In this document: positions 1 to 64,000 of the stretch, piece after piece
Layout of the letters: each line of letters opens with the position of its first letter
Position numbering within the stretch: the stretch's first letter is position 1
DNA from: Salinibacterium sp. ZJ70
GTDB taxonomy: Bacteria; Actinomycetota; Actinomycetes; Actinomycetales; Microbacteriaceae
NCBI RefSeq assembly: GCF_011751865.2
Contig: NZ_CP061770.1
Location: 248,001 to 312,000 of the forward strand
Reading direction: 5' to 3'
Length of the DNA: 64,000 nt
Position numbers and translations under genes: made by a program
The notes under the pieces: model-generated
Told to the model about the DNA's origin: nothing
Seen by the model: only the letters and a program-made list of their open reading frames with translations
The model's database searches: none

Positions 1-3000
1 CTGGCGGAAGAAGTACCCGCCGCCGCCGGCGAGGCTCTCGAGCAGGCGGTCCCGCAGCGGGTCCGGTTCGAGGGCGAGCGGTTCCGGGAGCGTCAGGTGC
101 GCGGCGTCCGCGAGGTGCAGGCTCACCCATCCGTCGCCGCCCGGCAGCTCGCCGTGGCCCGCCCACAGCACCTCGCCTGCGGCCATCAGCTCATCGAGCA
201 TCGCGGGGCTGTAGTCGCGCACGCGCCCGGGGAGCACGAGGCTCTCCCAGCTCGTCGCGGGGAGGGCGAGGCCTCCGAGCTGATCGATGACCGAGACGAG
301 GCCGTCGATGCCGCGCAGGCCTCCGCGTCCGTTCACGCGCATGTGCTGCCACTCCGGCAGGAAGCGCCCGAGCGCGGCCTGCGGCACCGGCTCCACCTCG
401 GCGCGCAGCGCCGCGAGCGAGCGAGCGCGCAGACGCCGCAGCACCTCCGGGTCGACCCATTCGGAGCCGGTGGCGCCGGGGCGGAACTCTCCCTCGACCG
501 CGCGGCGGTCGGCAGCGAGGCGCCGCAGCGCATCCGTGACGACGGCGACGCCGAGGCCCAGGCGCGTCGCGGCATCCGCGGCAGTGAAGGGTCCGTGGGT
601 GCGGGAGTAGCGGCTCACGAGGTCGCCCACCGGATCGGCGACGGGCTCGAGGAAGACGCTCGGCACGCCGATCGGAAGCGGCACCCCGAGCGCATCCCTC
701 AGGCGCGCCGCATCCTCGACGACCGCCCAGCGCTCGAGGCCCGCGATCTGCACCCGCAGCACGCGGTTCGCCCGCGCGAGCCCGGCCAGCATCCCGCCCA
801 CCACCCCTGAGGTGTCAGTTTGTGCCGCCTGCGCGCCAGCCGCTGCGGCGTGTTCTGACACCTCAGCGAGGGTGGTGCGGGCGGCGAGCTCGGCGAGCGA
901 GAGCGGGCCGAGGATGCGGAGGAGGTCGACGAGGCCCTCGGCGTCCTTCGCATGGCGGTCGGGCTCGAGGCGCTGCAGCTCGCGCTCGGTCTGCGCGATG
1001 ACCTCCGGATCGAGCAGCTCCCGCAGCTCGGCGCGCCCCAGCAGCTCCGCCAGCAGCGACGGATCGAGCGACAGCGCCGCCGCACGGCGCTCGGCGAGCG
1101 GAGAATCGCCCTCGTACAGGAACGCCGCCACGTAGCCGAACAGCAGGGTGCGAGCGAACGGGCTCGGCGCATCCGTCTCGACCTCGACGAGCCGCACCCG
1201 CTTCGACTCGATCTCGGTCGCGAGCTCGTGCAGCGACGGCAGGTCGTAGGCGTCCTGCAGCACCTCGCGCACCGTCTCGAGGATGATCGGGAAGCTCGGG
1301 TACTTGCGCGCCACCTCGAGCAGCTGCGCCGAACGCTGCCGCTGCTGCCACAGCGGCGACCGCTTGCCGGGGTTGCGACGCGGCAGCAGCAGCGCGCGCG
1401 CCGCAGATTCGCGGAACCGGGAGGCGAAGAGCGCAGAGCCCCCGACCTCCTCGGTGACGATCGTGTCGAGTTCGCCCGGCTCGAAGATGAAGAGCTCCGC
1501 GCCCGGCGGTTCGGCATCCGTCTCGGGCAGGCGCACGACGATGCCGTCGTCACCCGCCATCGCCGACCCGTCGACCCCGTGCCGCTCGCGGATGCGCGCG
1601 GCGACCGCGAGCGCCCACGGCGCGTGCACGGGGGTGCCGTAGGGCGAGTGCAGCACGAGTCGCCAGTCGCCGAGCTCGTCGCGGAAGCGCTCGACGAGCA
1701 GCGTGCGGTCGGTGGGCACGACGCCGACTGCGGCCTTCTGCTCGGCCACGTAGGCGGCGAGGTTGCGAGCGGCGCGCTCGTCGAGCCCGTCGGCTTCGAG
1801 GCGCGCCTGATCGACGGTGCCGGATGCGAGCTCGCCCGCGAACGCGCCGATCGCGCGCCCCAGCTCCGCGGGACGCCCGAGGCCGTCGCCCTTCCAGAAC
1901 GGCACGCGCCCCGGCTGCCCGAAGGCGGGGGAGACGAGCACCCGATCCGAGGTGATCTCCTCGATGCGCCAGCTCGTCGCACCGAGCGCGAACACGTCGC
2001 CCACGCGCGATTCGTAGACCATCTCCTCGTCGAGCTCGCCCACACGGCGCGCGCCATCTTCGGTGCCGACGATGAACACGCCGAACATGCCGCGGTCGGG
2101 GATGGTGCCGCCGCTCGTCACGGCGAGACGCTGCGCTCCGGGTCGCCCGCTGATGGTGCCTGCCACCCGGTCCCACACGATGCGGGGGCGCAGCTCGGCG
2201 AACTCATCCGACGGATACCGCCCGGCGAGCAGATCGAGCGTCGCCTCGAACGCGGAGCGGGGGAGCGTCGCGAAGGGCGCCGAGCGGCGCACCTGGTCGA
2301 ACCACTCCTCGACCTCTATGGTGTCGAGGGCGACGGCGGCGACCGTCTGCTGGGCGAGGATGTCGAGCGGATTCTGGGGCACCTGGATCGCCTCGATGAG
2401 GCCCTGCCGCATGCGCTCGGTCGCGATCGCGGTGTGCAGCAGGTCGGCGCGATGCTTGGGGAACATCACGCCCTTGGAGATCTCGCCCACCTGGTGGCCG
2501 GCGCGGCCCACGCGCTGCAGACCGCTCGCGACCGACGGCGGCGACTCGACCTGGATCACGAGGTCGACGGCGCCCATGTCGATGCCGAGTTCGAGCGAGC
2601 TGGTCGCGACGACGCAGCGCAGCCTGCCCGACTTCAGGTCGTCTTCGATCTGCGCCCGCTGCTCCTTCGACACGGAGCCGTGGTGCGCGCGCGCGAGGAT
2701 CGGCTCCGCACCCGCCGTGCGCCCCGACTGCGCCATGAGCTGGGCGGGCGTCTTCGTCGAGCGTTCGGGCGGCGTCTCGCCGGCCTCCTCCGCGAGCATC
2801 TCCTCGTACAGCTCGTTCATCGAGGCGGTGAGGCGCTCCGCGAGGCGGCGCGAGTTGGCGAACACGATCGTGGAGCGGTGCCGCAGCACCTCGTCGACGA
2901 TCGCCCGGTCCACGTGCGGCCAGATCGATCCGCCCGAGGCGAGCGCCTTCTCGTCGCCGTCGAGCGCCTCCTCGGTGGCGCGAGCACCCAGCTCGGTCAT

Positions 3001-3726
3001 GTCCTCGACGGGAACCACGACGCGCAGCTCGAAGGTCTTCTGGATGGGCGGCGCGACGATCTCGACCTGCTCGCGCCCGCCGAGGAAGCGCGCGACCTCG
3101 TCGAGCGGACGCACCGTCGCCGAGAGGCCGATCCGCTGGGCGGGCTTCGGCAGCAGCGCATCGAGGCGTTCGAGGGAGACGGCCAGGTGCGCGCCGCGCT
3201 TGGTCGCGGCGACGGCGTGGATCTCGTCGATGATGACCGTCTCGACGCCCGCGAGGGTCGAGCGCGCGGCGCTCGTGAGCATGAGGAAGAGCGACTCGGG
3301 GGTCGTGATGAGGATGTCGGGGGGCTCACGCTGCAGCAGGCGGCGATCCGCGGCGGGGGTGTCGCCGGAGCGCACGCCGACGGTGACCTGTGGGGGCTCC
3401 GAGCCGAGCCGCTTCGCCGTCTGGGTGATGCCCACGAGCGGTGAGCGGAGGTTGCGCTCGACATCGACGCCGAGAGCCTTGAGCGGCGAGATGTACAGCA
3501 CGCGCGTGCGGGTGCGCGGATCCGCGGGCGGCGAATCGATGAGCCGGTCGAGCGACCAGAGGAACGCCGAGAGCGTCTTGCCGGATCCGGTGGGGGCGAC
3601 GACGAGTGCGTGGCGCCCCGACGAGATCGCCTCCCACGCGCCCGCCTGGGCCGCGGTCGGCTCAGGGAACGCGCCCGCGAACCACTCGCGGGTCGCGGGC
3701 GAGAAGCGCTCGAGGGCCGGGTGCAC
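1..3726 (-). CDS. lhr: Lhr-type superfamily 2 ATP-dependent helicase, C-terminus cut by window edge
   Basis: Large DNA helicase of the Lhr family, thought to act in DNA repair. 1242 codons are visible and the frame stays open to base 1; the family is usually about 1500 residues, so roughly the last fifth is missing. The N-terminus shows a Q-like start (FSPATREWFAGAFPEPTAAQ), Walker A APTGSGKT with Lys50, TTPES, and the DEIH box at 167-170. Helicase domain 2 has SSLELGIDMG and QRVGRAGHQ, typical of Lhr, followed by the winged-helix and Lhr-core regions. I chose GTG at 3726 because the ATG codons just upstream are out of frame; a GTG further upstream in the same frame is possible. Residues 954-974 are encoded by an inserted-looking palindrome (807-866). 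It is divergent from the ABC transporter operon. Confidence 0.93.
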   Translation of the reverse strand, partial: MHPALERFSPATREWFAGAFPEPTAAQAGAWEAISSGRHALVVAPTGSGKTLSAFLWSLDRLIDSPPADPRTRTRVLYISPLKALGVDVERNLRSPLVGITQTAKRLGSEPPQVTVGVRSGDTPAADRRLLQREPPDILITTPESLFLMLTSAARSTLAGVETVIIDEIHAVAATKRGAHLAVSLERLDALLPKPAQRIGLSATVRPLDEVARFLGGREQVEIVAPPIQKTFELRVVVPVEDMTELGARATEEALDGDEKALASGGSIWPHVDRAIVDEVLRHRSTIVFANSRRLAERLTASMNELYEEMLAEEAGETPPERSTKTPAQLMAQSGRTAGAEPILARAHHGSVSKEQRAQIEDDLKSGRLRCVVATSSLELGIDMGAVDLVIQVESPPSVASGLQRVGRAGHQVGEISKGVMFPKHRADLLHTAIATERMRQGLIEAIQVPQNPLDILAQQTVAAVALDTIEVEEWFDQVRRSAPFATLPRSAFEATLDLLAGRYPSDEFAELRPRIVWDRVAGTISGRPGAQRLAVTSGGTIPDRGMFGVFIVGTEDGARRVGELDEEMVYESRVGDVFALGATSWRIEEITSDRVLVSPAFGQPGRVPFWKGDGLGRPAELGRAIGAFAGELASGTVDQARLEADGLDERAARNLAAYVAEQKAAVGVVPTDRTLLVERFRDELGDWRLVLHSPYGTPVHAPWALAVAARIRERHGVDGSAMAGDDGIVVRLPETDAEPPGAELFIFEPGELDTIVTEEVGGSALFASRFRESAARALLLPRRNPGKRSPLWQQRQRSAQLLEVARKYPSFPIILETVREVLQDAYDLPSLHELATEIESKRVRLVEVETDAPSPFARTLLFGYVAAFLYEGDSPLAERRAAALSLDPSLLAELLGRAELRELLDPEVIAQTERELQRLEPDRHAKDAEGLVDLLRILGPLSLAELAARTTLAEVSEHAAAAGAQAAQTDTSGVVGGMLAGLARANRVLRVQIAGLERWAVVEDAARLRDALGVPLPIGVPSVFLEPVADPVGDLVSRYSRTHGPFTAADAATRLGLGVAVVTDALRRLAADRRAVEGEFRPGATGSEWVDPEVLRRLRARSLAALRAEVEPVPQAALGRFLPEWQHMRVNGRGGLRGIDGLVSVIDQLGGLALPATSWESLVLPGRVRDYSPAMLDELMAAGEVLWAGHGELPGGDGWVSLHLADAAHLTLPEPLALEPDPLRDRLLESLAGGGGYFFRQ
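807..866. repeat. Imperfect palindrome (family A) inside the Lhr reading frame
   Basis: Arms CTGAGGTGTCAG (807-818) and CTGACACCTCAG (855-866) are perfectly complementary over 12 bp and continue imperfectly inward (TTTGTGCCGCC against the complement of GGCGTGTT). The unit is about 60 bp, a multiple of three, and keeps the helicase frame open, adding about 20 residues rich in Ala, Gln and Thr. A second copy of the same family lies at 9691-9746. It resembles REP-type or MITE-like elements; no transposase is in the window. Confidence 0.8.
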
Positions 3727-3895
3727 CCCTTCATCATGACCCCCGCCCCCGACCCGCGTCACGGATCGGGCGGCGTCGAGCTGCCGCCGTCATCCTTCCG
3801 AGGTACACGGCCGTCCGGAGATACCCCGATCGGAGGCCGCCACACAGGGTCGCTCCTTCGTACCGTCGAAGAGACACCACACGAAGGAGACCCAC
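3727..3895 (+). promoter_or_regulatory. Divergent intergenic region, likely promoter of the ABC/two-component operon
   Basis: The 169 bp between the lhr start and the ABC ATPase gene hold TACCGT at 3861-3866 as a possible -10 box, and upstream of it an ATACCCCGATCGGAG stretch (3821-3835) that could be an activator site. No good -35 hexamer is seen. The ribosome site is CGAAGGAGA just before the ATG at 3896. The promoter assignment is tentative. Confidence 0.3.
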
Positions 3896-4819
3896 ATGAT
3901 CGAGGTACACGGCCTCACGAAGAGGTACGGCGACCGCGTCGCGGTCGACCACATCGACTTCACTCTCGAACCCGGGCAGGTCACCGGGTTCCTCGGCCCG
4001 AACGGCGCCGGCAAATCCACCACGATGCGCATGATCGTCGGACTCACGCCCCCCACCGAGGGCAGCGTGACGATCGACGGCTGGCGCTACGGCGAGCTGC
4101 GGTCACCGCTCACCACCGTCGGCGCGCTGCTCGACGCGAAGGCCGTCCACCCCGGCCGCACCGCTTACCAGCACCTGCTCTCGGTCGCGGCGACCCACGG
4201 CCTGCCCAAGGGCCGCGTGCACGAGGTGATCGAGCTCACCGGCCTCGAATCCGTGGCGAACAAGCGCGTCAAGGGCTTCTCGCTCGGCATGGGCCAGCGG
4301 CTCGGCATCGCCTCGGCGCTCATCGGCGACCCGCGGGTGCTCATCTTCGACGAGCCGGTCAACGGACTCGACCCCGAAGGCGTGCGCTGGGTGCGCGAGT
4401 TCTCGCGCTTCCTCGCCTCGGAGGGGCGCACCGTGTTCCTCTCCAGCCACCTCATGAGCGAGGTCGCGCTCACCGCCGACCGCGTCATCGTGATCGGCAA
4501 GGGGCGCATCCTCGCCGATGCCCCTGTCGCCGATCTGGTGGCGGGCGCCGGTGCGCAGGCCGTCCGCGTGCGCACCGCACGCGCCGGCGAACTCGCCGAG
4601 CTGCTCGCCCGCACCGGGGCGACCGTGGCATCCGACGACCCCGGCGTGCTCGTCATCACCGGGCTCGGCATCGAGCAGATCGCCCAGCAGGCAGCAGCCT
4701 CCGGCATCGTGCTGCTCGAACTCACCCCCGTCACCACGTCCCTTGAGGAGGCGTACATGGCCATCACCGATGGCGCTGTCGAATACCGCACCGCGAGCCC
4801 CGCGGGGGTGGCACGATGA
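3896..4819 (+). CDS. ABC transporter ATP-binding protein (ABC-2 exporter type)
   Basis: Cytoplasmic ATPase that would drive the membrane partner encoded next. 307 residues, the normal size for this group. Visible motifs: Walker A GPNGAGKST near residue 40, Q-loop region after the first sheet, signature SLGMGQRLGIA, Walker B VLIFDEPVNGLDP, and switch His in LSSHLMSEV. The C-terminal 80 residues form the accessory tail common to drug or lantibiotic exporters (CcmA-like). A good GGAG ribosome site precedes the ATG. It overlaps the permease gene by four bases (ATGA), and a histidine kinase and response regulator follow in the same operon. This context suggests export or resistance to a cell-envelope compound; the substrate is unknown. 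Confidence 0.95.
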   Translation: MIEVHGLTKRYGDRVAVDHIDFTLEPGQVTGFLGPNGAGKSTTMRMIVGLTPPTEGSVTIDGWRYGELRSPLTTVGALLDAKAVHPGRTAYQHLLSVAATHGLPKGRVHEVIELTGLESVANKRVKGFSLGMGQRLGIASALIGDPRVLIFDEPVNGLDPEGVRWVREFSRFLASEGRTVFLSSHLMSEVALTADRVIVIGKGRILADAPVADLVAGAGAQAVRVRTARAGELAELLARTGATVASDDPGVLVITGLGIEQIAQQAAASGIVLLELTPVTTSLEEAYMAITDGAVEYRTASPAGVAR

Positions 4820-5631
4820 CCGCCGTCGCAGCACCCCGCTTCGGGGCGGCCTACCGCCCCACGTTCGGCCGCGCGCTGCGCTCCGAGTGGATCAAGCTCC
4901 GCAGCCTGCAGTCGACCTTCTGGACCGCGCTGCTCACCGTCGGCATCATGGTCGGATTCGGAACGCTGTTCGCGCTGCTCGTCGTCACCGACCCGGGCAC
5001 TGGGCCCAACCGGCCGATGTTCCTCGTCATCGGCTACCCGTTCGCGCAGCTCACGATCGGCGTGCTCGGCGCGCTCATCGTGACCGGCGAATATGCCACC
5101 GGCGCGATCCGCACCACGTTCACCGCGGATCCGAACCGCTGGCGGGTGATCGCCGCGAAGGGGCTGCTGCTCACGATCGTGGCCAGTGTGCTCGCCGCCA
5201 TCTCGACGGGGCTGAGTGCCCTCGTGGGGGTCGCGCTGTTCTCCGGCTTCGACGTGCAGCTCGACGCGACTCCTGCCTCGCTCATGGGCGTCGCGGGCGC
5301 CGTGATCGCGTGCCTCGCGCTGACCGCGCTCCTGGCGTACGGAACCGGCCTGCTGGTGCGCAACTCCGCCGCCGCGATCACGATCGTCGTCGGAGTGCTG
5401 TTCGTCGCGCCGATCCTCATGCAGCTGGTGGTCATGTTCACGGGTGCGGACTGGGCGTACGCGATCTACAACCACCTCCCCAGCACCGCCGGCTCGCAGA
5501 TGATGGTGGGCATGGAGATGGGGCTCGGAGATTCGGCGCTCACCGCTGGCCAGGGGGCCGCGTGGCTCGCCGCCTACGCCGCCGCGGCGCTCGCGGCGGG
5601 TACCGTCGCAAGTGCGAGGCGGGAACACTGA
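4816..5631 (+). CDS. ABC-2 type transporter permease
   Basis: Membrane subunit of the exporter, 271 residues with about six hydrophobic segments. The N-terminus (FGRALRSEWIKLRSLQSTFWT) is the amphipathic start typical of ABC-2 permeases that carry a small family of SEWxKLRS motifs. It then has TM helices near residues 35-55, 75-95, 125-150, 165-190, 195-215 and 240-265. The start overlaps the end of the ATPase gene and translation is likely coupled. It acts in the cytoplasmic membrane with the ATPase at 3896. The transported molecule cannot be read from sequence. Confidence 0.92.
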   Translation: MTAVAAPRFGAAYRPTFGRALRSEWIKLRSLQSTFWTALLTVGIMVGFGTLFALLVVTDPGTGPNRPMFLVIGYPFAQLTIGVLGALIVTGEYATGAIRTTFTADPNRWRVIAAKGLLLTIVASVLAAISTGLSALVGVALFSGFDVQLDATPASLMGVAGAVIACLALTALLAYGTGLLVRNSAAAITIVVGVLFVAPILMQLVVMFTGADWAYAIYNHLPSTAGSQMMVGMEMGLGDSALTAGQGAAWLAAYAAAALAAGTVASARREH

Positions 5632-5654
5632 TCGAGACGAACCACACGGATGCG

Positions 5655-7019
5655 GTGCCGGACCCCACACGGGGTGCGGCACCGCGTTCGCGCGTGCGCG
5701 AGGTGCTCGCGTGGCTGCGCCCGCCCGCGGTCCCCACCGCCGAGGGGCCCTTCAGCGAGCTGGACGCCCGCCGACTCGGCCCCATCCGTCGGTTCTTCGC
5801 CCGGCATCCCGTCGTGATGGACGTCGTGATCGCGTTGCTCTTCGCCGTGCCGGCGATGATCGAGCCGCTCACGATCGTCATCGAAGGCACTCGCACTCTC
5901 GAACTGCAGCCGAGCGCGTGGTCGCTCGTGCTCATCGCGGTCGGTGCGCTCGTGCTCCTGCGGCGCCGCCGCGAACCGGTGCTCACGCTCGCGGCGCTCG
6001 TCGTGCTTCTCGTCGTGAGCTTCCTGGTGACCGGCTTCACGGGCGGATTCGAGATGGCGATCGCTTTCGCCATCTACGCGGTCGCCGCCCACCGCGGCGT
6101 ATGGGTGGCCTGGATCGGACTCGGCAGCGCGCTCGTCGTGCTCACGGTCTGCGCGTCGCTCCTCCTCGCCGACGACCCCGTCGAGGCGTCCGGCATCGAC
6201 CGGATCTTCGTCATCGCGTTCACGGTCGGCTACCAGGCGATCGCGGGGCTCGTCGCGCTCGTCATCGGCGTGAGCGTGCGCGCCCGCCGCCAGCACATCG
6301 ACGAGCTCATCATGCGCGCCAACGCGATGGCGCGCGACCGCGACCAGCAGGCGGCGCTCGCCGTCGCCGACGAGCGCACCCGCATCGCCCGCGAACTGCA
6401 CGACGTCGTGGCGCATTCGCTCACCGTCATGGTGGCGCTCGCGGACGGCGCTCGCGCGTCCGCCGCATCCGACCCCGTGGCGTCGACACGGGCGCTCGAC
6501 GCCCTCACCGAGATCGGCCGCTCCTCGCTCGCCGACATGCGCCGCGTGCTCGGCGTGCTGCGCGAACCGGACGACGACGCCCCCCTCGAACCCGAGCCCG
6601 ACGTGAGCCTCGACGAGCTCGTCGACCGCTTCCGGGCCGCGGGCCTTCCCGTGCGTCTCGTGCGCAGCGGGATGCACGCCGACCTCGACGTGTCGGTGCG
6701 GCGCGCGGTCTGGCGCATCGTGCAGGAATCGCTCACCAACGTGCTGCGCTACGCGCCCGAATCCAGCCAGGTGGTCGTCTCTCTCGTACGCACCGACCGC
6801 GTCGACGGCATCGAAGGAGACTGGTTCCAGGTGCGCGTCACGAACCGCGTCGATGCGGCATCGGCGCCGCAGGCGACGATCGGCACCGGCCGCGGCATCA
6901 TCGGAATGCGCGAACGCGCCGCCGCGCACGGCGGAAGCGTGGTCGCCGGTCCGCTCGCCGACGGATGGCAGGTGGAAGCGACCCTGCGACTCGATCACAC
7001 CCTGGAGGGGACCCCATGA
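5655..7019 (+). CDS. NarL-family sensor histidine kinase
   Basis: Membrane sensor kinase that pairs with the response regulator starting at 7016 (four-base ATGA overlap). N-terminal half holds about five TM segments (from VVMDVVIALLFAVPAMIEPL onward). A coiled linker follows, then HisKA_3 with the phospho-acceptor His in ARELHDVVAHSL, and a HATPase_c domain with VQESLTNVLRYAP (N box) and GTGRGIIGMRERA (G box). The start is uncertain: GTG at 5655 is used; CTG at 5628 has a better purine-rich stretch before it and would overlap the permease stop, and GTG 5694 is also in frame. It probably senses envelope stress or the exporter substrate. Confidence 0.9.
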   Translation: MPDPTRGAAPRSRVREVLAWLRPPAVPTAEGPFSELDARRLGPIRRFFARHPVVMDVVIALLFAVPAMIEPLTIVIEGTRTLELQPSAWSLVLIAVGALVLLRRRREPVLTLAALVVLLVVSFLVTGFTGGFEMAIAFAIYAVAAHRGVWVAWIGLGSALVVLTVCASLLLADDPVEASGIDRIFVIAFTVGYQAIAGLVALVIGVSVRARRQHIDELIMRANAMARDRDQQAALAVADERTRIARELHDVVAHSLTVMVALADGARASAASDPVASTRALDALTEIGRSSLADMRRVLGVLREPDDDAPLEPEPDVSLDELVDRFRAAGLPVRLVRSGMHADLDVSVRRAVWRIVQESLTNVLRYAPESSQVVVSLVRTDRVDGIEGDWFQVRVTNRVDAASAPQATIGTGRGIIGMRERAAAHGGSVVAGPLADGWQVEATLRLDHTLEGTP

Positions 7020-7705
7020 CCGAGGCCGCCGACCCGCGACCTGACCTCATCCGCGTGCTCATCGTCGACGACCAGTCGATGCTGCGCATGGGCTTCTCGC
7101 TTGTTCTGAACGCCGAACCCGATATCGAGGTGGTGGGCGAGGCGGGCGACGGCGCCGCCGGCATCGCGATGGCGAAGGCGCTGCGTCCCGACGTCGTGCT
7201 CATGGATGTGCGCATGCCGGGCGTCGACGGCATCGAGGCGACCCGCCGACTCGCGACCGAGGTGCCCGATTCGCGCGTCATCGTGCTCACGACGTTCGAC
7301 CTCGACGAGTACGCCTTCGGAGCGCTCCGTGCCGGGGCGAGCGGGTTCCTCCTGAAGGACGCGCGGCCCGCCGAGCTCGCGGGCGCCATCCGCGCCGTCG
7401 CGGCAGGAGATGCCGCCGTCGCGCCGCGCGTCACCCGCCGGATGCTCGAGATGTTCGCCGAGAAGCTCCCGGATCCCCGTGTCGCGCCTGCCGCCGACGA
7501 CCGCCTCGCCGCGCTCACCCCCCGCGAGCACGAGGTCTTCGCCGCCCTCGGCGAAGGGCTCAGCAACGCCGAGATCGCGGCGCGGTTCTTCCTCTCGGAG
7601 GCGACCGTCAAGACCCACGTCGCGCGCGTGCTCGGCAAGCTCGGGCTGCGCGACCGCGTGCAGGCGGTCGTGCTCGCCTATGAGACGGGCGTCGCTGGCC
7701 GCTGA
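7016..7705 (+). CDS. LuxR/NarL-type response regulator
   Basis: 229-residue DNA-binding response regulator. Receiver domain: acidic pair in VLIVDDQSML, phospho-acceptor Asp in DVVLMDVRMPG, Thr in VLTTFD, Lys in FLLKDARP. C-terminal LuxR helix-turn-helix: LTPREHEVFAALGEGLSNAEIA then SEATVKTHVARVLGKLGLRDRVQAV. It is coupled by overlap to the kinase and is the last gene of the exporter operon. It likely activates its own operon, possibly through the site near 3821. It ends only 12 bp from the convergent hydrolase gene. Confidence 0.95.
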   Translation: MTEAADPRPDLIRVLIVDDQSMLRMGFSLVLNAEPDIEVVGEAGDGAAGIAMAKALRPDVVLMDVRMPGVDGIEATRRLATEVPDSRVIVLTTFDLDEYAFGALRAGASGFLLKDARPAELAGAIRAVAAGDAAVAPRVTRRMLEMFAEKLPDPRVAPAADDRLAALTPREHEVFAALGEGLSNAEIAARFFLSEATVKTHVARVLGKLGLRDRVQAVVLAYETGVAGR

Positions 7706-7717
7706 TCCGCCCGCGGC

Positions 7718-8359
7718 TCAGCGCTGTGCGAGGAGGAAGCTCTCCACATCGCGGAGCTCCTCATCCGAGACGCTGTGTCCGAGACCCGGGTAGATCGCTC
7801 GCGTGAGCGAGGTGTGATGAGGCAGCCACGCGTCGCAGCGGGCGATGAGCGGGGGCAGGAAGAACGGATCCACCGAGCCGCGGCCCCAGAACAGCGGCGG
7901 CAGCTCGCGCCTGAGCGCGGCATCCGAGGGATGCACCCCGCTCACGACGAACCCCGCCAGATTCACGGCGAACGACACGATGCCGTGGCCCTGACGCAGC
8001 AGATGCGTCGCCATCGCGCCGCCCTGTGAGAAGCCGAGCGCGCCCACCTTCGTGGGCTTCCACGGCCGGTGACGCAGCCAGGTGAGCACCGCATCCGACA
8101 TCTCGTCGGCCGACGACATCCGCGGATCCCCGGGCGTCTCGACAGCGTCATCGAACCACGCGAAGCCCGGGCCGAAGTCATACGGGGCACGCAGCGACGC
8201 GTAGACGAAACCCGGAGGCAGCAGGGGGAACAGCGAGGCCAGGTCGCGCTCATCCGATCCGCGGCCGTGCATCACGATCACGAGCGGATGCTGATCGCGG
8301 GCCTCGGGCTCTGCACTCCACACGACACGGGTGGGATCGATCGTCAACTGGCTCACCAC
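7718..8359 (-). CDS. Alpha/beta-hydrolase (phospholipase/carboxylesterase family)
   Basis: 213-residue serine hydrolase of the small carboxylesterase/acyl-thioesterase group. Motifs: oxyanion region VIVMHGRGSDERD near residue 25, nucleophile elbow GFSQGGAMA, and the late His in GLGHSVSDEE; the Asp is probably in WGRGSVDPFFL. No signal peptide, so cytoplasmic. The start is GTG at 8359 or GTG at 8356; GAGAGG is well placed upstream. The gene is divergent from the Nudix-like gene, separated by about 50 bp, and convergent with the response regulator. The natural ester substrate is unknown. Confidence 0.88.
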   Translation of the reverse strand: MVSQLTIDPTRVVWSAEPEARDQHPLVIVMHGRGSDERDLASLFPLLPPGFVYASLRAPYDFGPGFAWFDDAVETPGDPRMSSADEMSDAVLTWLRHRPWKPTKVGALGFSQGGAMATHLLRQGHGIVSFAVNLAGFVVSGVHPSDAALRRELPPLFWGRGSVDPFFLPPLIARCDAWLPHHTSLTRAIYPGLGHSVSDEELRDVESFLLAQR

Positions 8360-8411
8360 ACCATCCTCTCTCGCTGGCCCACTTGCGTCACCTGTGGGAC
8401 AGAATGGCTCC

Positions 8412-8975
8412 ATGAGCACCGTCGGCGCCGGCATCCCGGAACCCCCGCGCGAGGAACCCAATTCAGCCTGGCTGAGCGACGACGAGCTGAAGTGGGCGCG
8501 CGAGCGCATCCCGCTGCTGTACGTCGAAGCCGTGCCGGTGCGCGTCGACGGGCTCGGCGTCGTCACCGAGGTGGGTGTGCTGCTGCGCGCCAACGCGGCA
8601 GGAGAGATCACGCGCACGCTCGTCTCCGGGCGCATCATGTACGGCGAGACCATCCGGGATGCGCTGTTCCGCCACCTCGAGAAGGATCTCGGTCCGATGG
8701 CGTTCCCGCAGCTTCCGGCGAGCCCGGTGCCGTTCCAGGTGGCGGAGTACTTCCCCATCCCCGGGCTGTCGGCGTACGTCGACGACCGGCAGCACGCCGT
8801 CTCGCTCGCGTACGTCGTACCCGTGACGGGCACATGCGAGCCCCGACAGGATGCGCTCGAGATCACGTGGGTGACGCCCGGCGAGGCATCCTCGCCCACG
8901 TTCCATGCCGAGATGGAGGGCGGACGCGGCACACTCCTGCGCGCGGCGCTCGCCTCCGTGGGCGTGCTGGGCTGA
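8412..8975 (+). CDS. Nudix-fold protein with degenerate Nudix box (DUF4916-like)
   Basis: 187 residues, starting at ATG 8412 (MSTVGAGIPEPP). The middle has GRIMYGETIRDALFRHLEKD, which aligns with the Nudix box G-x5-E-x7-R-E-U-x-E-E-x-G-U. The REUxEE part reads R-H-L-E-K-D, so the glutamates that hold the metal are mostly replaced. The overall fold and the late VTPGEASSPTFHAEM segment fit the actinobacterial DUF4916 group. It is probably not a standard nucleoside-diphosphate hydrolase; it may be a binding protein or use different residues. It sits alone, divergent from the hydrolase, and is followed by the palindrome at 9007. Confidence 0.75.
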   Translation: MSTVGAGIPEPPREEPNSAWLSDDELKWARERIPLLYVEAVPVRVDGLGVVTEVGVLLRANAAGEITRTLVSGRIMYGETIRDALFRHLEKDLGPMAFPQLPASPVPFQVAEYFPIPGLSAYVDDRQHAVSLAYVVPVTGTCEPRQDALEITWVTPGEASSPTFHAEMEGGRGTLLRAALASVGVLG

Positions 8976-9006
8976 GCCGCCCGGCGCCCGAGCGCCAGAC
9001 CCCGGC

Positions 9007-9061
9007 GAATCGTGCCTGTTTGTCGATTCCGGGGCGCTGAAACGACAAACAGGCACGATTC
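9007..9061. repeat. Long palindrome, family B (perfect 19-bp arms)
   Basis: Arm GAATCGTGCCTGTTTGTCG at 9007-9025 and its exact complement at 9043-9061 enclose a 17-base loop. There is no T-tract, so it is not a canonical terminator. It lies between the Nudix-like gene (ends 8975) and the ComB-like gene (starts 9142). It shares only the GTTTGT core with family A (807 and 9691). It looks like a second REP-type repeat, or a structured RNA element. Confidence 0.8.
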
Positions 9062-9141
9062 TCGGGATGCGCGAGCGCACTCGTGACAGGGCGTGACGCC
9101 CGGATTCCGCAGAGCACCCGCTGCGGCTCTATCGTCGTGGC

Positions 9142-9642
9142 ATGACCACTGCTCCCCCGCGCGCCCAGACGAACTACCAGGTCCGCTTCGAGTGGGGAGC
9201 CGACGGCGCCCACGCGGTTGCCGGTGGTGCGCACGCGATCGTGTGGGTCGATGAGCTGGGTGCCGAGCAGGTGCCCGACACGGGCGTCGAGACCGTCTAC
9301 GGCGCACTGCGGTTCGCGGACGCGATCGGCCAGTGGGCGCTGCGGCGTCAGGGGGAGCTCGGCGGGCGCTTCGTGATCGCGGTCGTGGCAGCGGGGGCGC
9401 GTCAGGCTGACGGATCGCTGCGCTTCGCGGTCGAGGATCTGCTGGCCGCGGGCGCCGTCATCGACGCGATCGCCGAGGTCGGCATCGACCACCAGTCTCC
9501 CGAGGCTGCGGCCGCGGCATCCGCGTTCACCGGCCTCCGCAACGCGACTCGCCACCTGGTCTCGGCGTCGGTCTCGGCGCGCGAGCTCGGCGGCGTGCAG
9601 CTCGACGTCACCCAGGTGGCCGAGGTCACGCGCCTCGTCTGA
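9142..9642 (+). CDS. 2-phosphosulfolactate phosphatase (ComB)-family protein
   Basis: 166 residues that resemble the actinobacterial ComB-like group: YQVRFEWGADG at the N-terminus, an IVWVDEL segment, RRQGELGGRFVIAVVAAG, and RFAVEDLLAAGAVIDAI. ComB in methanogens hydrolyses 2-phosphosulfolactate in coenzyme M synthesis. Actinobacteria lack that pathway, so the real role here is unknown. It is shorter than archaeal ComB (about 220-240 residues). It is monocistronic, with a terminator at 9656-9686. The family call rests on overall pattern and not on a verified active site. Confidence 0.6.
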   Translation: MTTAPPRAQTNYQVRFEWGADGAHAVAGGAHAIVWVDELGAEQVPDTGVETVYGALRFADAIGQWALRRQGELGGRFVIAVVAAGARQADGSLRFAVEDLLAAGAVIDAIAEVGIDHQSPEAAAAASAFTGLRNATRHLVSASVSARELGGVQLDVTQVAEVTRLV

Positions 9643-9655
9643 CGGCCCGAGACGA

Positions 9656-9686
9656 CGAAGGCCGAGCCCAGAGGGCCCGGCCTTCG
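9656..9686 (+). terminator. Stem-loop after the ComB-like gene
   Basis: CGAAGGCCG (9656-9664) pairs perfectly with CGGCCTTCG (9678-9686), with a 13-base GC-rich loop that can pair further (AGCCC/GGGC). No T-run follows. The position 14 bases after the stop codon fits a terminator, as is common in high-GC actinobacteria. Confidence 0.55.
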
Positions 9687-9690
9687 CGCC

Positions 9691-9746
9691 GAGGTGTCAG
9701 TTTGCGCCGCCCGGCGGTGCCCGCCTGCGGCACAAACTGACACCTC
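9691..9746. repeat. Palindrome, family A, second copy
   Basis: GAGGTGTCAGTTTGCGCCGC (9691-9710) and the complement of GAGGTGTCAGTTTGTGCCGC (9727-9746) match at 19 of 20 positions around a 16-base centre. The outer 18 bases match the left arm of the copy inside lhr at 807. It lies between the ComB-like gene and the convergent DEAD-box helicase gene, where it could also end transcription of the helicase. Confidence 0.85.
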
Positions 9747-9768
9747 ACACGGGGTGTGTGGGAGCGGG

Positions 9769-11319
9769 TCAGCCGCTGGGACGCGACGCGCGGCGGTTGG
9801 CCTGGCGCGGGGTGCTCGAGGTCGCTCCCGACGACGAGCTGTAGACGGGGGCGCTGCCGGAGCGGGTCGCCGGGCGAGCGCCGCCGCTGCGGGCACCACC
9901 GGCTGCACCACCGGCCGCGCCACGACCGCCGGCGCTGCGTCCGCCGTTGCCGCGTGATCCAGCGCTGCCGGCCGCGACGTCGCGCGGCTTCGACTCGGGA
10001 CGACCCGAACGGTCGCGACGCGGGCGCGCGGCCTGCGTGCCCTCGCGCTCGTCACGGGCGGCGCGCTTGCGCTGAGCGTTGGCGCCCTGGCTGCGTCCGC
10101 CGCCGCCGCCGCGCTGAGGCTCGGCCTTCGGCACGGGCTTCACGTAGGGAGCGACCTCGCCGACGAGCGCCTTCACCGACGCCGATGCGGGCGTCACGGC
10201 CTCGACCTTGACCGAGATCGCGGCCTTGCGCATGAGCTGGTCGAGGTCCTTCTCCTGGCCGGGCATGATGATCGTCACGACATCGCCCTCGTTGCCGGCA
10301 CGCGCGGTGCGGCCCGAGCGGTGCAGGTACGCCTTGTGCTCGGCGGGCGGGTCCACGTGGATCACGAGCTCGACACCGTCGACGTGCACGCCGCGCGCGG
10401 CGACATCCGTGGCGACGAGCACCTTGGCGCTGCCATCCGAGAACGCGGCGAGGTTGCGGTCACGCTGCGGCTGGCTGAGGTTGCCGTGCAGGTCGACGGA
10501 CGGAATGCCGGCTGCCGTGAGCTGCTGGGCGAGGCGCTTCGCGTGGTGCTTGGTGCGCATGAAGAGGATGCGGCGACCGGCGCCCGACGCGAGGGTCTGC
10601 ACGAGCTCGGTCTTGGCGTCCTTGTCGGCCACCGAGAACACGTGGTGCGTCATCGCGGCAACGGGCGAGTTCGCCTCGTCGACGGAGTGCATCACGGGCG
10701 ACGAGAGGAAGCGCTTGACGAGCTTGTCGACCCCGTTGTCGAGGGTCGCGCTGAAGAGCAGGCGCTGGCCATCGGCCGGGGTGGCGCTCAGGATGCGGGT
10801 GACGCCGGGCAGGAAGCCGAGGTCGGCCATGTGGTCGGCCTCGTCGATCACGGTGACCTCGATCGCGTCGAGCTTCACGAGCTTCTGGCCCATGAGGTCC
10901 TCGAGGCGGCCGGGGCACGCGACGATGATGTCGACGCCCTGGCGCAGCGCCTCCACCTGACGGTTCTGCGAGACGCCGCCGAAGATCGTGGTGACGCGCA
11001 GGCCGTAGGCCTCGGCGAGCGGGGCGATGGTGTTGGTGATCTGGGTGGCGAGCTCGCGGGTGGGGGCGAGCACGAGTCCGAGGGGCAGGCCGCCGCGGCG
11101 GTTGCCGCCCGCGAGCTTGCCGCCGAGGCGCGCCACGAGGGGGAGCGCGAAGGCGATGGTCTTGCCGGATCCGGTGCGGCCGCGTCCGAGCACGTCGCGG
11201 CCGGCGAGGGTGTCGGGAAGGGTGTCGACCTGGATGGGGAACGCCTCGGTCTTGCCGTCGGCTGCGAGGACGGCGACGAGGGGCGCGGGCACGCCGAGCG
11301 TGCGGAAATCGGTGGTCAT
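9769..11319 (-). CDS. DEAD-box RNA helicase
   Basis: 516-residue ATP-dependent RNA helicase of the RhlE/CsdA type, likely acting in RNA unwinding, ribosome assembly or cold response. Motifs in order: Q motif (FRTLGVPAPLVAVLAADGKTEAFPIQ), Walker A GRTGSGKT with Lys53, PTRELATQ, DEAD at 159-162, SAT, and HRSGRTARAG. The C-terminal tail of about 130 residues is Gly, Arg, Ser and Ala-rich and basic, as expected for an RNA-binding extension. ATG 11319 starts the Q motif region directly; an upstream in-frame extension exists but is not conserved-looking. The 200 bp upstream, before the CGNR gene, hold its promoter, with no clear hexamers. Confidence 0.95.
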   Translation of the reverse strand: MTTDFRTLGVPAPLVAVLAADGKTEAFPIQVDTLPDTLAGRDVLGRGRTGSGKTIAFALPLVARLGGKLAGGNRRGGLPLGLVLAPTRELATQITNTIAPLAEAYGLRVTTIFGGVSQNRQVEALRQGVDIIVACPGRLEDLMGQKLVKLDAIEVTVIDEADHMADLGFLPGVTRILSATPADGQRLLFSATLDNGVDKLVKRFLSSPVMHSVDEANSPVAAMTHHVFSVADKDAKTELVQTLASGAGRRILFMRTKHHAKRLAQQLTAAGIPSVDLHGNLSQPQRDRNLAAFSDGSAKVLVATDVAARGVHVDGVELVIHVDPPAEHKAYLHRSGRTARAGNEGDVVTIIMPGQEKDLDQLMRKAAISVKVEAVTPASASVKALVGEVAPYVKPVPKAEPQRGGGGGRSQGANAQRKRAARDEREGTQAARPRRDRSGRPESKPRDVAAGSAGSRGNGGRSAGGRGAAGGAAGGARSGGARPATRSGSAPVYSSSSGATSSTPRQANRRASRPSG

Positions 11320-11521
11320 GATGTCTTTCGGGTGGAGGCGCGCGAGGGCGCTCTTGGGCGAGCGTGCCGAGCGGCACGTCGGTTCGCCGTGAAGGAATAT
11401 CAGCCGCGAGAGATGGCGGCGAGGGATGCGTTCGACGACGCGGGCGCGAAAGGCGCCGATGCCACCATAGCCCACGAGGCTGTATCGCCGCAGTGGATCC
11501 CGTTTCGGGGGTGTCGCGGCG

Positions 11522-12118
11522 TCAGGCGCTCGTGAGCGCGGCGCGGCGGGCGCGGTGGGCGCGCACCTTGGCGCGGTTGCCGCAGCGCTGCATCGAGCAC
11601 CAGCGGCGGGTGCCGGTGCGGGATTCGTCGCGGTAGATCATCCGGCAGTCGTCGGCGGCGCAGCGGCGCAGGCGCTCGCTCGCGTCGTTCTGCAGGATCG
11701 CGACAGCGTCGCGCGCGATCGAGGAGAGAGCCTGCCCGGTGCGGATGCGGCTCGCGCCGGCCTGGCGGCGTCCGCCGGCGAGCACGGGCGGCACGTCGGG
11801 GGCGGCGGCGTACAGGTTGAGGGTGTCGATGTCGTCGGGCGCGGGGAACGCGCCGTCCACGCGAGCGATCGCGAGGCGGCTGATGGCGTCGCGCAGCGCG
11901 CGAGCGTCACGCAGCTCGCCCTCGTGCACGGCACGGGGGTCGGCGCCGGGGTAGCGCTCGGCGAGCCAGTGGCCGAGGTCGGCGGTCGAGCGCAGCAGGT
12001 CCCAGCGGGTCAGGCCCACGCCCCAGTCGGCGGTGTACGCGAAGTCGAGGCTCGGGGCACCCGCATCCAGAAGCCAGGGTGCGCCGTCGCCGGTGTCGAT
12101 CATCTGGCCGGTGCTCAC
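11522..12118 (-). CDS. CGNR zinc-finger protein (ABATE domain), putative regulator
   Basis: 198 residues. The N-terminal two thirds match the ABATE-type stress domain (LDFAYTADW, then DARALRDAISRLA). The C-terminus is the CGNR zinc finger: CAADDCRMIYRDES, RRWCSMQRCGNRAKVRAHRARR. These proteins are believed to be DNA-binding regulators in actinobacteria. The start is GTG 12118; ATG at 12103 is an alternative. The start codon overlaps the inverted repeat CGTAACC-N9-GGTTACG (12118-12140), which could be an autoregulatory operator. There is no clear ribosome site, so the mRNA may be leaderless or nearly so. It is divergent from the first GIN lipoprotein gene. Confidence 0.88.
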   Translation of the reverse strand: MSTGQMIDTGDGAPWLLDAGAPSLDFAYTADWGVGLTRWDLLRSTADLGHWLAERYPGADPRAVHEGELRDARALRDAISRLAIARVDGAFPAPDDIDTLNLYAAAPDVPPVLAGGRRQAGASRIRTGQALSSIARDAVAILQNDASERLRRCAADDCRMIYRDESRTGTRRWCSMQRCGNRAKVRAHRARRAALTSA

Positions 12119-12140
12119 GTAACCATGATCTCAGGTTACG
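12118..12140. promoter_or_regulatory. Putative operator overlapping the CGNR start codon
   Basis: CGTAACC (12118-12124) and GGTTACG (12134-12140) are perfect 7-bp inverted arms around nine bases. Read on the minus strand it contains TAACCT, a possible -10 box 8-15 bases before the GTG start. This position suits repression by a dimeric DNA-binding protein, perhaps the CGNR protein itself. Confidence 0.5.
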
Positions 12141-12205
12141 AATCGGGGTGTGCTCACCTCTCGCGCCCAGAACGGGGGAGGCTGGGGGTGATGGATCGGG
12201 GGGAT

Positions 12206-12223
12206 AGCCCCACCGCATCCCGG
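12206..12223 (+). promoter_or_regulatory. Upstream element shared by both GIN lipoprotein genes (copy 1)
   Basis: AGCCCCACCGCATCCCGG lies 85 bases before the ATG at 12291. It matches 15 of 18 positions with the element at 18988-19005, which lies 84 bases before the second GIN gene. Equal spacing in two paralogous genes suggests a shared activator or promoter site. Confidence 0.45.
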
Positions 12224-12290
12224 TTGGTCGCCGGATGCACGTCGCACGCCGCACCCGCCACGATGGAGTCATCCTGAGAGAAAGCGCGTC

Positions 12291-13088
12291 ATGAACACCA
12301 CCACCGCATCCCCCTCCGTCCCCCGTCCCGCCGGCAGCGACGACCACCCCGCGGGCCGCGGTCTCGCCCGGCGCCGCGCCTCCGTCGTCGTCTCGGCGGC
12401 GACCGCCGCAGCCCTCGCCGCGACCCTCACCGGCTGCGTCACGTTCGAGCTGCCGGGGCCCGCCGTCTACACCACGGTCGAACACGAGGTCTCTGCCGAC
12501 ATCCACGCCGTGCACCTCGACACCGCCGGCGACCTCACGATCACACTCGGCGACACCCCCGGCCTCGTGATCACCACTCTCGATTCCGTGCATCCGCTGC
12601 TCACCGTCACCGAGAAGAGCGGCACGCTCGTGCTCGAGCGCCGCGGCCCCGGATGGAACGGCTCGATCGAATATGAGCTCATCGTCACGAGCCTCGACGC
12701 CGTGAGCGTCGACGGATCCGGGGGTGTGATCGCCGACTTCACGACCGGCGGCGAGGTGTCGATCGATCTCGACGGCTCCGGCTCGGTCACGGCGCGCGGC
12801 ATCGACGCCGACGCCGTCACCGTGAACCTCGACGGCTCGGGCAGCATCGTGCTCGAGGGCACCACCGAGACCGTCGCGGTCTCCCTCGACGGCTCGGGCA
12901 GCATCGAGGCGGTCGAGCTCATCGCGCGCACCGGCACTGCGGCGCTCGCCGGCTCCGGCAGCATCGGCGTTCACGCGACGAGCGAGATGGCGGCCGAGCT
13001 CGAGGGCTCCGGAAGCATCCGTGTGGCGGGTTCGCCGCGGCTCTCGGAGGACGTGCGCGGCTCCGGCTCCATCGCCGAGATCCGCTAG
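12291..13088 (+). CDS. GIN-domain (DUF2807) lipoprotein, copy 1
   Basis: 265-residue predicted lipoprotein. A basic N-terminus and hydrophobic stretch end at the lipobox LTGC near residue 49, so it should be anchored to the outer face of the membrane. The rest is a right-handed beta-helix GIN domain with a regular beat of DGSGS / LDGSGSI / LAGSGSI turns (about 20-residue steps). No enzymatic motif is seen. A paralogue with GAG-type turns is encoded at 19072. The role of DUF2807 proteins is unknown; adhesive or envelope-stress sensing roles have been proposed for relatives. The gene ends convergently with the SprT-like gene, and the two stop codons overlap (13085-13088). Confidence 0.85.
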   Translation: MNTTTASPSVPRPAGSDDHPAGRGLARRRASVVVSAATAAALAATLTGCVTFELPGPAVYTTVEHEVSADIHAVHLDTAGDLTITLGDTPGLVITTLDSVHPLLTVTEKSGTLVLERRGPGWNGSIEYELIVTSLDAVSVDGSGGVIADFTTGGEVSIDLDGSGSVTARGIDADAVTVNLDGSGSIVLEGTTETVAVSLDGSGSIEAVELIARTGTAALAGSGSIGVHATSEMAAELEGSGSIRVAGSPRLSEDVRGSGSIAEIR

Positions 13089-13552
13089 CCTCGCGGCGAC
13101 GACCCCTCTCGACGCGTCCACGCGATGCGCAGGGAAGGGTCGAAGCGTCGTGAGCAGACCCCGCACGACGACGGCCGTGTGGGGGTGCGGTAGCGGTAGC
13201 TCGTGTGCCCGTTCGGGCAGGTGCCCACCCACGGGGCGAGCTCGGATGCGATGGGGCCGTCGTGCGTGCGCCCGCCTTCGTAGCCGAGCTCGGCGGCGAC
13301 GCGCTTCCATGCGGCGCCGTGCCCCGCTCGGGGCCCCGCGATCGCGTGCGCGACCTCGTGCAGCAGCACCTGGTGGATCTCGTCGTCCTCGGAGTGCTGG
13401 GCGATGTAGCGCGAGACGCTGATCCGCTTCGCGGTGAAGTTGCAGAGCCCGGCGCGGGTCTTCGCGTTGTCGAAGGCGAACGTCCACGAGTCGTCGAGGT
13501 GCATCCGGATGAGCGCGTGCGCCCAGGTGCGCACACGGGAGAGCTCCGCCAT
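13085..13552 (-). CDS. SprT-like zinc metalloprotein
   Basis: 155 residues. It has the zinc-metallopeptidase motif in LLHEVAHAIAGPRAGHGAAWKRVAAELG (HExxH with a third His downstream) and a later CPNGH...CGVC pair that could bind zinc, as in SprT/Spartan N-domains. The substrate is unknown; eukaryotic Spartan cleaves DNA-protein crosslinks. The ATG at 13552 overlaps the stop codon of the sugar dehydrogenase gene (TGATG), so the two are translationally coupled, with no obvious functional link. Confidence 0.85.
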   Translation of the reverse strand: MAELSRVRTWAHALIRMHLDDSWTFAFDNAKTRAGLCNFTAKRISVSRYIAQHSEDDEIHQVLLHEVAHAIAGPRAGHGAAWKRVAAELGYEGGRTHDGPIASELAPWVGTCPNGHTSYRYRTPTRPSSCGVCSRRFDPSLRIAWTRREGSSPRG

Positions 13553-14667
13553 CAGCCTTCCTGCAGCTCGACGAGGTGCACCGAGAGGAGGCGGTCGTCT
13601 CCGACCTGGGGGGAGCCGCGCCCGTCGGTGTTGTTGGTCACGAACCAGAGGGAGCCGTCGGCCGCGGGTACGACGTCGCGGATGCGCCCGAAATCGCCCT
13701 CGAACCAGGAGACGGCGTCGAGTCTGCCGTCGGGCAGCGGGTAGAGCGCCCACAGGCGCTCGCCGCGGAGCGCCGCCATGAAGAGGGTGCCGTCGATGAA
13801 CGCGAGACCGCTGGGGCTTGCGTCGTCCGTCGGCCATGTTGCAGCGGGGTCGACGAATCCGGGGATGTCGCCGTCGCCTTCCACCTCGGGCCATCCGTAG
13901 TTGGCGCCCGGGTGGATGCGGTTCACCTCATCCCACGTGCTCTGGCCGAACTCGCTCGCCCACAGGCGCCCCTCGTCGTCCCACGCGAGACCCTGCGGAT
14001 TGCGGTGGCCGAGCGAATAGACGAGCGACCCGGGGAAGGGGTTGTCGTCGGGCACCGCGCCGTCGGGCGTCATCCGCAGGATCTTGCCGCCGAGGCTCGC
14101 GGGGTCCTGGGCGCGCTGCGGCTCGCCGGCGTCGCCCGTCGTCGCATAGAGCATGCCGTCGGGCCCGAAGGCGATGCGCCCGCCGTTGTGGTTGCCTGCA
14201 CGCGGGAGCCCGGTGAGGATCTCCTGCGGCTCGCCGAAGGTGTAGTCCGCGCCGAGCGGCATCCGGATGATGCGGTTGTCGGTCTCGGTCGTGAGGAACG
14301 CGTACAGCCAGCGGTCGGCGTCCGCGTCGAGGAGGGCGATGCCGAGCAGGCCGCCCTCGCCCTCCGCCGCGACGCCCGGCACCGTGCCCGTGACGCTCAG
14401 GGACCCGTCGGCATGGATGCGCTGGATGGTGCCCGTGTCGCGCTCGCTCACGAGCGCCTCGCCGGCGACCTCCGGCAGCGGCAGGATCGACCACGGGGTC
14501 GTGAGTCCCACCGCGATCGTCGTGGGATCGCCCGCGGGCTGCACGGGGCCGCGGGCCTCGTCGGCCGGTGCGAGCGTCGACCGCGGCACCGGCTCCGGGG
14601 CGGGTGCCGTGCACCCCCCCAGCAGAGCGGCGACGGTCGCCGTGCCTGCCAGGATGCGTGCGCTCAT
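13552..14667 (-). CDS. Secreted PQQ-type sugar (glucose/sorbosone) dehydrogenase lipoprotein
   Basis: 371 residues. Signal peptide MSARILAGTATVAALLGGC ends in a lipobox Cys, so it is probably a membrane-anchored extracellular protein. The body is a six-bladed GSDH propeller: GLTTPWSILPLP, EGGLLGIAL, NHNGGRIAFGPDGMLYATTGDAG, SLGHRNPQGLAW, GANYGWP, and PSGLAFIDG. The His/Arg residues of the sorbosone dehydrogenase active site (NHNGG, GHRNPQG) are present. The natural sugar and cofactor use are inferred from family. ATG 14667 is chosen; GTG 14673 is in frame. Confidence 0.88.
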   Translation of the reverse strand: MSARILAGTATVAALLGGCTAPAPEPVPRSTLAPADEARGPVQPAGDPTTIAVGLTTPWSILPLPEVAGEALVSERDTGTIQRIHADGSLSVTGTVPGVAAEGEGGLLGIALLDADADRWLYAFLTTETDNRIIRMPLGADYTFGEPQEILTGLPRAGNHNGGRIAFGPDGMLYATTGDAGEPQRAQDPASLGGKILRMTPDGAVPDDNPFPGSLVYSLGHRNPQGLAWDDEGRLWASEFGQSTWDEVNRIHPGANYGWPEVEGDGDIPGFVDPAATWPTDDASPSGLAFIDGTLFMAALRGERLWALYPLPDGRLDAVSWFEGDFGRIRDVVPAADGSLWFVTNNTDGRGSPQVGDDRLLSVHLVELQEG

Positions 14668-14722
14668 GAACACATTCCAGCATCGACCGCCGTCAACGTG
14701 CTGTGACGTCTCCGCAGCGTCG

Positions 14723-15382
14723 TCACTCCCCCGCCGTCGGCGTGACGACGCCGTGCCGGAATGCCCACACGACAGCCTGCAGCCGGTCGCGGGCCCCGAG
14801 CTTCGTGAGCAGGCCCGCGACGTGGAACTTCACGGTCGTGAGCTCGACGAAGAGCCGCTCGCCGATCTCCCGATTCGACAGCCCCTCGGCGAGCAGCCGC
14901 AGGATGTCGAGCTCGCGTGGTGTGAGCGCGATATCGGCGGACGGGGGAGCGGGAGCAGGCCGACGCCGCGAGAACTCCGAGAGCACGCGACGGGTCAGTC
15001 GCTCGTCGAGCGTGCCCTCGCCGGATGCGACGGATCGGACGGCGCGCACGAGCGTGTCCTCGTCGGCGCCCTTCAGCAGGAACCCCGCCGCGCCCGCCTC
15101 GACCGCACCGAAGACGTAGTCATCGAGGTCGAACGTCGTCATCACGAGCACGGGCACCGGCTCGTCGTCGGCGCTCAGGATGCGGGTCGCCTCGATGCCG
15201 TCACGCCCCGGCATCCGGATGTCCATGCACACGACATCAGGGCGCAGCTCGCGCGCGAGGTCGACCGCCTGATGGCCGTCGGCGGCCTCGCCCACCACCT
15301 CGATATCGCCCGCGGCTTCGAGCACGACCGTGAGGCCCGCCCGCACGATCGCCTGGTCGTCGGCGATGAGCACGCGGATCAT
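14723..15382 (-). CDS. LuxR/NarL-type response regulator
   Basis: 219 residues. Receiver: VLIADDQAIVRAG, Asp in DVVCMDIRMPGRDG, VMTTFD, FLLKGADE. C-terminal LuxR HTH: LTPRELDILRLLAEGLSNREIG and ELTTVKFHVAGLLTKLGARDRLQAV. It overlaps the upstream kinase gene by four bases (15379-15382). It forms the second NarL-type pair in this window and could control the divergent serine hydrolase gene. Confidence 0.95.
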   Translation of the reverse strand: MIRVLIADDQAIVRAGLTVVLEAAGDIEVVGEAADGHQAVDLARELRPDVVCMDIRMPGRDGIEATRILSADDEPVPVLVMTTFDLDDYVFGAVEAGAAGFLLKGADEDTLVRAVRSVASGEGTLDERLTRRVLSEFSRRRPAPAPPSADIALTPRELDILRLLAEGLSNREIGERLFVELTTVKFHVAGLLTKLGARDRLQAVVWAFRHGVVTPTAGE

Positions 15383-16593
15383 CGGATCCCTCCCTCGAGA
15401 GGAAGGGTGAGCGTGTTGCGCCAGCCGCCGTCGGCTGCGGGGCCCGTCTCGAGCACGCCGCCCACGAGGGCCGCGCGCTCGCGCATACCGAGCAGCCCCA
15501 GCCCGCTTCCCGCGGAGCGCGCCACCGGATGCCGAGGGGCGTCGTTGTGCACGCGCACGCGCACCGAACGATCATCGGCGCGCAGCTCGACGGTGCAGGC
15601 GGATCCGGGCGCGTGGGCCGCCGCGTTCGAGAGCGATTCCTGCACCATCCGGTACACGGTGAGCTGCGCGACCGAGCCGAGCGCGGGAAGCGCGTCGTCG
15701 CGCTCGAGCGACACCCGCTCTCCTCGCGCCACGCGGTCAGCCACGAGCGAGTCGAGTGTCGCGAGCGTCGGAAGCGGATGCTGCTCCGCGTCGCCCTCCC
15801 GCAGCAGCCCGAGCGTCTGGCGCAGGTTGCCGAGCGCCGTCTGCGCCTCCACCCGCACCGAGTCGAGATAGCCGCGGGTGCGATCGGGGTCGACCTCGAC
15901 GAGCGCCCGGGCCGCCTGCGCGCTCACCACGATCCCCGAGAGGTGGTGGGCGGCGATGTCGTGCAGCTCCCGCGCGATGAGGGCGCGCTCGGCGCGCGCC
16001 GCTTCGGCAGCGCGGGCCTCGCGGTCGCGCTCGGCGGTCTCCGCTCGATCGCGCAGCGCCTCCACGAGCATCGAGCGCGAGCGCATCACCTCGGCGAAGG
16101 GGAGCGGAAGGGCGAGCGCGAAGAGGGTGCGGGCGATCGCGAACGGCACCCACCATCCGGGGGCGATCATCGTGCTGCCCGTGACGGCCGCTGTCGTCAC
16201 GACGATCGACACCAGGGCGAGCGCCCCGATCCAGGGAAGGGCTCGGCGGGCGCCCTGCTCGCGCCACAGCGTGTAGACCGCGAACCATCCGCCGGCGGCA
16301 CCCGTGCTCAACTCGCCGTGCGACAGCGCCACGAGCGCCAGATCGAGCGCGACCGTCACCACGAGAACGACGCGCGGATGCGACACCCGCCACCAGAGGG
16401 CGCCCGCCTGCGCGAACGGCACCGCGACGGATGCCAACGCGAGCGGCCCGCCCACCGACGTGGCGCCCTCCGGGTCGGCGAGCCAGGCGCCGAGCGCCAC
16501 GAGACCGAGCAGCACGACGATCGCCATCGGCCACACCCGCCAGCGGAGCGCGCGGTCAGAGGTCGGCGCGATGGGCCGGGGGGAGTCCGTCAT
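15379..16593 (-). CDS. NarL-family sensor histidine kinase
   Basis: 404-residue membrane kinase. Four to six N-terminal TM segments (WPMAIVVLLGLVALGAWL onward), then a coiled linker of R/E/A repeats, the phospho-acceptor His in ARELHDIAAHHLSGIVV, and HATPase motifs VQESLSNAAAHAP and GSGLGLLGMRERA. It pairs with the response regulator at 14723. ATG 16593 is preferred to ATG 16602 because GGGAG then lies at proper distance. The gene is divergent from the serine hydrolase, which starts 149 bp away. Confidence 0.92.
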   Translation of the reverse strand: MTDSPRPIAPTSDRALRWRVWPMAIVVLLGLVALGAWLADPEGATSVGGPLALASVAVPFAQAGALWWRVSHPRVVLVVTVALDLALVALSHGELSTGAAGGWFAVYTLWREQGARRALPWIGALALVSIVVTTAAVTGSTMIAPGWWVPFAIARTLFALALPLPFAEVMRSRSMLVEALRDRAETAERDREARAAEAARAERALIARELHDIAAHHLSGIVVSAQAARALVEVDPDRTRGYLDSVRVEAQTALGNLRQTLGLLREGDAEQHPLPTLATLDSLVADRVARGERVSLERDDALPALGSVAQLTVYRMVQESLSNAAAHAPGSACTVELRADDRSVRVRVHNDAPRHPVARSAGSGLGLLGMRERAALVGGVLETGPAADGGWRNTLTLPLEGGIR

Positions 16594-16742
16594 GCGCGCC
16601 ATTCTCCCGGACGGCCGCGTTCGCGCACCCCCTCCCTGGGGACAGGTTGAGGACCGTCCTCCCGGCCGGGGCGCCAGGAGCTTGGCGAGACGAGCATCGA
16701 GATGTCGCCTCGTCGGGCGGCCCACACCACCAGGAGGACACC

Positions 16743-17942
16743 ATGAGCACCGAACAGAACACCGCAGAGACCACCCCCCGCCCCCGCTCCGCGTCGTGGA
16801 AGGGAATCGTCGCGGCGACTGCTGCCGCCGCCCTCGCCGTCGGTGCAGGCGTCACCTGGGTGGCCGTCGACCGCGCCGCCGCCGACGGCCGGATCACAGC
16901 CGGTCTCCAGACCCTCATCGACGTCGGCTACCCCGCGGCGCTCGCCGCCGTCACCGAGAACGGAACGACCCGCGACTACGCGGCCGGCATCGGCGACCTC
17001 GAGACGGGAGCGCCCGCAGAGACGGGGGAGGTGCGCATCGCGAGCAACACCAAGACCTTCACCGCGACCGTCGTCATGCAGCTCGTCGACGAAGGGAAGG
17101 TCGCGCTCGACGCAGCCATCGAGCAGTACCTGCCCGGCCTCATCCACGGCGACGGAGTCGACGGATCCCAGGTCACCATCCGGCAGCTGCTGCAGCACAC
17201 GAGCGGGCTGCCCGACTACACCGAGCTCGCCGCATCCGATCTGAAGGCATCCGCGACCGACTACATCTCGCCGCGCGACCTGCTCGATCTGGCGTTCACG
17301 CTGCCCGCGCAGTTCGAGCCCGGCGCAGAGTGGAAGTACACCAACACCAACTACCTCGTGCTCGGCCTGCTCATCGAGCGCCTCGAGCTGCGGCCGCTCC
17401 ACGAGGTCGTCGACACCCGCATCGTGCAGCCGCTCGGCCTTGAGCGCACCTACTTCCCCGGTGTCGGCGAGCGCGAGCTGCGCGGTGACCACGTGAAGGG
17501 ATACCACCCGGATGATGAGACGGGCGAGCTCGTGGATGCGACCGTGCAGGAGCCCTCGATTCCGTGGGCCGCTGGCGCGATGGTCTCCACCCCCGGCGAG
17601 CTCAACGAGTTCTTCGTCGCTCTGCTCGCCGGCAAGCTCACGAGCGCCGAATCGCTCGCCGAGATGAAGAAGACCGTGCCGGGTGAGACCGAGGTCATCG
17701 CCGGCTCCGGCTACGGGCTGGGGCTCGCGAGCTACCCGCTCAGCTGCGGCGGCGAGATCTGGGGCCACGGCGGCGACATCTTCGGCTACGAGACGCGCAA
17801 CGGAGTGGCCGCCGACGGCCGCGCGGTGAGCCTCGCGATCACCGCACTGCCCGGCACCGTGTCCGAGGTGACCACCATGGAGGAGGCGATCGCCGCCTAC
17901 CGCGTGGTGTACGACGTGGTCGACGACGCGTTCTGCGGCTGA
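16743..17942 (+). CDS. Serine hydrolase, beta-lactamase/D-Ala-D-Ala carboxypeptidase family
   Basis: 399 residues. An N-terminal membrane segment (GIVAATAAAALAVGAGVTWVAV, about 20-41) works as signal peptide or anchor, so the catalytic domain is extracytoplasmic. Class C-like motifs: SNTK (SxxK, nucleophile Ser) within RIASNTKTFTATVVMQL, YTNTNY (YxN), and HGGDIFGYE (KTG-equivalent HxG). The family covers carboxypeptidases, esterases and beta-lactamases; the activity cannot be fixed here. A strong AGGAGG site precedes the ATG. It is divergent from the two-component pair at 14723-16593, a likely regulator, and ends in a strong terminator. Confidence 0.9.
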   Translation: MSTEQNTAETTPRPRSASWKGIVAATAAAALAVGAGVTWVAVDRAAADGRITAGLQTLIDVGYPAALAAVTENGTTRDYAAGIGDLETGAPAETGEVRIASNTKTFTATVVMQLVDEGKVALDAAIEQYLPGLIHGDGVDGSQVTIRQLLQHTSGLPDYTELAASDLKASATDYISPRDLLDLAFTLPAQFEPGAEWKYTNTNYLVLGLLIERLELRPLHEVVDTRIVQPLGLERTYFPGVGERELRGDHVKGYHPDDETGELVDATVQEPSIPWAAGAMVSTPGELNEFFVALLAGKLTSAESLAEMKKTVPGETEVIAGSGYGLGLASYPLSCGGEIWGHGGDIFGYETRNGVAADGRAVSLAITALPGTVSEVTTMEEAIAAYRVVYDVVDDAFCG

Positions 17943-17950
17943 CACTCACG

Positions 17951-17988
17951 ATGACGCCCCGTCGCCTCGCGGTGACGGGGCTTCATCG
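17951..17988 (+). terminator. Stem-loop after the serine hydrolase gene
   Basis: A 14-bp stem, 17951-17964 (GATGACGCCCCGTC) with 17975-17988, has one mismatch and a 10-base loop. It begins 8 bases after the stop codon. Confidence 0.75.
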
Positions 17989-18004
17989 TGCCCAGGACGC
18001 GAAC

Positions 18005-18037
18005 GCGGATGCGGATGCGGAGCCGGATGCGGAGCCG
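18005..18037. repeat. Short hexamer-type tandem repeat (GCGGAT / GGAGCC)
   Basis: Units GCGGAT-GCGGAT-GCGGAGCC-GGATGCGGAGCC run in tandem between the serine hydrolase terminator and the stop codon of the convergent spermidine-synthase-fold gene. It is noncoding and probably the result of slippage at the very common GGATGC motif. Confidence 0.6.
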
Positions 18038-18038
18038 G

Positions 18039-18893
18039 TCAGGACTTCCCGATCTGGAAGATGCTGCGCCCCGGAGGGGGCGAGGCGACGGCGGTCGCAT
18101 CCGTCACGACCGGCGCGCCCGCGATCCAGTCGCGGAGCGTCTTCTTGTGCAGAAGCTGCGCCGGATGCGGGCCGCCTGCGAGCAGACGCGGCATCCAGTC
18201 GAGGGGGAGCGGCGCGGGGGATGCCACGAGCACGAAGTTGCCGAAGCGGCGCCCCTTGATCACCTGCGCCTCGCCCATCACGGCGGTGTCGTGGAACACC
18301 ATGCCGAGGGTCGCCGCCTGGCCGCGCGCGAAGGCGGCGCCGGATCCGTCGGCGATGTTGGCGAGCAGCACGCCGTCCGGGGCGAGCAGCTCCGCGCATT
18401 CGCGGTAGAACTCGACGCTCGTCACGTGCGCGGGCGTGCGCGCGCCCGAGAAGACATCGACGACGAGCAGGTCGACGGTGCCCCGCAGACCGTTCGGCAG
18501 CTTGCCGAGCATCTCCCGGGCGTCGCCGTAGCGCACGCGGATCGACGCGCCGCGGGGCAGAGGCAGTTCCCGCCGCACGAGCTCCACGAGCTCCGGTTCG
18601 ATCTCGATCACCTGCTGACGCGATCCGGGGCGTGTCACCGCGATGTAGCGCGGGATGGTGAGCGCACCCGCACCGAGGTGCACGGCGGTGAGCGGGGCGC
18701 CGGGCTCCGCGATCTCGTCGATCACGTGGCCCATGCGGGCGATGTACTCGAAGAAGAGGTGCGTGGGGTCGTCGAGGTCGACGTGCGACTGCGGCGTCCC
18801 GTCGACGACGAGCTCGAATCCGTCGGTGAAGCGGTCGCGGCGCACCTCGGCACGCATTCCGTTGGAGAGCTTGACGCTCGGCGTCTCCTGCAT
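18039..18893 (-). CDS. Spermidine-synthase-fold (class I SAM-binding-like) protein
   Basis: 284 residues. It has the Rossmann start VHLGAGALTIPRYIA, the acidic strand end VIEIEPELVELVR, GDAREML, and DLLVVDVFSGARTPAHVTSVEFYRE. This last motif is typical of the spermidine-synthase-like family often found alone in actinobacteria, where the true SpeE signature is absent. It is cytoplasmic. Whether it makes a polyamine or methylates something is unknown. The ATG at 18893 follows a GGGG run. The gene is divergent from the second GIN lipoprotein. Confidence 0.82.
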   Translation of the reverse strand: MQETPSVKLSNGMRAEVRRDRFTDGFELVVDGTPQSHVDLDDPTHLFFEYIARMGHVIDEIAEPGAPLTAVHLGAGALTIPRYIAVTRPGSRQQVIEIEPELVELVRRELPLPRGASIRVRYGDAREMLGKLPNGLRGTVDLLVVDVFSGARTPAHVTSVEFYRECAELLAPDGVLLANIADGSGAAFARGQAATLGMVFHDTAVMGEAQVIKGRRFGNFVLVASPAPLPLDWMPRLLAGGPHPAQLLHKKTLRDWIAGAPVVTDATAVASPPPGRSIFQIGKS

Positions 18894-18987
18894 CCCCCCA
18901 TTCTCCCCTTCACCACCCCCGAGGCCACCCCGCCCTACGGGAGGACGGGAGACGGAGGAGGGAGACGGGAGAGGAGATGCGGGGGTC

Positions 18988-19005
18988 AGCCCCACCGGAT
19001 GCGGG
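18988..19005 (+). promoter_or_regulatory. Upstream element shared by both GIN lipoprotein genes (copy 2)
   Basis: AGCCCCACCGGATGCGGG lies 84 bases before the ATG at 19072 and matches 15 of 18 positions of the element at 12206-12223. A possible -10 box TAGCGT (19040-19045) lies about 50 bases downstream of its CCCC core. Confidence 0.45.
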
Positions 19006-19071
19006 GGCAATCTCCCTGTTCGGCGGGGAGGTGCGGGCATAGCGTCGAGGTACGCCACGAAAGGACCCCTC

Positions 19072-19800
19072 ATGTCGCGCCACCGCATCCGCCTCCTCGC
19101 CTCCACCGCTGCGATCGGCGTCGCCGCCGTCGCCCTCGCCGGCTGCGTCGTCCCGTTCCCCGTCGTCGGCGACCAGACGCAGGGTGCCGATGACTTCACC
19201 GTGAGCGACAGCGTGCGCGGGCTCCTCCTCGAGGCATCCGGCGACGCGAAGGTGACGATCGGCGACGAGCCGCAGCTCACCATCTCGGGCCCCGAATCGA
19301 CTCTCGAGCGCGTCACGGTGGACGAGCGCAACGGGATGCTGGTGATCGGCGCCAGGGGTCCCGGCATCAACCTCCGAAGCCTCACGGTGACCCTCACGGT
19401 CACCGCGTTCGACGAGCTCGAGGTCGCCGGCGCGGGCGATGTGACCGCCGAGTTCACCCCGTCGTCGGATGTGCGCATCACGGTCGGCGGCGCGGGCGAC
19501 GTCGACGCCACGGGCATCGACGCCGAGAGTGTGACGGTCGCGATCGGCGGAGCGGGATCGGTCGTGCTCACCGGGGAGGCGGATTCTGCCGAGTACAGCG
19601 TCGACGGCGCGGGCGAGATCGACGCGACCGGGCTCGTCGCGAGAGACGCGACCGCCAAGATCAACGGCGCGGGCGCGATCGCCCTCCATGCGACGGGCGC
19701 CGCCGACGCCCAGACCTCGGGCATCGGCGAGATCACGATCCGCGGCGGCGCGGACGTCACACGCCGCGTCGACGGGCTGGGAACGATCACGGAGGAGTGA
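19072..19800 (+). CDS. GIN-domain (DUF2807) lipoprotein, copy 2
   Basis: 242-residue lipoprotein with signal peptide and lipobox (VALAGC, Cys near residue 25). The mature part is a beta-helix GIN domain with repeated turns VAGAGDV, VGGAGDV, IGGAGSV, VDGAGEI, INGAGAI. It is a paralogue of the protein at 12291, which uses GSGS turns. It has no catalytic motif. The gene ends in a very strong terminator, just before the rpoB promoter. Confidence 0.85.
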   Translation: MSRHRIRLLASTAAIGVAAVALAGCVVPFPVVGDQTQGADDFTVSDSVRGLLLEASGDAKVTIGDEPQLTISGPESTLERVTVDERNGMLVIGARGPGINLRSLTVTLTVTAFDELEVAGAGDVTAEFTPSSDVRITVGGAGDVDATGIDAESVTVAIGGAGSVVLTGEADSAEYSVDGAGEIDATGLVARDATAKINGAGAIALHATGAADAQTSGIGEITIRGGADVTRRVDGLGTITEE

Positions 19801-19822
19801 GCGTTCCACCCCCGGGAATCAC

Positions 19823-19858
19823 GCGCGGCGCAGCCTCCCCCGGCTGCGCCGCGCTTTT
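19823..19858 (+). terminator. Rho-independent terminator between GIN lipoprotein and rpoB
   Basis: A perfect 13-bp stem, GCGCGGCGCAGCC (19823-19835) with 19842-19854, a 6-base loop, and TTTT at 19855-19858. Confidence 0.93.
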
Positions 19859-19892
19859 ATAGACCCGGACGCGACGGATGTCAAGGAACAGG

Positions 19893-19922
19893 TAGACACG
19901 GCGCGTCATTTCGATCTATAGT
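19893..19922 (+). promoter_or_regulatory. rpoBC promoter
   Basis: TAGACA (19893-19898), an 18-base spacer, and TATAGT (19917-19922) are close to the housekeeping sigma consensus. The start would be near 19929, giving a leader of about 160 bases before the TTG start of rpoB. Confidence 0.75.
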
Positions 19923-20087
19923 GAATCTTTGCGCTCCCTCTACACCCATGCCCTCATATTGCGGTCGGCTGGCGTGGTTGCTTCGAGCGGTTCCCGAAAA
20001 TGATGGCGGGGCCGGCTGAGACTATCGGAGCGCCTCCACACTGACCGACACAACTGAGGCCGACGGGCCTCACGGAGGTTGTTTTCC

Positions 20088-23567
<3,480 letters not shown>

Positions 23568-23613
23568 GCCGGGCCGCAACAGGATTTAGAGAAGAAGCGA
23601 GAGAGAACACATA

Positions 23614-27486
<3,873 letters not shown>

Positions 27487-27503
27487 TAGGCAGCTGACCA
27501 GCA

Positions 27504-27536
27504 CGAAGGCCCCCGCTCACGCGGGGGCCTTCGTCA
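27504..27536 (+). terminator. rpoBC terminator
   Basis: CGAAGGCCCCCGC (27504-27516) pairs perfectly with 27521-27533; tetraloop TCAC, then TCATTT. Confidence 0.92.
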
Positions 27537-27626
27537 TTTCCGGGGCGAAGCGCAACCCCCACGGAAAACGATGCGTTCTCACACCCCGCGTCGTTACCCT
27601 GGGATGACGATTCCGAGGAGGCAGTC

Positions 27627-28571
27627 ATGCCGCAGAACAGTGAACCTACCCCCGAGGTCCAGGACGAGTCGGGAAAGTCGACGATTCCGCCGACTGTCTC
27701 AGAGCTCTCAGATCCCACAGAGCCACCCGCCGCGTCGCGGGCGGCGGTGCTCGATGAGGACGCGGCGGATGCCGAGGCTGTGGACGACGGCGCGGCAGCC
27801 CCCGCGCTGGTGAACCCGGCCACCCCGGAACCCGTCACAGCGGAGGCTGTCGCCGCGACCACCGAGGTGCATCCGGTCGCATCGACCCCTGACGCGCACG
27901 CGGCGGCTGCCCATGAGGAGCCGACGCGCGTCCTCCCCCCTCCCGCGCCCGTTCCGGCGTCCGCGTCGGGTCATGTCGCCGTGCAGCCGACTCCGCCCCG
28001 CGAGGTCGTGTACGTGCAGGCTCCGACCCCGCCGAAGCCCCGGCACAACCGCGGCTTCGGTGCGCTCGTCTCGCTCATCGGCGCCGTCGTGTTCGCTCTG
28101 GTCTACCTCGCCGTGGGGGGCGCGATCATCGCCCTGACTCCGGGCACGAATGTGGACAGCACCTTCCGCGAGTTCGCCTTGAGCGCGGCGTTCTGGATTC
28201 CCGTGGCGGCATACCTGGTGTTCTCGGTGCTGTTCGCACTGATCGCGGATCGCGCCTCCTGGTGGGCGCATGTGCTCGGCAGCTTGCTCGTCGCCCTGCT
28301 CACCTTCGCCGGATCGCTCGGCGTGCTGGCCCTCATGTTCGACGTCCCCGCCATGACGTCGGATGAGGCGAGTGCGTGGCTCGCGCTCATCGCGGTGAAC
28401 CCGTTCCTGATCGCCGCGACGCTGCTCGCTCGCGAGTGCGCCCTGTGGTTCGGTCTGGCGATCGCCTCCCGTGGCCGACGCGTGAGGCTGCGCAACGCCG
28501 AGGAGCGGGTGCGGTTCGACAGCGAGGTGGCCGAGCAGCGGGCAGCCTACGAGCGTGCACGACCAGCCTGA
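27627..28571 (+). CDS. Membrane protein with Pro/Ala-rich N-terminal cytoplasmic tail
   Basis: 314 residues, not recognised as a characterised family. Residues 1-145 are acidic then Pro/Ala-rich low complexity, ending in the basic KPRHNRGFG. They are followed by four TM segments (about 150-172, 188-210, 218-240, 252-275) and a charged tail (RGRRVRLRNAEERVRFDSEVAEQR). The layout matches actinobacterial small-membrane proteins found between rpoC and FHA genes. Its end overlaps the next gene by 17 bases, so the two likely form a unit. Confidence 0.75.
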   Translation: MPQNSEPTPEVQDESGKSTIPPTVSELSDPTEPPAASRAAVLDEDAADAEAVDDGAAAPALVNPATPEPVTAEAVAATTEVHPVASTPDAHAAAAHEEPTRVLPPPAPVPASASGHVAVQPTPPREVVYVQAPTPPKPRHNRGFGALVSLIGAVVFALVYLAVGGAIIALTPGTNVDSTFREFALSAAFWIPVAAYLVFSVLFALIADRASWWAHVLGSLLVALLTFAGSLGVLALMFDVPAMTSDEASAWLALIAVNPFLIAATLLARECALWFGLAIASRGRRVRLRNAEERVRFDSEVAEQRAAYERARPA

Positions 28572-28983
28572 TCGGCCGTCGCACCCGGAGCGGCTCGCGG
28601 CGCTCTTCATCGCAGTCACGTGGGCGGCAGTGGTGTTCGCCGTGTCGGGGCTTCTCGCGGTCGTACTCGACCGTGATCCGATCGATCGTCCGGTGAGCCC
28701 GTATCTGGGGGTCGTGTCGCTGCTGATCGCGATGCTCGTCGTCTACGCGGGCATCGTCGCCACGGTGCCGCGACGGGCGCCGTGGACGGGCGCGGTGCTC
28801 ACCGCGGTGGGGGTCGCGGTCGCGTTCCTGCTCATCGCGGCGATCGTCGATCTCGATCTCGCGATCGCGCAGCTGACGAGCCCGTTCGTGGCGGCGGCTG
28901 TGGTGCTCGCGCTCGTGCCTCCGTGGGCGTCGTGGGCGTACTTCGCCTCGCGTCGCCCCGGTGGCCGAGATCCCCTCCGGTAG
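28555..28983 (+). CDS. Small four-helix membrane protein, unknown function
   Basis: 142 residues, GTG start at 28555 inside the end of the previous gene. It has four TM segments (about 17-38, 49-70, 79-100, 108-130) and basic ends. No family motif is recognised. It is probably co-translated with the preceding membrane protein and lies 9 bases before the FHA gene. Confidence 0.7.
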   Translation: MHDQPDRPSHPERLAALFIAVTWAAVVFAVSGLLAVVLDRDPIDRPVSPYLGVVSLLIAMLVVYAGIVATVPRRAPWTGAVLTAVGVAVAFLLIAAIVDLDLAIAQLTSPFVAAAVVLALVPPWASWAYFASRRPGGRDPLR

Positions 28984-28992
28984 GGTTGCGCC

Positions 28993-29946
28993 GTGTTCGA
29001 ATACGTGCCGACCGCCCCCGACGGACCAGGTTTCGCGATCGTCACCGATCGCTTCCTCGGCCTCATCGGATCGGACGCACGCGCCTCAGTGGTGAGCGAG
29101 CTCTACGAGCTTCTCGAGCAGCCCGGCACCCGCATGGGCGATGTGCTGGACATCTTCCACGCACCGGCATCGGCGAGCCGGTTCGCACTCGTCGAGGTCG
29201 TCGACCCCGTGGCCCGGATCTTCCAGGTCGCGGTGCGCGGTGACGTCCTCGTGGATATGCGCGGTGCGACGGTCGATTCGTTCTCCGGTCCGCGCGGTGC
29301 GAACTGGATCACGGGGGAGGCGCGGGGGATCGCCTCGCTCAAGCTGTCGCTCAGCGCAGGCTCGTCGAGTGCGGCTCGCCTGCCGCTGCGCCGAGGCGTC
29401 GTGCACGCCTCCGAGGTGGGTGTGCGCCTCGCGTCCGCCGATCAGCCCTCGATCGAGCGGGCGAGCGAACCGCACCTCGAGACGGTGCGGGTCGATATGG
29501 CCGAGGTCCGCCGTCAGCTGGACGAACGGGAGGCGGAGCCTGCTCCTGCACGTGTCTCGCTGGATCGTGCACCCGTGCAGGTGGATCTGGCGCGTCTCGT
29601 GCGTCCGACCGGATGGATGCTGCATCTTCCGGACGGCAACACGCTCGACGCCGCCGAGCAGATCGTCGTGGGGCGGCGTCCGTGGCGCTCCGCACCGGAT
29701 GAGACATCGACCTGCTATGTGGTGGCGCATTCGCCGCGGCGCGAGATCTCGAGCAAGCATCTCGAGATCCGGCTGGTGGGGGAGGCCCTCGAAGCGCGCG
29801 ACCTCGATTCGGCGAACGGGACCGTCGTCCGAACCCCGGATCAGCCTCCACGCCTCCTGCACGGGGGGCGTGCGACACAGCTGAGAACAGGGGATACTCT
29901 CGATCTGGGTGAAGGTTTTCTCATCACCGTGGGGGTTCGAGGCTGA
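28993..29946 (+). CDS. FHA-domain protein
   Basis: 317 residues, GTG start. The first 150 residues are an unrecognised globular part (FEYVPTAPDGPGFAIVTDRFL...). The C-terminal 110 form an FHA phospho-Thr-binding domain: IVVGRRP, REISSKHLEIRLVG, RDLDSANGTVV, and GDTLDLGEGFLITVG. It is cytoplasmic, with no TM. Its place right before the kinase gene suggests it binds a phospho-Thr made by that kinase. A second FHA protein lies at 42056. Confidence 0.88.
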   Translation: MFEYVPTAPDGPGFAIVTDRFLGLIGSDARASVVSELYELLEQPGTRMGDVLDIFHAPASASRFALVEVVDPVARIFQVAVRGDVLVDMRGATVDSFSGPRGANWITGEARGIASLKLSLSAGSSSAARLPLRRGVVHASEVGVRLASADQPSIERASEPHLETVRVDMAEVRRQLDEREAEPAPARVSLDRAPVQVDLARLVRPTGWMLHLPDGNTLDAAEQIVVGRRPWRSAPDETSTCYVVAHSPRREISSKHLEIRLVGEALEARDLDSANGTVVRTPDQPPRLLHGGRATQLRTGDTLDLGEGFLITVGVRG

Positions 29947-30012
29947 TCTGTCGTCCGCCGCTGTGATGGCGCACGCCCCCCGAGATCATCACGAAAGGCT
30001 GGATCGACGACC

Positions 30013-31146
30013 GTGGCTCGACGCACGACCGCACTCCCTCCGGTGCTGCCCGGCTACAGCTACATCCGCCCGCTCGGTTCGGGTGGCTTCGCGGATGTCT
30101 TCCTCTTCGAGCAGGACATGCCGCGTCGTGTGGTCGCGGTGAAGGTGCTCGTCGATGACGCCGTCAACCCGGATGTGCTGCGTGTGTTCAACGCGGAGGC
30201 CGACATCCTCGCGAGGCTGAGCGCGCACCCGGCGATCGTGACGATCTTCCAGGCCAGCATCTCGGCGGATGGCCGCCCCTACTTCGTGATGGAGTACTGC
30301 CCCGATTCGATGAGCACGCGCTACAAGAAGGGGCCGCTTCCGGTCGCCGATGTGCTCGATGCGGGCGTGCGTATCGCGTCGGCGCTGGAGACAGCGCACC
30401 GCAACGGCGTGCTGCACCGCGACATCAAACCCTCGAATGTGCTGCTCACGAGCCTCGGTGCCCCCGTGCTCGCCGATTTCGGCATCGCGTCGGCTGTCGC
30501 GCGCTCCGATGACGCCCCCGAGGTGTTCGCGATGTCGGTGCCGTGGTCGTCGCCCGAGGTGCTGCAGGAACATGTGGCGGGCTCGATCCCGAGCGAGGTC
30601 TGGAGCCTCGGCGCCACGCTCCACACCCTGCTCACGGGACGCTCGCCGTTCGAGCAGGAGGGTGTCAAGCACACCCGCGATCAGCTGAAGTCGCGCATCA
30701 TCAAGGCCTCGTACGTGCCGACCGGCCGGCCCGACACGGGGGTGCGCCTGGAGGCGGCGCTCGCCCGCACGATGCAACGGGATCCGGAGCGTCGTTTCGC
30801 CTCGATGCTCGAGCTCGCCGAGGAGCTGCGCTGGGCGCAGTACGACCTGGGTCTTCCGCCGACGGCCCTCGACGTGCCGACGACCGAGTGGGCGGCCGCT
30901 GCGGTACCCGTCGACTTCGCGCAGGAGGCGCCTCGTGGCCCGGTGATCTCGACGGTGCGCCAGGACTCGCGTCGCTCGGCGCGCGCCGAGACGCTCGCCT
31001 CCGCGCAACGGCGCCGGGCGGAGGCCGAGACGGCGGCGAAGAAGCCGGTGTCGCCGGTGCGCGCTGCCGTGATGGGCGGCGTCGTGGGCGCGGTCGTCGT
31101 CGGTCTCGTCGTCGCGGGCGTTCTCGTGGGCACCGGGGTGCTCTGA
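30013..31146 (+). CDS. Transmembrane Ser/Thr protein kinase with almost no extracellular domain
   Basis: 377 residues, GTG start. Kinase motifs: G-loop LGSGGFADV, VAVKVL (Lys), VLHRDIKPSNVLL (catalytic loop), ADFGIA, and SPEVL in place of APE. A juxtamembrane stretch of about 70 residues (from 275) is Arg/Ala/Thr-rich. One TM helix (AAVMGGVVGAVVVGLVVAGVLVG) ends only about five residues before the stop. PknB-type kinases usually carry a large extracellular sensor here. The next gene starts two bases later and encodes a huge extracellular protein with a membrane helix at its N-terminus. Likely substrates are the Thr-repeat protein at 44138 and the FHA proteins. Confidence 0.93.
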   Translation: MARRTTALPPVLPGYSYIRPLGSGGFADVFLFEQDMPRRVVAVKVLVDDAVNPDVLRVFNAEADILARLSAHPAIVTIFQASISADGRPYFVMEYCPDSMSTRYKKGPLPVADVLDAGVRIASALETAHRNGVLHRDIKPSNVLLTSLGAPVLADFGIASAVARSDDAPEVFAMSVPWSSPEVLQEHVAGSIPSEVWSLGATLHTLLTGRSPFEQEGVKHTRDQLKSRIIKASYVPTGRPDTGVRLEAALARTMQRDPERRFASMLELAEELRWAQYDLGLPPTALDVPTTEWAAAAVPVDFAQEAPRGPVISTVRQDSRRSARAETLASAQRRRAEAETAAKKPVSPVRAAVMGGVVGAVVVGLVVAGVLVGTGVL

Positions 31147-31147
31147 G

Positions 31148-34100
31148 TTGGTCCGCGAACGGCGTGCTCCGCGGGTGCCCCGCGGGATCATCCTGAAGAC
31201 GGTCGCGACCGTCGCGGTGCTCGGCGTCGTCGGCACCGCCGCGGTGGTGGCGCAGGGCTTCGATGCGCAGCAGGTTCCGCAGCTCGAGACGAGCGTGTGG
31301 GTGACGCGCGACGCCGGCCAGTACGGGCGCGTGAACACGGAGCTCGCCGAGATCGACACGGTGCGGGCAGTCGGTGATCCGAGCGCGATCCTGCAGAGCG
31401 GATCCCGCGGCTACGTCTTCAGTCAGGGCTTCTCGCAGATGTGGGCGATCGATGCCGCGTCTCCCGGCGATCTGGTGAGCGCGGATGACGCGGTCGCCGC
31501 CGCGGGTGCGCCCGCCGCGGTCGCGACCCCGGCGCTCACGCGGCAGGTGGTCGCTGCGGGCGACTTCGTGCTCTTCTCCACCGAGACAGGCGAGACCTAC
31601 CTCACCAGGTTCCCGGGTGCGGACGGCTCGATCACGGAGCCGGCGCCGGTGGATCCGTTCCTCGGCATGGAGGTGGCGGAGGGCGAGACGCGGCCGCGGT
31701 ATGTGGCTGACGCCGCCGCGGTGGATGCGAGCGGGCGCGTGGCGCTCTTCTCCGCGGCTGAGGGCGGCGTGCGCGTCTACGACGCGATCAGCGGACGATT
31801 CGCGGGTGAGCCCGCTGCCATCGACGACGCGCCCCAGGGCGGCCCTGACGTCTCGCTCACGTTCGCGGGCGGGCGCTGGGTGCTGTCGGACTCCGGCGCG
31901 GGCCTGCTGTGGATCGAGGGGCGCGGCGAGCCTGTGTCCACGGGCGTCGAGGATGCCGTGATCCAGGCCGCGTCGACGGACGACGGCGTCGTTCTCCTCG
32001 CGGATCGGTCGGGGCTCGTGGGCGTCGACGTCGCCGACGGCTCGGTGCGCGAGCTCGCGACGGCATCCGGAACTCCCGCCGCGCCGGTGCGAGTGGGTGG
32101 GGTGTCGTACGCCGCATGGATCTCGGACACCGGCGCGGCGCTCTGGTCGAGCGACACCGGCGAGATCCGAGACCTCGAGGTCGAGGCCGAGCGTCTCGCG
32201 GAAGCCGACAGCGACCTGACCCCCGTGTTCCGCAGCAACGGCCACCGTGCGGCGCTCAACGAGACGGCGACAGGGCTTGTGTGGACGCTTCCCGACGGGC
32301 GCCTCGTCTCGGGCGACGACTGGGCTCCGCTCGAGGAGACGGTGCAGGACGAGGGCACGGTCGAGGTGGACGACGTCATCGACCAGCAGCCGCCGGTCTC
32401 GGTCGATGATGCGTTCGGTGTGCGTGCGGGAGCTCTCGTGTCGCTTCCGCTGCTGCTCAACGATCACGATCCCAATAAGGACGACGTCCTCACGATCGAC
32501 GCGGCGTCGATCCAGGGTCTCGACCCGGCGTTCGGATCCGTCTCACTCGTCGCCGACGACCAGATCGCGCTCGTGCAGGTGGGTGCCGCATCGGGGTCGA
32601 CCACCTTCTCGTACGCCGCGACCGATGGGGTTCTCTCCTCTGCGCCCGCGACCGTGACCCTCACGGTCGTGCCCGAGGGGCAGAACTCGGCTCCGGCCTG
32701 GTGCGGCGTCGAGGGATGCCTGCACCCGTGGCCGGTTCCGCAGATGGCCCCCGGAGGGTTCGCCGCGGTCTCGGTGCTGCCCGGCTGGGTCGACCCGGAA
32801 GGCGACATCGTGCTGCTCGCGGATGCGCGCGCCGACGACCCGAGTGCGCCGGTCACCGTCGTGCCGACGTCCGACGGCCGCGTCGTCGTGCGCCACACCG
32901 ACCCCAACGCGAGCGACGCCGTCATCCTGATCACGGTCACGGTGAGCGACGCGTTCGGCGAGCAGGCGACGATGCCGCTCGAGGTGCGTGTCACCCCCTC
33001 TCCGTCTCTCACCGTGGAGCCCGTCGTGGTGTCGGCCGGCGCGGGCGAGGAGCGTCGTGTGACGATCGCCGACTCGGTGACGGGCGGGTCCGGCTCCTAC
33101 CGCCTGATCGATGCGGTGGTGCTGCGCGGCTCGACGGATGCGTTCTCGGTCACCCCGCAGGGGGCGAGCGGCGAGGTGGAGCTCTCGGCGTCGCAGCCCG
33201 GCGAGTACGCCGCGAGCTACACCGTGCAGGACACGCAGACGCTGTCGCAGCAGACGGCGATCATCCGCTTCAGCGTTCAGGCCTCCGAGCGCCCGCTCGC
33301 CGCTCCTCCCCTCACCGCCTTCGTGCGCGCGGGCGAAGATGCGACGATCGACGTGCTCGCCTCGGTGCAGAACACCACGGGACGCGTGCTGCTCGTGCAG
33401 GATGCGTCGGCGACCGATCCGCAGCTGAGCGTGAGCGTCATCGGTCAGAGCGTCGTGCGGGTCGCGAACCTCGACATGCAGGCGACGCCCGGACGGCTCG
33501 GCACGGCGCGCGTGCTCATCGCCGACGGCGCGGGCAACGCCGTCACGACGACCCTCACCGTCTTCCTCCTCGCACCCACTCACGGCGTCGGACCGATCGC
33601 ACTTCCGGATGCGATCACGGTGCGCGCGGGCGCGCAGATCGACATCCCGGTTCTCGCGAACGATGTGAGCCCACGCGGCGAGCGCCTGCTGCTGCACCCT
33701 GTCGTCGAGGGGTCGGGCGCCGAGGATGAGCTCGCCTTCGCGAGCGCTTCGCGTGTGCGCTACCTCGCGCCTGAGACACCGGGCACCTACACCGTGCGGT
33801 ACTCGATCTACCTCGAGAACGATCCCGCCCGCGTCGACTCCGCCACGATCGCCGTGAGCGTGCTTCCCGCGGGCGCCAACCGCGCGCCGCAGCCGGGCGT
33901 GCTCTCGGCTCGGGTGCTCGCCGGACAGAGCGTCTCGATCCCTGTTCCCACGGGCGGCAATGACCCAGACGGCGACCCGACGGTGCTCGCGGATGTCGAG
34001 CAGCCGAAGGCGGGTGAGGGCAGCGTCTCGATCAGCGCGACGGGCGACACCCTCGTGTACCGCGCCCCGGCGAACGGGGTGCGCGGCGGCCAGCTGAGCT

Positions 34101-37100
34101 TCGCCTACACGGTGCGTGACTCCGTGGGCGCCGAGGGCACCGGAACCGTGCGGGTGGGCGTTCTCGCGGCGGATGTGGGCGACGTCGCCCCCATCGCCTA
34201 CAGCGACTACGTGGGTGTGCAGCGCGGCTCCGAGACCGACATCACGGTGAGGCCGCTGCTCAACGACCGCGACCCGCTGCAGGGAACGCTGAGGCTCGTC
34301 GACATCCGCCCCAACGCCTTCTCGCCCTCGGCCGAGTGGGACCGCCTGGAGGCGCTGCTCGATCGCAGTCTTCCGCTCGACGACGGCCGCGTCGCCCTGC
34401 GCGCGGGGGATGTGAGCGGCATCAACTCCTACGTCTACACCGTCGAGTCGTCGAGTTCGAGGAGCACGGCTGAGGGCCTCATCGTGCTGGGTGTGAGCGA
34501 CGAGCCGTCGCCGGACAGCCCGCACGTCGCCGACACGATCGTCACCGTGCAGACCCGTGCCGATCTCGAGCGCGGCATCGACGTCGTCGCCGGCAAGGTG
34601 CAGTGGCCGACGGGTGACGTCGACGCGCTCACCCTCTCGCTGTGGCGCGATGTGCCCGGATTCTCGGTCGATGGGCACCGCATCTCGGGATCCGTCGGGC
34701 GCGAGGCGCGCATCGTGCCCTTCGAGCTGACGGGAGAGGATGCGCGCGGCGACGCGGTCTCCGCGTTCGGATTCCTGCGGGTTCCCGCGTTCGATGACAT
34801 GCGCGTGCAGCTGTCGACCGGAGCCGACCCTGTCGTCGTGGATGAGGAGAAGTCGGCGACCTTCGAGGTGGCCGACTTCGTGGACGTCGCGCCCGGTGAC
34901 GACATCGAGCTGCGCTCGAGCGGCGACTTCTCCGTGCAGCGGAACGCCTCGACGTGCGCGCCCGCGAACGGAGATCGCGCGACCTACACGGCCGGCCGCG
35001 AAGCACCGTGGAGCGACACCTGCAGCGTCGTGGTGCGCGTCGCCGGACAGTCGTCGTGGAGCGTCGTGCCGGTGCCGATCGTCATCGTGCCCAAGGATCC
35101 CCAGGCGATCCTGAGCCCGGTGAGTCGCACCGTGCCGCCGGGGGAGTCGGTCGAGATCGACCCGCTCGCCGATCTCACCTCGTGGGAAGGCGGTCGCGTC
35201 GGGAACACCGTCGACCTGGATTTCTCGATTCAGGCGAGCGCACCGTCGTTCGACGTGGCCTTCGCGGGCGGCACGATCGTCGCCTCCGCTCGCGCTGATG
35301 CGCGCCCCGGCACGCGCGAATCGGTGCGGGTGAATGTCTCGAGCTTCGGCGGGCTGACGACGACGGTCTCGCTCGTCGTGGGCATCGCGGCACCCGATGC
35401 GCCGAAGGGCGCCACGTTCACGAAGCAGTGCGACGTGAGCGCAGGGCCCTGCTCGATCGCTGCTGTGGGCATCCCCGGCGAGTACGACCCGTTCGCCGGC
35501 AAGTCCGGATCTGGCCTGAAGCTCGTGAACGTCGGCGCCGACGGAAGCGTGAACTGCCCCATCGCGTCCGTCTCCCGATCCGACGCGAGCCGCATGGTCG
35601 CCACCTGGCCATCCGGCGGCAAGCCCGTCGGCGGCGAGTGCGTCGTGCCGTTCACGGTGTCCGACGCGCAGGAGCGCACCGGACAGGGACAGCTGACCCT
35701 CGACATCCTGGGCTACCCGCAGACCCCCGCGAGCGTCGTGACCGAAGGGTACGGCCCCAGCTCGGTCACCCTCCGGGTGTCGCTCGGCGAGGCCGTGCAC
35801 GCGCATCCGTCGGTCTCCGGAGTCGCCATCTACGAGAACGGCTCGCGCGTTGCCGCCGAGTGCACGCCCGCGACGGGCTCCTACCTGTGCGTCGTCTCGG
35901 GCCTCGTGAACGGCGCCGAGCACGTCTACACCGCCCGCGCCGTCAACGGTGTGGGGGAGTCGGCCGACACGAGCGGACACCGCACATGGGCCTACGACGC
36001 CCCCGTCGTCTCGAGCGTGACCGCTGAGGCCGTCTTCAAGCGCGGCAGCACGACGCGCGAGGTCGGCTGGGTCGAGGCGCGGATCGTCGCCGCTGCCGAC
36101 GCCGACCGCTTCGAGATCCGCGACAGCGCGAGCCCGGACACCCTCCTCGCCACCGTCGCGCGCTCGGCGGAGACGACGACAGCTGGCTTCCTCGCCCCGG
36201 TCGGCGCGGGGCGCACGATCGTCGTGACCCCCATCAGCCGCTACAGCCCGCCGATCGGCACCGGCAACAGCGGTCTCGAGGCGTCGACGATGCTCGCGGT
36301 CGCGGGCCTGCCTCGGTACTCCGGATCCGTCACCGGTGTCACGAGCGGATCCGGAGACACCCGGGTCGTGACGATCACGTCGCCGCCGCTCGATGTGAAC
36401 CACAGCACGGTGCCCGTCGTCGAGAAGTGGGCCGCATGGCGCACCAACGCGGGGACCCCCACCTGCAGCCTCGACGGGGACGGCAACCCGAGGTGGCAGG
36501 GGGCGGGCGTTCTCACATCCGACACTCCGGTCGTCGCCGGACTCCAGAAGAACAAGCCGTACCACGTAGGGGTGTGCGGAACAGCCGGCTTCGGTGAGGC
36601 GGGGCTCACGAGCGGGGGCTCCTCGCCGATCGTCCCGTTCGACCCGCCCAGCGCGCCGGCGGGCCCGATCACCGTCTCCGTCTCCACGAGCCCGATCAGT
36701 TCGTCGGGCCCCGTGCGTGAGTTCGTGTACCGCTGGAGCGCCGTCAGCGTCCCGGCATCGCCCGACGGACACGTCGCCTGGATGCGCGTGGGTTCGGGAG
36801 CCTGGACGCAGGGTCCGCTCTCCGACGCAGGACCCGGGACTCCCGCCAGCGGCGAGGCGATGTACTGCCTTGAGGGCGAGAACCCCAATGCGCTGGCCAG
36901 CTACTGCGGGGCGAGGACGCCGATCGACGTCTCGACGTCTGGCCCGCCCAACGCCGTGCGTGTGACGTTCCCGACCTGGTGCGTCGCGTCGGCCCAGCCG
37001 AGCGATGTGGAGGTGGTGGGCGCGTCCGGTTCGCAGGTGCTCGTCACGATCTCCGGCGACGGCACGCAGTACCTCGTGAACTGGGGAGCACCGTTCGACA

Positions 37101-37189
37101 CGCTCCCCGAGCTCACCTGGTCCGTCGACCTCTGCCCGGTCCCCGACCCCGATCCCGATCCCGATCCCGATCCGGAAGATGGCCCCTGA
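31148..37189 (+). CDS. Giant membrane-tethered Ig-like surface protein
   Basis: 2013 residues. A short basic N-terminus and one hydrophobic helix (GIILKTVATVAVLGVVGTAAVVAQ) act as signal-anchor, so nearly all of the chain is outside. Residues 60-400 look like a beta-propeller-like region. Tandem Ig/cadherin-like modules follow with the xVRAGxxxxxPxLxND(x)DP signature near 418, 815, 910 and 1015. Fibronectin-like modules lie near 1520-1990. The C-terminus is (DP)n-rich, encoded by GATCCC repeats at 37151-37174, with no LPxTG motif or C-terminal TM. The start is TTG 31148; GTG 31175 is an alternative. It lies directly after the kinase gene and before moxR, so it may be a sensor partner or adhesin. 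Confidence 0.85.
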   Translation: MVRERRAPRVPRGIILKTVATVAVLGVVGTAAVVAQGFDAQQVPQLETSVWVTRDAGQYGRVNTELAEIDTVRAVGDPSAILQSGSRGYVFSQGFSQMWAIDAASPGDLVSADDAVAAAGAPAAVATPALTRQVVAAGDFVLFSTETGETYLTRFPGADGSITEPAPVDPFLGMEVAEGETRPRYVADAAAVDASGRVALFSAAEGGVRVYDAISGRFAGEPAAIDDAPQGGPDVSLTFAGGRWVLSDSGAGLLWIEGRGEPVSTGVEDAVIQAASTDDGVVLLADRSGLVGVDVADGSVRELATASGTPAAPVRVGGVSYAAWISDTGAALWSSDTGEIRDLEVEAERLAEADSDLTPVFRSNGHRAALNETATGLVWTLPDGRLVSGDDWAPLEETVQDEGTVEVDDVIDQQPPVSVDDAFGVRAGALVSLPLLLNDHDPNKDDVLTIDAASIQGLDPAFGSVSLVADDQIALVQVGAASGSTTFSYAATDGVLSSAPATVTLTVVPEGQNSAPAWCGVEGCLHPWPVPQMAPGGFAAVSVLPGWVDPEGDIVLLADARADDPSAPVTVVPTSDGRVVVRHTDPNASDAVILITVTVSDAFGEQATMPLEVRVTPSPSLTVEPVVVSAGAGEERRVTIADSVTGGSGSYRLIDAVVLRGSTDAFSVTPQGASGEVELSASQPGEYAASYTVQDTQTLSQQTAIIRFSVQASERPLAAPPLTAFVRAGEDATIDVLASVQNTTGRVLLVQDASATDPQLSVSVIGQSVVRVANLDMQATPGRLGTARVLIADGAGNAVTTTLTVFLLAPTHGVGPIALPDAITVRAGAQIDIPVLANDVSPRGERLLLHPVVEGSGAEDELAFASASRVRYLAPETPGTYTVRYSIYLENDPARVDSATIAVSVLPAGANRAPQPGVLSARVLAGQSVSIPVPTGGNDPDGDPTVLADVEQPKAGEGSVSISATGDTLVYRAPANGVRGGQLSFAYTVRDSVGAEGTGTVRVGVLAADVGDVAPIAYSDYVGVQRGSETDITVRPLLNDRDPLQGTLRLVDIRPNAFSPSAEWDRLEALLDRSLPLDDGRVALRAGDVSGINSYVYTVESSSSRSTAEGLIVLGVSDEPSPDSPHVADTIVTVQTRADLERGIDVVAGKVQWPTGDVDALTLSLWRDVPGFSVDGHRISGSVGREARIVPFELTGEDARGDAVSAFGFLRVPAFDDMRVQLSTGADPVVVDEEKSATFEVADFVDVAPGDDIELRSSGDFSVQRNASTCAPANGDRATYTAGREAPWSDTCSVVVRVAGQSSWSVVPVPIVIVPKDPQAILSPVSRTVPPGESVEIDPLADLTSWEGGRVGNTVDLDFSIQASAPSFDVAFAGGTIVASARADARPGTRESVRVNVSSFGGLTTTVSLVVGIAAPDAPKGATFTKQCDVSAGPCSIAAVGIPGEYDPFAGKSGSGLKLVNVGADGSVNCPIASVSRSDASRMVATWPSGGKPVGGECVVPFTVSDAQERTGQGQLTLDILGYPQTPASVVTEGYGPSSVTLRVSLGEAVHAHPSVSGVAIYENGSRVAAECTPATGSYLCVVSGLVNGAEHVYTARAVNGVGESADTSGHRTWAYDAPVVSSVTAEAVFKRGSTTREVGWVEARIVAAADADRFEIRDSASPDTLLATVARSAETTTAGFLAPVGAGRTIVVTPISRYSPPIGTGNSGLEASTMLAVAGLPRYSGSVTGVTSGSGDTRVVTITSPPLDVNHSTVPVVEKWAAWRTNAGTPTCSLDGDGNPRWQGAGVLTSDTPVVAGLQKNKPYHVGVCGTAGFGEAGLTSGGSSPIVPFDPPSAPAGPITVSVSTSPISSSGPVREFVYRWSAVSVPASPDGHVAWMRVGSGAWTQGPLSDAGPGTPASGEAMYCLEGENPNALASYCGARTPIDVSTSGPPNAVRVTFPTWCVASAQPSDVEVVGASGSQVLVTISGDGTQYLVNWGAPFDTLPELTWSVDLCPVPDPDPDPDPDPEDGP

Positions 37190-37241
37190 TGCCCGCGCCG
37201 CTCGACTTCTCCTCGATCACCCACGGAATGGAACTCCCCGC

Positions 37242-38207
37242 ATGACCATCACGCCGGAACAGGCCACCTGGTACGCCGATACCTTCAGCCTCCTCGCCGA
37301 GAACATCGAGCAGTCGATCCTCGGCAAGCGCCACGTCGTCGAGCTCGTGCTCGCGACGGCACTGTCGGGCGGGCATGTGCTGCTCGAGGACGTGCCGGGC
37401 ACAGGCAAGACGGCGCTCGCCCGCACCCTCGCCCAGACGGCGCAGGGAACGTCGTCGCGCATCCAGTTCACCCCCGACCTGCTGCCGGGTGATGTGACGG
37501 GCATCTCGGTCTTCAACCAGAAGAAGGGCGAGTTCGAGTTCCACGCGGGCCCCATCTTCGCCAACATCGTCCTCGCGGACGAGATCAACCGAGCGAGCCC
37601 GAAGACGCAGTCGGCGCTCCTCGAGGTGATGGAGGAGGGCCAGGTCACGATCGACGGCGTCACTCGCGACGTCGGACGCCCGTTCCTCGTCATCGCCACC
37701 CAGAACCCCGTCGAGCAGGCGGGCACCTACCGCCTTCCCGAGGCGCAGCTCGACCGCTTCATGATCAAGACCTCGATCGGCTACCCGGATGACGGCGCCA
37801 CCTTGCGCATCCTCCAGGGTGTCGCCTCCCCGCCGCAGAAGGTGCAGGCGATCGTGAGCCCCGAGACGATCATCACGATGCAGGAGCTCGCGCGCACCGT
37901 GTACGTCAACCCGCTCGTGTCGGACTACATCCTGCGACTCGTCAACGCCACCCGCAACGCCACCGAGGTGCGCCTCGGTGTCTCCGTGCGCGGGGCGATC
38001 TCCCTCGCGAAGCTCGTGTGCACCTGGGCAGCCTCGCGCGGGCGCACCTACGTGACCCCGGACGACGTGCGCGACCTCGCGGTGCCCGCGCTCGCCCACC
38101 GCCTGATCCTCGAGCCCGAGGCGGAGTTCGACGGCGTGACAGCGGTCGAGATCGTCGGACAGGTGCTTCTGGATGTCGCGCCGCCCGCGGAGAACGGCGC
38201 AGCCTGA
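37242..38207 (+). CDS. MoxR-family AAA+ ATPase
   Basis: 321 residues, ATG 37242. Walker A VPGTGKTALA, Walker B VLADEINRASPKTQSALLE, sensor 1 in VIATQNPVEQAGTYRLPEAQLDRF, and arginine-finger region SVRGAISLAKLV. MoxR proteins act as chaperones that insert metals or mature partner proteins, often with VWA or DUF58 proteins. Here the partner is the next gene. It lies 52 bases after the Ig-like gene. Confidence 0.95.
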   Translation: MTITPEQATWYADTFSLLAENIEQSILGKRHVVELVLATALSGGHVLLEDVPGTGKTALARTLAQTAQGTSSRIQFTPDLLPGDVTGISVFNQKKGEFEFHAGPIFANIVLADEINRASPKTQSALLEVMEEGQVTIDGVTRDVGRPFLVIATQNPVEQAGTYRLPEAQLDRFMIKTSIGYPDDGATLRILQGVASPPQKVQAIVSPETIITMQELARTVYVNPLVSDYILRLVNATRNATEVRLGVSVRGAISLAKLVCTWAASRGRTYVTPDDVRDLAVPALAHRLILEPEAEFDGVTAVEIVGQVLLDVAPPAENGAA

Positions 38208-38211
38208 TCCG

Positions 38212-39579
38212 ATGAAGAACGACACCGAGGCCCGACTCGGTCGCACGGCGACCGTCACGGGCACCCGCACGCGCGGAGCGACCGTCACGCGGTACTCCGA
38301 CACGCGCACGGGGTTCGTCGCGGGCGGGCAGGCTGCCAGGCGGCGCCTCGTCGCGCGCGTCGGGCGCACGGTGTCGACGGCCGCTCGCTGGCTCGCCGAG
38401 ACGGTGAGCGCGGCGGGCTGGCTGCTCGCCGCGGTGCTCGTGCTCGGGCTCGTCGCCGGGATCGGCTGGGGCTGGGCGGAAGGCTGGGTCGCCGCCGTCA
38501 TCGCCTTCGTGCTGCTGCTGGTGTGCGTGCCGTTCCTGCTGGGGCGCCACGACTACGCGATCCGGCTCGAGCTCGAACGGGATCGCGTCGTCGCGGGCTC
38601 GGTGGTGAGCGGCGTTCTCGACGTCGCGAACCGGGGCGAGCGCGTCGGGTTCCCGGCGCTCATCGACATCCCCGTCGGGGACGGCCTCGTCGAGGCGCAT
38701 GTGCCCCTGCTGCGCTCCGGCGCCGACTATCGCGAGCGCCTCACCATCTCGGCGGCGCGCCGCGGCATCATCACGGTCGGACCGATGACGATCGGACGCG
38801 GCGACCCGCTCGGGATCCTGCGCCGGGAGCACGTGTGGGACGACGTGCAGACGATCTACGTCCACCCGGTGACGGTGCCCATCCCCTCCACCTCCGCAGG
38901 ACTCCTCCGCGACCTCGAGGGGTCGCCCACCTCGACGATCGTCGACTCCGACCTCGCCTTCCACGCCATCCGCGACTACGCCGCCGGCGACTCCCGACGC
39001 CACGTGCACTGGAAGTCGACGGCGAAGACCGGCAAGCTCATGGTCCGCCAGTACGAGGAGACGAGGCGCTCGCGCATCGCAGTGCTGCTCGACCTGGAGA
39101 CGGCGCGCTACGGATCCGAGGAGGAGTTCGAGCTGGCTGTGAGCGTCGCATCCTCGCTCGGCGTGCAGGCGGTGCGCGACGGGCGCGACGTGCTCGTCAC
39201 CGCGAGCGCCATCATCCCCGAGTACGCGCGTGGACGCGTGCACTCGATCCGCACGCTGCCCACGGTCAATCCGAAGACGTTCCTCGACGGCATGGCCGGC
39301 ATCGCGTCGAGTGACGACGTCATGGGGCTCGAGGAGGTCGCGCGGCTCACTGTGCAGGCGGAGTCCTCGCTCTCGCTCGTCTTCATCGTCACGGGATCCG
39401 AGCAGCAGCTCGCGCGCCTCAGGCAGGCGGCTCTCGCGTTCCCCGCGGATGTCACCGTCGTCGCCCTGCGCTGCGAACCCGGTGCCGAACCGCTCGTGCG
39501 CCAGGCCCGCGAGCTGCGCGTGCTCGACATCGGGGTGCTGCACGACGTCTCCCACCTGATGGCTCGAGGGGTCGTGTGA
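38212..39579 (+). CDS. DUF58 membrane protein
   Basis: 455 residues. Two TM helices (about 70-90 and 93-113) follow a Thr/Arg-rich cytoplasmic N-terminus (RTATVTGTRTRGATVTRYSD), which could be a kinase target. The core has the DUF58 motif DYAAGDSRRHVHWKSTAKTGKLMVRQYEE and a VWA-like fold after it. DUF58 proteins pair with MoxR ATPases and transglutaminase-fold proteins, as here. It overlaps the next gene as TGATG at 39577-39581. Confidence 0.92.
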   Translation: MKNDTEARLGRTATVTGTRTRGATVTRYSDTRTGFVAGGQAARRRLVARVGRTVSTAARWLAETVSAAGWLLAAVLVLGLVAGIGWGWAEGWVAAVIAFVLLLVCVPFLLGRHDYAIRLELERDRVVAGSVVSGVLDVANRGERVGFPALIDIPVGDGLVEAHVPLLRSGADYRERLTISAARRGIITVGPMTIGRGDPLGILRREHVWDDVQTIYVHPVTVPIPSTSAGLLRDLEGSPTSTIVDSDLAFHAIRDYAAGDSRRHVHWKSTAKTGKLMVRQYEETRRSRIAVLLDLETARYGSEEEFELAVSVASSLGVQAVRDGRDVLVTASAIIPEYARGRVHSIRTLPTVNPKTFLDGMAGIASSDDVMGLEEVARLTVQAESSLSLVFIVTGSEQQLARLRQAALAFPADVTVVALRCEPGAEPLVRQARELRVLDIGVLHDVSHLMARGVV

Positions 39580-42059
39580 TGCGCCGGCTGCGTTCGCTCC
39601 CCGACGGCTCCGGGCAGCTTTGGTGGGGCCTTGGCGCCATCGTGGTGTCGGTCGCGCTCGCCGCGTGGGCGGCATGGCCGGTGTATGACACCTCCCGCGT
39701 CGCGCTCGTCGCGGGAGCGGGGCTGCTGATCGGCGCGGGCTCCGTCGTGCTGGGAGCCGCTCTCGGCTGGCGCTGGTGGACGATGTCGCTCGCTGCGGCG
39801 GGAGCGTACCTCGTGCTCGTCGTCCCCGTCGCCGTGCCGGGCGCCCTGACCGACCCCAGCCGTGCGATCCGGGGCCTCATCGACGGACTCGCGGGCATCG
39901 TCCTCGGCTGGAAGCAGCTCCTCACCCTCACGCTGCCTGTGGGCGAGTACCAGGCGGTGCTCGTGCCGTTCCTCGTGACGATCGCGGTCGGCACCCTCGT
40001 CGCGACGGCGCTCGTGATCGCGGGAGGCCGTGCGGCGCCGTTCGCCGTCGTGCCGATGCTCGGAATGACCTTCTTCGGCGCGATCTTCGGCGCCTCGGAG
40101 ACCGGGCCGGCGGTCGAGGTCGGACTGCTGCGGATCCCGGCTCCCGGCTATGTGCTTCTGGGTGTGCTCGCGCTCACCGTCGCCATCGCCTGGCTTCTCG
40201 GCCGCACCCGACTGACCCGTGCGCGGGCTGTCTGGGCCGCGCGCGAACGCACCTCCACCGTGCGCCAGCAGGCGGAGTCGCGCGGCGCGACCGCGCGCCG
40301 CTACGCGCTCTCGGCTGGCCTGCTCGTCGTGGCGCTCGGTGCCGGTCTCGCGGCCGCGCCTGTCGCGACAGTCTTCGGCTCACGCGAGGTGCTGCGGGAC
40401 GACGTCGACCCGTGGCTCGTCATCCAGCAGCACCCGAGCCCACTCGCGGCGTACCGCGCGTCGTTCGCCGGGGAGGCGTTCGAGCGCGAGCTGTTCACGG
40501 TCGACGCGCCCGCGGAGGTGGACCGTGTGCGCATCGCGACGCTCGACGCCTTCGACGGCCAGACGTTCCGGGTCGGCACGGGCGACGAGAACCGCTTCAC
40601 GCGTGTTCCGCGTGCGGCGAGCTCGGAGGCTCCCGTGCAGATCACGATCGGCGAGGGCTATTCGGGCGTCTGGGTGCCGATCATCTCCGCCGACGCGCCC
40701 GCGCCCGCGTTCACCGGATCGCGGGCGGATGTGCTGGCGGACGCGTTCTACAGCAGCCCGGTTCTCGACTCCGCTGTCGTCGTGCCCGACCGCACGGGAG
40801 TCGGCCTCCAGTCAGGAGACAGCTTCCGCCTCGAGGCGGGCGCCCGCCCCGACGGGGGAGCCTTCGCGACCGCGTCCGGCGGCGACGCGCGGCTCGACAC
40901 GTCCCGGTACCCGGTGCTCGACGCATGGATCGAGCTGCAGGATCTGCCGCGCACCGGTGCGAGCGTCGTGGAGCTCGTGGAGCGTCTGCGCTCGCGGGGC
41001 TACCTGAGTCATGCGAGCCGCGATGATGCAGCGGGTGCCGACTGGATCGGCGCGCTCACCTCGCGCGCCGACTACACATTCATCCCCGTGCGCTCGGGCC
41101 ATTCCACGACCCGCATCGAGGAGCTCTTCACGAGCCTGCTCGATCAGGAGCGCCGCGCGGGCGAGGGTGCGGGGCCGGAGATGCTCGTGGCCGCCGTGGG
41201 TGACGACGAGCAGTTCGCTGCGGCCGCCGCGCTCATCGCGCGCCACCAGGGCTTCGATTCGCGTGTCGTCGTGGGCGTGCGGCTGGGCTCGACCGGCGCG
41301 GATCTGGCGGTCGAGCCGTGCGAGAGCGTCTGCACGGGCGCGCACCTCACCGCCTGGGCGGAAGCGCGTGCCGGAGACGGTGCCTGGACAGTGCTCGACG
41401 CGACCCCCCAGTTCGAGACCGCACCCACCCTCATCCATGAGGGTGAGGAGCTTCCGGAGCATCCGACGCTCACCGAGCAGCCCGCGAGCGAGGTGCTCGA
41501 GCCCCCTTCAGCGCAGAATGACGACGCCGCAGGGTCGCGCTCGGACGAGGCCGACGACCAGCCCTGGACCGACGCCCTCCTCCCGATCATCCTCACGGTC
41601 CTGCTGTCGGCCGCTACAGTGGGGCTCCTGCTCCTGCCGTTCCTCGTGTTCCCGATCGCGAAGTCGGTGCGTCGCCGCGGTCGTCGCCGCGCGCCGGATC
41701 CCGAGGTCGCGATGGTCGGCGCCTGGGACGAGCTCATCGACACCTACGTCGACCACGGCATCGAGGTGCCGCGTGGCCTCACGCGCACCGAGATCGCCGA
41801 CGCGCTCGACAGCCCGGGTGCGCTCCTGCTCGCCGACATCGTCGATCGCGCCGTATTCTCGGAGCATCCGCCTGCCCACGAATCGCGCGTGGACAGCTGG
41901 CGCCTGCTCGACGACGAGCGGCGCGAGATCGTGCGGGCCACCCGCTTCCGCACCCGCGTCCGGGCCGTCCTGACGCCCGCCTCACTCATCCAGCACATCC
42001 GCGCGGGGGAGCTCCTGTCCCGCACAGCCGGCCGAATCCGCCGAAAGGGAACGTCATGA
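39579..42059 (+). CDS. TgpA-like membrane protein with a degenerate transglutaminase domain
   Basis: 826 residues. Six or seven N-terminal TM helices (to about residue 270), an extracellular transglutaminase-fold region (about 480-620), one TM near 670, and a cytoplasmic tail of about 130 residues. In the core, GDDEQFAAAAALIARHQGF puts Asp543 where the catalytic Cys (GDCxxFA) is expected. LTAWAEARAGDGAWTVLDATP has Thr591 in place of the His of HAWVE. Only the Asp of the triad is kept (LDATP). It is therefore probably not an active transglutaminase or protease, but a binding or structural member of the MoxR/DUF58 group. GTG 39576 is an alternative start. Confidence 0.88.
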   Translation: MRRLRSLPDGSGQLWWGLGAIVVSVALAAWAAWPVYDTSRVALVAGAGLLIGAGSVVLGAALGWRWWTMSLAAAGAYLVLVVPVAVPGALTDPSRAIRGLIDGLAGIVLGWKQLLTLTLPVGEYQAVLVPFLVTIAVGTLVATALVIAGGRAAPFAVVPMLGMTFFGAIFGASETGPAVEVGLLRIPAPGYVLLGVLALTVAIAWLLGRTRLTRARAVWAARERTSTVRQQAESRGATARRYALSAGLLVVALGAGLAAAPVATVFGSREVLRDDVDPWLVIQQHPSPLAAYRASFAGEAFERELFTVDAPAEVDRVRIATLDAFDGQTFRVGTGDENRFTRVPRAASSEAPVQITIGEGYSGVWVPIISADAPAPAFTGSRADVLADAFYSSPVLDSAVVVPDRTGVGLQSGDSFRLEAGARPDGGAFATASGGDARLDTSRYPVLDAWIELQDLPRTGASVVELVERLRSRGYLSHASRDDAAGADWIGALTSRADYTFIPVRSGHSTTRIEELFTSLLDQERRAGEGAGPEMLVAAVGDDEQFAAAAALIARHQGFDSRVVVGVRLGSTGADLAVEPCESVCTGAHLTAWAEARAGDGAWTVLDATPQFETAPTLIHEGEELPEHPTLTEQPASEVLEPPSAQNDDAAGSRSDEADDQPWTDALLPIILTVLLSAATVGLLLLPFLVFPIAKSVRRRGRRRAPDPEVAMVGAWDELIDTYVDHGIEVPRGLTRTEIADALDSPGALLLADIVDRAVFSEHPPAHESRVDSWRLLDDERREIVRATRFRTRVRAVLTPASLIQHIRAGELLSRTAGRIRRKGTS

Positions 42060-43330
42060 CCTCAGACCTCTCCGGTCTCCTCGCACTCACGGGAATCGTG
42101 TGGGCGATCTTCCTCATCGGGGGCATCGGCTTCTACGTCTGGTACGGCATCGCCCTGTCGAAGCTCTTCCCGAAGCTCGGCGCCGAAGGCTGGAAGGGCT
42201 GGGTGCCGATCCTCAACGAGTACGAGATCCTCGTGCGCGGAGGCCTCCCCGGATGGCAGATCGTGTTCGCGTTCCTGCCGGTCGTGAGCCTGTACTACCT
42301 CTACCTGAAGTTCCAGGCGGCGACGCGGATCGGCCAGCTCCTCGGGCGTCCGAGCACCGGGCTCGCGGTCGTCGCGCCGCTCGTCGCGCCCCTCTGGGCG
42401 ACGCTCGTGCAGACGGGCTCATCGGCGCCCGCCGCGCCGCTCGGCGACCGCGTCGCAGCCTCGATGACGGCGCCCGGTGCGCCCGGTGCGGCCGGCGGCC
42501 TCGCAGCTCCAGCGATCATCACGGCCCCGGGGTCTTTCCCGACGCCTGCGCAGCCCGCCCCGCCGGCGCAGCTCGGAGCGACCGGAGTCCCGCCCGTCCC
42601 GCCCGCGCCGCCTGCACTCCCCGCTTCGGTGGCAACCCCGCCCGCTCCGCCCGCGCCTGCGGCCGCCCCGCCTGCCCCCGCCCCGCCTGCCCCCGCCCCG
42701 CTGGCGGCTCCGGCAGCTCCTCCCGCTCTCGCGGCGGCCCCCATCGCACCCCCGCCGGCGCCTCCCGCGCTCGTCACACCGCCAGAGCCCGCCTCGGCGA
42801 GCGAGATCCCGCCCGTCGTCGTTCACAACCCGTGGGCCCCGAAGGCGAACGACAAGCCCGCTCCGGTCGTCGCGCCTCCGGCGCCTCCGGCCACGCCTCC
42901 CGCCCCCGCGCCCGTCGCGGAGGAGCCCGAGATCGACGACGATGACGAGATGGGTGCGACGATCGTCGTCGATCGTCGGCCCCGCGTGCGCTGGCGCCTC
43001 GAGCTCGACGGCGGTGCCGTGTTCGCACTCGACCGCACCACCGCCGTGCTCGGTCGCAAGCCCGTGAGCTCCGACCCCGAGGTGCAGGATGTCGCCGTGC
43101 CCGACACGACGCGCACGCTCTCGAAGCTGCACGCACGCCTCGAGCGCCGCGACGAGCAGTGGGTGATCACCGACCTCAACTCCACCAACGGCGTCGTCGT
43201 CGTGGACGCCGCGGGCGAAGAGCATCTGCTCGACCCCGGTGCGAGCGCGACGATCACCGGCCGTTTCATCCTCGGCAAGGTCGGCATGCGGCTGGCCTAC
43301 AACGACGGAACGGGCGAATGGCGATCCTGA
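42056..43330 (+). CDS. Membrane protein with Pro/Ala linker and C-terminal FHA domain
   Basis: 424 residues. Residues 1-105 hold two to three TM helices in a DUF5684-like layout (KLFPKLGAEGWKGWVPILNEYEIL). Residues 130-295 are an almost pure Pro/Ala linker. An acidic stretch leads into GATIVVDRRP with Thr302, similar to the repeat of the protein at 44138 and a candidate phospho-site. The FHA domain spans about 310-420 (AVLGRKPVS, RTLSKLHARLER, VITDLNSTNGVVV). Intramolecular binding of pThr302 by the FHA domain, as in GarA/OdhI, is possible. The start overlaps the previous stop (ATGA), and the end overlaps the PP2C start by 13 bases. Confidence 0.85.
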   Translation: MTSDLSGLLALTGIVWAIFLIGGIGFYVWYGIALSKLFPKLGAEGWKGWVPILNEYEILVRGGLPGWQIVFAFLPVVSLYYLYLKFQAATRIGQLLGRPSTGLAVVAPLVAPLWATLVQTGSSAPAAPLGDRVAASMTAPGAPGAAGGLAAPAIITAPGSFPTPAQPAPPAQLGATGVPPVPPAPPALPASVATPPAPPAPAAAPPAPAPPAPAPLAAPAAPPALAAAPIAPPPAPPALVTPPEPASASEIPPVVVHNPWAPKANDKPAPVVAPPAPPATPPAPAPVAEEPEIDDDDEMGATIVVDRRPRVRWRLELDGGAVFALDRTTAVLGRKPVSSDPEVQDVAVPDTTRTLSKLHARLERRDEQWVITDLNSTNGVVVVDAAGEEHLLDPGASATITGRFILGKVGMRLAYNDGTGEWRS

Positions 43331-44130
43331 CTCTGCGCGGCATCCGGCTCAACGTCGCCGCCCTCACCGATGTCGGCCTCAAGCGCGCCGCCAACGAGGA
43401 TTCCTATCTCGCCGAAGGCCCGTCGTTCCTCGTCGCCGACGGCATGGGCGGATACGAGTCCGGCGATCGCGCGAGCGCTGCCGTGGTCTCGGCCTTCCGC
43501 GAGCGTTTCTCCGCATCCGACTGGGGAGATTTCACGGGCGTCAACGCCGCGCTCATCGACGCGGATGACCGCGTCGCCGTGGTCGCCGCGGGCACGACCC
43601 GCGGCGCCGGCAGCACCGCGTCGGGCGTCGTCATGGTCGATCACGGCGGCATCGCGTACTGGCTCGTGTTCAACGTGGGCGACTCGCGTGTCTACCGCCA
43701 CCACGGCAGCGAGCTCGAGCAGCTGACGATCGACCACTCGCTCGGTCAGGAGCTCGTCGATCGAGGTGAGCTCGCTGCCTCCGACCTCGCGACGTTCCCC
43801 AGCAAGAACATCATCACCCGTGCCATCGGCGCCGCCGACAGCCTCGCCGACAGCTGGCTCGTGCCCGTGGTCAACGGCGAGCGGCTGCTGATCTGCTCCG
43901 ACGGACTCCACGGTGAGGTCGACGACGAGAGCATCCGCGCCGCCCTCACCATGAACGGGCAGCCTGAGGCCGCGGCGCAGGTGCTCGTCGACCGTGCGAA
44001 GGCGAACGGCGGCCGCGACAACATCACGGTCGTGATCGTCGACGTCGTCGCGGGCGGCTCCGACATCCCGAGCGACTTCACGACCGGGGTGCGGCTCGCG
44101 CCCGAGGTCGAGGACACCCTTCCGGTGTGA
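43318..44130 (+). CDS. PP2C-family protein Ser/Thr phosphatase
   Basis: 270 residues, cytoplasmic, no TM. All metal-binding motifs are visible: ANEDSYL, VADGMGGYESGD, FNVGDSRVYR, ICSDGLHGEVDD, GGRDNITVVIVD. It should reverse the action of the kinase at 30013. Unlike most PstP proteins it lacks a C-terminal TM. It overlaps the end of the FHA gene and lies eight bases before the Thr-repeat gene, so all three are likely co-translated. Confidence 0.95.
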   Translation: MAILTLRGIRLNVAALTDVGLKRAANEDSYLAEGPSFLVADGMGGYESGDRASAAVVSAFRERFSASDWGDFTGVNAALIDADDRVAVVAAGTTRGAGSTASGVVMVDHGGIAYWLVFNVGDSRVYRHHGSELEQLTIDHSLGQELVDRGELAASDLATFPSKNIITRAIGAADSLADSWLVPVVNGERLLICSDGLHGEVDDESIRAALTMNGQPEAAAQVLVDRAKANGGRDNITVVIVDVVAGGSDIPSDFTTGVRLAPEVEDTLPV

Positions 44131-44137
44131 GGACGAT

Positions 44138-44881
44138 ATGACGACCGAGCAGCTCGACGACCATCAGGACGACCTGGAGCGCACGCGCGTGACCTCGCGT
44201 CGGCGACTCGCGCAGGAGTCCCTCGTCGACGACGCGGAGCGCACGGTGATCGTCGACCGCGGCGCCGTGCCGGAGGAGGCCGTGGTCGTCCACCGGACGC
44301 CCCGGAGCGAGGTCCCCGTCGAGGAGGAGACGGTCGTCGTCTCGCGGTCTGTGTCGACGGAGGACACGGTCGTCGTGGAGAGATCCGCTCCCACCGAGGA
44401 CACCGTGGTGGTCGAGCGCTCGGCCCCCACTGGGGACACCGTGGTGGTCGAGCGCTCGGGGCCGGCGGAGGACACGGTCGTCGCCGAGCGCTCGGAGCCC
44501 ACCGAGGACACCGTCGTGGTGCGCGGTGGCACGGAACCGCCCCGCACTCCGAGCCCTGCGCCCTCTGCCCCGGTGCTGCGAACGCGTGGGGACCGCCGCC
44601 GCGGCATCGCACCGCCTCCCGTACCCGCGGGGTTCGCGCCAGCGGCGAAACCCGCCGTCGGCCCGGGAGCAGTCGAGGCCTACACCGCGCGAGCCATGCC
44701 GACGGTGCGGATCTCTCCCGCGCCCGCGGGCGGCGCAGAACCCACGCGGGATCCGGCGCGCGATCTGCCCTCGGCGGCGCGGCGCTCTCAGCGGGTCGCG
44801 CGCATCGCGGTCGCGTCGTTCGCCGCCGCGTGCGTCGTATCGGTCGTGGGGCTCATCGCCATCGCGATGCTCGTCTGGTGA
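44138..44881 (+). CDS. Membrane-anchored protein with tandem EDTVVVERSAPT repeats
   Basis: 247 residues, no family recognised. The N-terminal half is acidic and carries an early ERTVIVDR and then five 12-residue repeats plus a partial one (residues 63-128; unit E-D-T-V-V-V-E-R-S-A-P-T). Each has Thr followed by Val at +3, the pattern favoured by FHA domains, and acidic residues before it. A Pro/Ala linker and one C-terminal TM (RIAVASFAAACVVSVVGLIAIAMLVW) follow; topology puts the repeats in the cytoplasm. I infer a multi-site phospho-Thr docking scaffold for the locus's kinase, phosphatase and FHA proteins. It is the last gene before the pilus cluster. Confidence 0.8.
   Translation: MTTEQLDDHQDDLERTRVTSRRRLAQESLVDDAERTVIVDRGAVPEEAVVVHRTPRSEVPVEEETVVVSRSVSTEDTVVVERSAPTEDTVVVERSAPTGDTVVVERSGPAEDTVVAERSEPTEDTVVVRGGTEPPRTPSPAPSAPVLRTRGDRRRGIAPPPVPAGFAPAAKPAVGPGAVEAYTARAMPTVRISPAPAGGAEPTRDPARDLPSAARRSQRVARIAVASFAAACVVSVVGLIAIAMLVW
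44324..44521 (+). repeat. Coding tandem repeat, 36-bp unit, about 5.5 copies
   Basis: Five full 36-bp units start at 44324, 44360, 44396, 44432 and 44468, with a partial unit from 44504. DNA identity is high between units 3 and 4 and lower elsewhere, while the protein pattern TVVVxR is kept, which points to selection on the peptide. Confidence 0.9.
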
Positions 44882-45033
44882 ACTCTCGACAGAGTGCCCC
44901 CCACTCGCGGGTCTCGCCGGGCGTCGATCCGCGGAGGTAGCCTGAGGATGTCAGGGACGTTCCGTTCCCAGCGCGTCTCCCGTGGGGGGTTTGAGGCGCG
45001 CGGCACCGTGCGAGCACCTTCGAGGGAGGTTGC

Positions 45034-46701
45034 ATGGCCTCCCTTTCCGAGATTCTGATCATCCGCGGGCAGATGCCGATCACGAGCATCGATGCGGTGA
45101 CGGGTGACCCTGTTGCTGACGAGGAGCACATCCGTTCCCTCGTGCAGCAGGGGCTGCTCAGCGAGTCGCAGGTCGCATCCGCTCGCGCCGCGCAGCTCAA
45201 TCTGCCGTTCGTGGACCTCACAGAGTTCCCCGTCGACCATTCGGCGGTCTCGCTCGTGCCCATGCCGCTCCTGCGGCGTCACGCGGTGCTGCCGATCGCC
45301 CGCGATGGCGATTCGCTCCTGCTGGCGATGGCGGACCCTCAGGATGTGGTGGCGCTCGACGACATCCGCGCGGCTGCGCGCGTCGCCGTGCGTCCTGTCA
45401 TGGCGGAGCGCTCTGACCTTCTCGCCGCCGTCGCGCGGTTTGTGCGCGCCGACGGCGAGCTCGAGGATCTGACGAGCGCGATGGAGGAGGAGAACGGGCC
45501 TGCGAATCCCGATGACTCATCCTCTGCGGGGGAGGACGACGACGCGCCCATCGTGCGCTTCGTGAACCTCCTGATCGCGCAGGCGATCACCGACCACGCC
45601 TCCGACATCCACATCGAGCCCGCCGAGCACGACATGCGCGTGCGCTACCGCATCGACGGCGTGCTGCACGAGATGCAGCGTGCCCCGAAGAGCATCCAGA
45701 ACGGCGTCATCAGTCGCCTCAAGATCATGAGCGACATCGACATCGCCGAGCGTCGAAAGCCGCAGGATGGTCGCCTCTCGGTGAGCCACGCGGGCAAGAA
45801 GATCGACCTCCGCGTCGCGACGCTGCCCACCGTGCACGGCGAGAAGATCGTCATGCGAATCCTCGACAACTCGTCGACCAAGCTGGGTCTGCAGCAGATG
45901 ATGATGCTCGAGCGGAACTCGGTCGCGTTCCGGGCGTCGTACACGAAGCCGTACGGGATGATCCTCGTCACGGGCCCCACCGGATCTGGTAAGTCGACGA
46001 CCCTGTACACGACCCTGAATGAGGTCGCGAAGCCCGAGATCAACGTCATCACCGTCGAGGATCCGGTCGAGTACCGCCTCGCCGGCATCAACCAGGTGCA
46101 GGTCAACGTCAAGGCGGGACTCACGTTCGCGAGCGCGCTGCGCAGCATCCTGCGATCGGACCCGGATGTCGTGCTCATCGGCGAGATCCGTGACCAGGAG
46201 ACGGCGCAGATCTCCATCGAAGCCTCGCTCACCGGCCACCTCGTGCTCTCCACGCTGCACACCAACGATGCTCCGAGCGCCGTGACGCGTCTCATCGAGA
46301 TGGACATCGAGCCGTTCCTGGTGGGGTCGGCGCTCGACTGCGTGGTTGCGCAGCGACTGGCGCGACGCCTGTGCGAGCGGTGCAAGGACCCGTACCAGCT
46401 CACTCCGCAGGAGCTCATGGGTCTGCGGTTCGGCTACAACCCCGAGATGGGCGTGCCGACGCTGCACCGGCCGGTCGGCTGCCAGCACTGCTCGGGTACC
46501 GGCTACCGGGGGCGTCTGGCGCTGCACGAGGTCATGACGGTCTCGGAGGAGATCGAGCGTCTCGCGGTGGCGCGCGCCTCGAGTGCCGAGATCGGGCGCG
46601 TGGCTGTCGAGCAGGGCATGGTGACGCTGCGCCAGGACGGTTGGGCGAAGACGCTCATGGGGCTCACGAGCGTCGACGAGATTCTGCGAGTCGTCGCGTG
46701 A
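45034..46701 (+). CDS. pilB: Type IV pilus assembly ATPase PilB (GspE family)
   Basis: 555-residue extension motor. N-terminal MshEN/GspE-N domain (about 1-150), then the ATPase: Walker A GPTGSGKST at 314-322, Asp box, Walker B VVLIGEIRDQETA, His box STLHTNDA, and the tetra-Cys zinc site C447, C450, C483, C486. This zinc site marks PilB rather than PilT. The ATG follows GAGGGAGG. It is the first gene of an 11-gene pilus cluster; the 150 bp upstream should hold its promoter, but I see no convincing -35/-10 pair. Confidence 0.95.
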   Translation: MASLSEILIIRGQMPITSIDAVTGDPVADEEHIRSLVQQGLLSESQVASARAAQLNLPFVDLTEFPVDHSAVSLVPMPLLRRHAVLPIARDGDSLLLAMADPQDVVALDDIRAAARVAVRPVMAERSDLLAAVARFVRADGELEDLTSAMEEENGPANPDDSSSAGEDDDAPIVRFVNLLIAQAITDHASDIHIEPAEHDMRVRYRIDGVLHEMQRAPKSIQNGVISRLKIMSDIDIAERRKPQDGRLSVSHAGKKIDLRVATLPTVHGEKIVMRILDNSSTKLGLQQMMMLERNSVAFRASYTKPYGMILVTGPTGSGKSTTLYTTLNEVAKPEINVITVEDPVEYRLAGINQVQVNVKAGLTFASALRSILRSDPDVVLIGEIRDQETAQISIEASLTGHLVLSTLHTNDAPSAVTRLIEMDIEPFLVGSALDCVVAQRLARRLCERCKDPYQLTPQELMGLRFGYNPEMGVPTLHRPVGCQHCSGTGYRGRLALHEVMTVSEEIERLAVARASSAEIGRVAVEQGMVTLRQDGWAKTLMGLTSVDEILRVVA

Positions 46702-46735
46702 TCGCGGCTGCCGCACTGAAGGGAGAGTGCTGAAC

Positions 46736-48238
46736 GTGAACGGTCAGACCATCGAGCCGTCGACCCCGTCCGGGTCAGGCTTCGACTTCACGTCGTTTCC
46801 GCCTCCGAACGCGGGGATGCCTGCGCCGCACCCCGATCAGCTGTCGGCCGGGGGCGCCTTCATGACGGCGTCGGGCGACGTGGATCTCGGAGCGATGCCC
46901 CCGCCCGTGGACGCCTCGGCGACGGCGTTCGCGCCTCCCTCGTTCGCTGAGATGCCCGTGGTTCCCGAGATGCCGGTCCCGCCGACGATGCCGGCCCCTC
47001 CTGCAATGCCCGCTCCACCACCCGTCGTGCCGATGCCTCCTGCCGCGTCGCCTGAGTCGGTGGAGCGGCCGGCCGCTGCGGCGGTGACCCCAGCCGAATC
47101 GGCCGACTCGGCAGCCCGTGGCGCGCGCGCCTTCGCCGACCCGGACATCCTCCATTGCCTGCAGGATGTGCTTCTGCAGGGCGCCTCCGACCTCCACGTC
47201 TCGGCGGGTTCGCCTCCGCGGTTGCGCGTGAACGGGTCTCTCGCGCCGATCCCCGGTCAATCGGTGTGGGACCGTGAGCGCGTGTCGACGGCGCTGCACA
47301 GCCTGCTCACCCCTGAGCAGGCGGAGCGCTTCGAGACCGAGCGCGAGCTCGACTTCGCTTTCACTCTGTCGGCGAACGCCCGCTTCCGTGTCAACTACTA
47401 CCAGCAGCGCGGCGCCATCGGCGGCGCCTTCCGCATCATCCCCACCGAGATCAAGAGTCTTCCCCAGCTCGGCGTGCCGCCGCAGGTCGGGGAGTTCGCG
47501 AAGCTGCCGCGTGGGCTCGTGCTCGTGACCGGCCCGACCGGTTCCGGAAAGTCGACGACCCTCGCCGCGCTCATCGACCTCGTCAACGAGCAGCGCGCTG
47601 ACCACATCGTGACCGTCGAGGACCCGATCGAGTTCCTTCACAACAACAAGAAGTCGCTCGTGAACCAGCGCGAAGTGGGCCACGACACCCACTCCTTCGC
47701 CGCCGCGCTCAAGCACGTGCTGCGCCAGGACCCCGACGTCATCCTCATCGGCGAGCTTCGTGACCTCGAGACGATCTCGGTCGCCCTCACCGCCGCCGAG
47801 ACCGGTCACCTGGTCTTCGCGACGCTGCACACGCAGAGCGCCGCGTCGACGATCGACCGCGTCATCGACGTCTATCCGCCTCACCAGCAGGGTCAGATCC
47901 GCACCCAGCTCGCCGCGACCCTGCAGGGCGTCGTGTGCCAGACGCTCGTCAAGAAGGCCTCGGGGAACGGCCGCGAGGTCGCCACTGAGGTCATGTTCTC
48001 GACGCCCGCCGTCGGCAACCTCATCCGCGAAGGCAAGACCTACCAGATCGCCTCCGTGCTCCAATCGGGGGCCTCGCAGGGAATGCATTCGCTCGACCAG
48101 GCCCTCGCCGGCCTCGTCAACGAGGGGCGCATCTCGTACGCGTCTGCACTGGAGAAGTCGCAGGATCCCGACACGCTTCAGCGTCTCGTGCAGCGCGTCG
48201 ACCTCAACACGCAGGGCGCGCGGGGGATGGGGTCCTGA
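46736..48238 (+). CDS. pilT: Type IV pilus retraction ATPase PilT with a long N-terminal extension
   Basis: 500 residues. The canonical PilT core begins near residue 138 (DILHCLQDVLLQGASDLHVSAG). Walker A GPTGSGKST is at 266-274, then VTVEDPIEF, Walker B DVILIGELRDLETI and ATLHTQSA. There is no tetra-Cys site. The first 135 residues are an unusual Pro/Met/Ala-rich low-complexity extension, absent from standard PilT (about 345-370 residues). GTG 46736 is chosen for its spacing from AGGGAGAG; GTG 46727 is in frame. It is coupled to pilC by a TGATG overlap. Confidence 0.93.
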   Translation: MNGQTIEPSTPSGSGFDFTSFPPPNAGMPAPHPDQLSAGGAFMTASGDVDLGAMPPPVDASATAFAPPSFAEMPVVPEMPVPPTMPAPPAMPAPPPVVPMPPAASPESVERPAAAAVTPAESADSAARGARAFADPDILHCLQDVLLQGASDLHVSAGSPPRLRVNGSLAPIPGQSVWDRERVSTALHSLLTPEQAERFETERELDFAFTLSANARFRVNYYQQRGAIGGAFRIIPTEIKSLPQLGVPPQVGEFAKLPRGLVLVTGPTGSGKSTTLAALIDLVNEQRADHIVTVEDPIEFLHNNKKSLVNQREVGHDTHSFAAALKHVLRQDPDVILIGELRDLETISVALTAAETGHLVFATLHTQSAASTIDRVIDVYPPHQQGQIRTQLAATLQGVVCQTLVKKASGNGREVATEVMFSTPAVGNLIREGKTYQIASVLQSGASQGMHSLDQALAGLVNEGRISYASALEKSQDPDTLQRLVQRVDLNTQGARGMGS

Positions 48239-49479
48239 TGGCGGCGCAGGTGAGCTCGTCGATCCGACAGTTCGACTACAAGGCGCGAAACAGCTCCGGA
48301 AAAGTCGTCAAGGGGCGCCTCGAGGGCGCGACGGAGGCGGTGGTCGTCGACAAGCTTCGGGGCATGAGTCTCGCCCCTGTCGAGGTCAAGGAGTTCGTGG
48401 GCGGCACGGGCCTGAACCGCGAGATCTCCCTCGGAAGCTTCGGCAAGGGCGTCGAGCTCAAGTCGCTCGCGATCTCGAGCCGGCAGCTCGCGACCATGAT
48501 CTCCGCGGGCATCTCGCTGCTGAAGGCGCTCAGTGTGCTCGCCGAGCAGACGGAGGACAAGAAGCTCGCCCCGATCCTTGTGCAGGTCGCGCGCGACGTC
48601 GAGACCGGTGGGGCGCTCTCGGATGCGCTCGCGAAGCACCCGATCGATTTCCCGCCGCTCATGATCTCGATGGTGCGGGCGGGTGAGACGGGCGGATTCC
48701 TCGAAGACGCGCTCGACACCATCGCGACGAACTTCGAGAAGGAGGCGAAGCTCCGCGCTGCCATCAAGTCGGCCATGACGTACCCCGTCATGGTGCTCTC
48801 GATGGCGGTTGTCGCTGTCGCGGCGATGCTGATCTTCATCGTCCCGGTGTTCAGCGACATGTACGCCAACGCCGGGCAGGAGCTTCCGGCGATGACCCAG
48901 GTTCTCGTCGTCGCGAGCGAGAACATGGTCTGGCTCGTGCCGACGGTCGTCGTGGTGTGCGTCGTCGTCTCGGTCTGGTGGCGCCTCAACAGGAACACCC
49001 GCGCGGTGCGCGAGCGCGTCGACCCCATCAAGTTCCGCCTGCCGGTGTTCGGGCCGCTCAACAAGAAGATCGCGGTGACGCGTTTCACCCGCAACCTCGC
49101 GAACATGCTGGGTGCCGGTGTCCCGCTCATGACGGCGCTGCTCGTCGTGGGCGAGACGGCGGGCAACTGGGTGATCGAGCAAGCGGCGCAGAACGTCTCG
49201 GATGCGGTGCGCCAGGGGCGTTCCGTGGCGGGCCCGCTCGCCGAGCAGGGGGTCTTCCCGCCTATGGTGACCCAGATGGTCGCCGTGGGTGAGGATTCCG
49301 GATCGATGGAGACGATGCTGCGCAAGGTGGCGGACTTCTACGACACGGAGGTCGAGGCCACCACGAAGTCACTCACCTCGATCATCGAGCCGCTTCTCAT
49401 CGCCTTCCTCGGCATTGTGGTCGGCGGCATGATCATCGCCCTCTACATGCCGATCTTCGGCATGACGCAGGCGGTCTGA
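48238..49479 (+). CDS. pilC: Type IV pilus platform protein PilC (GspF family)
   Basis: 413 residues. Two GspF domains: the first after FDYKARNSSGKVVKG with FSRQLATMISAGISLLKAL-type sequence, the second after RFTRNLANMLGAGVPLMTALLVVGE. Three TM helices lie near residues 180-205, 225-245 and 385-405. It is the inner-membrane platform that couples PilB/PilT to pilin. The gene overlaps pilT and ends before a 149-bp gap ahead of pilA. Confidence 0.94.
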   Translation: MAAQVSSSIRQFDYKARNSSGKVVKGRLEGATEAVVVDKLRGMSLAPVEVKEFVGGTGLNREISLGSFGKGVELKSLAISSRQLATMISAGISLLKALSVLAEQTEDKKLAPILVQVARDVETGGALSDALAKHPIDFPPLMISMVRAGETGGFLEDALDTIATNFEKEAKLRAAIKSAMTYPVMVLSMAVVAVAAMLIFIVPVFSDMYANAGQELPAMTQVLVVASENMVWLVPTVVVVCVVVSVWWRLNRNTRAVRERVDPIKFRLPVFGPLNKKIAVTRFTRNLANMLGAGVPLMTALLVVGETAGNWVIEQAAQNVSDAVRQGRSVAGPLAEQGVFPPMVTQMVAVGEDSGSMETMLRKVADFYDTEVEATTKSLTSIIEPLLIAFLGIVVGGMIIALYMPIFGMTQAV

Positions 49480-49628
49480 CCCCCGATCTGGGGTCGGACC
49501 GCGCGGTATATGCCCCCCGGAAACGGGCCTGAAGTCCCGACGCCGGGGCACTACCGTCGTAGAGACGGGTCGGACCGACATGGGGGATCGGCTCGCACAT
49601 CAACCACCTATACAGAGATGGATCTGAC
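49480..49628 (+). promoter_or_regulatory. pilA upstream region with direct repeats
   Basis: This 149-bp gap holds the direct repeat GGGTCGGACCG at 49491-49501 and 49567-49577, a small hairpin at the pilC stop (49478-49483 with 49490-49495), and TATACA at 49609-49614, which resembles a -10 box and would give a very short leader. The major pilin gene probably has its own promoter here. Confidence 0.4.
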
Positions 49629-50078
49629 ATGACCCGCATCCAGGAACTTTTTGAGGCTCGCGCCGCGATCCTTCGCGACAAGAAGAAGAATGACAAGGGC
49701 TTCACCCTCGTCGAGCTTCTCGTCGTCATCATCATCATCGGCATTCTCGCCGCGATCGCCGTTCCGGTCTTCCTCGGTGTCCGCGAGGGCGCGTGGAAGT
49801 CGTCGGTCGAGTCGGACGTGCACAACACGATGCTCGCGGTGGAGCAGTACGCCATCACCAACAACGGCTCGGTGGCCGACTTCCCTGACACCGACATCGT
49901 CCAGTCCGCGGACAACACCATCGAGGTGACGGTGGCCGCGAGCAGCGCCACCAACTACACGATCACGGGCGAGAACAAGAACCTCACGGGCCAGATCTAC
50001 TCGTTCGACAACGGGTCGGGCGAGGGCACGTGGACTCAGGGTGCCCCCGCCGAGGACGAGGGCGACGGCGAGGGCTGA
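49629..50078 (+). CDS. pilA: Type IV major pilin (prepilin)
   Basis: 149 residues. Class III signal: basic leader of 24 residues ending KNDKG, cleavage before Phe25, and Glu29 at mature position +5 (FTLVELLVVIIIIGILAAIAVPVFL). The hydrophobic helix is followed by a small globular domain with no Cys pair and an acidic tail (AEDEGDGEG). PilD (53022) would process it. It is the major pilin by position and by the hairpin that follows. Confidence 0.93.
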   Translation: MTRIQELFEARAAILRDKKKNDKGFTLVELLVVIIIIGILAAIAVPVFLGVREGAWKSSVESDVHNTMLAVEQYAITNNGSVADFPDTDIVQSADNTIEVTVAASSATNYTITGENKNLTGQIYSFDNGSGEGTWTQGAPAEDEGDGEG

Positions 50079-50119
50079 TCACACGACCCCGATCAGACTC
50101 AGCACGCTGACTGACAGCG

Positions 50120-50150
50120 GTGGGGCGCGGTTCTTCGAGCCGCGCCCCAC
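50120..50150 (+). terminator. Stem-loop between pilA and the minor pilin genes
   Basis: GTGGGGCGCGG (50120-50130) pairs perfectly with 50140-50150 around a 9-base loop. No T-run follows. It may end or slow most transcripts after pilA, so that the pilin is made in excess over the minor pilins. Confidence 0.6.
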
Positions 50151-50174
50151 TGGCATCCGACGAAGGAGAGGGCC

Positions 50175-50777
50175 ATGAGCCGAGCGCGCACACCTCGCGG
50201 TGACGCGGGCATCAGCCTGCTCGAGGTCATCGTCGCCCTCCTCGTGCTCTCGATCCTCGTACTGGCCTCGATCGGCTTCGTGACGCAGGCCAACACCTTC
50301 TCCGCCTACCAGCAGCACAACCAGGTGGCGGTCACCGTCGCGGGGGCGGCCATGGAACGCGCACTCGCGACACCCCCCGACCAGCTCGCATCCGATCGTG
50401 CTCAGGCCGATGTCCAGGCGGCTTTCGCCCAACTCGCGGGTCGCCCCAACGTCGGCGACACCTACCCGATCTGGGACAACACCGTCACCGGCGCGCCGCT
50501 GGTTCCGATCACCGAGACGCAGACGTTCTCGGGCACCGAATATGAGGCGACGACGCTCATCGGCACGTGTCATCGCCCACGGAACGTGGTCTCCGGTGTG
50601 ACCTGCGGCAAGGTGTCGGGAGCGACCGCGCTCGCCACCCCCACCGGACACCTGACCCTGTACCGTGTGACGGTCGTCGTCACGTGGACTGCCGACGATG
50701 AATGCCCAGGGGGATGCGCCTACGAGACGACGAGTCTCATCGATGCGACCGTCGGAGACGTGGAGTGGGTGGACTGA
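50175..50777 (+). CDS. Minor pilin, PilV-like prepilin
   Basis: 200 residues. Prepilin signal DAG|ISLLEVIVALLVLSILVLASIGFV with Gly12, and Glu17 at +5. The globular part has four Cys (GTCHRP, VTCGK, DDECPGGC) that could form disulfides. Likely a minor pilin that primes assembly or caps the fibre. Its stop overlaps the next start (TGATG at 50775-50779). Confidence 0.88.
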   Translation: MSRARTPRGDAGISLLEVIVALLVLSILVLASIGFVTQANTFSAYQQHNQVAVTVAGAAMERALATPPDQLASDRAQADVQAAFAQLAGRPNVGDTYPIWDNTVTGAPLVPITETQTFSGTEYEATTLIGTCHRPRNVVSGVTCGKVSGATALATPTGHLTLYRVTVVVTWTADDECPGGCAYETTSLIDATVGDVEWVD

Positions 50778-51466
50778 TGCGGGCGCTCTCACGTCGACTT
50801 GCTCGCCTGCGCGCCACGGGCGACCGTGGTCTCACCCTGACCGAGCTGATCGTGTCGCTCACGATCTTCGCCTTCGTGCTGGCTATCGGAGGCGTCACCA
50901 TCGTTCAGGTCTCGCGCGCCACCGTCGACGCCAAGATGCGGTCCGAGTCGGCGACGAACGTCCTCACCGCGTTCCAGTACCTCGATCGCCAGGTGCGCTA
51001 CGCCGACGCCATCAACTTCGCCGGCATCGGCGGTGAAGGTGCGGCGTACGTCGAGTTCCGCATCCCGCGCAGCTCCCGGCCCCCGCTTCACGACGGAACC
51101 GACCCGCAGCACGACCAGTGCGTCCAGTGGCGATTCCTTCCGGATTCCGGTGCGCTTCAGGTGCGACAGTGGGACGACCGCGCTGGGGTCACGCTTCCGG
51201 AGTGGGCGACCCGCGCCCGCCTGATCACGTCGGAGGCCTCCCGTGAGTATCCGTTCCAGATGATCCCCGCGCGCGCCGGGTCGGCGGCGACGCAGTCGCT
51301 GCGCATCCAGTTGGAGGCCGGCGGCGTGCCCGAGCATTCCCGCACGCGCGTCGATACCCGTCTGGTCGCGCGCAACAGCTCGCTCGCATCCACCAGCAAC
51401 CTCGATGGCAACGGTGACGGCGTCAGCGACGTGCCGGTGTGCAGCCCCCTGAACGTGCGGTCGTGA
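50777..51466 (+). CDS. Minor pilin, PilW-like prepilin
   Basis: 229 residues, ATG 50777. Prepilin signal DRG|LTLTELIVSLTIFAFVLAIGGVTIV with Gly18, and Glu23 at +5. Globular part includes MRSESATNVLTAFQYLDRQVRYADAI, typical of PilW/ComGF-type minor pilins. A DGNGDGVSDVP segment near the end may bind calcium. It is coupled to the genes on both sides. Confidence 0.88.
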   Translation: MRALSRRLARLRATGDRGLTLTELIVSLTIFAFVLAIGGVTIVQVSRATVDAKMRSESATNVLTAFQYLDRQVRYADAINFAGIGGEGAAYVEFRIPRSSRPPLHDGTDPQHDQCVQWRFLPDSGALQVRQWDDRAGVTLPEWATRARLITSEASREYPFQMIPARAGSAATQSLRIQLEAGGVPEHSRTRVDTRLVARNSSLASTSNLDGNGDGVSDVPVCSPLNVRS

Positions 51467-51477
51467 GAGGTGGAACG

Positions 51478-53025
51478 ATGAGAAGAGTGCAGCGTCTCTA
51501 CGCTGAAGCCCAGCAGTCCATGCTCGCCGGTGAGCGCGCAGATCGCGGTGCCGCGATGCTCCTGGTGCTCACGCTGATGGTCGTCCTCACCGGCGTGGTG
51601 GTGATGCTGAGCTCGGCGCTCGCATCGCAGGGCCCCGCTGTCCATCAAGCAGAACGCAGCTCGCAGACTGTGTACGCCGCGCAATCGGGCATGCAGATCG
51701 CTCTCGGGCAGCTCCGCAGCGCCGTGACCGCCGGCTACGGGGATCGATCCAAGCTGCCGTGCACCGTCGACGGCGCGATCGACAGCAGCGACGGCGCATC
51801 CGCCTATACGGTCGAGGTGCGCTACTACCGGGAGGACCCGACCGAGCGCACCCCAGCATGGCGTGACAACTCAGCGAACTTCCGGACCTGCTCCACCCTC
51901 ACCTTCACACCGCACTTCGCGCTCCTCACGGCACGGGCAGAGGGCGCTCCGAAGCCCGGACTCGACGACGCCGCCGGAAACCGTGCGCTGCAAGCCGTCT
52001 ATGCCTTCAAGGTGAGCAACGTCAACATCCCCGGTGGGCGCATCTTCAACTACGAGGAGACGCACTGCCTGGTTGCGCCGCAGCCTGCTGTCGCCGGGTC
52101 GAAGATCAGCTACCGGCCCGCAACGGAGTGCATGACGCTCCCCGACGCGCGCACGATGTGGGTCTACGACACCGACTACCGCATCAAACTGGCTGCCACC
52201 ATCGCATCGACGCCGCTGTGCATCACCGCGATGAACGAGTCCTCCACGCGCGACGCAGAGTTGCAGCCGTGTCGCTCCAGCACCGACAGCAACCGCCGCG
52301 TGCAGCTCTGGAACTGGGGTGGGAACTACTCGTGGGAGGGGCAGCGTCGGCTCGACCAGACCGGCCAGTCGTCGGTGTGCCTCGCGCCCCCGGATGGCTA
52401 CCACTCGCTCACTGGCCAGCCACTCCAGGCACGGGTCAACGGCTGCGGCCCGAACCGAAGCTTCTCACCGACCCCCGAGGTCGGTGCAGGTGCCGCGAGC
52501 TACGACACCCGACAGCTTGTCAACTACCTCGAATTCGGGCGTTGCGCGGACGTCACCGACACCGACATCAACAAGTCGTTCATGATCGCTTACCCGTGCA
52601 AGCAGGATGCGAGCGGGTTGCAGGGCTTCGACTGGAACCACAAGTGGTACTACTCCGAGCCGCCCGCGGGGCAGGTGCGCACGGGCACGCAGCAGATCTA
52701 CGTACAGGTCTCCGCAGGCAACTCCGGCCGTCGGTGCCTGGTCGCTCCGGCGGCGAACAGCAGCACGCGCTATGTCACCTTCGCCAACTGCAGCACCTCC
52801 AGCGCCGCCCAGCGGTGGATCCGCCACGGGGACACCGGCAGCTACGCCACGAGCTACCTCTTCACCGATCATCTCGGCCGCTGCCTCGACGTGAACCAGA
52901 GCGACACCTACTCGACGTGGTCGAAGATGGTCGTCCGCGAGTGCAGCAGCTCGCTCAGCCAGAAGTGGAACGCTCCCTCGCAGACCACCGACTCCACCCT
53001 CGGCGGCTACCGGGAGCTCGGGTGA
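51478..53025 (+). CDS. PilX-like minor pilin with C-terminal ricin-type lectin domain
   Basis: 515 residues. The N-terminus (ADRGAAMLLVLTLMVVLTGVVVMLSSAL) resembles PilX/GspK-type pilins, which lack Glu at +5 (here Leu29). A pilin-like domain runs to about 180. The rest, about 190-510, has repeated [C-L-x-V ... C ... QxW] units: RRVQLWNW, GRCADVT...YPCKQD, RRCLVAP...NCSTSSAAQRW, GRCLDVN...RECSSSLSQKW. These fit ricin B-type beta-trefoils, which bind galactose-type sugars. A lectin on a minor pilin would be a pilus-tip adhesin. Its stop overlaps the prepilin peptidase start (GTGA). Confidence 0.85.
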   Translation: MRRVQRLYAEAQQSMLAGERADRGAAMLLVLTLMVVLTGVVVMLSSALASQGPAVHQAERSSQTVYAAQSGMQIALGQLRSAVTAGYGDRSKLPCTVDGAIDSSDGASAYTVEVRYYREDPTERTPAWRDNSANFRTCSTLTFTPHFALLTARAEGAPKPGLDDAAGNRALQAVYAFKVSNVNIPGGRIFNYEETHCLVAPQPAVAGSKISYRPATECMTLPDARTMWVYDTDYRIKLAATIASTPLCITAMNESSTRDAELQPCRSSTDSNRRVQLWNWGGNYSWEGQRRLDQTGQSSVCLAPPDGYHSLTGQPLQARVNGCGPNRSFSPTPEVGAGAASYDTRQLVNYLEFGRCADVTDTDINKSFMIAYPCKQDASGLQGFDWNHKWYYSEPPAGQVRTGTQQIYVQVSAGNSGRRCLVAPAANSSTRYVTFANCSTSSAAQRWIRHGDTGSYATSYLFTDHLGRCLDVNQSDTYSTWSKMVVRECSSSLSQKWNAPSQTTDSTLGGYRELG

Positions 53026-53855
53026 GCGCGGCGTCCGCTCTCGCTGTCTCCTTCGTCGGGCTCCTGGGAGCGGCGGTGGGGTCGTTTCTCAACGTCGTCG
53101 TATGGCGGGTGCCGCGCGGGCTGAGCGTCGTCGCGCCGCCGTCGGCATGTCCGGGATGCGGCGCGCACATCGCGCCCCGCGACAACATCCCGCTCGCCTC
53201 CTGGCTCGTCCTGCGCGGCCGGTGCCGCTCCTGCCGCGGGTCGATCTCGGCGCGTTACCCCGCGGTTGAGGCCCTCACGCTGACCGTGTTCGTTGCGATC
53301 GCCTGGTGGCGCGTGCCGATCATCCTCGACTCCGCGGGCATCGCGGTGTTGGCCGAGACGCTCGTGCTCGCCGCGCTGCTGATCTTCGCCGCGCTCTCGA
53401 TCGCGCTCTCGGTGATCGATCTGGAGCTGCACCGTCTGCCGAACCCGCTCGTCGCGACCCTCGCGGTGTCGGCGCTGCTCCTGTTCGGTGGCGCGGCTCT
53501 CGCGACGGGCGATCTGGCGCACCTCGGGCGCATGCTCATCGCGGGCGCCGGGGCCTTCACCGTGTTCTTCGTGGTCGCCTTCATCCGGCCGGACGGCATG
53601 GGGTTCGGCGACGTGAAGCTCGCCGGCGCGCTCGGGCTCGTTCTCGGCTACGCGGGATGGGGCAGTGTGGTGGTGGGGTTCTTCACCGCATTCCTGCTCG
53701 GCGCGCTCGTCGGCGTCGTCATGCTCATCGCACGCCGCGCAACCCGCGGCGTCGGCATTCCATTCGGACCATGGCTCCTGGTGGGGGCGTGGTTCGGGTT
53801 CGTGGCTGGGGATTTCATCGCTCAGCAGTACCTCGCATTCGTCGGACTCGTCTGA
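53022..53855 (+). CDS. pilD: Prepilin peptidase/N-methyltransferase
   Basis: 277-residue polytopic aspartic peptidase that cleaves and methylates prepilins. N-terminal zinc-type Cys quartet C43, C46, C68, C71 (CPGC...CRSC). Catalytic Asp motifs are IDLELHRLPN and GFGDVKLAG. About eight TM helices. GTG 53022 overlaps the previous stop codon. Substrates are the four prepilins encoded just upstream. Confidence 0.95.
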   Translation: MSAASALAVSFVGLLGAAVGSFLNVVVWRVPRGLSVVAPPSACPGCGAHIAPRDNIPLASWLVLRGRCRSCRGSISARYPAVEALTLTVFVAIAWWRVPIILDSAGIAVLAETLVLAALLIFAALSIALSVIDLELHRLPNPLVATLAVSALLLFGGAALATGDLAHLGRMLIAGAGAFTVFFVVAFIRPDGMGFGDVKLAGALGLVLGYAGWGSVVVGFFTAFLLGALVGVVMLIARRATRGVGIPFGPWLLVGAWFGFVAGDFIAQQYLAFVGLV

Positions 53856-53875
53856 CGGCGGGGAAAGGGGGAACA

Positions 53876-54925
53876 GTGGCAGAGTCCATCGTCGGTATCG
53901 ATATCGGCAAGAACGCGATCCGCGCCGCGGAGGTGATGAATCCGACCAAGCCGAAGCCGACGCTCGTGCGCTACCACACGGTGCCGCTTCCCGAGGGTGC
54001 CGCGCATGCGGGGGAGGTCCTCGAGGTGGGCACCGTCGTCGAGGCGCTCAAGCAGCTGTGGTCGCGGGGCCGCTTCAAGAGCAAGCGGGTCGTTCTCGGC
54101 ACCGGCAACCAGCGCGTTCTCGTGCGCGACTTCTCGGTGCCCGCGATGCCGCTCGACCGGATCAAGGAATCGCTGCCGTTCCAGGCGCAGGAGCACCTGC
54201 CGCTTCCCGTCGCTGACGCCCTGCTCGACTTCTATCCGCTCGGTGAGGGTCAGTCCGAGTCGGGCCCCGTGCTCAACGGACTGCTCGTCGCCGCCGTCAA
54301 GGAGGCGGTGCTGGCGAACGTGCGCGCCGTGCAGAAGGCGGGCCTCGACCCGGTCGAGGTCGACCTCATCCCGTTCGCGCTCGCGCGCGTGCACACGCCG
54401 ATGGGCGAATCGCGCGGCACGGTCGCGATCGTGGAGCTCGGAGCCTCCAAAGCCACTGTCGTCATCAGCCGTGACGGCGTGCCCATCTTCGTGCGCACGA
54501 TCCAGAACGGCTCGGATGACATCAACAAGGCCCTCATCCAGCAGCTCGGCACCACACCCGAGCAGGCGGAGCAGATCAAGTGCAACCTGGGGCTCGCGCC
54601 GAACGGCTACTCGCCCGACTGGAAGCCGTCGATCGAGGTCGTCTTCTCGGTCGTCAGCGACCTCCTCGCCAACGTGCGCAACACGCTGAGCTTCTGGGTG
54701 AGCTCGCGCGCGGGGAACGACGTCGAGCACATCATCTTCACGGGCGGCGGCGCGGCCATGCCTGGTCTCGCGGCGGCTCTCGCCGACGTGCTCCGGCTTC
54801 CCGTGACGACCCCGGATGTCCGCAGCCGCTTCGTCCTCGGACGCGGGCTCGATGCCGGGGCGCTCGCGTCCGAGGCGTCGTCGCTCGCCGTCGCCGGGGG
54901 CCTGACGATGGGAAGTCGCGCATGA
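53876..54925 (+). CDS. pilM: Type IV pilus actin-like protein PilM
   Basis: 349 residues, GTG start after GGGAAAGGGGG. Actin/FtsA fold: VGIDIGKNAIRAAEV at the N-terminus, IVELGASKATVVI (phosphate 2), and FTGGGAAMPGLAAAL (adenosine). PilM sits on the cytoplasmic side and binds the short N-terminal tail of PilN. It overlaps pilN by four bases. Confidence 0.93.
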   Translation: MAESIVGIDIGKNAIRAAEVMNPTKPKPTLVRYHTVPLPEGAAHAGEVLEVGTVVEALKQLWSRGRFKSKRVVLGTGNQRVLVRDFSVPAMPLDRIKESLPFQAQEHLPLPVADALLDFYPLGEGQSESGPVLNGLLVAAVKEAVLANVRAVQKAGLDPVEVDLIPFALARVHTPMGESRGTVAIVELGASKATVVISRDGVPIFVRTIQNGSDDINKALIQQLGTTPEQAEQIKCNLGLAPNGYSPDWKPSIEVVFSVVSDLLANVRNTLSFWVSSRAGNDVEHIIFTGGGAAMPGLAAALADVLRLPVTTPDVRSRFVLGRGLDAGALASEASSLAVAGGLTMGSRA

Positions 54926-55641
54926 CGCAGACCGCACGCAGGGAAAAGGCCGTCCGGTCGCCGAAGGCGCGCACGAAGGGCTTCGCTCCCGTTCCGCCTC
55001 GCGTCGACCTGCTGCCGCCGGAGATCACCGTCGACAACCGGCGCCGCTCCGCACGTCGCGGCATGCGCGTCGTGATCATCGCCGTTGCGCTCATCACGCT
55101 GCTCGCGGTGGCGGGCGCGTGGTATCTGGAGTCGCAGGCGCGCGCCGAGCAGGCGCGGCTCGAGCGCGACGCGCAGGTGCTGCTGCTCGCGCAGGGCGAG
55201 TTCGCCGAGACCCGCTCCGTGCTGCGGGGCATCACCGAGACGGAGGCGGCCGTGCGCGTCGGCGGGTCGACCGACATCGACTGGGCCGACTACATCCGTC
55301 GCCTCCAGGGGCTGCTCCCGGCGGACGTCGTTCTCACGACGGTCTCCATCGATGCGGGCGGTCCGCTTGCGGCGTACGAGCAGTCGACGGTCCCGCTCGA
55401 GCGCCCGCGCATCGCGACGCTCGTGTTCAGCGCCGAGTCGCCTGGCGTGCCGAGCATCCCGAACTGGATCAACTCGCTCACGGCGCTTCCCGGCTTCGCC
55501 GACGCTTCGCCGAGCGGCCTCACTCACCAGGGAGAGGTCTTCACGGGAACCGTGACCATGCACATCAACACGGACGCGTACTCGCACCACTTCGTGCCGG
55601 AGGAGACCGCGGACGCGACGGCTGAGGGAGACGACCAGTGA
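54922..55641 (+). CDS. pilN: Type IV pilus alignment protein PilN
   Basis: 239 residues. The cytoplasmic tail includes PPRVDLLPPEI, the PilM-binding motif (xVNLLP-like), then one TM (RVVIIAVALITLLAVAGAWYL), a coiled region, and a small alpha/beta domain. It forms the PilMNO alignment complex. It overlaps both neighbours by four bases. Confidence 0.92.
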   Translation: MTQTARREKAVRSPKARTKGFAPVPPRVDLLPPEITVDNRRRSARRGMRVVIIAVALITLLAVAGAWYLESQARAEQARLERDAQVLLLAQGEFAETRSVLRGITETEAAVRVGGSTDIDWADYIRRLQGLLPADVVLTTVSIDAGGPLAAYEQSTVPLERPRIATLVFSAESPGVPSIPNWINSLTALPGFADASPSGLTHQGEVFTGTVTMHINTDAYSHHFVPEETADATAEGDDQ

Positions 55642-56267
55642 ATCTCGACAACCGCCTGTGGGGCATCATCACCGCGTTCATCTGCATCGGCACGCTCGCT
55701 CTGGGATGGTTCGTGGGCGTCGAGCCGCGCCTGGCCGGCATGGCGAGGGCTGCAGATGCCGCCGAGAACACCACGCAGCAGAACGAGCTCGCGCGTCTCG
55801 ACATCGCGCGCATGACGGAGGCGACCGAACGAATCGATGAGCTGCGCGCGGAGCTCGCGCAGCTGCGACGTGCCGTTCCCGCGGGCGTCGACGGCACGGG
55901 CTTCATCACGGCACTCGACGGCCTCATCGCGGCCCACGGGGTCTCGCTGAAGTCGGTGGTGTTCGGTACCCCCGAGGCCTACTCGCCTCCGACGGGCGAA
56001 GGCGCACCGCTCACGGATCCTGCCGTCACGAGCGAGAACATGGTCGTCGTGTCCGTCAGCGTCACTGTCGCCGGCGCGAACGAGAACGTGCTCTCGTTCA
56101 TGAACGGCCTGCAGCGTGCCGACCGCCTCGTCGCGGTCACGGGTGTCACGAAGTCGAACGTCGAGGAGACCGTCGAGCTCACGGTCGACGGCACGATGTT
56201 CGTCATGCGCGACCCACTCGCCGAGGCAGCGCTCGATGCCTCCGACGAGGCGGCTGCCGAAGGCTGA
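55638..56267 (+). CDS. pilO: Type IV pilus alignment protein PilO
   Basis: 209 residues, GTG start overlapping pilN. One N-terminal TM (IITAFICIGTLALGWFVGV), a coiled coil (about 50-85), and a C-terminal ferredoxin-like domain. No PilP or PilQ gene follows, as expected in a cell without an outer membrane. The gene ends in a terminator. Confidence 0.9.
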   Translation: MNLDNRLWGIITAFICIGTLALGWFVGVEPRLAGMARAADAAENTTQQNELARLDIARMTEATERIDELRAELAQLRRAVPAGVDGTGFITALDGLIAAHGVSLKSVVFGTPEAYSPPTGEGAPLTDPAVTSENMVVVSVSVTVAGANENVLSFMNGLQRADRLVAVTGVTKSNVEETVELTVDGTMFVMRDPLAEAALDASDEAAAEG

Positions 56268-56273
56268 GAGACC

Positions 56274-56311
56274 GCCGGCGACCGCTTCCTCCCGTTGCGG
56301 TCGTCGGCTTT
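56274..56311 (+). terminator. Terminator of the pilus operon
   Basis: GCCGGCGACCGC (56274-56285) pairs with 56297-56308 with one mismatch; the stem is followed by TTTCTC. Confidence 0.78.
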
Positions 56312-56327
56312 CTCATGTCCGCGCGCA

Positions 56328-56357
56328 TTGCGGCGCGATACGTGATAACGGTATGCT
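56328..56357 (+). promoter_or_regulatory. Promoter of the str operon (rpsL-rpsG-fusA)
   Basis: TTGCGG (56328-56333), an 18-base spacer, and TATGCT (56352-56357). The start would be near 56364. The remaining 227 bases to rpsL form a long untranslated leader; I see no clear leader peptide or riboswitch in it, only GC-rich sequence. Within the 323-base gap 56268-56590 nothing else is recognised. Confidence 0.65.
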
Positions 56358-56590
56358 TGACCGTGTGTGTGCACTCGCACGCGTCTCCCCTGCTCGGATA
56401 CCGGCGAAGCCGGATGCCGTCCGGGCTGCGGAGAACACCAGAGCGCACACCAGGGCCAGGCCGGCGCACCCGCACCGGCTGACCCCCACGGCATGTCCGT
56501 CTGCAGTCCCGTCGAGGTTCCTCGCTGGGTGACGGATCCCGATGGATCCACCATCAAGCTGTCACCGTGCAGCGTTAACAAGGAGCAGTT

Positions 56591-56959
56591 TTGCCCACTA
56601 TTCAGCAGTTGGTCCGCAAGGGCCGCTCGCCGAAGGTCACCAAGACCAAGGCGCCCGCCCTGAAGGCGAACCCGCAGCAGCGCGGCGTGTGCACCCGTGT
56701 GTACACCACGACCCCCAAGAAGCCGAACTCGGCTCTCCGCAAGGTCGCCCGTGTGAAGCTCAGCAACGGCACCGAGGTCACCGCCTACATCCCCGGCGAG
56801 GGCCACAACCTCCAGGAGCACTCGATGGTGCTCGTGCGTGGCGGTCGTGTGAAGGACCTCCCCGGTGTGCGTTACAAGATCGTTCGCGGCGCCCTGGACA
56901 CCCAGGCCGTCAAGAACCGCAAGCAGGCCCGTAGTCGCTACGGCGCCAAGAAGGGTTAA
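56591..56959 (+). CDS. rpsL: 30S ribosomal protein S12
   Basis: 122 residues, TTG start with AGGAG seven bases before it. Full-length S12, with Lys43 in [13 protein letters not shown] and Lys88 in [11 protein letters not shown] both wild type, so streptomycin sensitivity at this target is expected. First gene of the str operon. Confidence 0.99.
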
Positions 56960-56964
56960 GGAAG

Positions 56965-57435
56965 ATGCCTCGTAAGGGACCCGCTCCCAAGCGTCCGGTC
57001 GTCAACGACCCGATCTACGGCGCTCAGATCGTCAGCCAGCTCGTCAACAAGATCCTCCTCGACGGCAAGAAGGACCTCGCTCAGCGCATCGTCTACGACG
57101 CGCTCGAGGGCGTGGGCCAGAAGTCGGGTCAGGACGCGGTTGTCGTTCTCAAGAAGGCGCTCGACAACGTGCGCCCGACCCTCGAGGTCAAGAGCCGCCG
57201 CGTCGGCGGTTCGACCTACCAGGTGCCGGTCGAGGTCAAGCCTCACCGCGCCAACACCCTCGCACTGCGTTGGCTCGTGAGCTACGCGAAGTCGCGTCGT
57301 GAGAAGACGATGACCGAGCGCCTCATGAACGAGATCCTCGACGCCTCCAACGGCCTCGGTGCCGCGGTGAAGCGCCGTGAGGACACGCACAAGATGGCCG
57401 AGTCGAACAAGGCCTTCGCGCACTACCGCTGGTAA
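56965..57435 (+). CDS. rpsG: 30S ribosomal protein S7
   Basis: 156 residues, standard length for S7 ([19 protein letters not shown]...KAFAHYRW). It binds 16S rRNA in the small-subunit head. It lies five bases after rpsL and is followed by a hairpin before fusA. Confidence 0.99.
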
Positions 57436-57445
57436 ACACCGGCGC

Positions 57446-57481
57446 GTCCGGGTGCTGCGGCTCACGCTGCGGCACCCGGAC
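57446..57481 (+). other. Intercistronic hairpin between rpsG and fusA
   Basis: GTCCGGGTGC (57446-57455) pairs perfectly with 57472-57481 around a 16-base loop that can itself fold. It has no T-run. It could be a processing or S7-autoregulation site, as the rpsL-rpsG region is in E. coli, though the position here differs. Confidence 0.45.
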
Positions 57482-57518
57482 CCCAGCACTCACGACTTCA
57501 ACAAGTTAGGAAAACCCC

Positions 57519-59633
57519 GTGGCACAAGAAGTGCTCACCGACCTCACCAAGGTCCGCAACATCGGCATCATGGCGCACATCGATGCCGGTAAGACGACGA
57601 CGACCGAGCGCATCCTCTTCTACACGGGCGTGAACCACAAGCTCGGCGAGACCCACGATGGCGCCTCGACCACCGACTGGATGGAGCAGGAGAAGGAGCG
57701 CGGCATCACGATCACGTCGGCCGCCGTCACCTGCTTCTGGAACAAGAACCAGATCAACATCATCGACACCCCCGGACACGTGGACTTCACGGTCGAGGTC
57801 GAGCGCTCGCTCCGCATCCTCGACGGCGCGGTCGCCGTCTTCGACGGCAAGGAGGGCGTCGAGCCCCAGTCCGAGACCGTGTGGCGTCAAGCCGACAAGT
57901 ACAACGTCCCGCGCATCTGCTTCGTCAACAAGATGGACAAGCTCGGCGCCGACTTCTACTTCACGGTCGACACGATCATCAACCGCCTGGGCGCGAAGCC
58001 CCTCGTCATCCAGCTCCCGATCGGTGCCGAGTCCGACTTCATCGGCGTCGTCGACCTGATCGAGATGCGCGCCCTCGTCTGGGCCGGAGACTCGAAGGGC
58101 GACGTCTCCATGGGCGCCTCCTACGAGGTCCAGGAGATCCCCGCCGACCTCAAGGAGAAGGCCGAGCAGTACCGCGCAGCCCTCCTCGAGACGGTCGCCG
58201 AGTCCGACGACGCGCTCCTCGAGAAGTACTTCGGCGGTGAGGAGCTCACGGTCGCCGAGATCAAGGGCGCCATCCGCAAGATGACGATCGCGAGCGAGAT
58301 CTACCCCGTGCTCTGCGGCTCTGCGTTCAAGAACCGCGGCGTCCAGCCGATGCTCGACGCGGTCATCGACTACCTGCCGTCGCCGCTCGACGTCCCCGCC
58401 GTCCAGGGCACCGACCCCAAGGACGGCGAGAAGGTCCTCGAGCGCAAGGCCGACTCGTCGGAGCCGTTCTCGGCTCTCGTGTCGAAGATCGCCGTGCACC
58501 CCTTCTTCGGTCGTCTGACCTACATCCGCGTCTACTCGGGTTCGCTCGACTCCGGCGCCGCTGTCGTCAACTCGACGAAGGGCAAGAAGGAGCGCATCGG
58601 AAAGATCTTCCAGATGCACGCCAACAAGGAGATCCCCGTCGAGTCGGTCACAGCCGGCCACATCTACGCCGTCATCGGCCTCAAGGACACCACCACCGGT
58701 GACACCCTGAGCGATGCAGCGCACCCCATCATCCTCGAGTCGATGACCTTCCCCGAGCCCGTCATCGAGGTCGCGATCGAGCCGAAGACCAAGGCCGACC
58801 AGGAGAAGCTGGGCACCGCGATCCAGAAGCTCGCCGAAGAGGACCCGACGTTCCGCACCGAGCAGAACCAGGAGACCGGTCAGACGGTCATCAAGGGCAT
58901 GGGCGAGCTCCACCTCGACATCCTCGTCGACCGCATGAAGCGCGAGTTCAACGTCGAGGCGAACGTCGGCAAGCCCCAGGTGGCCTACCGCGAGACGATC
59001 CGCAAGAAGATCGAGAAGTACGACTACACCCACAAGAAGCAGACCGGTGGATCCGGTCAGTTCGCGAAGGTGCAGATCTCGCTCGAGCCGCTCGAGGTCA
59101 CCCCGGATGTCAGCTACGAGTTCGTGAACGCCGTCACCGGTGGTCGCGTTCCCCGCGAGTACATCCCGTCGGTCGATGCGGGCATCAAGGACGCCATGCA
59201 GGTCGGCGTTCTCGCCGGCTTCCCCACCGTGGGTGTCAAGGCGACGCTGCTCGATGGTGCGGCGCACGACGTCGACTCCTCGGAGATGGCGTTCAAGATC
59301 GCCGGCTCGATGGCGTACAAGGAGGCCGCTCGCAAGGCCAACCCCGTGCTGCTCGAGCCGCTCATGGCCGTCGAGGTCCGTACGCCCGAGGAGTACATGG
59401 GCGACGTCATCGGCGACATCAACTCGCGCCGTGGCCAGATCCAGGCCATGGAGGACGCGACCGGTGTCAAGGTCATCCGCGCCCTCGTCCCGCTGTCGGA
59501 GATGTTCGGATACGTCGGCGACCTGCGCTCGAAGACCTCGGGCCGCGCCGTCTACTCGATGACGTTCGACAGCTACGCGGAGGTCCCGAAGGCAGTCGCC
59601 GACGAGATCGTCCAGAAGGCCAAGGGCGAGTGA
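57519..59633 (+). CDS. fusA: Elongation factor G
   Basis: 704 residues, GTG start. G domain: [48 protein letters not shown]. Domain IV and V follow ([36 protein letters not shown]). It catalyses ribosome translocation with GTP. Third gene of the str operon. Confidence 0.99.
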
Positions 59634-59740
59634 CGCTCGCGTCACGCGTTCAGTAAACCCAACTACACTAAAAATCAACCAACGCAGAGGCATCCGGGTA
59701 CCATCCGGGCGCCGGCACCGAGTCCTGAGGAGGACCCCAA
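59634..59740 (+). promoter_or_regulatory. fusA-tuf gap with a possible tuf promoter
   Basis: The 107 bp contain an unusually A-rich patch (about 59653-59680) with TACACT at 59664-59669 as a -10 candidate; no good -35 is seen. Extra promoters before tuf are common. Near the end, GAGGAGGA precedes the GTG start. Confidence 0.35.
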
Positions 59741-60934
59741 GTGGCTAAGGCCAAGTTCGAGCGCACCAAGCCGCACGTCAACATCGGAACGATCGGTCAC
59801 GTCGACCACGGCAAGACCACGCTCTCGGCAGCGATCTCGAAGGTGCTCGCCGACAAGTACCCGTCGCCCACCAACGTGCAGCGTGACTTCGCCACCATCG
59901 ACTCCGCTCCCGAAGAGCGTCAGCGTGGTATCACGATCAACATCTCGCACATCGAGTACGAGACCCCGAAGCGTCACTACGCGCACGTTGACGCGCCCGG
60001 TCACGCCGACTACATCAAGAACATGATCACCGGTGCCGCTCAGATGGACGGCGCGATCCTCGTGGTCGCGGCGACCGACGGCCCGATGGCTCAGACCCGT
60101 GAGCACGTTCTGCTCGCCAAGCAGGTCGGCGTTCCCTACCTGCTCGTCGCGCTGAACAAGTCGGACGCGGTCGACGACGAGGAGATCCTGGAGCTCGTCG
60201 AGCTCGAGGTCCGTGAGCTCCTCTCGTCGCAGGACTTCGATGGCGAGAACGCCCCCGTCGTGCGCGTCTCCGCTCTCAAGGCTCTTGAGGGTGACGAGAA
60301 GTGGACCCAGGCGATCCTCGACCTCATGCAGGCCGTCGACGACAACGTCCCGGACCCCGAGCGTGACCGCGACAAGCCGTTCCTCATGCCCATTGAGGAC
60401 GTCTTCACCATCACCGGTCGTGGAACGGTCGTCACCGGCCGCGCCGAGCGTGGAACCCTCGCCATCAACTCCGAGGTCGAGATCGTCGGCATCCGCCCGA
60501 CGCAGAAGACCACGGTCACCGGTATCGAGATGTTCCACAAGCAGCTCGACGAGGCGTGGGCCGGCGAGAACTGTGGCCTCCTCCTCCGCGGCACCAAGCG
60601 CGAAGACGTCGAGCGCGGCCAGGTCGTCGTGAAGCCCGGTTCGGTCACCCCTCACACCAACTTCGAGGGCACCGCGTACATCCTGTCGAAGGACGAGGGT
60701 GGACGTCACAACCCGTTCTACGCGAACTACCGTCCGCAGTTCTACTTCCGCACCACCGACGTCACCGGTGTCATCACGCTGCCCGAGGGCACCGAGATGG
60801 TCATGCCCGGCGACACCACCGACATGTCGGTTGAGCTGATCCAGCCCATCGCCATGGAAGAGGGCCTCGGCTTCGCCATCCGTGAGGGTGGACGCACCGT
60901 GGGTGCCGGTAAGGTCACCAAGATCATCAAGTAA
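59741..60934 (+). CDS. tuf: Elongation factor Tu
   Basis: 397 residues, GTG start. [61 protein letters not shown], then domains 2 and 3. It delivers aminoacyl-tRNA to the ribosome. It has its own strong terminator. Confidence 0.99.
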
Positions 60935-60950
60935 GTTCGCTTACTGATCT

Positions 60951-60990
60951 CGAAAGGGGTCGGACCCGTATGGGTCCGGCCCCTTTCGCT
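60951..60990 (+). terminator. tuf terminator
   Basis: A 17-bp stem (60951-60967 with 60972-60988) has one G-T wobble and loop GTAT. Confidence 0.92.
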
Positions 60991-61064
60991 GTCTGCGCTA
61001 GCGCTCTGGCTCGGCGCGGGCAAGGGGAGCGACGCCGCAGTGCGGCGCGCCTATCGTCGGTCGC

Positions 61065-62036
61065 GTGGTGAGATTGCGGCGCACGCGGTGGAACGACCCG
61101 GGCATCCGGCGGATGCGCTCAGGGAAGGGGTTCCGGTACGTGGATGCGGACGGCGCGACGGTCGCCGCCCCGGAGCTGAGGGGCCGGATCGAGCGGATGG
61201 CGATCCCGCCCGCGTGGACGGAGGTCTGGATCTGCGCCTTTCCGAACGGCCACATCCAGGCGACCGGGGTGGATGCCGCGGGGCGGCGCCAGTACCTCTA
61301 CCACCCGACCTGGCGCGAGAAGCGCGATCGGGAGAAGTTCGATCGCGCACTGGCGCTCGCGGAGTCGCTGCCGGCCGCGCGCCGGGGGGTGACGATCGAC
61401 CTGCGCCGCGAGGGGCTGCCGAGGGAGCGTGTGCTCGCGGGAGGCTTCCGGATGCTCGACACCGGCCGTCTGCGGGTGGGGTCGGAGCGCTACGCACGCG
61501 AGCACGGCTCGGTGGGGCTCTCGACGCTCCTGGGGGCTCACGCCAGCGTGCGCGAGCGGGAGCTCGTGCAGCTCGCCTTCCCGGGCAAGAGCGGCCAGGA
61601 GTGGGAATCCGAGGTGCGCGATCCGGATCTCGCGGCGCTCATCTCGGTGCTCAAGCGTCGCGGGCCGCGCGCGCGGCTGCTCGCGTGGACGGACGAGCGC
61701 GGTCCGCACCCGGTGAGCGCGGAGGACATCAACGCCGACATCCGGGACCGCACGGGCGGAGACTTCACAGCGAAGGATTTCCGCACGCTGCACGGGACCG
61801 CCTCCGCGGCGGTCGCCTTGGCGCGAACGGGGGTGAAGACGTCCGGGTCGGCGCAGGACCGAGCGATCGCCGCCGCGGTGCGCACCACGGCGGAGATGCT
61901 CGGCAATACACCGGCGGTCGCCCGCGCGAGCTACATCGATCCGCGCATCCTCGACCTCTATCGGGACGGTGTGACGATCGACCCGGCTCGCACGGCGTCG
62001 GTGGAGTCCGAGCTGCGGGCCCTGCTCTACGACTGA
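61065..62036 (+). CDS. DNA topoisomerase IB (poxvirus/bacterial type)
   Basis: 323 residues, GTG start (61065 or 61068). Relaxes supercoils through a 3'-phosphotyrosine. Motifs: RRMRSGKGFRYVDADG (N-domain), IPPAWTEVWICAFPNGHIQATG, QYLYHPTWREKRDREKFDR, DFRTLHGTASAAVALA (catalytic Arg and His), and RASYIDPRIL with the active Tyr. Single gene. It faces the lipoprotein gene at 62071, with a hairpin at the convergence. Confidence 0.94.
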   Translation: MVRLRRTRWNDPGIRRMRSGKGFRYVDADGATVAAPELRGRIERMAIPPAWTEVWICAFPNGHIQATGVDAAGRRQYLYHPTWREKRDREKFDRALALAESLPAARRGVTIDLRREGLPRERVLAGGFRMLDTGRLRVGSERYAREHGSVGLSTLLGAHASVRERELVQLAFPGKSGQEWESEVRDPDLAALISVLKRRGPRARLLAWTDERGPHPVSAEDINADIRDRTGGDFTAKDFRTLHGTASAAVALARTGVKTSGSAQDRAIAAAVRTTAEMLGNTPAVARASYIDPRILDLYRDGVTIDPARTASVESELRALLYD

Positions 62037-62070
62037 GCTTCGCGGTGCGCCGGGGCGCAGACGCGCGCCG

Positions 62071-62811
62071 TCACGGTGTGACGCCCCCGAGCTCGAGTGC
62101 GGGGGCGTCGGTCGTTGAGAAGTCGATCGTCGTCCACTGGTCTCCGATGCGCGCCTCCGCGCGCAGCATCAGGCCCGTCGCGTCGAGCCAGAGGCGCAGC
62201 CCTGCAGAGTCGGCCGTGAGCGGTGGTGCCGACGCGTCGCGAGGTGCATCGCTCGGGGGTGCCGCGAACACGGAAACCGAAGTGCCGTCGATGTCGTCGG
62301 CGCGCAGCCACAGGGCGCCGGACTGCCGCAGGAGGAGAGGGTTGTCGGGCCGATCCGCGCCGAGGGCGCTGATGATGCCCAGGAGCGCGTCGAGGCGCGA
62401 CGTCGTCGGATCCATCGAGTCGAGTGCGAGGCCGGGGTCGTTGAGTGCGGGCATGGGGAGGATGGGGTCGCCGTGGGCGTCGGGCTCGCGCGCGATGATC
62501 CCGATCACCCCGTCTGTCCAGATCATCGCCTGGCTGCGGAAGTCGCCGGTCACGGCCGCGTAGCCGAGCTGGCTCGGGTAGTCGACCCACCCCTGCAGGC
62601 GCAGCTCGACGCCGCGCTCCTGCACGGTCGTCGCGAATCGGCGGCTCCCGTGGTCGAAGTTGGCGAAGCGAGCGATCGCGAGCAGCTCCGATTCGGCCGA
62701 GGTCACGGGGCGCGCGGTTCCGCCGGATTCGGCGGGCGCGGCGCACGCGGAGAGCATCACGAAGGATGCGAGCGTGAGCGCGAGCGCACGAGCAAGGAGC
62801 AGCTTCGTCAT
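62071..62811 (-). CDS. Lipoprotein of unknown function
   Basis: 246 residues. Signal peptide MTKLLLARALALTLASFVMLSAC ends in a lipobox Cys at residue 23. The mature part (FANFDHGSRRFATTVQERGVELRLQGWVDYPSQLGYAAV...) looks like a single alpha/beta domain of the LolA/LppX type, with alternating strands and a Trp-rich core, but no family is certain. It is a single gene read away from the right-hand surface-protein gene. Confidence 0.72.
   Translation of the reverse strand: MTKLLLARALALTLASFVMLSACAAPAESGGTARPVTSAESELLAIARFANFDHGSRRFATTVQERGVELRLQGWVDYPSQLGYAAVTGDFRSQAMIWTDGVIGIIAREPDAHGDPILPMPALNDPGLALDSMDPTTSRLDALLGIISALGADRPDNPLLLRQSGALWLRADDIDGTSVSVFAAPPSDAPRDASAPPLTADSAGLRLWLDATGLMLRAEARIGDQWTTIDFSTTDAPALELGGVTP
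62080..62109. terminator. Hairpin at the convergent ends of topoisomerase IB and lipoprotein genes
   Basis: GACGCCCCC (62080-62088) pairs perfectly with 62101-62109. It lies inside the last codons of the lipoprotein gene and could stop transcripts from the topoisomerase side. Confidence 0.45.
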
Positions 62812-62932
62812 GCTGAGGCGGCTCGCGCGCGGGCGCGGTCTCGGGTGCTGCTCACGGGTTGAGGCTACCGGCTCCCCAGGGCGTGGACCACGACGTTCCG
62901 ACGCGCACCCCGCAGGCACGATCGGGTCTACC

Positions 62933-62944
62933 CCCGTTAACGGG
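62933..62944. promoter_or_regulatory. 12-bp perfect palindrome upstream of the surface-protein gene
   Basis: CCCGTTAACGGG is a perfect palindrome in the 223-bp region between the lipoprotein and surface-protein genes. TTGACA at 62985-62990 downstream is a perfect -35 hexamer, but no good -10 is at the right distance. The palindrome may be an operator. Confidence 0.4.
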
Positions 62945-63034
62945 AGCCATTCCGGCTCCATTGTCGAGTCACACTCGGCTACGGTTGACACGCCACCAGT
63001 TGAGGTGGCCGATGACCCTTTTGGATGAAGCTCC

Positions 63035-64000
63035 ATGGACCACCAGCCCCGCCACCGCGCGCCCGTTCGACGCTGGAGGTCCATGGTGGCCTCGGTCGCG
63101 GTCGTCGCCCTTCTCGCCTCGACGTTCGTCGATCTCGCGAGCCAGCCCGATGCGGCAGAGGCGGCCGGAGCCACCTCCGGCAGCGTGAGCGGCCGGGTGT
63201 TCGAGAACTTCACCTCGTCCGGCTGGCAGCAGCTCGGCACCGAGACCGCGAGCGGGTCGCGCCCCGTCGAGGGCGTCGTCGCAACCGCCTACGACGCTCT
63301 GGGAGACGTCGTCGGAACGGGTGCGAGCGACGACGACGGCACCTACACGATCGCTGTCGCCAACGCGTCGACACGCGACGTGAGGATCGAGTTCAGCGGG
63401 TGGCCGACCTGGCTTGAGCCCGGGTACGCGGCGCAGGGCAGTGCTCCGCACGAGGGTGCAGCGGCGAACGACACGAGCGTTCAGTTCGTGACACTCAGCG
63501 GCAGCCCGGCGGCCGCATCCGGGGTCGACTTCGCGCTCGTCTCTTCGCAGTCCGTCATCGACACGACTCCGAGCATCGCCTCCGCGATCCAGTGGGCTGG
63601 CGACACCGCGGGCAACAGCAAGCCGCTCGGCTCGCTCGTCTCCTATCCGTGGACCGCGTCCGGCGCTGCGCCCGTGTCGGCCCGCGGCGGGATGCCCCAG
63701 CTGAACGATGCGGCGACGAGTCACGGTCTGTTCGGCGGCACTTCGCCCGACAGCAGCGACGCGCTCGGCTCGCTCTGGGGCGTCGCCTACTCCGCATCCA
63801 CCAACCAGCTCATCACCTCGGCGACCCTGCGGCGCATGTCGGGGCTCGGAGTGCTCGGGCTCGGCGGCGTCTACAAGGCCGACGACGTTCTGCTGCCGAC
63901 CGGTGCGGTCAACTCCGATGCGACCACGACTCCGTGGTTCGCGCTCGACGATCTGGCGGTGGTCGGCGGACTCGGTGAGACGGTCGACATCGGCGTCGCT
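63035..64000 (+). CDS. Secreted surface protein with SdrD B-like domain, 3' end outside window
   Basis: The frame is open from ATG 63035 to the window edge (322 codons). A long signal peptide (MDHQPRHRAPVRRWRSMVASV then AVVALLASTFVDLA, end near AEAAG) is followed by a prealbumin-like SdrD_B domain: SGRVFENFTSSGWQQLG, VEGVVATAYDALGDVVG, ASDDDGTYTIAV (about 50-180). After that the chain resembles a propeller-like region (SLWGVAYSASTNQLITSATLRRMSGLGVLGLGGVYKAD). Proteins of this kind are usually long wall-anchored adhesins with an LPxTG end, which cannot be seen here. Confidence 0.8.
   Translation, partial: MDHQPRHRAPVRRWRSMVASVAVVALLASTFVDLASQPDAAEAAGATSGSVSGRVFENFTSSGWQQLGTETASGSRPVEGVVATAYDALGDVVGTGASDDDGTYTIAVANASTRDVRIEFSGWPTWLEPGYAAQGSAPHEGAAANDTSVQFVTLSGSPAAASGVDFALVSSQSVIDTTPSIASAIQWAGDTAGNSKPLGSLVSYPWTASGAAPVSARGGMPQLNDAATSHGLFGGTSPDSSDALGSLWGVAYSASTNQLITSATLRRMSGLGVLGLGGVYKADDVLLPTGAVNSDATTTPWFALDDLAVVGGLGETVDIGVA

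Follow-up and report, generated by a model that had tools for sequence, protein, structure and literature searches.

A family of putative tail-anchored phosphothreonine docking proteins encoded beside a PP2C phosphatase gene in Microbacteriaceae and related bacteria

Docking of FHA domains on phosphorylated threonine residues has been described in several systems. The TQXF and acidic phospho-repeats of MDC1, a eukaryotic DNA-damage adaptor that depends on the kinase ATM, recruit the FHA domains of RNF8, Pellino, and NBS1 (PMC11884936). In actinobacteria, autophosphorylation sites in the N-terminus of PknG dock GarA/OdhI (PMC8546545), and multi-Thr docking with two sites has been reported for CwlM and FhaA (PMC6180346). 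In DgcB, the FHA domain recognises the tail of the same protein, whose Val at +3 points into the cleft (PMC6733907), and binding of pThr9 to FHA in TIFA occurs in trans (PMC10865109). Of the bacterial cases considered here, GarA/OdhI-PknG, CwlM-FhaA, and DgcB rely on one or a few sites, and a dedicated multivalent scaffold protein does not feature in any of them. In the PFNA cluster of bifidobacteria, a gene of unknown function (gene 7, BLGT_RS02790) follows the phosphatase gene prpC (PMC8430577).

In the present study, we analysed a stretch of 64,000 nucleotides from Salinibacterium sp. ZJ70 (the window; NZ_CP061770.1, positions 248,001 to 312,000). A gene cluster in it runs in the order FHA, kinase, Ig, MoxR, DUF58, transglutaminase, FHA, and PP2C, with the gene studied here in last place (Table 1). 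We refer to the product of this last gene as the scaffold protein, after the role proposed below. The presence of a kinase, a PP2C phosphatase, and two FHA proteins, which the original prediction had stated, was confirmed by Pfam. The cluster resembles PFNA: the two share a kinase, a large surface protein, an AAA ATPase, DUF58, transglutaminase, phosphatase, and FHA genes in similar order, and the succession kinase, AAA ATPase, DUF58, transglutaminase was found in the window. The window cluster differs in having two FHA genes, with FHA2 before PP2C, and in its large Ig protein, at the place between kinase and ATPase where PFNA has an FN3-domain surface protein; in it, Pfam detected Big_9 and cadherin-like domains and no FN3 domain. 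The scaffold gene and PFNA gene 7 are alike in their position after the phosphatase gene, a likeness of gene order. The role proposed here would be the first functional hypothesis for the gene after the phosphatase in PFNA-like clusters.

Table 1. Features of the gene cluster and of the scaffold gene in the window
Feature	Position	Strand	Remark
FHA1 protein	28993..29946	+	Pfam
Ser/Thr protein kinase, hydrophobic C-terminal end	30013..31146	+	
Large protein with bacterial Ig (Big_9) domains	31148..37189	+	Pfam
AAA ATPase, presumably MoxR-type	37179..38207	+	Weak AAA-family matches only, NCBIfam; start uncertain
DUF58 protein	38173..39579	+	Pfam
Transglutaminase-like membrane protein	39576..42059	+	Pfam
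FHA2: membrane protein, weak DUF5684 match, GATIVVDR (T302), C-terminal FHA domain	42056..43330	+	
PP2C-type Ser/Thr phosphatase	43318..44130	+	Start inferred
Scaffold gene	44138..44881	+	247 aa; disordered Thr-motif segment and C-terminal membrane helix
Motif Thr codons T16, T36, T65, T77, T89, T101, T113, T125	44183..44512	+	
36-nt tandem array, EDTVVVERSAPT-type units	44360..44520	+	TRF, 4.5 copies
C-terminal helix, residues 211-246	44768..44875	+	Sole predicted membrane segment; preceded by an Arg-rich stretch

The scaffold gene is an open frame throughout. Its product gave no family match in Pfam or NCBIfam and was therefore rejected as a member of any family in them; no Pfam family matched more than one of 28 homologues at E 0.1. 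The window protein contains eight acidic-x-Thr units, T16 lying in ERTRVTSR and T36 in ERTVIVDR, and one further slot (A48, EEAVVVHR, 44279) has Ala where Thr is expected. TRF reported an array with a 36-nt period and 78% matches, in which EDTVVVERSAPT occurs twice exactly and the remainder consists of GDTVVVERSGPA, EDTVVAERSEPT, and a partial EDTVVVRG. The five and a half copies counted in the original prediction are reached only if EETVVVSRSVST is included. An AlphaFold2 model based on 28 sequences showed disordered repeats (pLDDT about 39-48 over residues 1-130) and a single, confidently modelled helix (pLDDT at least 95 over residues 221-247). Near its C-terminus, each of the 47 orthologues surveyed carries a hydrophobic segment that is followed by no more than 13 residues and has more Arg/Lys on its N-terminal than on its C-terminal side; the L045 protein has a second hydrophobic segment barely above the cut-off. 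Since the Arg/Lys excess precedes the segment, the repeats probably face the cytosol according to the positive-inside rule.

By analogy, the scaffold protein may work like the MDC1 repeats or the PknG N-terminus while constituting a separate family. MDC1 likewise has multiple copies of one Thr motif with conserved Thr in a presumably disordered region, together with FHA readers, a likeness that is functional; the scaffold protein differs from it in being membrane-anchored and in having Val at +3 and Arg at +5. PknG is likewise actinobacterial and has a disordered segment in which several Thr dock an FHA protein; however, its sites are part of the kinase and show poor conservation, whereas the scaffold protein is a membrane protein in its own right whose motif is regular. 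Three features expected of a docking scaffold were found here, namely, a repeated Thr motif in a disordered region, Thr that is almost never replaced by Ser, and an FHA protein with phospho-Thr pocket residues encoded nearby. Among the open-licence papers searched, no title or abstract dealt with a scaffold of this kind, and none of the papers contained the motif strings. This seems to be a known binding principle in an undescribed protein family.

Loci were fetched from named genomes with the window PP2C as the query, and 80 of 370 were kept. Orthologue counts cover 48 of them, L014-L061 (50-71% identity); the other 32, L062-L093, have 34-44% identity. A scaffold orthologue directly follows PP2C in 46 of the 48 loci (44 found automatically; L043 and L058 picked by hand). 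In L054, the sequence stops 502 bases past the PP2C match and a truncated open frame with motifs is present, and in L059, an FHA gene takes the place after PP2C. The start codon of the scaffold gene overlaps the PP2C stop codon in 30 of 44 loci (gap of -4). Relatives with 8 kb of upstream sequence mostly show the order Ig protein, MoxR, DUF58, transglutaminase, FHA2, and PP2C. The repeat gene thus nearly always adjoins PP2C and FHA genes, a point on which the original prediction could be checked; the exceptions are L031, with a scaffold gene and no FHA2 beside PP2C, and G235 and G318, in which the scaffold gene (with weaker motifs in G318) directly follows FHA2 without a PP2C match. G332 has a motif-bearing FHA2 followed by neither scaffold nor PP2C.

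The scaffold loci belong to Microbacteriaceae (including Agromyces, Microbacterium, Schumannella, Arenivirga, Salinibacterium, and Mycetocola), Demequinaceae, and Micrococcales MAGs. Within the genus of the window, a PP2C of at least 60% identity is present in three of nine genomes, its own included, and the same three are the only ones of the genus with a scaffold match. Overall, five of 60 genomes gave a match, one of them weak and with stops. A profile of the scaffold C-terminus matched at least 19 of 150 genomes of the family and at least seven of 149 of the order, some weakly. A search of 5.8 billion proteins listed 33 scaffold matches, the window protein among them, and those with names are called 'hypothetical' or 'uncharacterized protein'. 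In seven loci from other families (L172-L178), BLAST found transglutaminase, PP2C, and kinase in all seven, FHA1 in six, and FHA2 in five, and a scaffold gene was seen in none of the seven; a Thr lies near the same place of FHA2 in six, in differing contexts. As kinase, PP2C, and FHA genes occur there without it, the scaffold gene looks like a later addition to an older set. BLAST against L184-L187, sought as a more distant cluster, found no cluster gene except one FHA match (L186).

Two further loci showed unusual arrangements. In L188 (G005, 3965-17037), the Ig, FHA2, and PP2C genes are split over several frames and the scaffold open frame is intact; the splits may reflect either sequencing errors or decay. 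In G318 (L182, 766-7364), two genes follow the scaffold-like gene. One appears to encode an RDD-type membrane protein; the other encodes a protein of 1495 aa that begins with an FHA-like segment and, we presume, resembles the FHA-FtsK secretion ATPases.

Motifs were counted in 47 proteins (46 loci and the window) with the last 100 residues excluded. While linkers and repeat number vary, the motif [DE]-x-T-[VI]-V-V-x-R is kept. Of the 201 Thr-centred instances, 97% have D/E at -2 and 85% have R at +5; residues +1 to +3 are mostly Val, which the search pattern itself favours. The window protein has six strict motifs, where shuffled sequences average 0.05 (maximum 1 in 500 shuffles), and the 47 orthologues have 143, where 0.6 are expected (maximum 4 in 500 shuffles). 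An alignment of 28 homologues shows no variation at T65, T89, V92, or R94. The L018 protein has no strict-pattern motif because it uses T-R-V-V-D-R. In the genome of the window, a DNA pattern for the motif matched twice in the scaffold gene and twice elsewhere, in open frames of 1007 and 436 codons, and a reversed control pattern matched twice; since copies with AGA or variant residues escape the pattern, this is a rough test of whether the motif is private to the gene.

The tandem array in the DNA would also suit a neutral spacer, made by replication slippage, between the N-terminal part and the membrane anchor. In the five copies of the array, however, the codons of Thr, +1, and +2 differ synonymously only (six of ten pairs each), and replacements also occur at -2, +3, +4, and +5. 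Many orthologues have spaced motifs with unrelated linkers, and FHA2 carries the same motif. We consider the neutral spacer barely credible; slippage as the sole cause is largely excluded by the conservation pattern, in which the motif is kept in spaced, non-tandem form.

Of the 128 residues that precede [VI]V[VM], 121 are Thr and one is Ser, so that the conservation of Thr in orthologues, on which the phosphorylation idea depended, was borne out. When the core is relaxed to three hydrophobic or small residues followed by x-R, Thr precedes it in 159 of 185 cases; Val accounts for 20 of the others, for the most part because the same motif is then read one residue late. These counts also bear on docking independent of phosphorylation, in which the acidic-Thr-Val-Val-Val-x-Arg segment would add a beta strand to FHA2, MoxR, or DUF58, with Thr in a structural role. 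Three beta-branched residues after Thr do favour an extended strand, and phospho-independent FHA contacts are known for GarA. A structural Thr, however, should not be so rarely swapped for Ser, Val, or Ile, nor would the position of the gene in a kinase-phosphatase-FHA cluster be expected, and we regard this docking mode as quite improbable.

The partner protein FHA2 was surveyed in 49 loci (the 48 and the window), which gave 48 proteins, as L031 has no FHA gene at that place. As the original prediction had noted, the window FHA2 contains GATIVVDR with Thr302. The motif, the same as in the scaffold protein, occurs once per FHA2 protein. In 47 of 48 proteins (the exception being L059), its Thr precedes the Gly-Arg of the FHA domain by 30-31 residues, and Arg is found at +5 in 45 of these 47. 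In the alignment of the 48 proteins, Thr and Arg of the motif reach at least 90% conservation, and the FHA residues G37, R38, S60, H63, and N82, the canonical phospho-Thr-binding residues, are invariant. A model of the region (128 residues) gave a confident FHA-type beta fold, with the motif (residues 4-11) in a lower-confidence tail and the first strand beginning at 17. The closest solved structures are the FHA domains of Rv0020c, MDC1, OdhI, and GarA, with DgcB lower down. The score against NF041660 (OdhI family) was 23.5 bits, below the curated cut-off of 200, and the ETTS motif is absent before the FHA domain of FHA2, where T-[VI]-V-V-x-R is found instead. Just before the main motif, eleven Microbacterium-type FHA2 proteins (L035, L036, L039-L042, L044, L047-L049, and L053) carry an additional one, D-x-T-[VI]-V-[TS]-P-R.

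DgcB, GarA/OdhI, and TIFA are described as having FHA domains that bind their own tails; FHA2 likewise has a Thr motif before its FHA domain and, like DgcB, Val at +3. It differs from them in that only 11 positions separate the modelled Thr from the first strand and in that the motif is repeated in a second protein. Because of this short distance, binding of FHA2 to its own Thr in cis was judged unlikely, and we infer that FHA2 would link in trans.

Evidence for recognition of both proteins by the same partner came from the +3 position. A search across the order with an FHA2 profile gave matches in 97 of 198 genomes; other FHA proteins probably account for many of these. FHA2 has Ala/Ser in place of Val at +3 in ten genomes, of which eight belong to a single genus of the family that contains Demequina (g38) and two are Microbacteriaceae (g106), and the scaffold proteins of these ten genomes mostly have units such as T-R-L-S-S-R, T-V-L-S-S-R, and T-L-L-A-T-R. 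We compared 60 genomes in which both genes were seen. Where +3 of FHA2 is aliphatic, the scaffold majority is aliphatic in 48 genomes and Ala/Ser or other in two (L016 and L051); where it is Ala/Ser, the scaffold majority is aliphatic in none and Ala/Ser or other in ten, five of which were read by eye. Two of the ten, L155 and L160, have mixed scaffolds with 40% of motifs aliphatic (Val-type). The Fisher p value of 9e-10 is inflated by shared ancestry, as the genomes are not phylogenetically independent; the switch is present in two families. This joint switching points to one recogniser, a kinase or an FHA domain, acting on both proteins.

If the recogniser were the kinase alone, the scaffold protein could be a substrate buffer, whose many equivalent Thr sites would compete for the kinase and PP2C; they would set the threshold at which FHA2 is phosphorylated and would not themselves recruit FHA proteins. 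A shared kinase would suffice to explain the common motif. In mycobacterial work, 88% of inhibitor-decreased phosphopeptides were on Thr (PMC5845002), so that Thr over Ser can also be the choice of PknA/PknB-type kinases. Such buffering would leave the conserved Val at +3 and Arg at +5 unexplained unless the kinase reads them, and the invariant, canonical pocket residues of FHA2 mean that a phospho-Thr reader is at hand. We consider a pure buffer unlikely.

Docking of FHA proteins is the reading that we prefer and consider rather likely on the sequence comparisons: the scaffold protein would be a tail-anchored multivalent phospho-Thr docking protein, with marks written by the kinase, erased by PP2C, and read by FHA proteins. 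The cluster kinase (30013) would phosphorylate the motif Thr in both the scaffold protein and FHA2, and the FHA domains of FHA2, and perhaps FHA1, would bind the phospho-Thr, the Val at +3 lying in the FHA cleft. A single scaffold could gather several FHA molecules at the membrane, the phospho-Thr of FHA2 could link FHA2 molecules in trans, and PP2C would erase the marks. In the least supported step, the assembly might control the adjacent MoxR, DUF58, transglutaminase, and Ig-protein surface machinery. The original prediction of a phosphorylated repeat that recruits several FHA partners is partly supported, gaining from the invariant FHA binding residues and the co-switching motif; several partners are plausible because the cluster has two FHA genes, and the co-variation analysis covered FHA2. 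Against docking, the motifs reported for mycobacterial PknA/PknB, Glu-X-X-pThr and pThr-X-Pro (PMC5845002), differ from the scaffold motif, and L031, G332, the A48 slot, and the mixed loci L155 and L160 also speak against it.

The family would provide a compact writer-eraser-reader-scaffold set within one cluster and a natural series of repeat numbers. A more tentative idea, to which we give rather less than even credence, is that the Thr array arose from an amplified FHA2 tail motif and that, after the kinase has marked both proteins, the scaffold protein and self-linking FHA2 form a reversible, PP2C-dissolved membrane cluster gating the PFNA-type surface machinery. Such a cluster would combine the logic of MDC1 with that of TIFA within one operon. 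If so, species would differ in cluster size or threshold according to their number of repeats.

Elsewhere in the same genome (G000:C1, 2080225-2096015), a second FHA-PP2C-FHA group is present with a 1902-aa FHA-containing open frame nearby, and the DNA pattern of the scaffold motif was not found at this group. In the window, the scaffold gene is followed on the same strand by a type IV pilus-type gene set (45034-54925) with two T2SSE ATPases, a T2SSF membrane protein, an N-methylated pilin-like protein, and PilM. Inside this set, a protein with a ricin-type beta-trefoil lectin domain (51439-53025) is possibly an adhesive minor pilus component.
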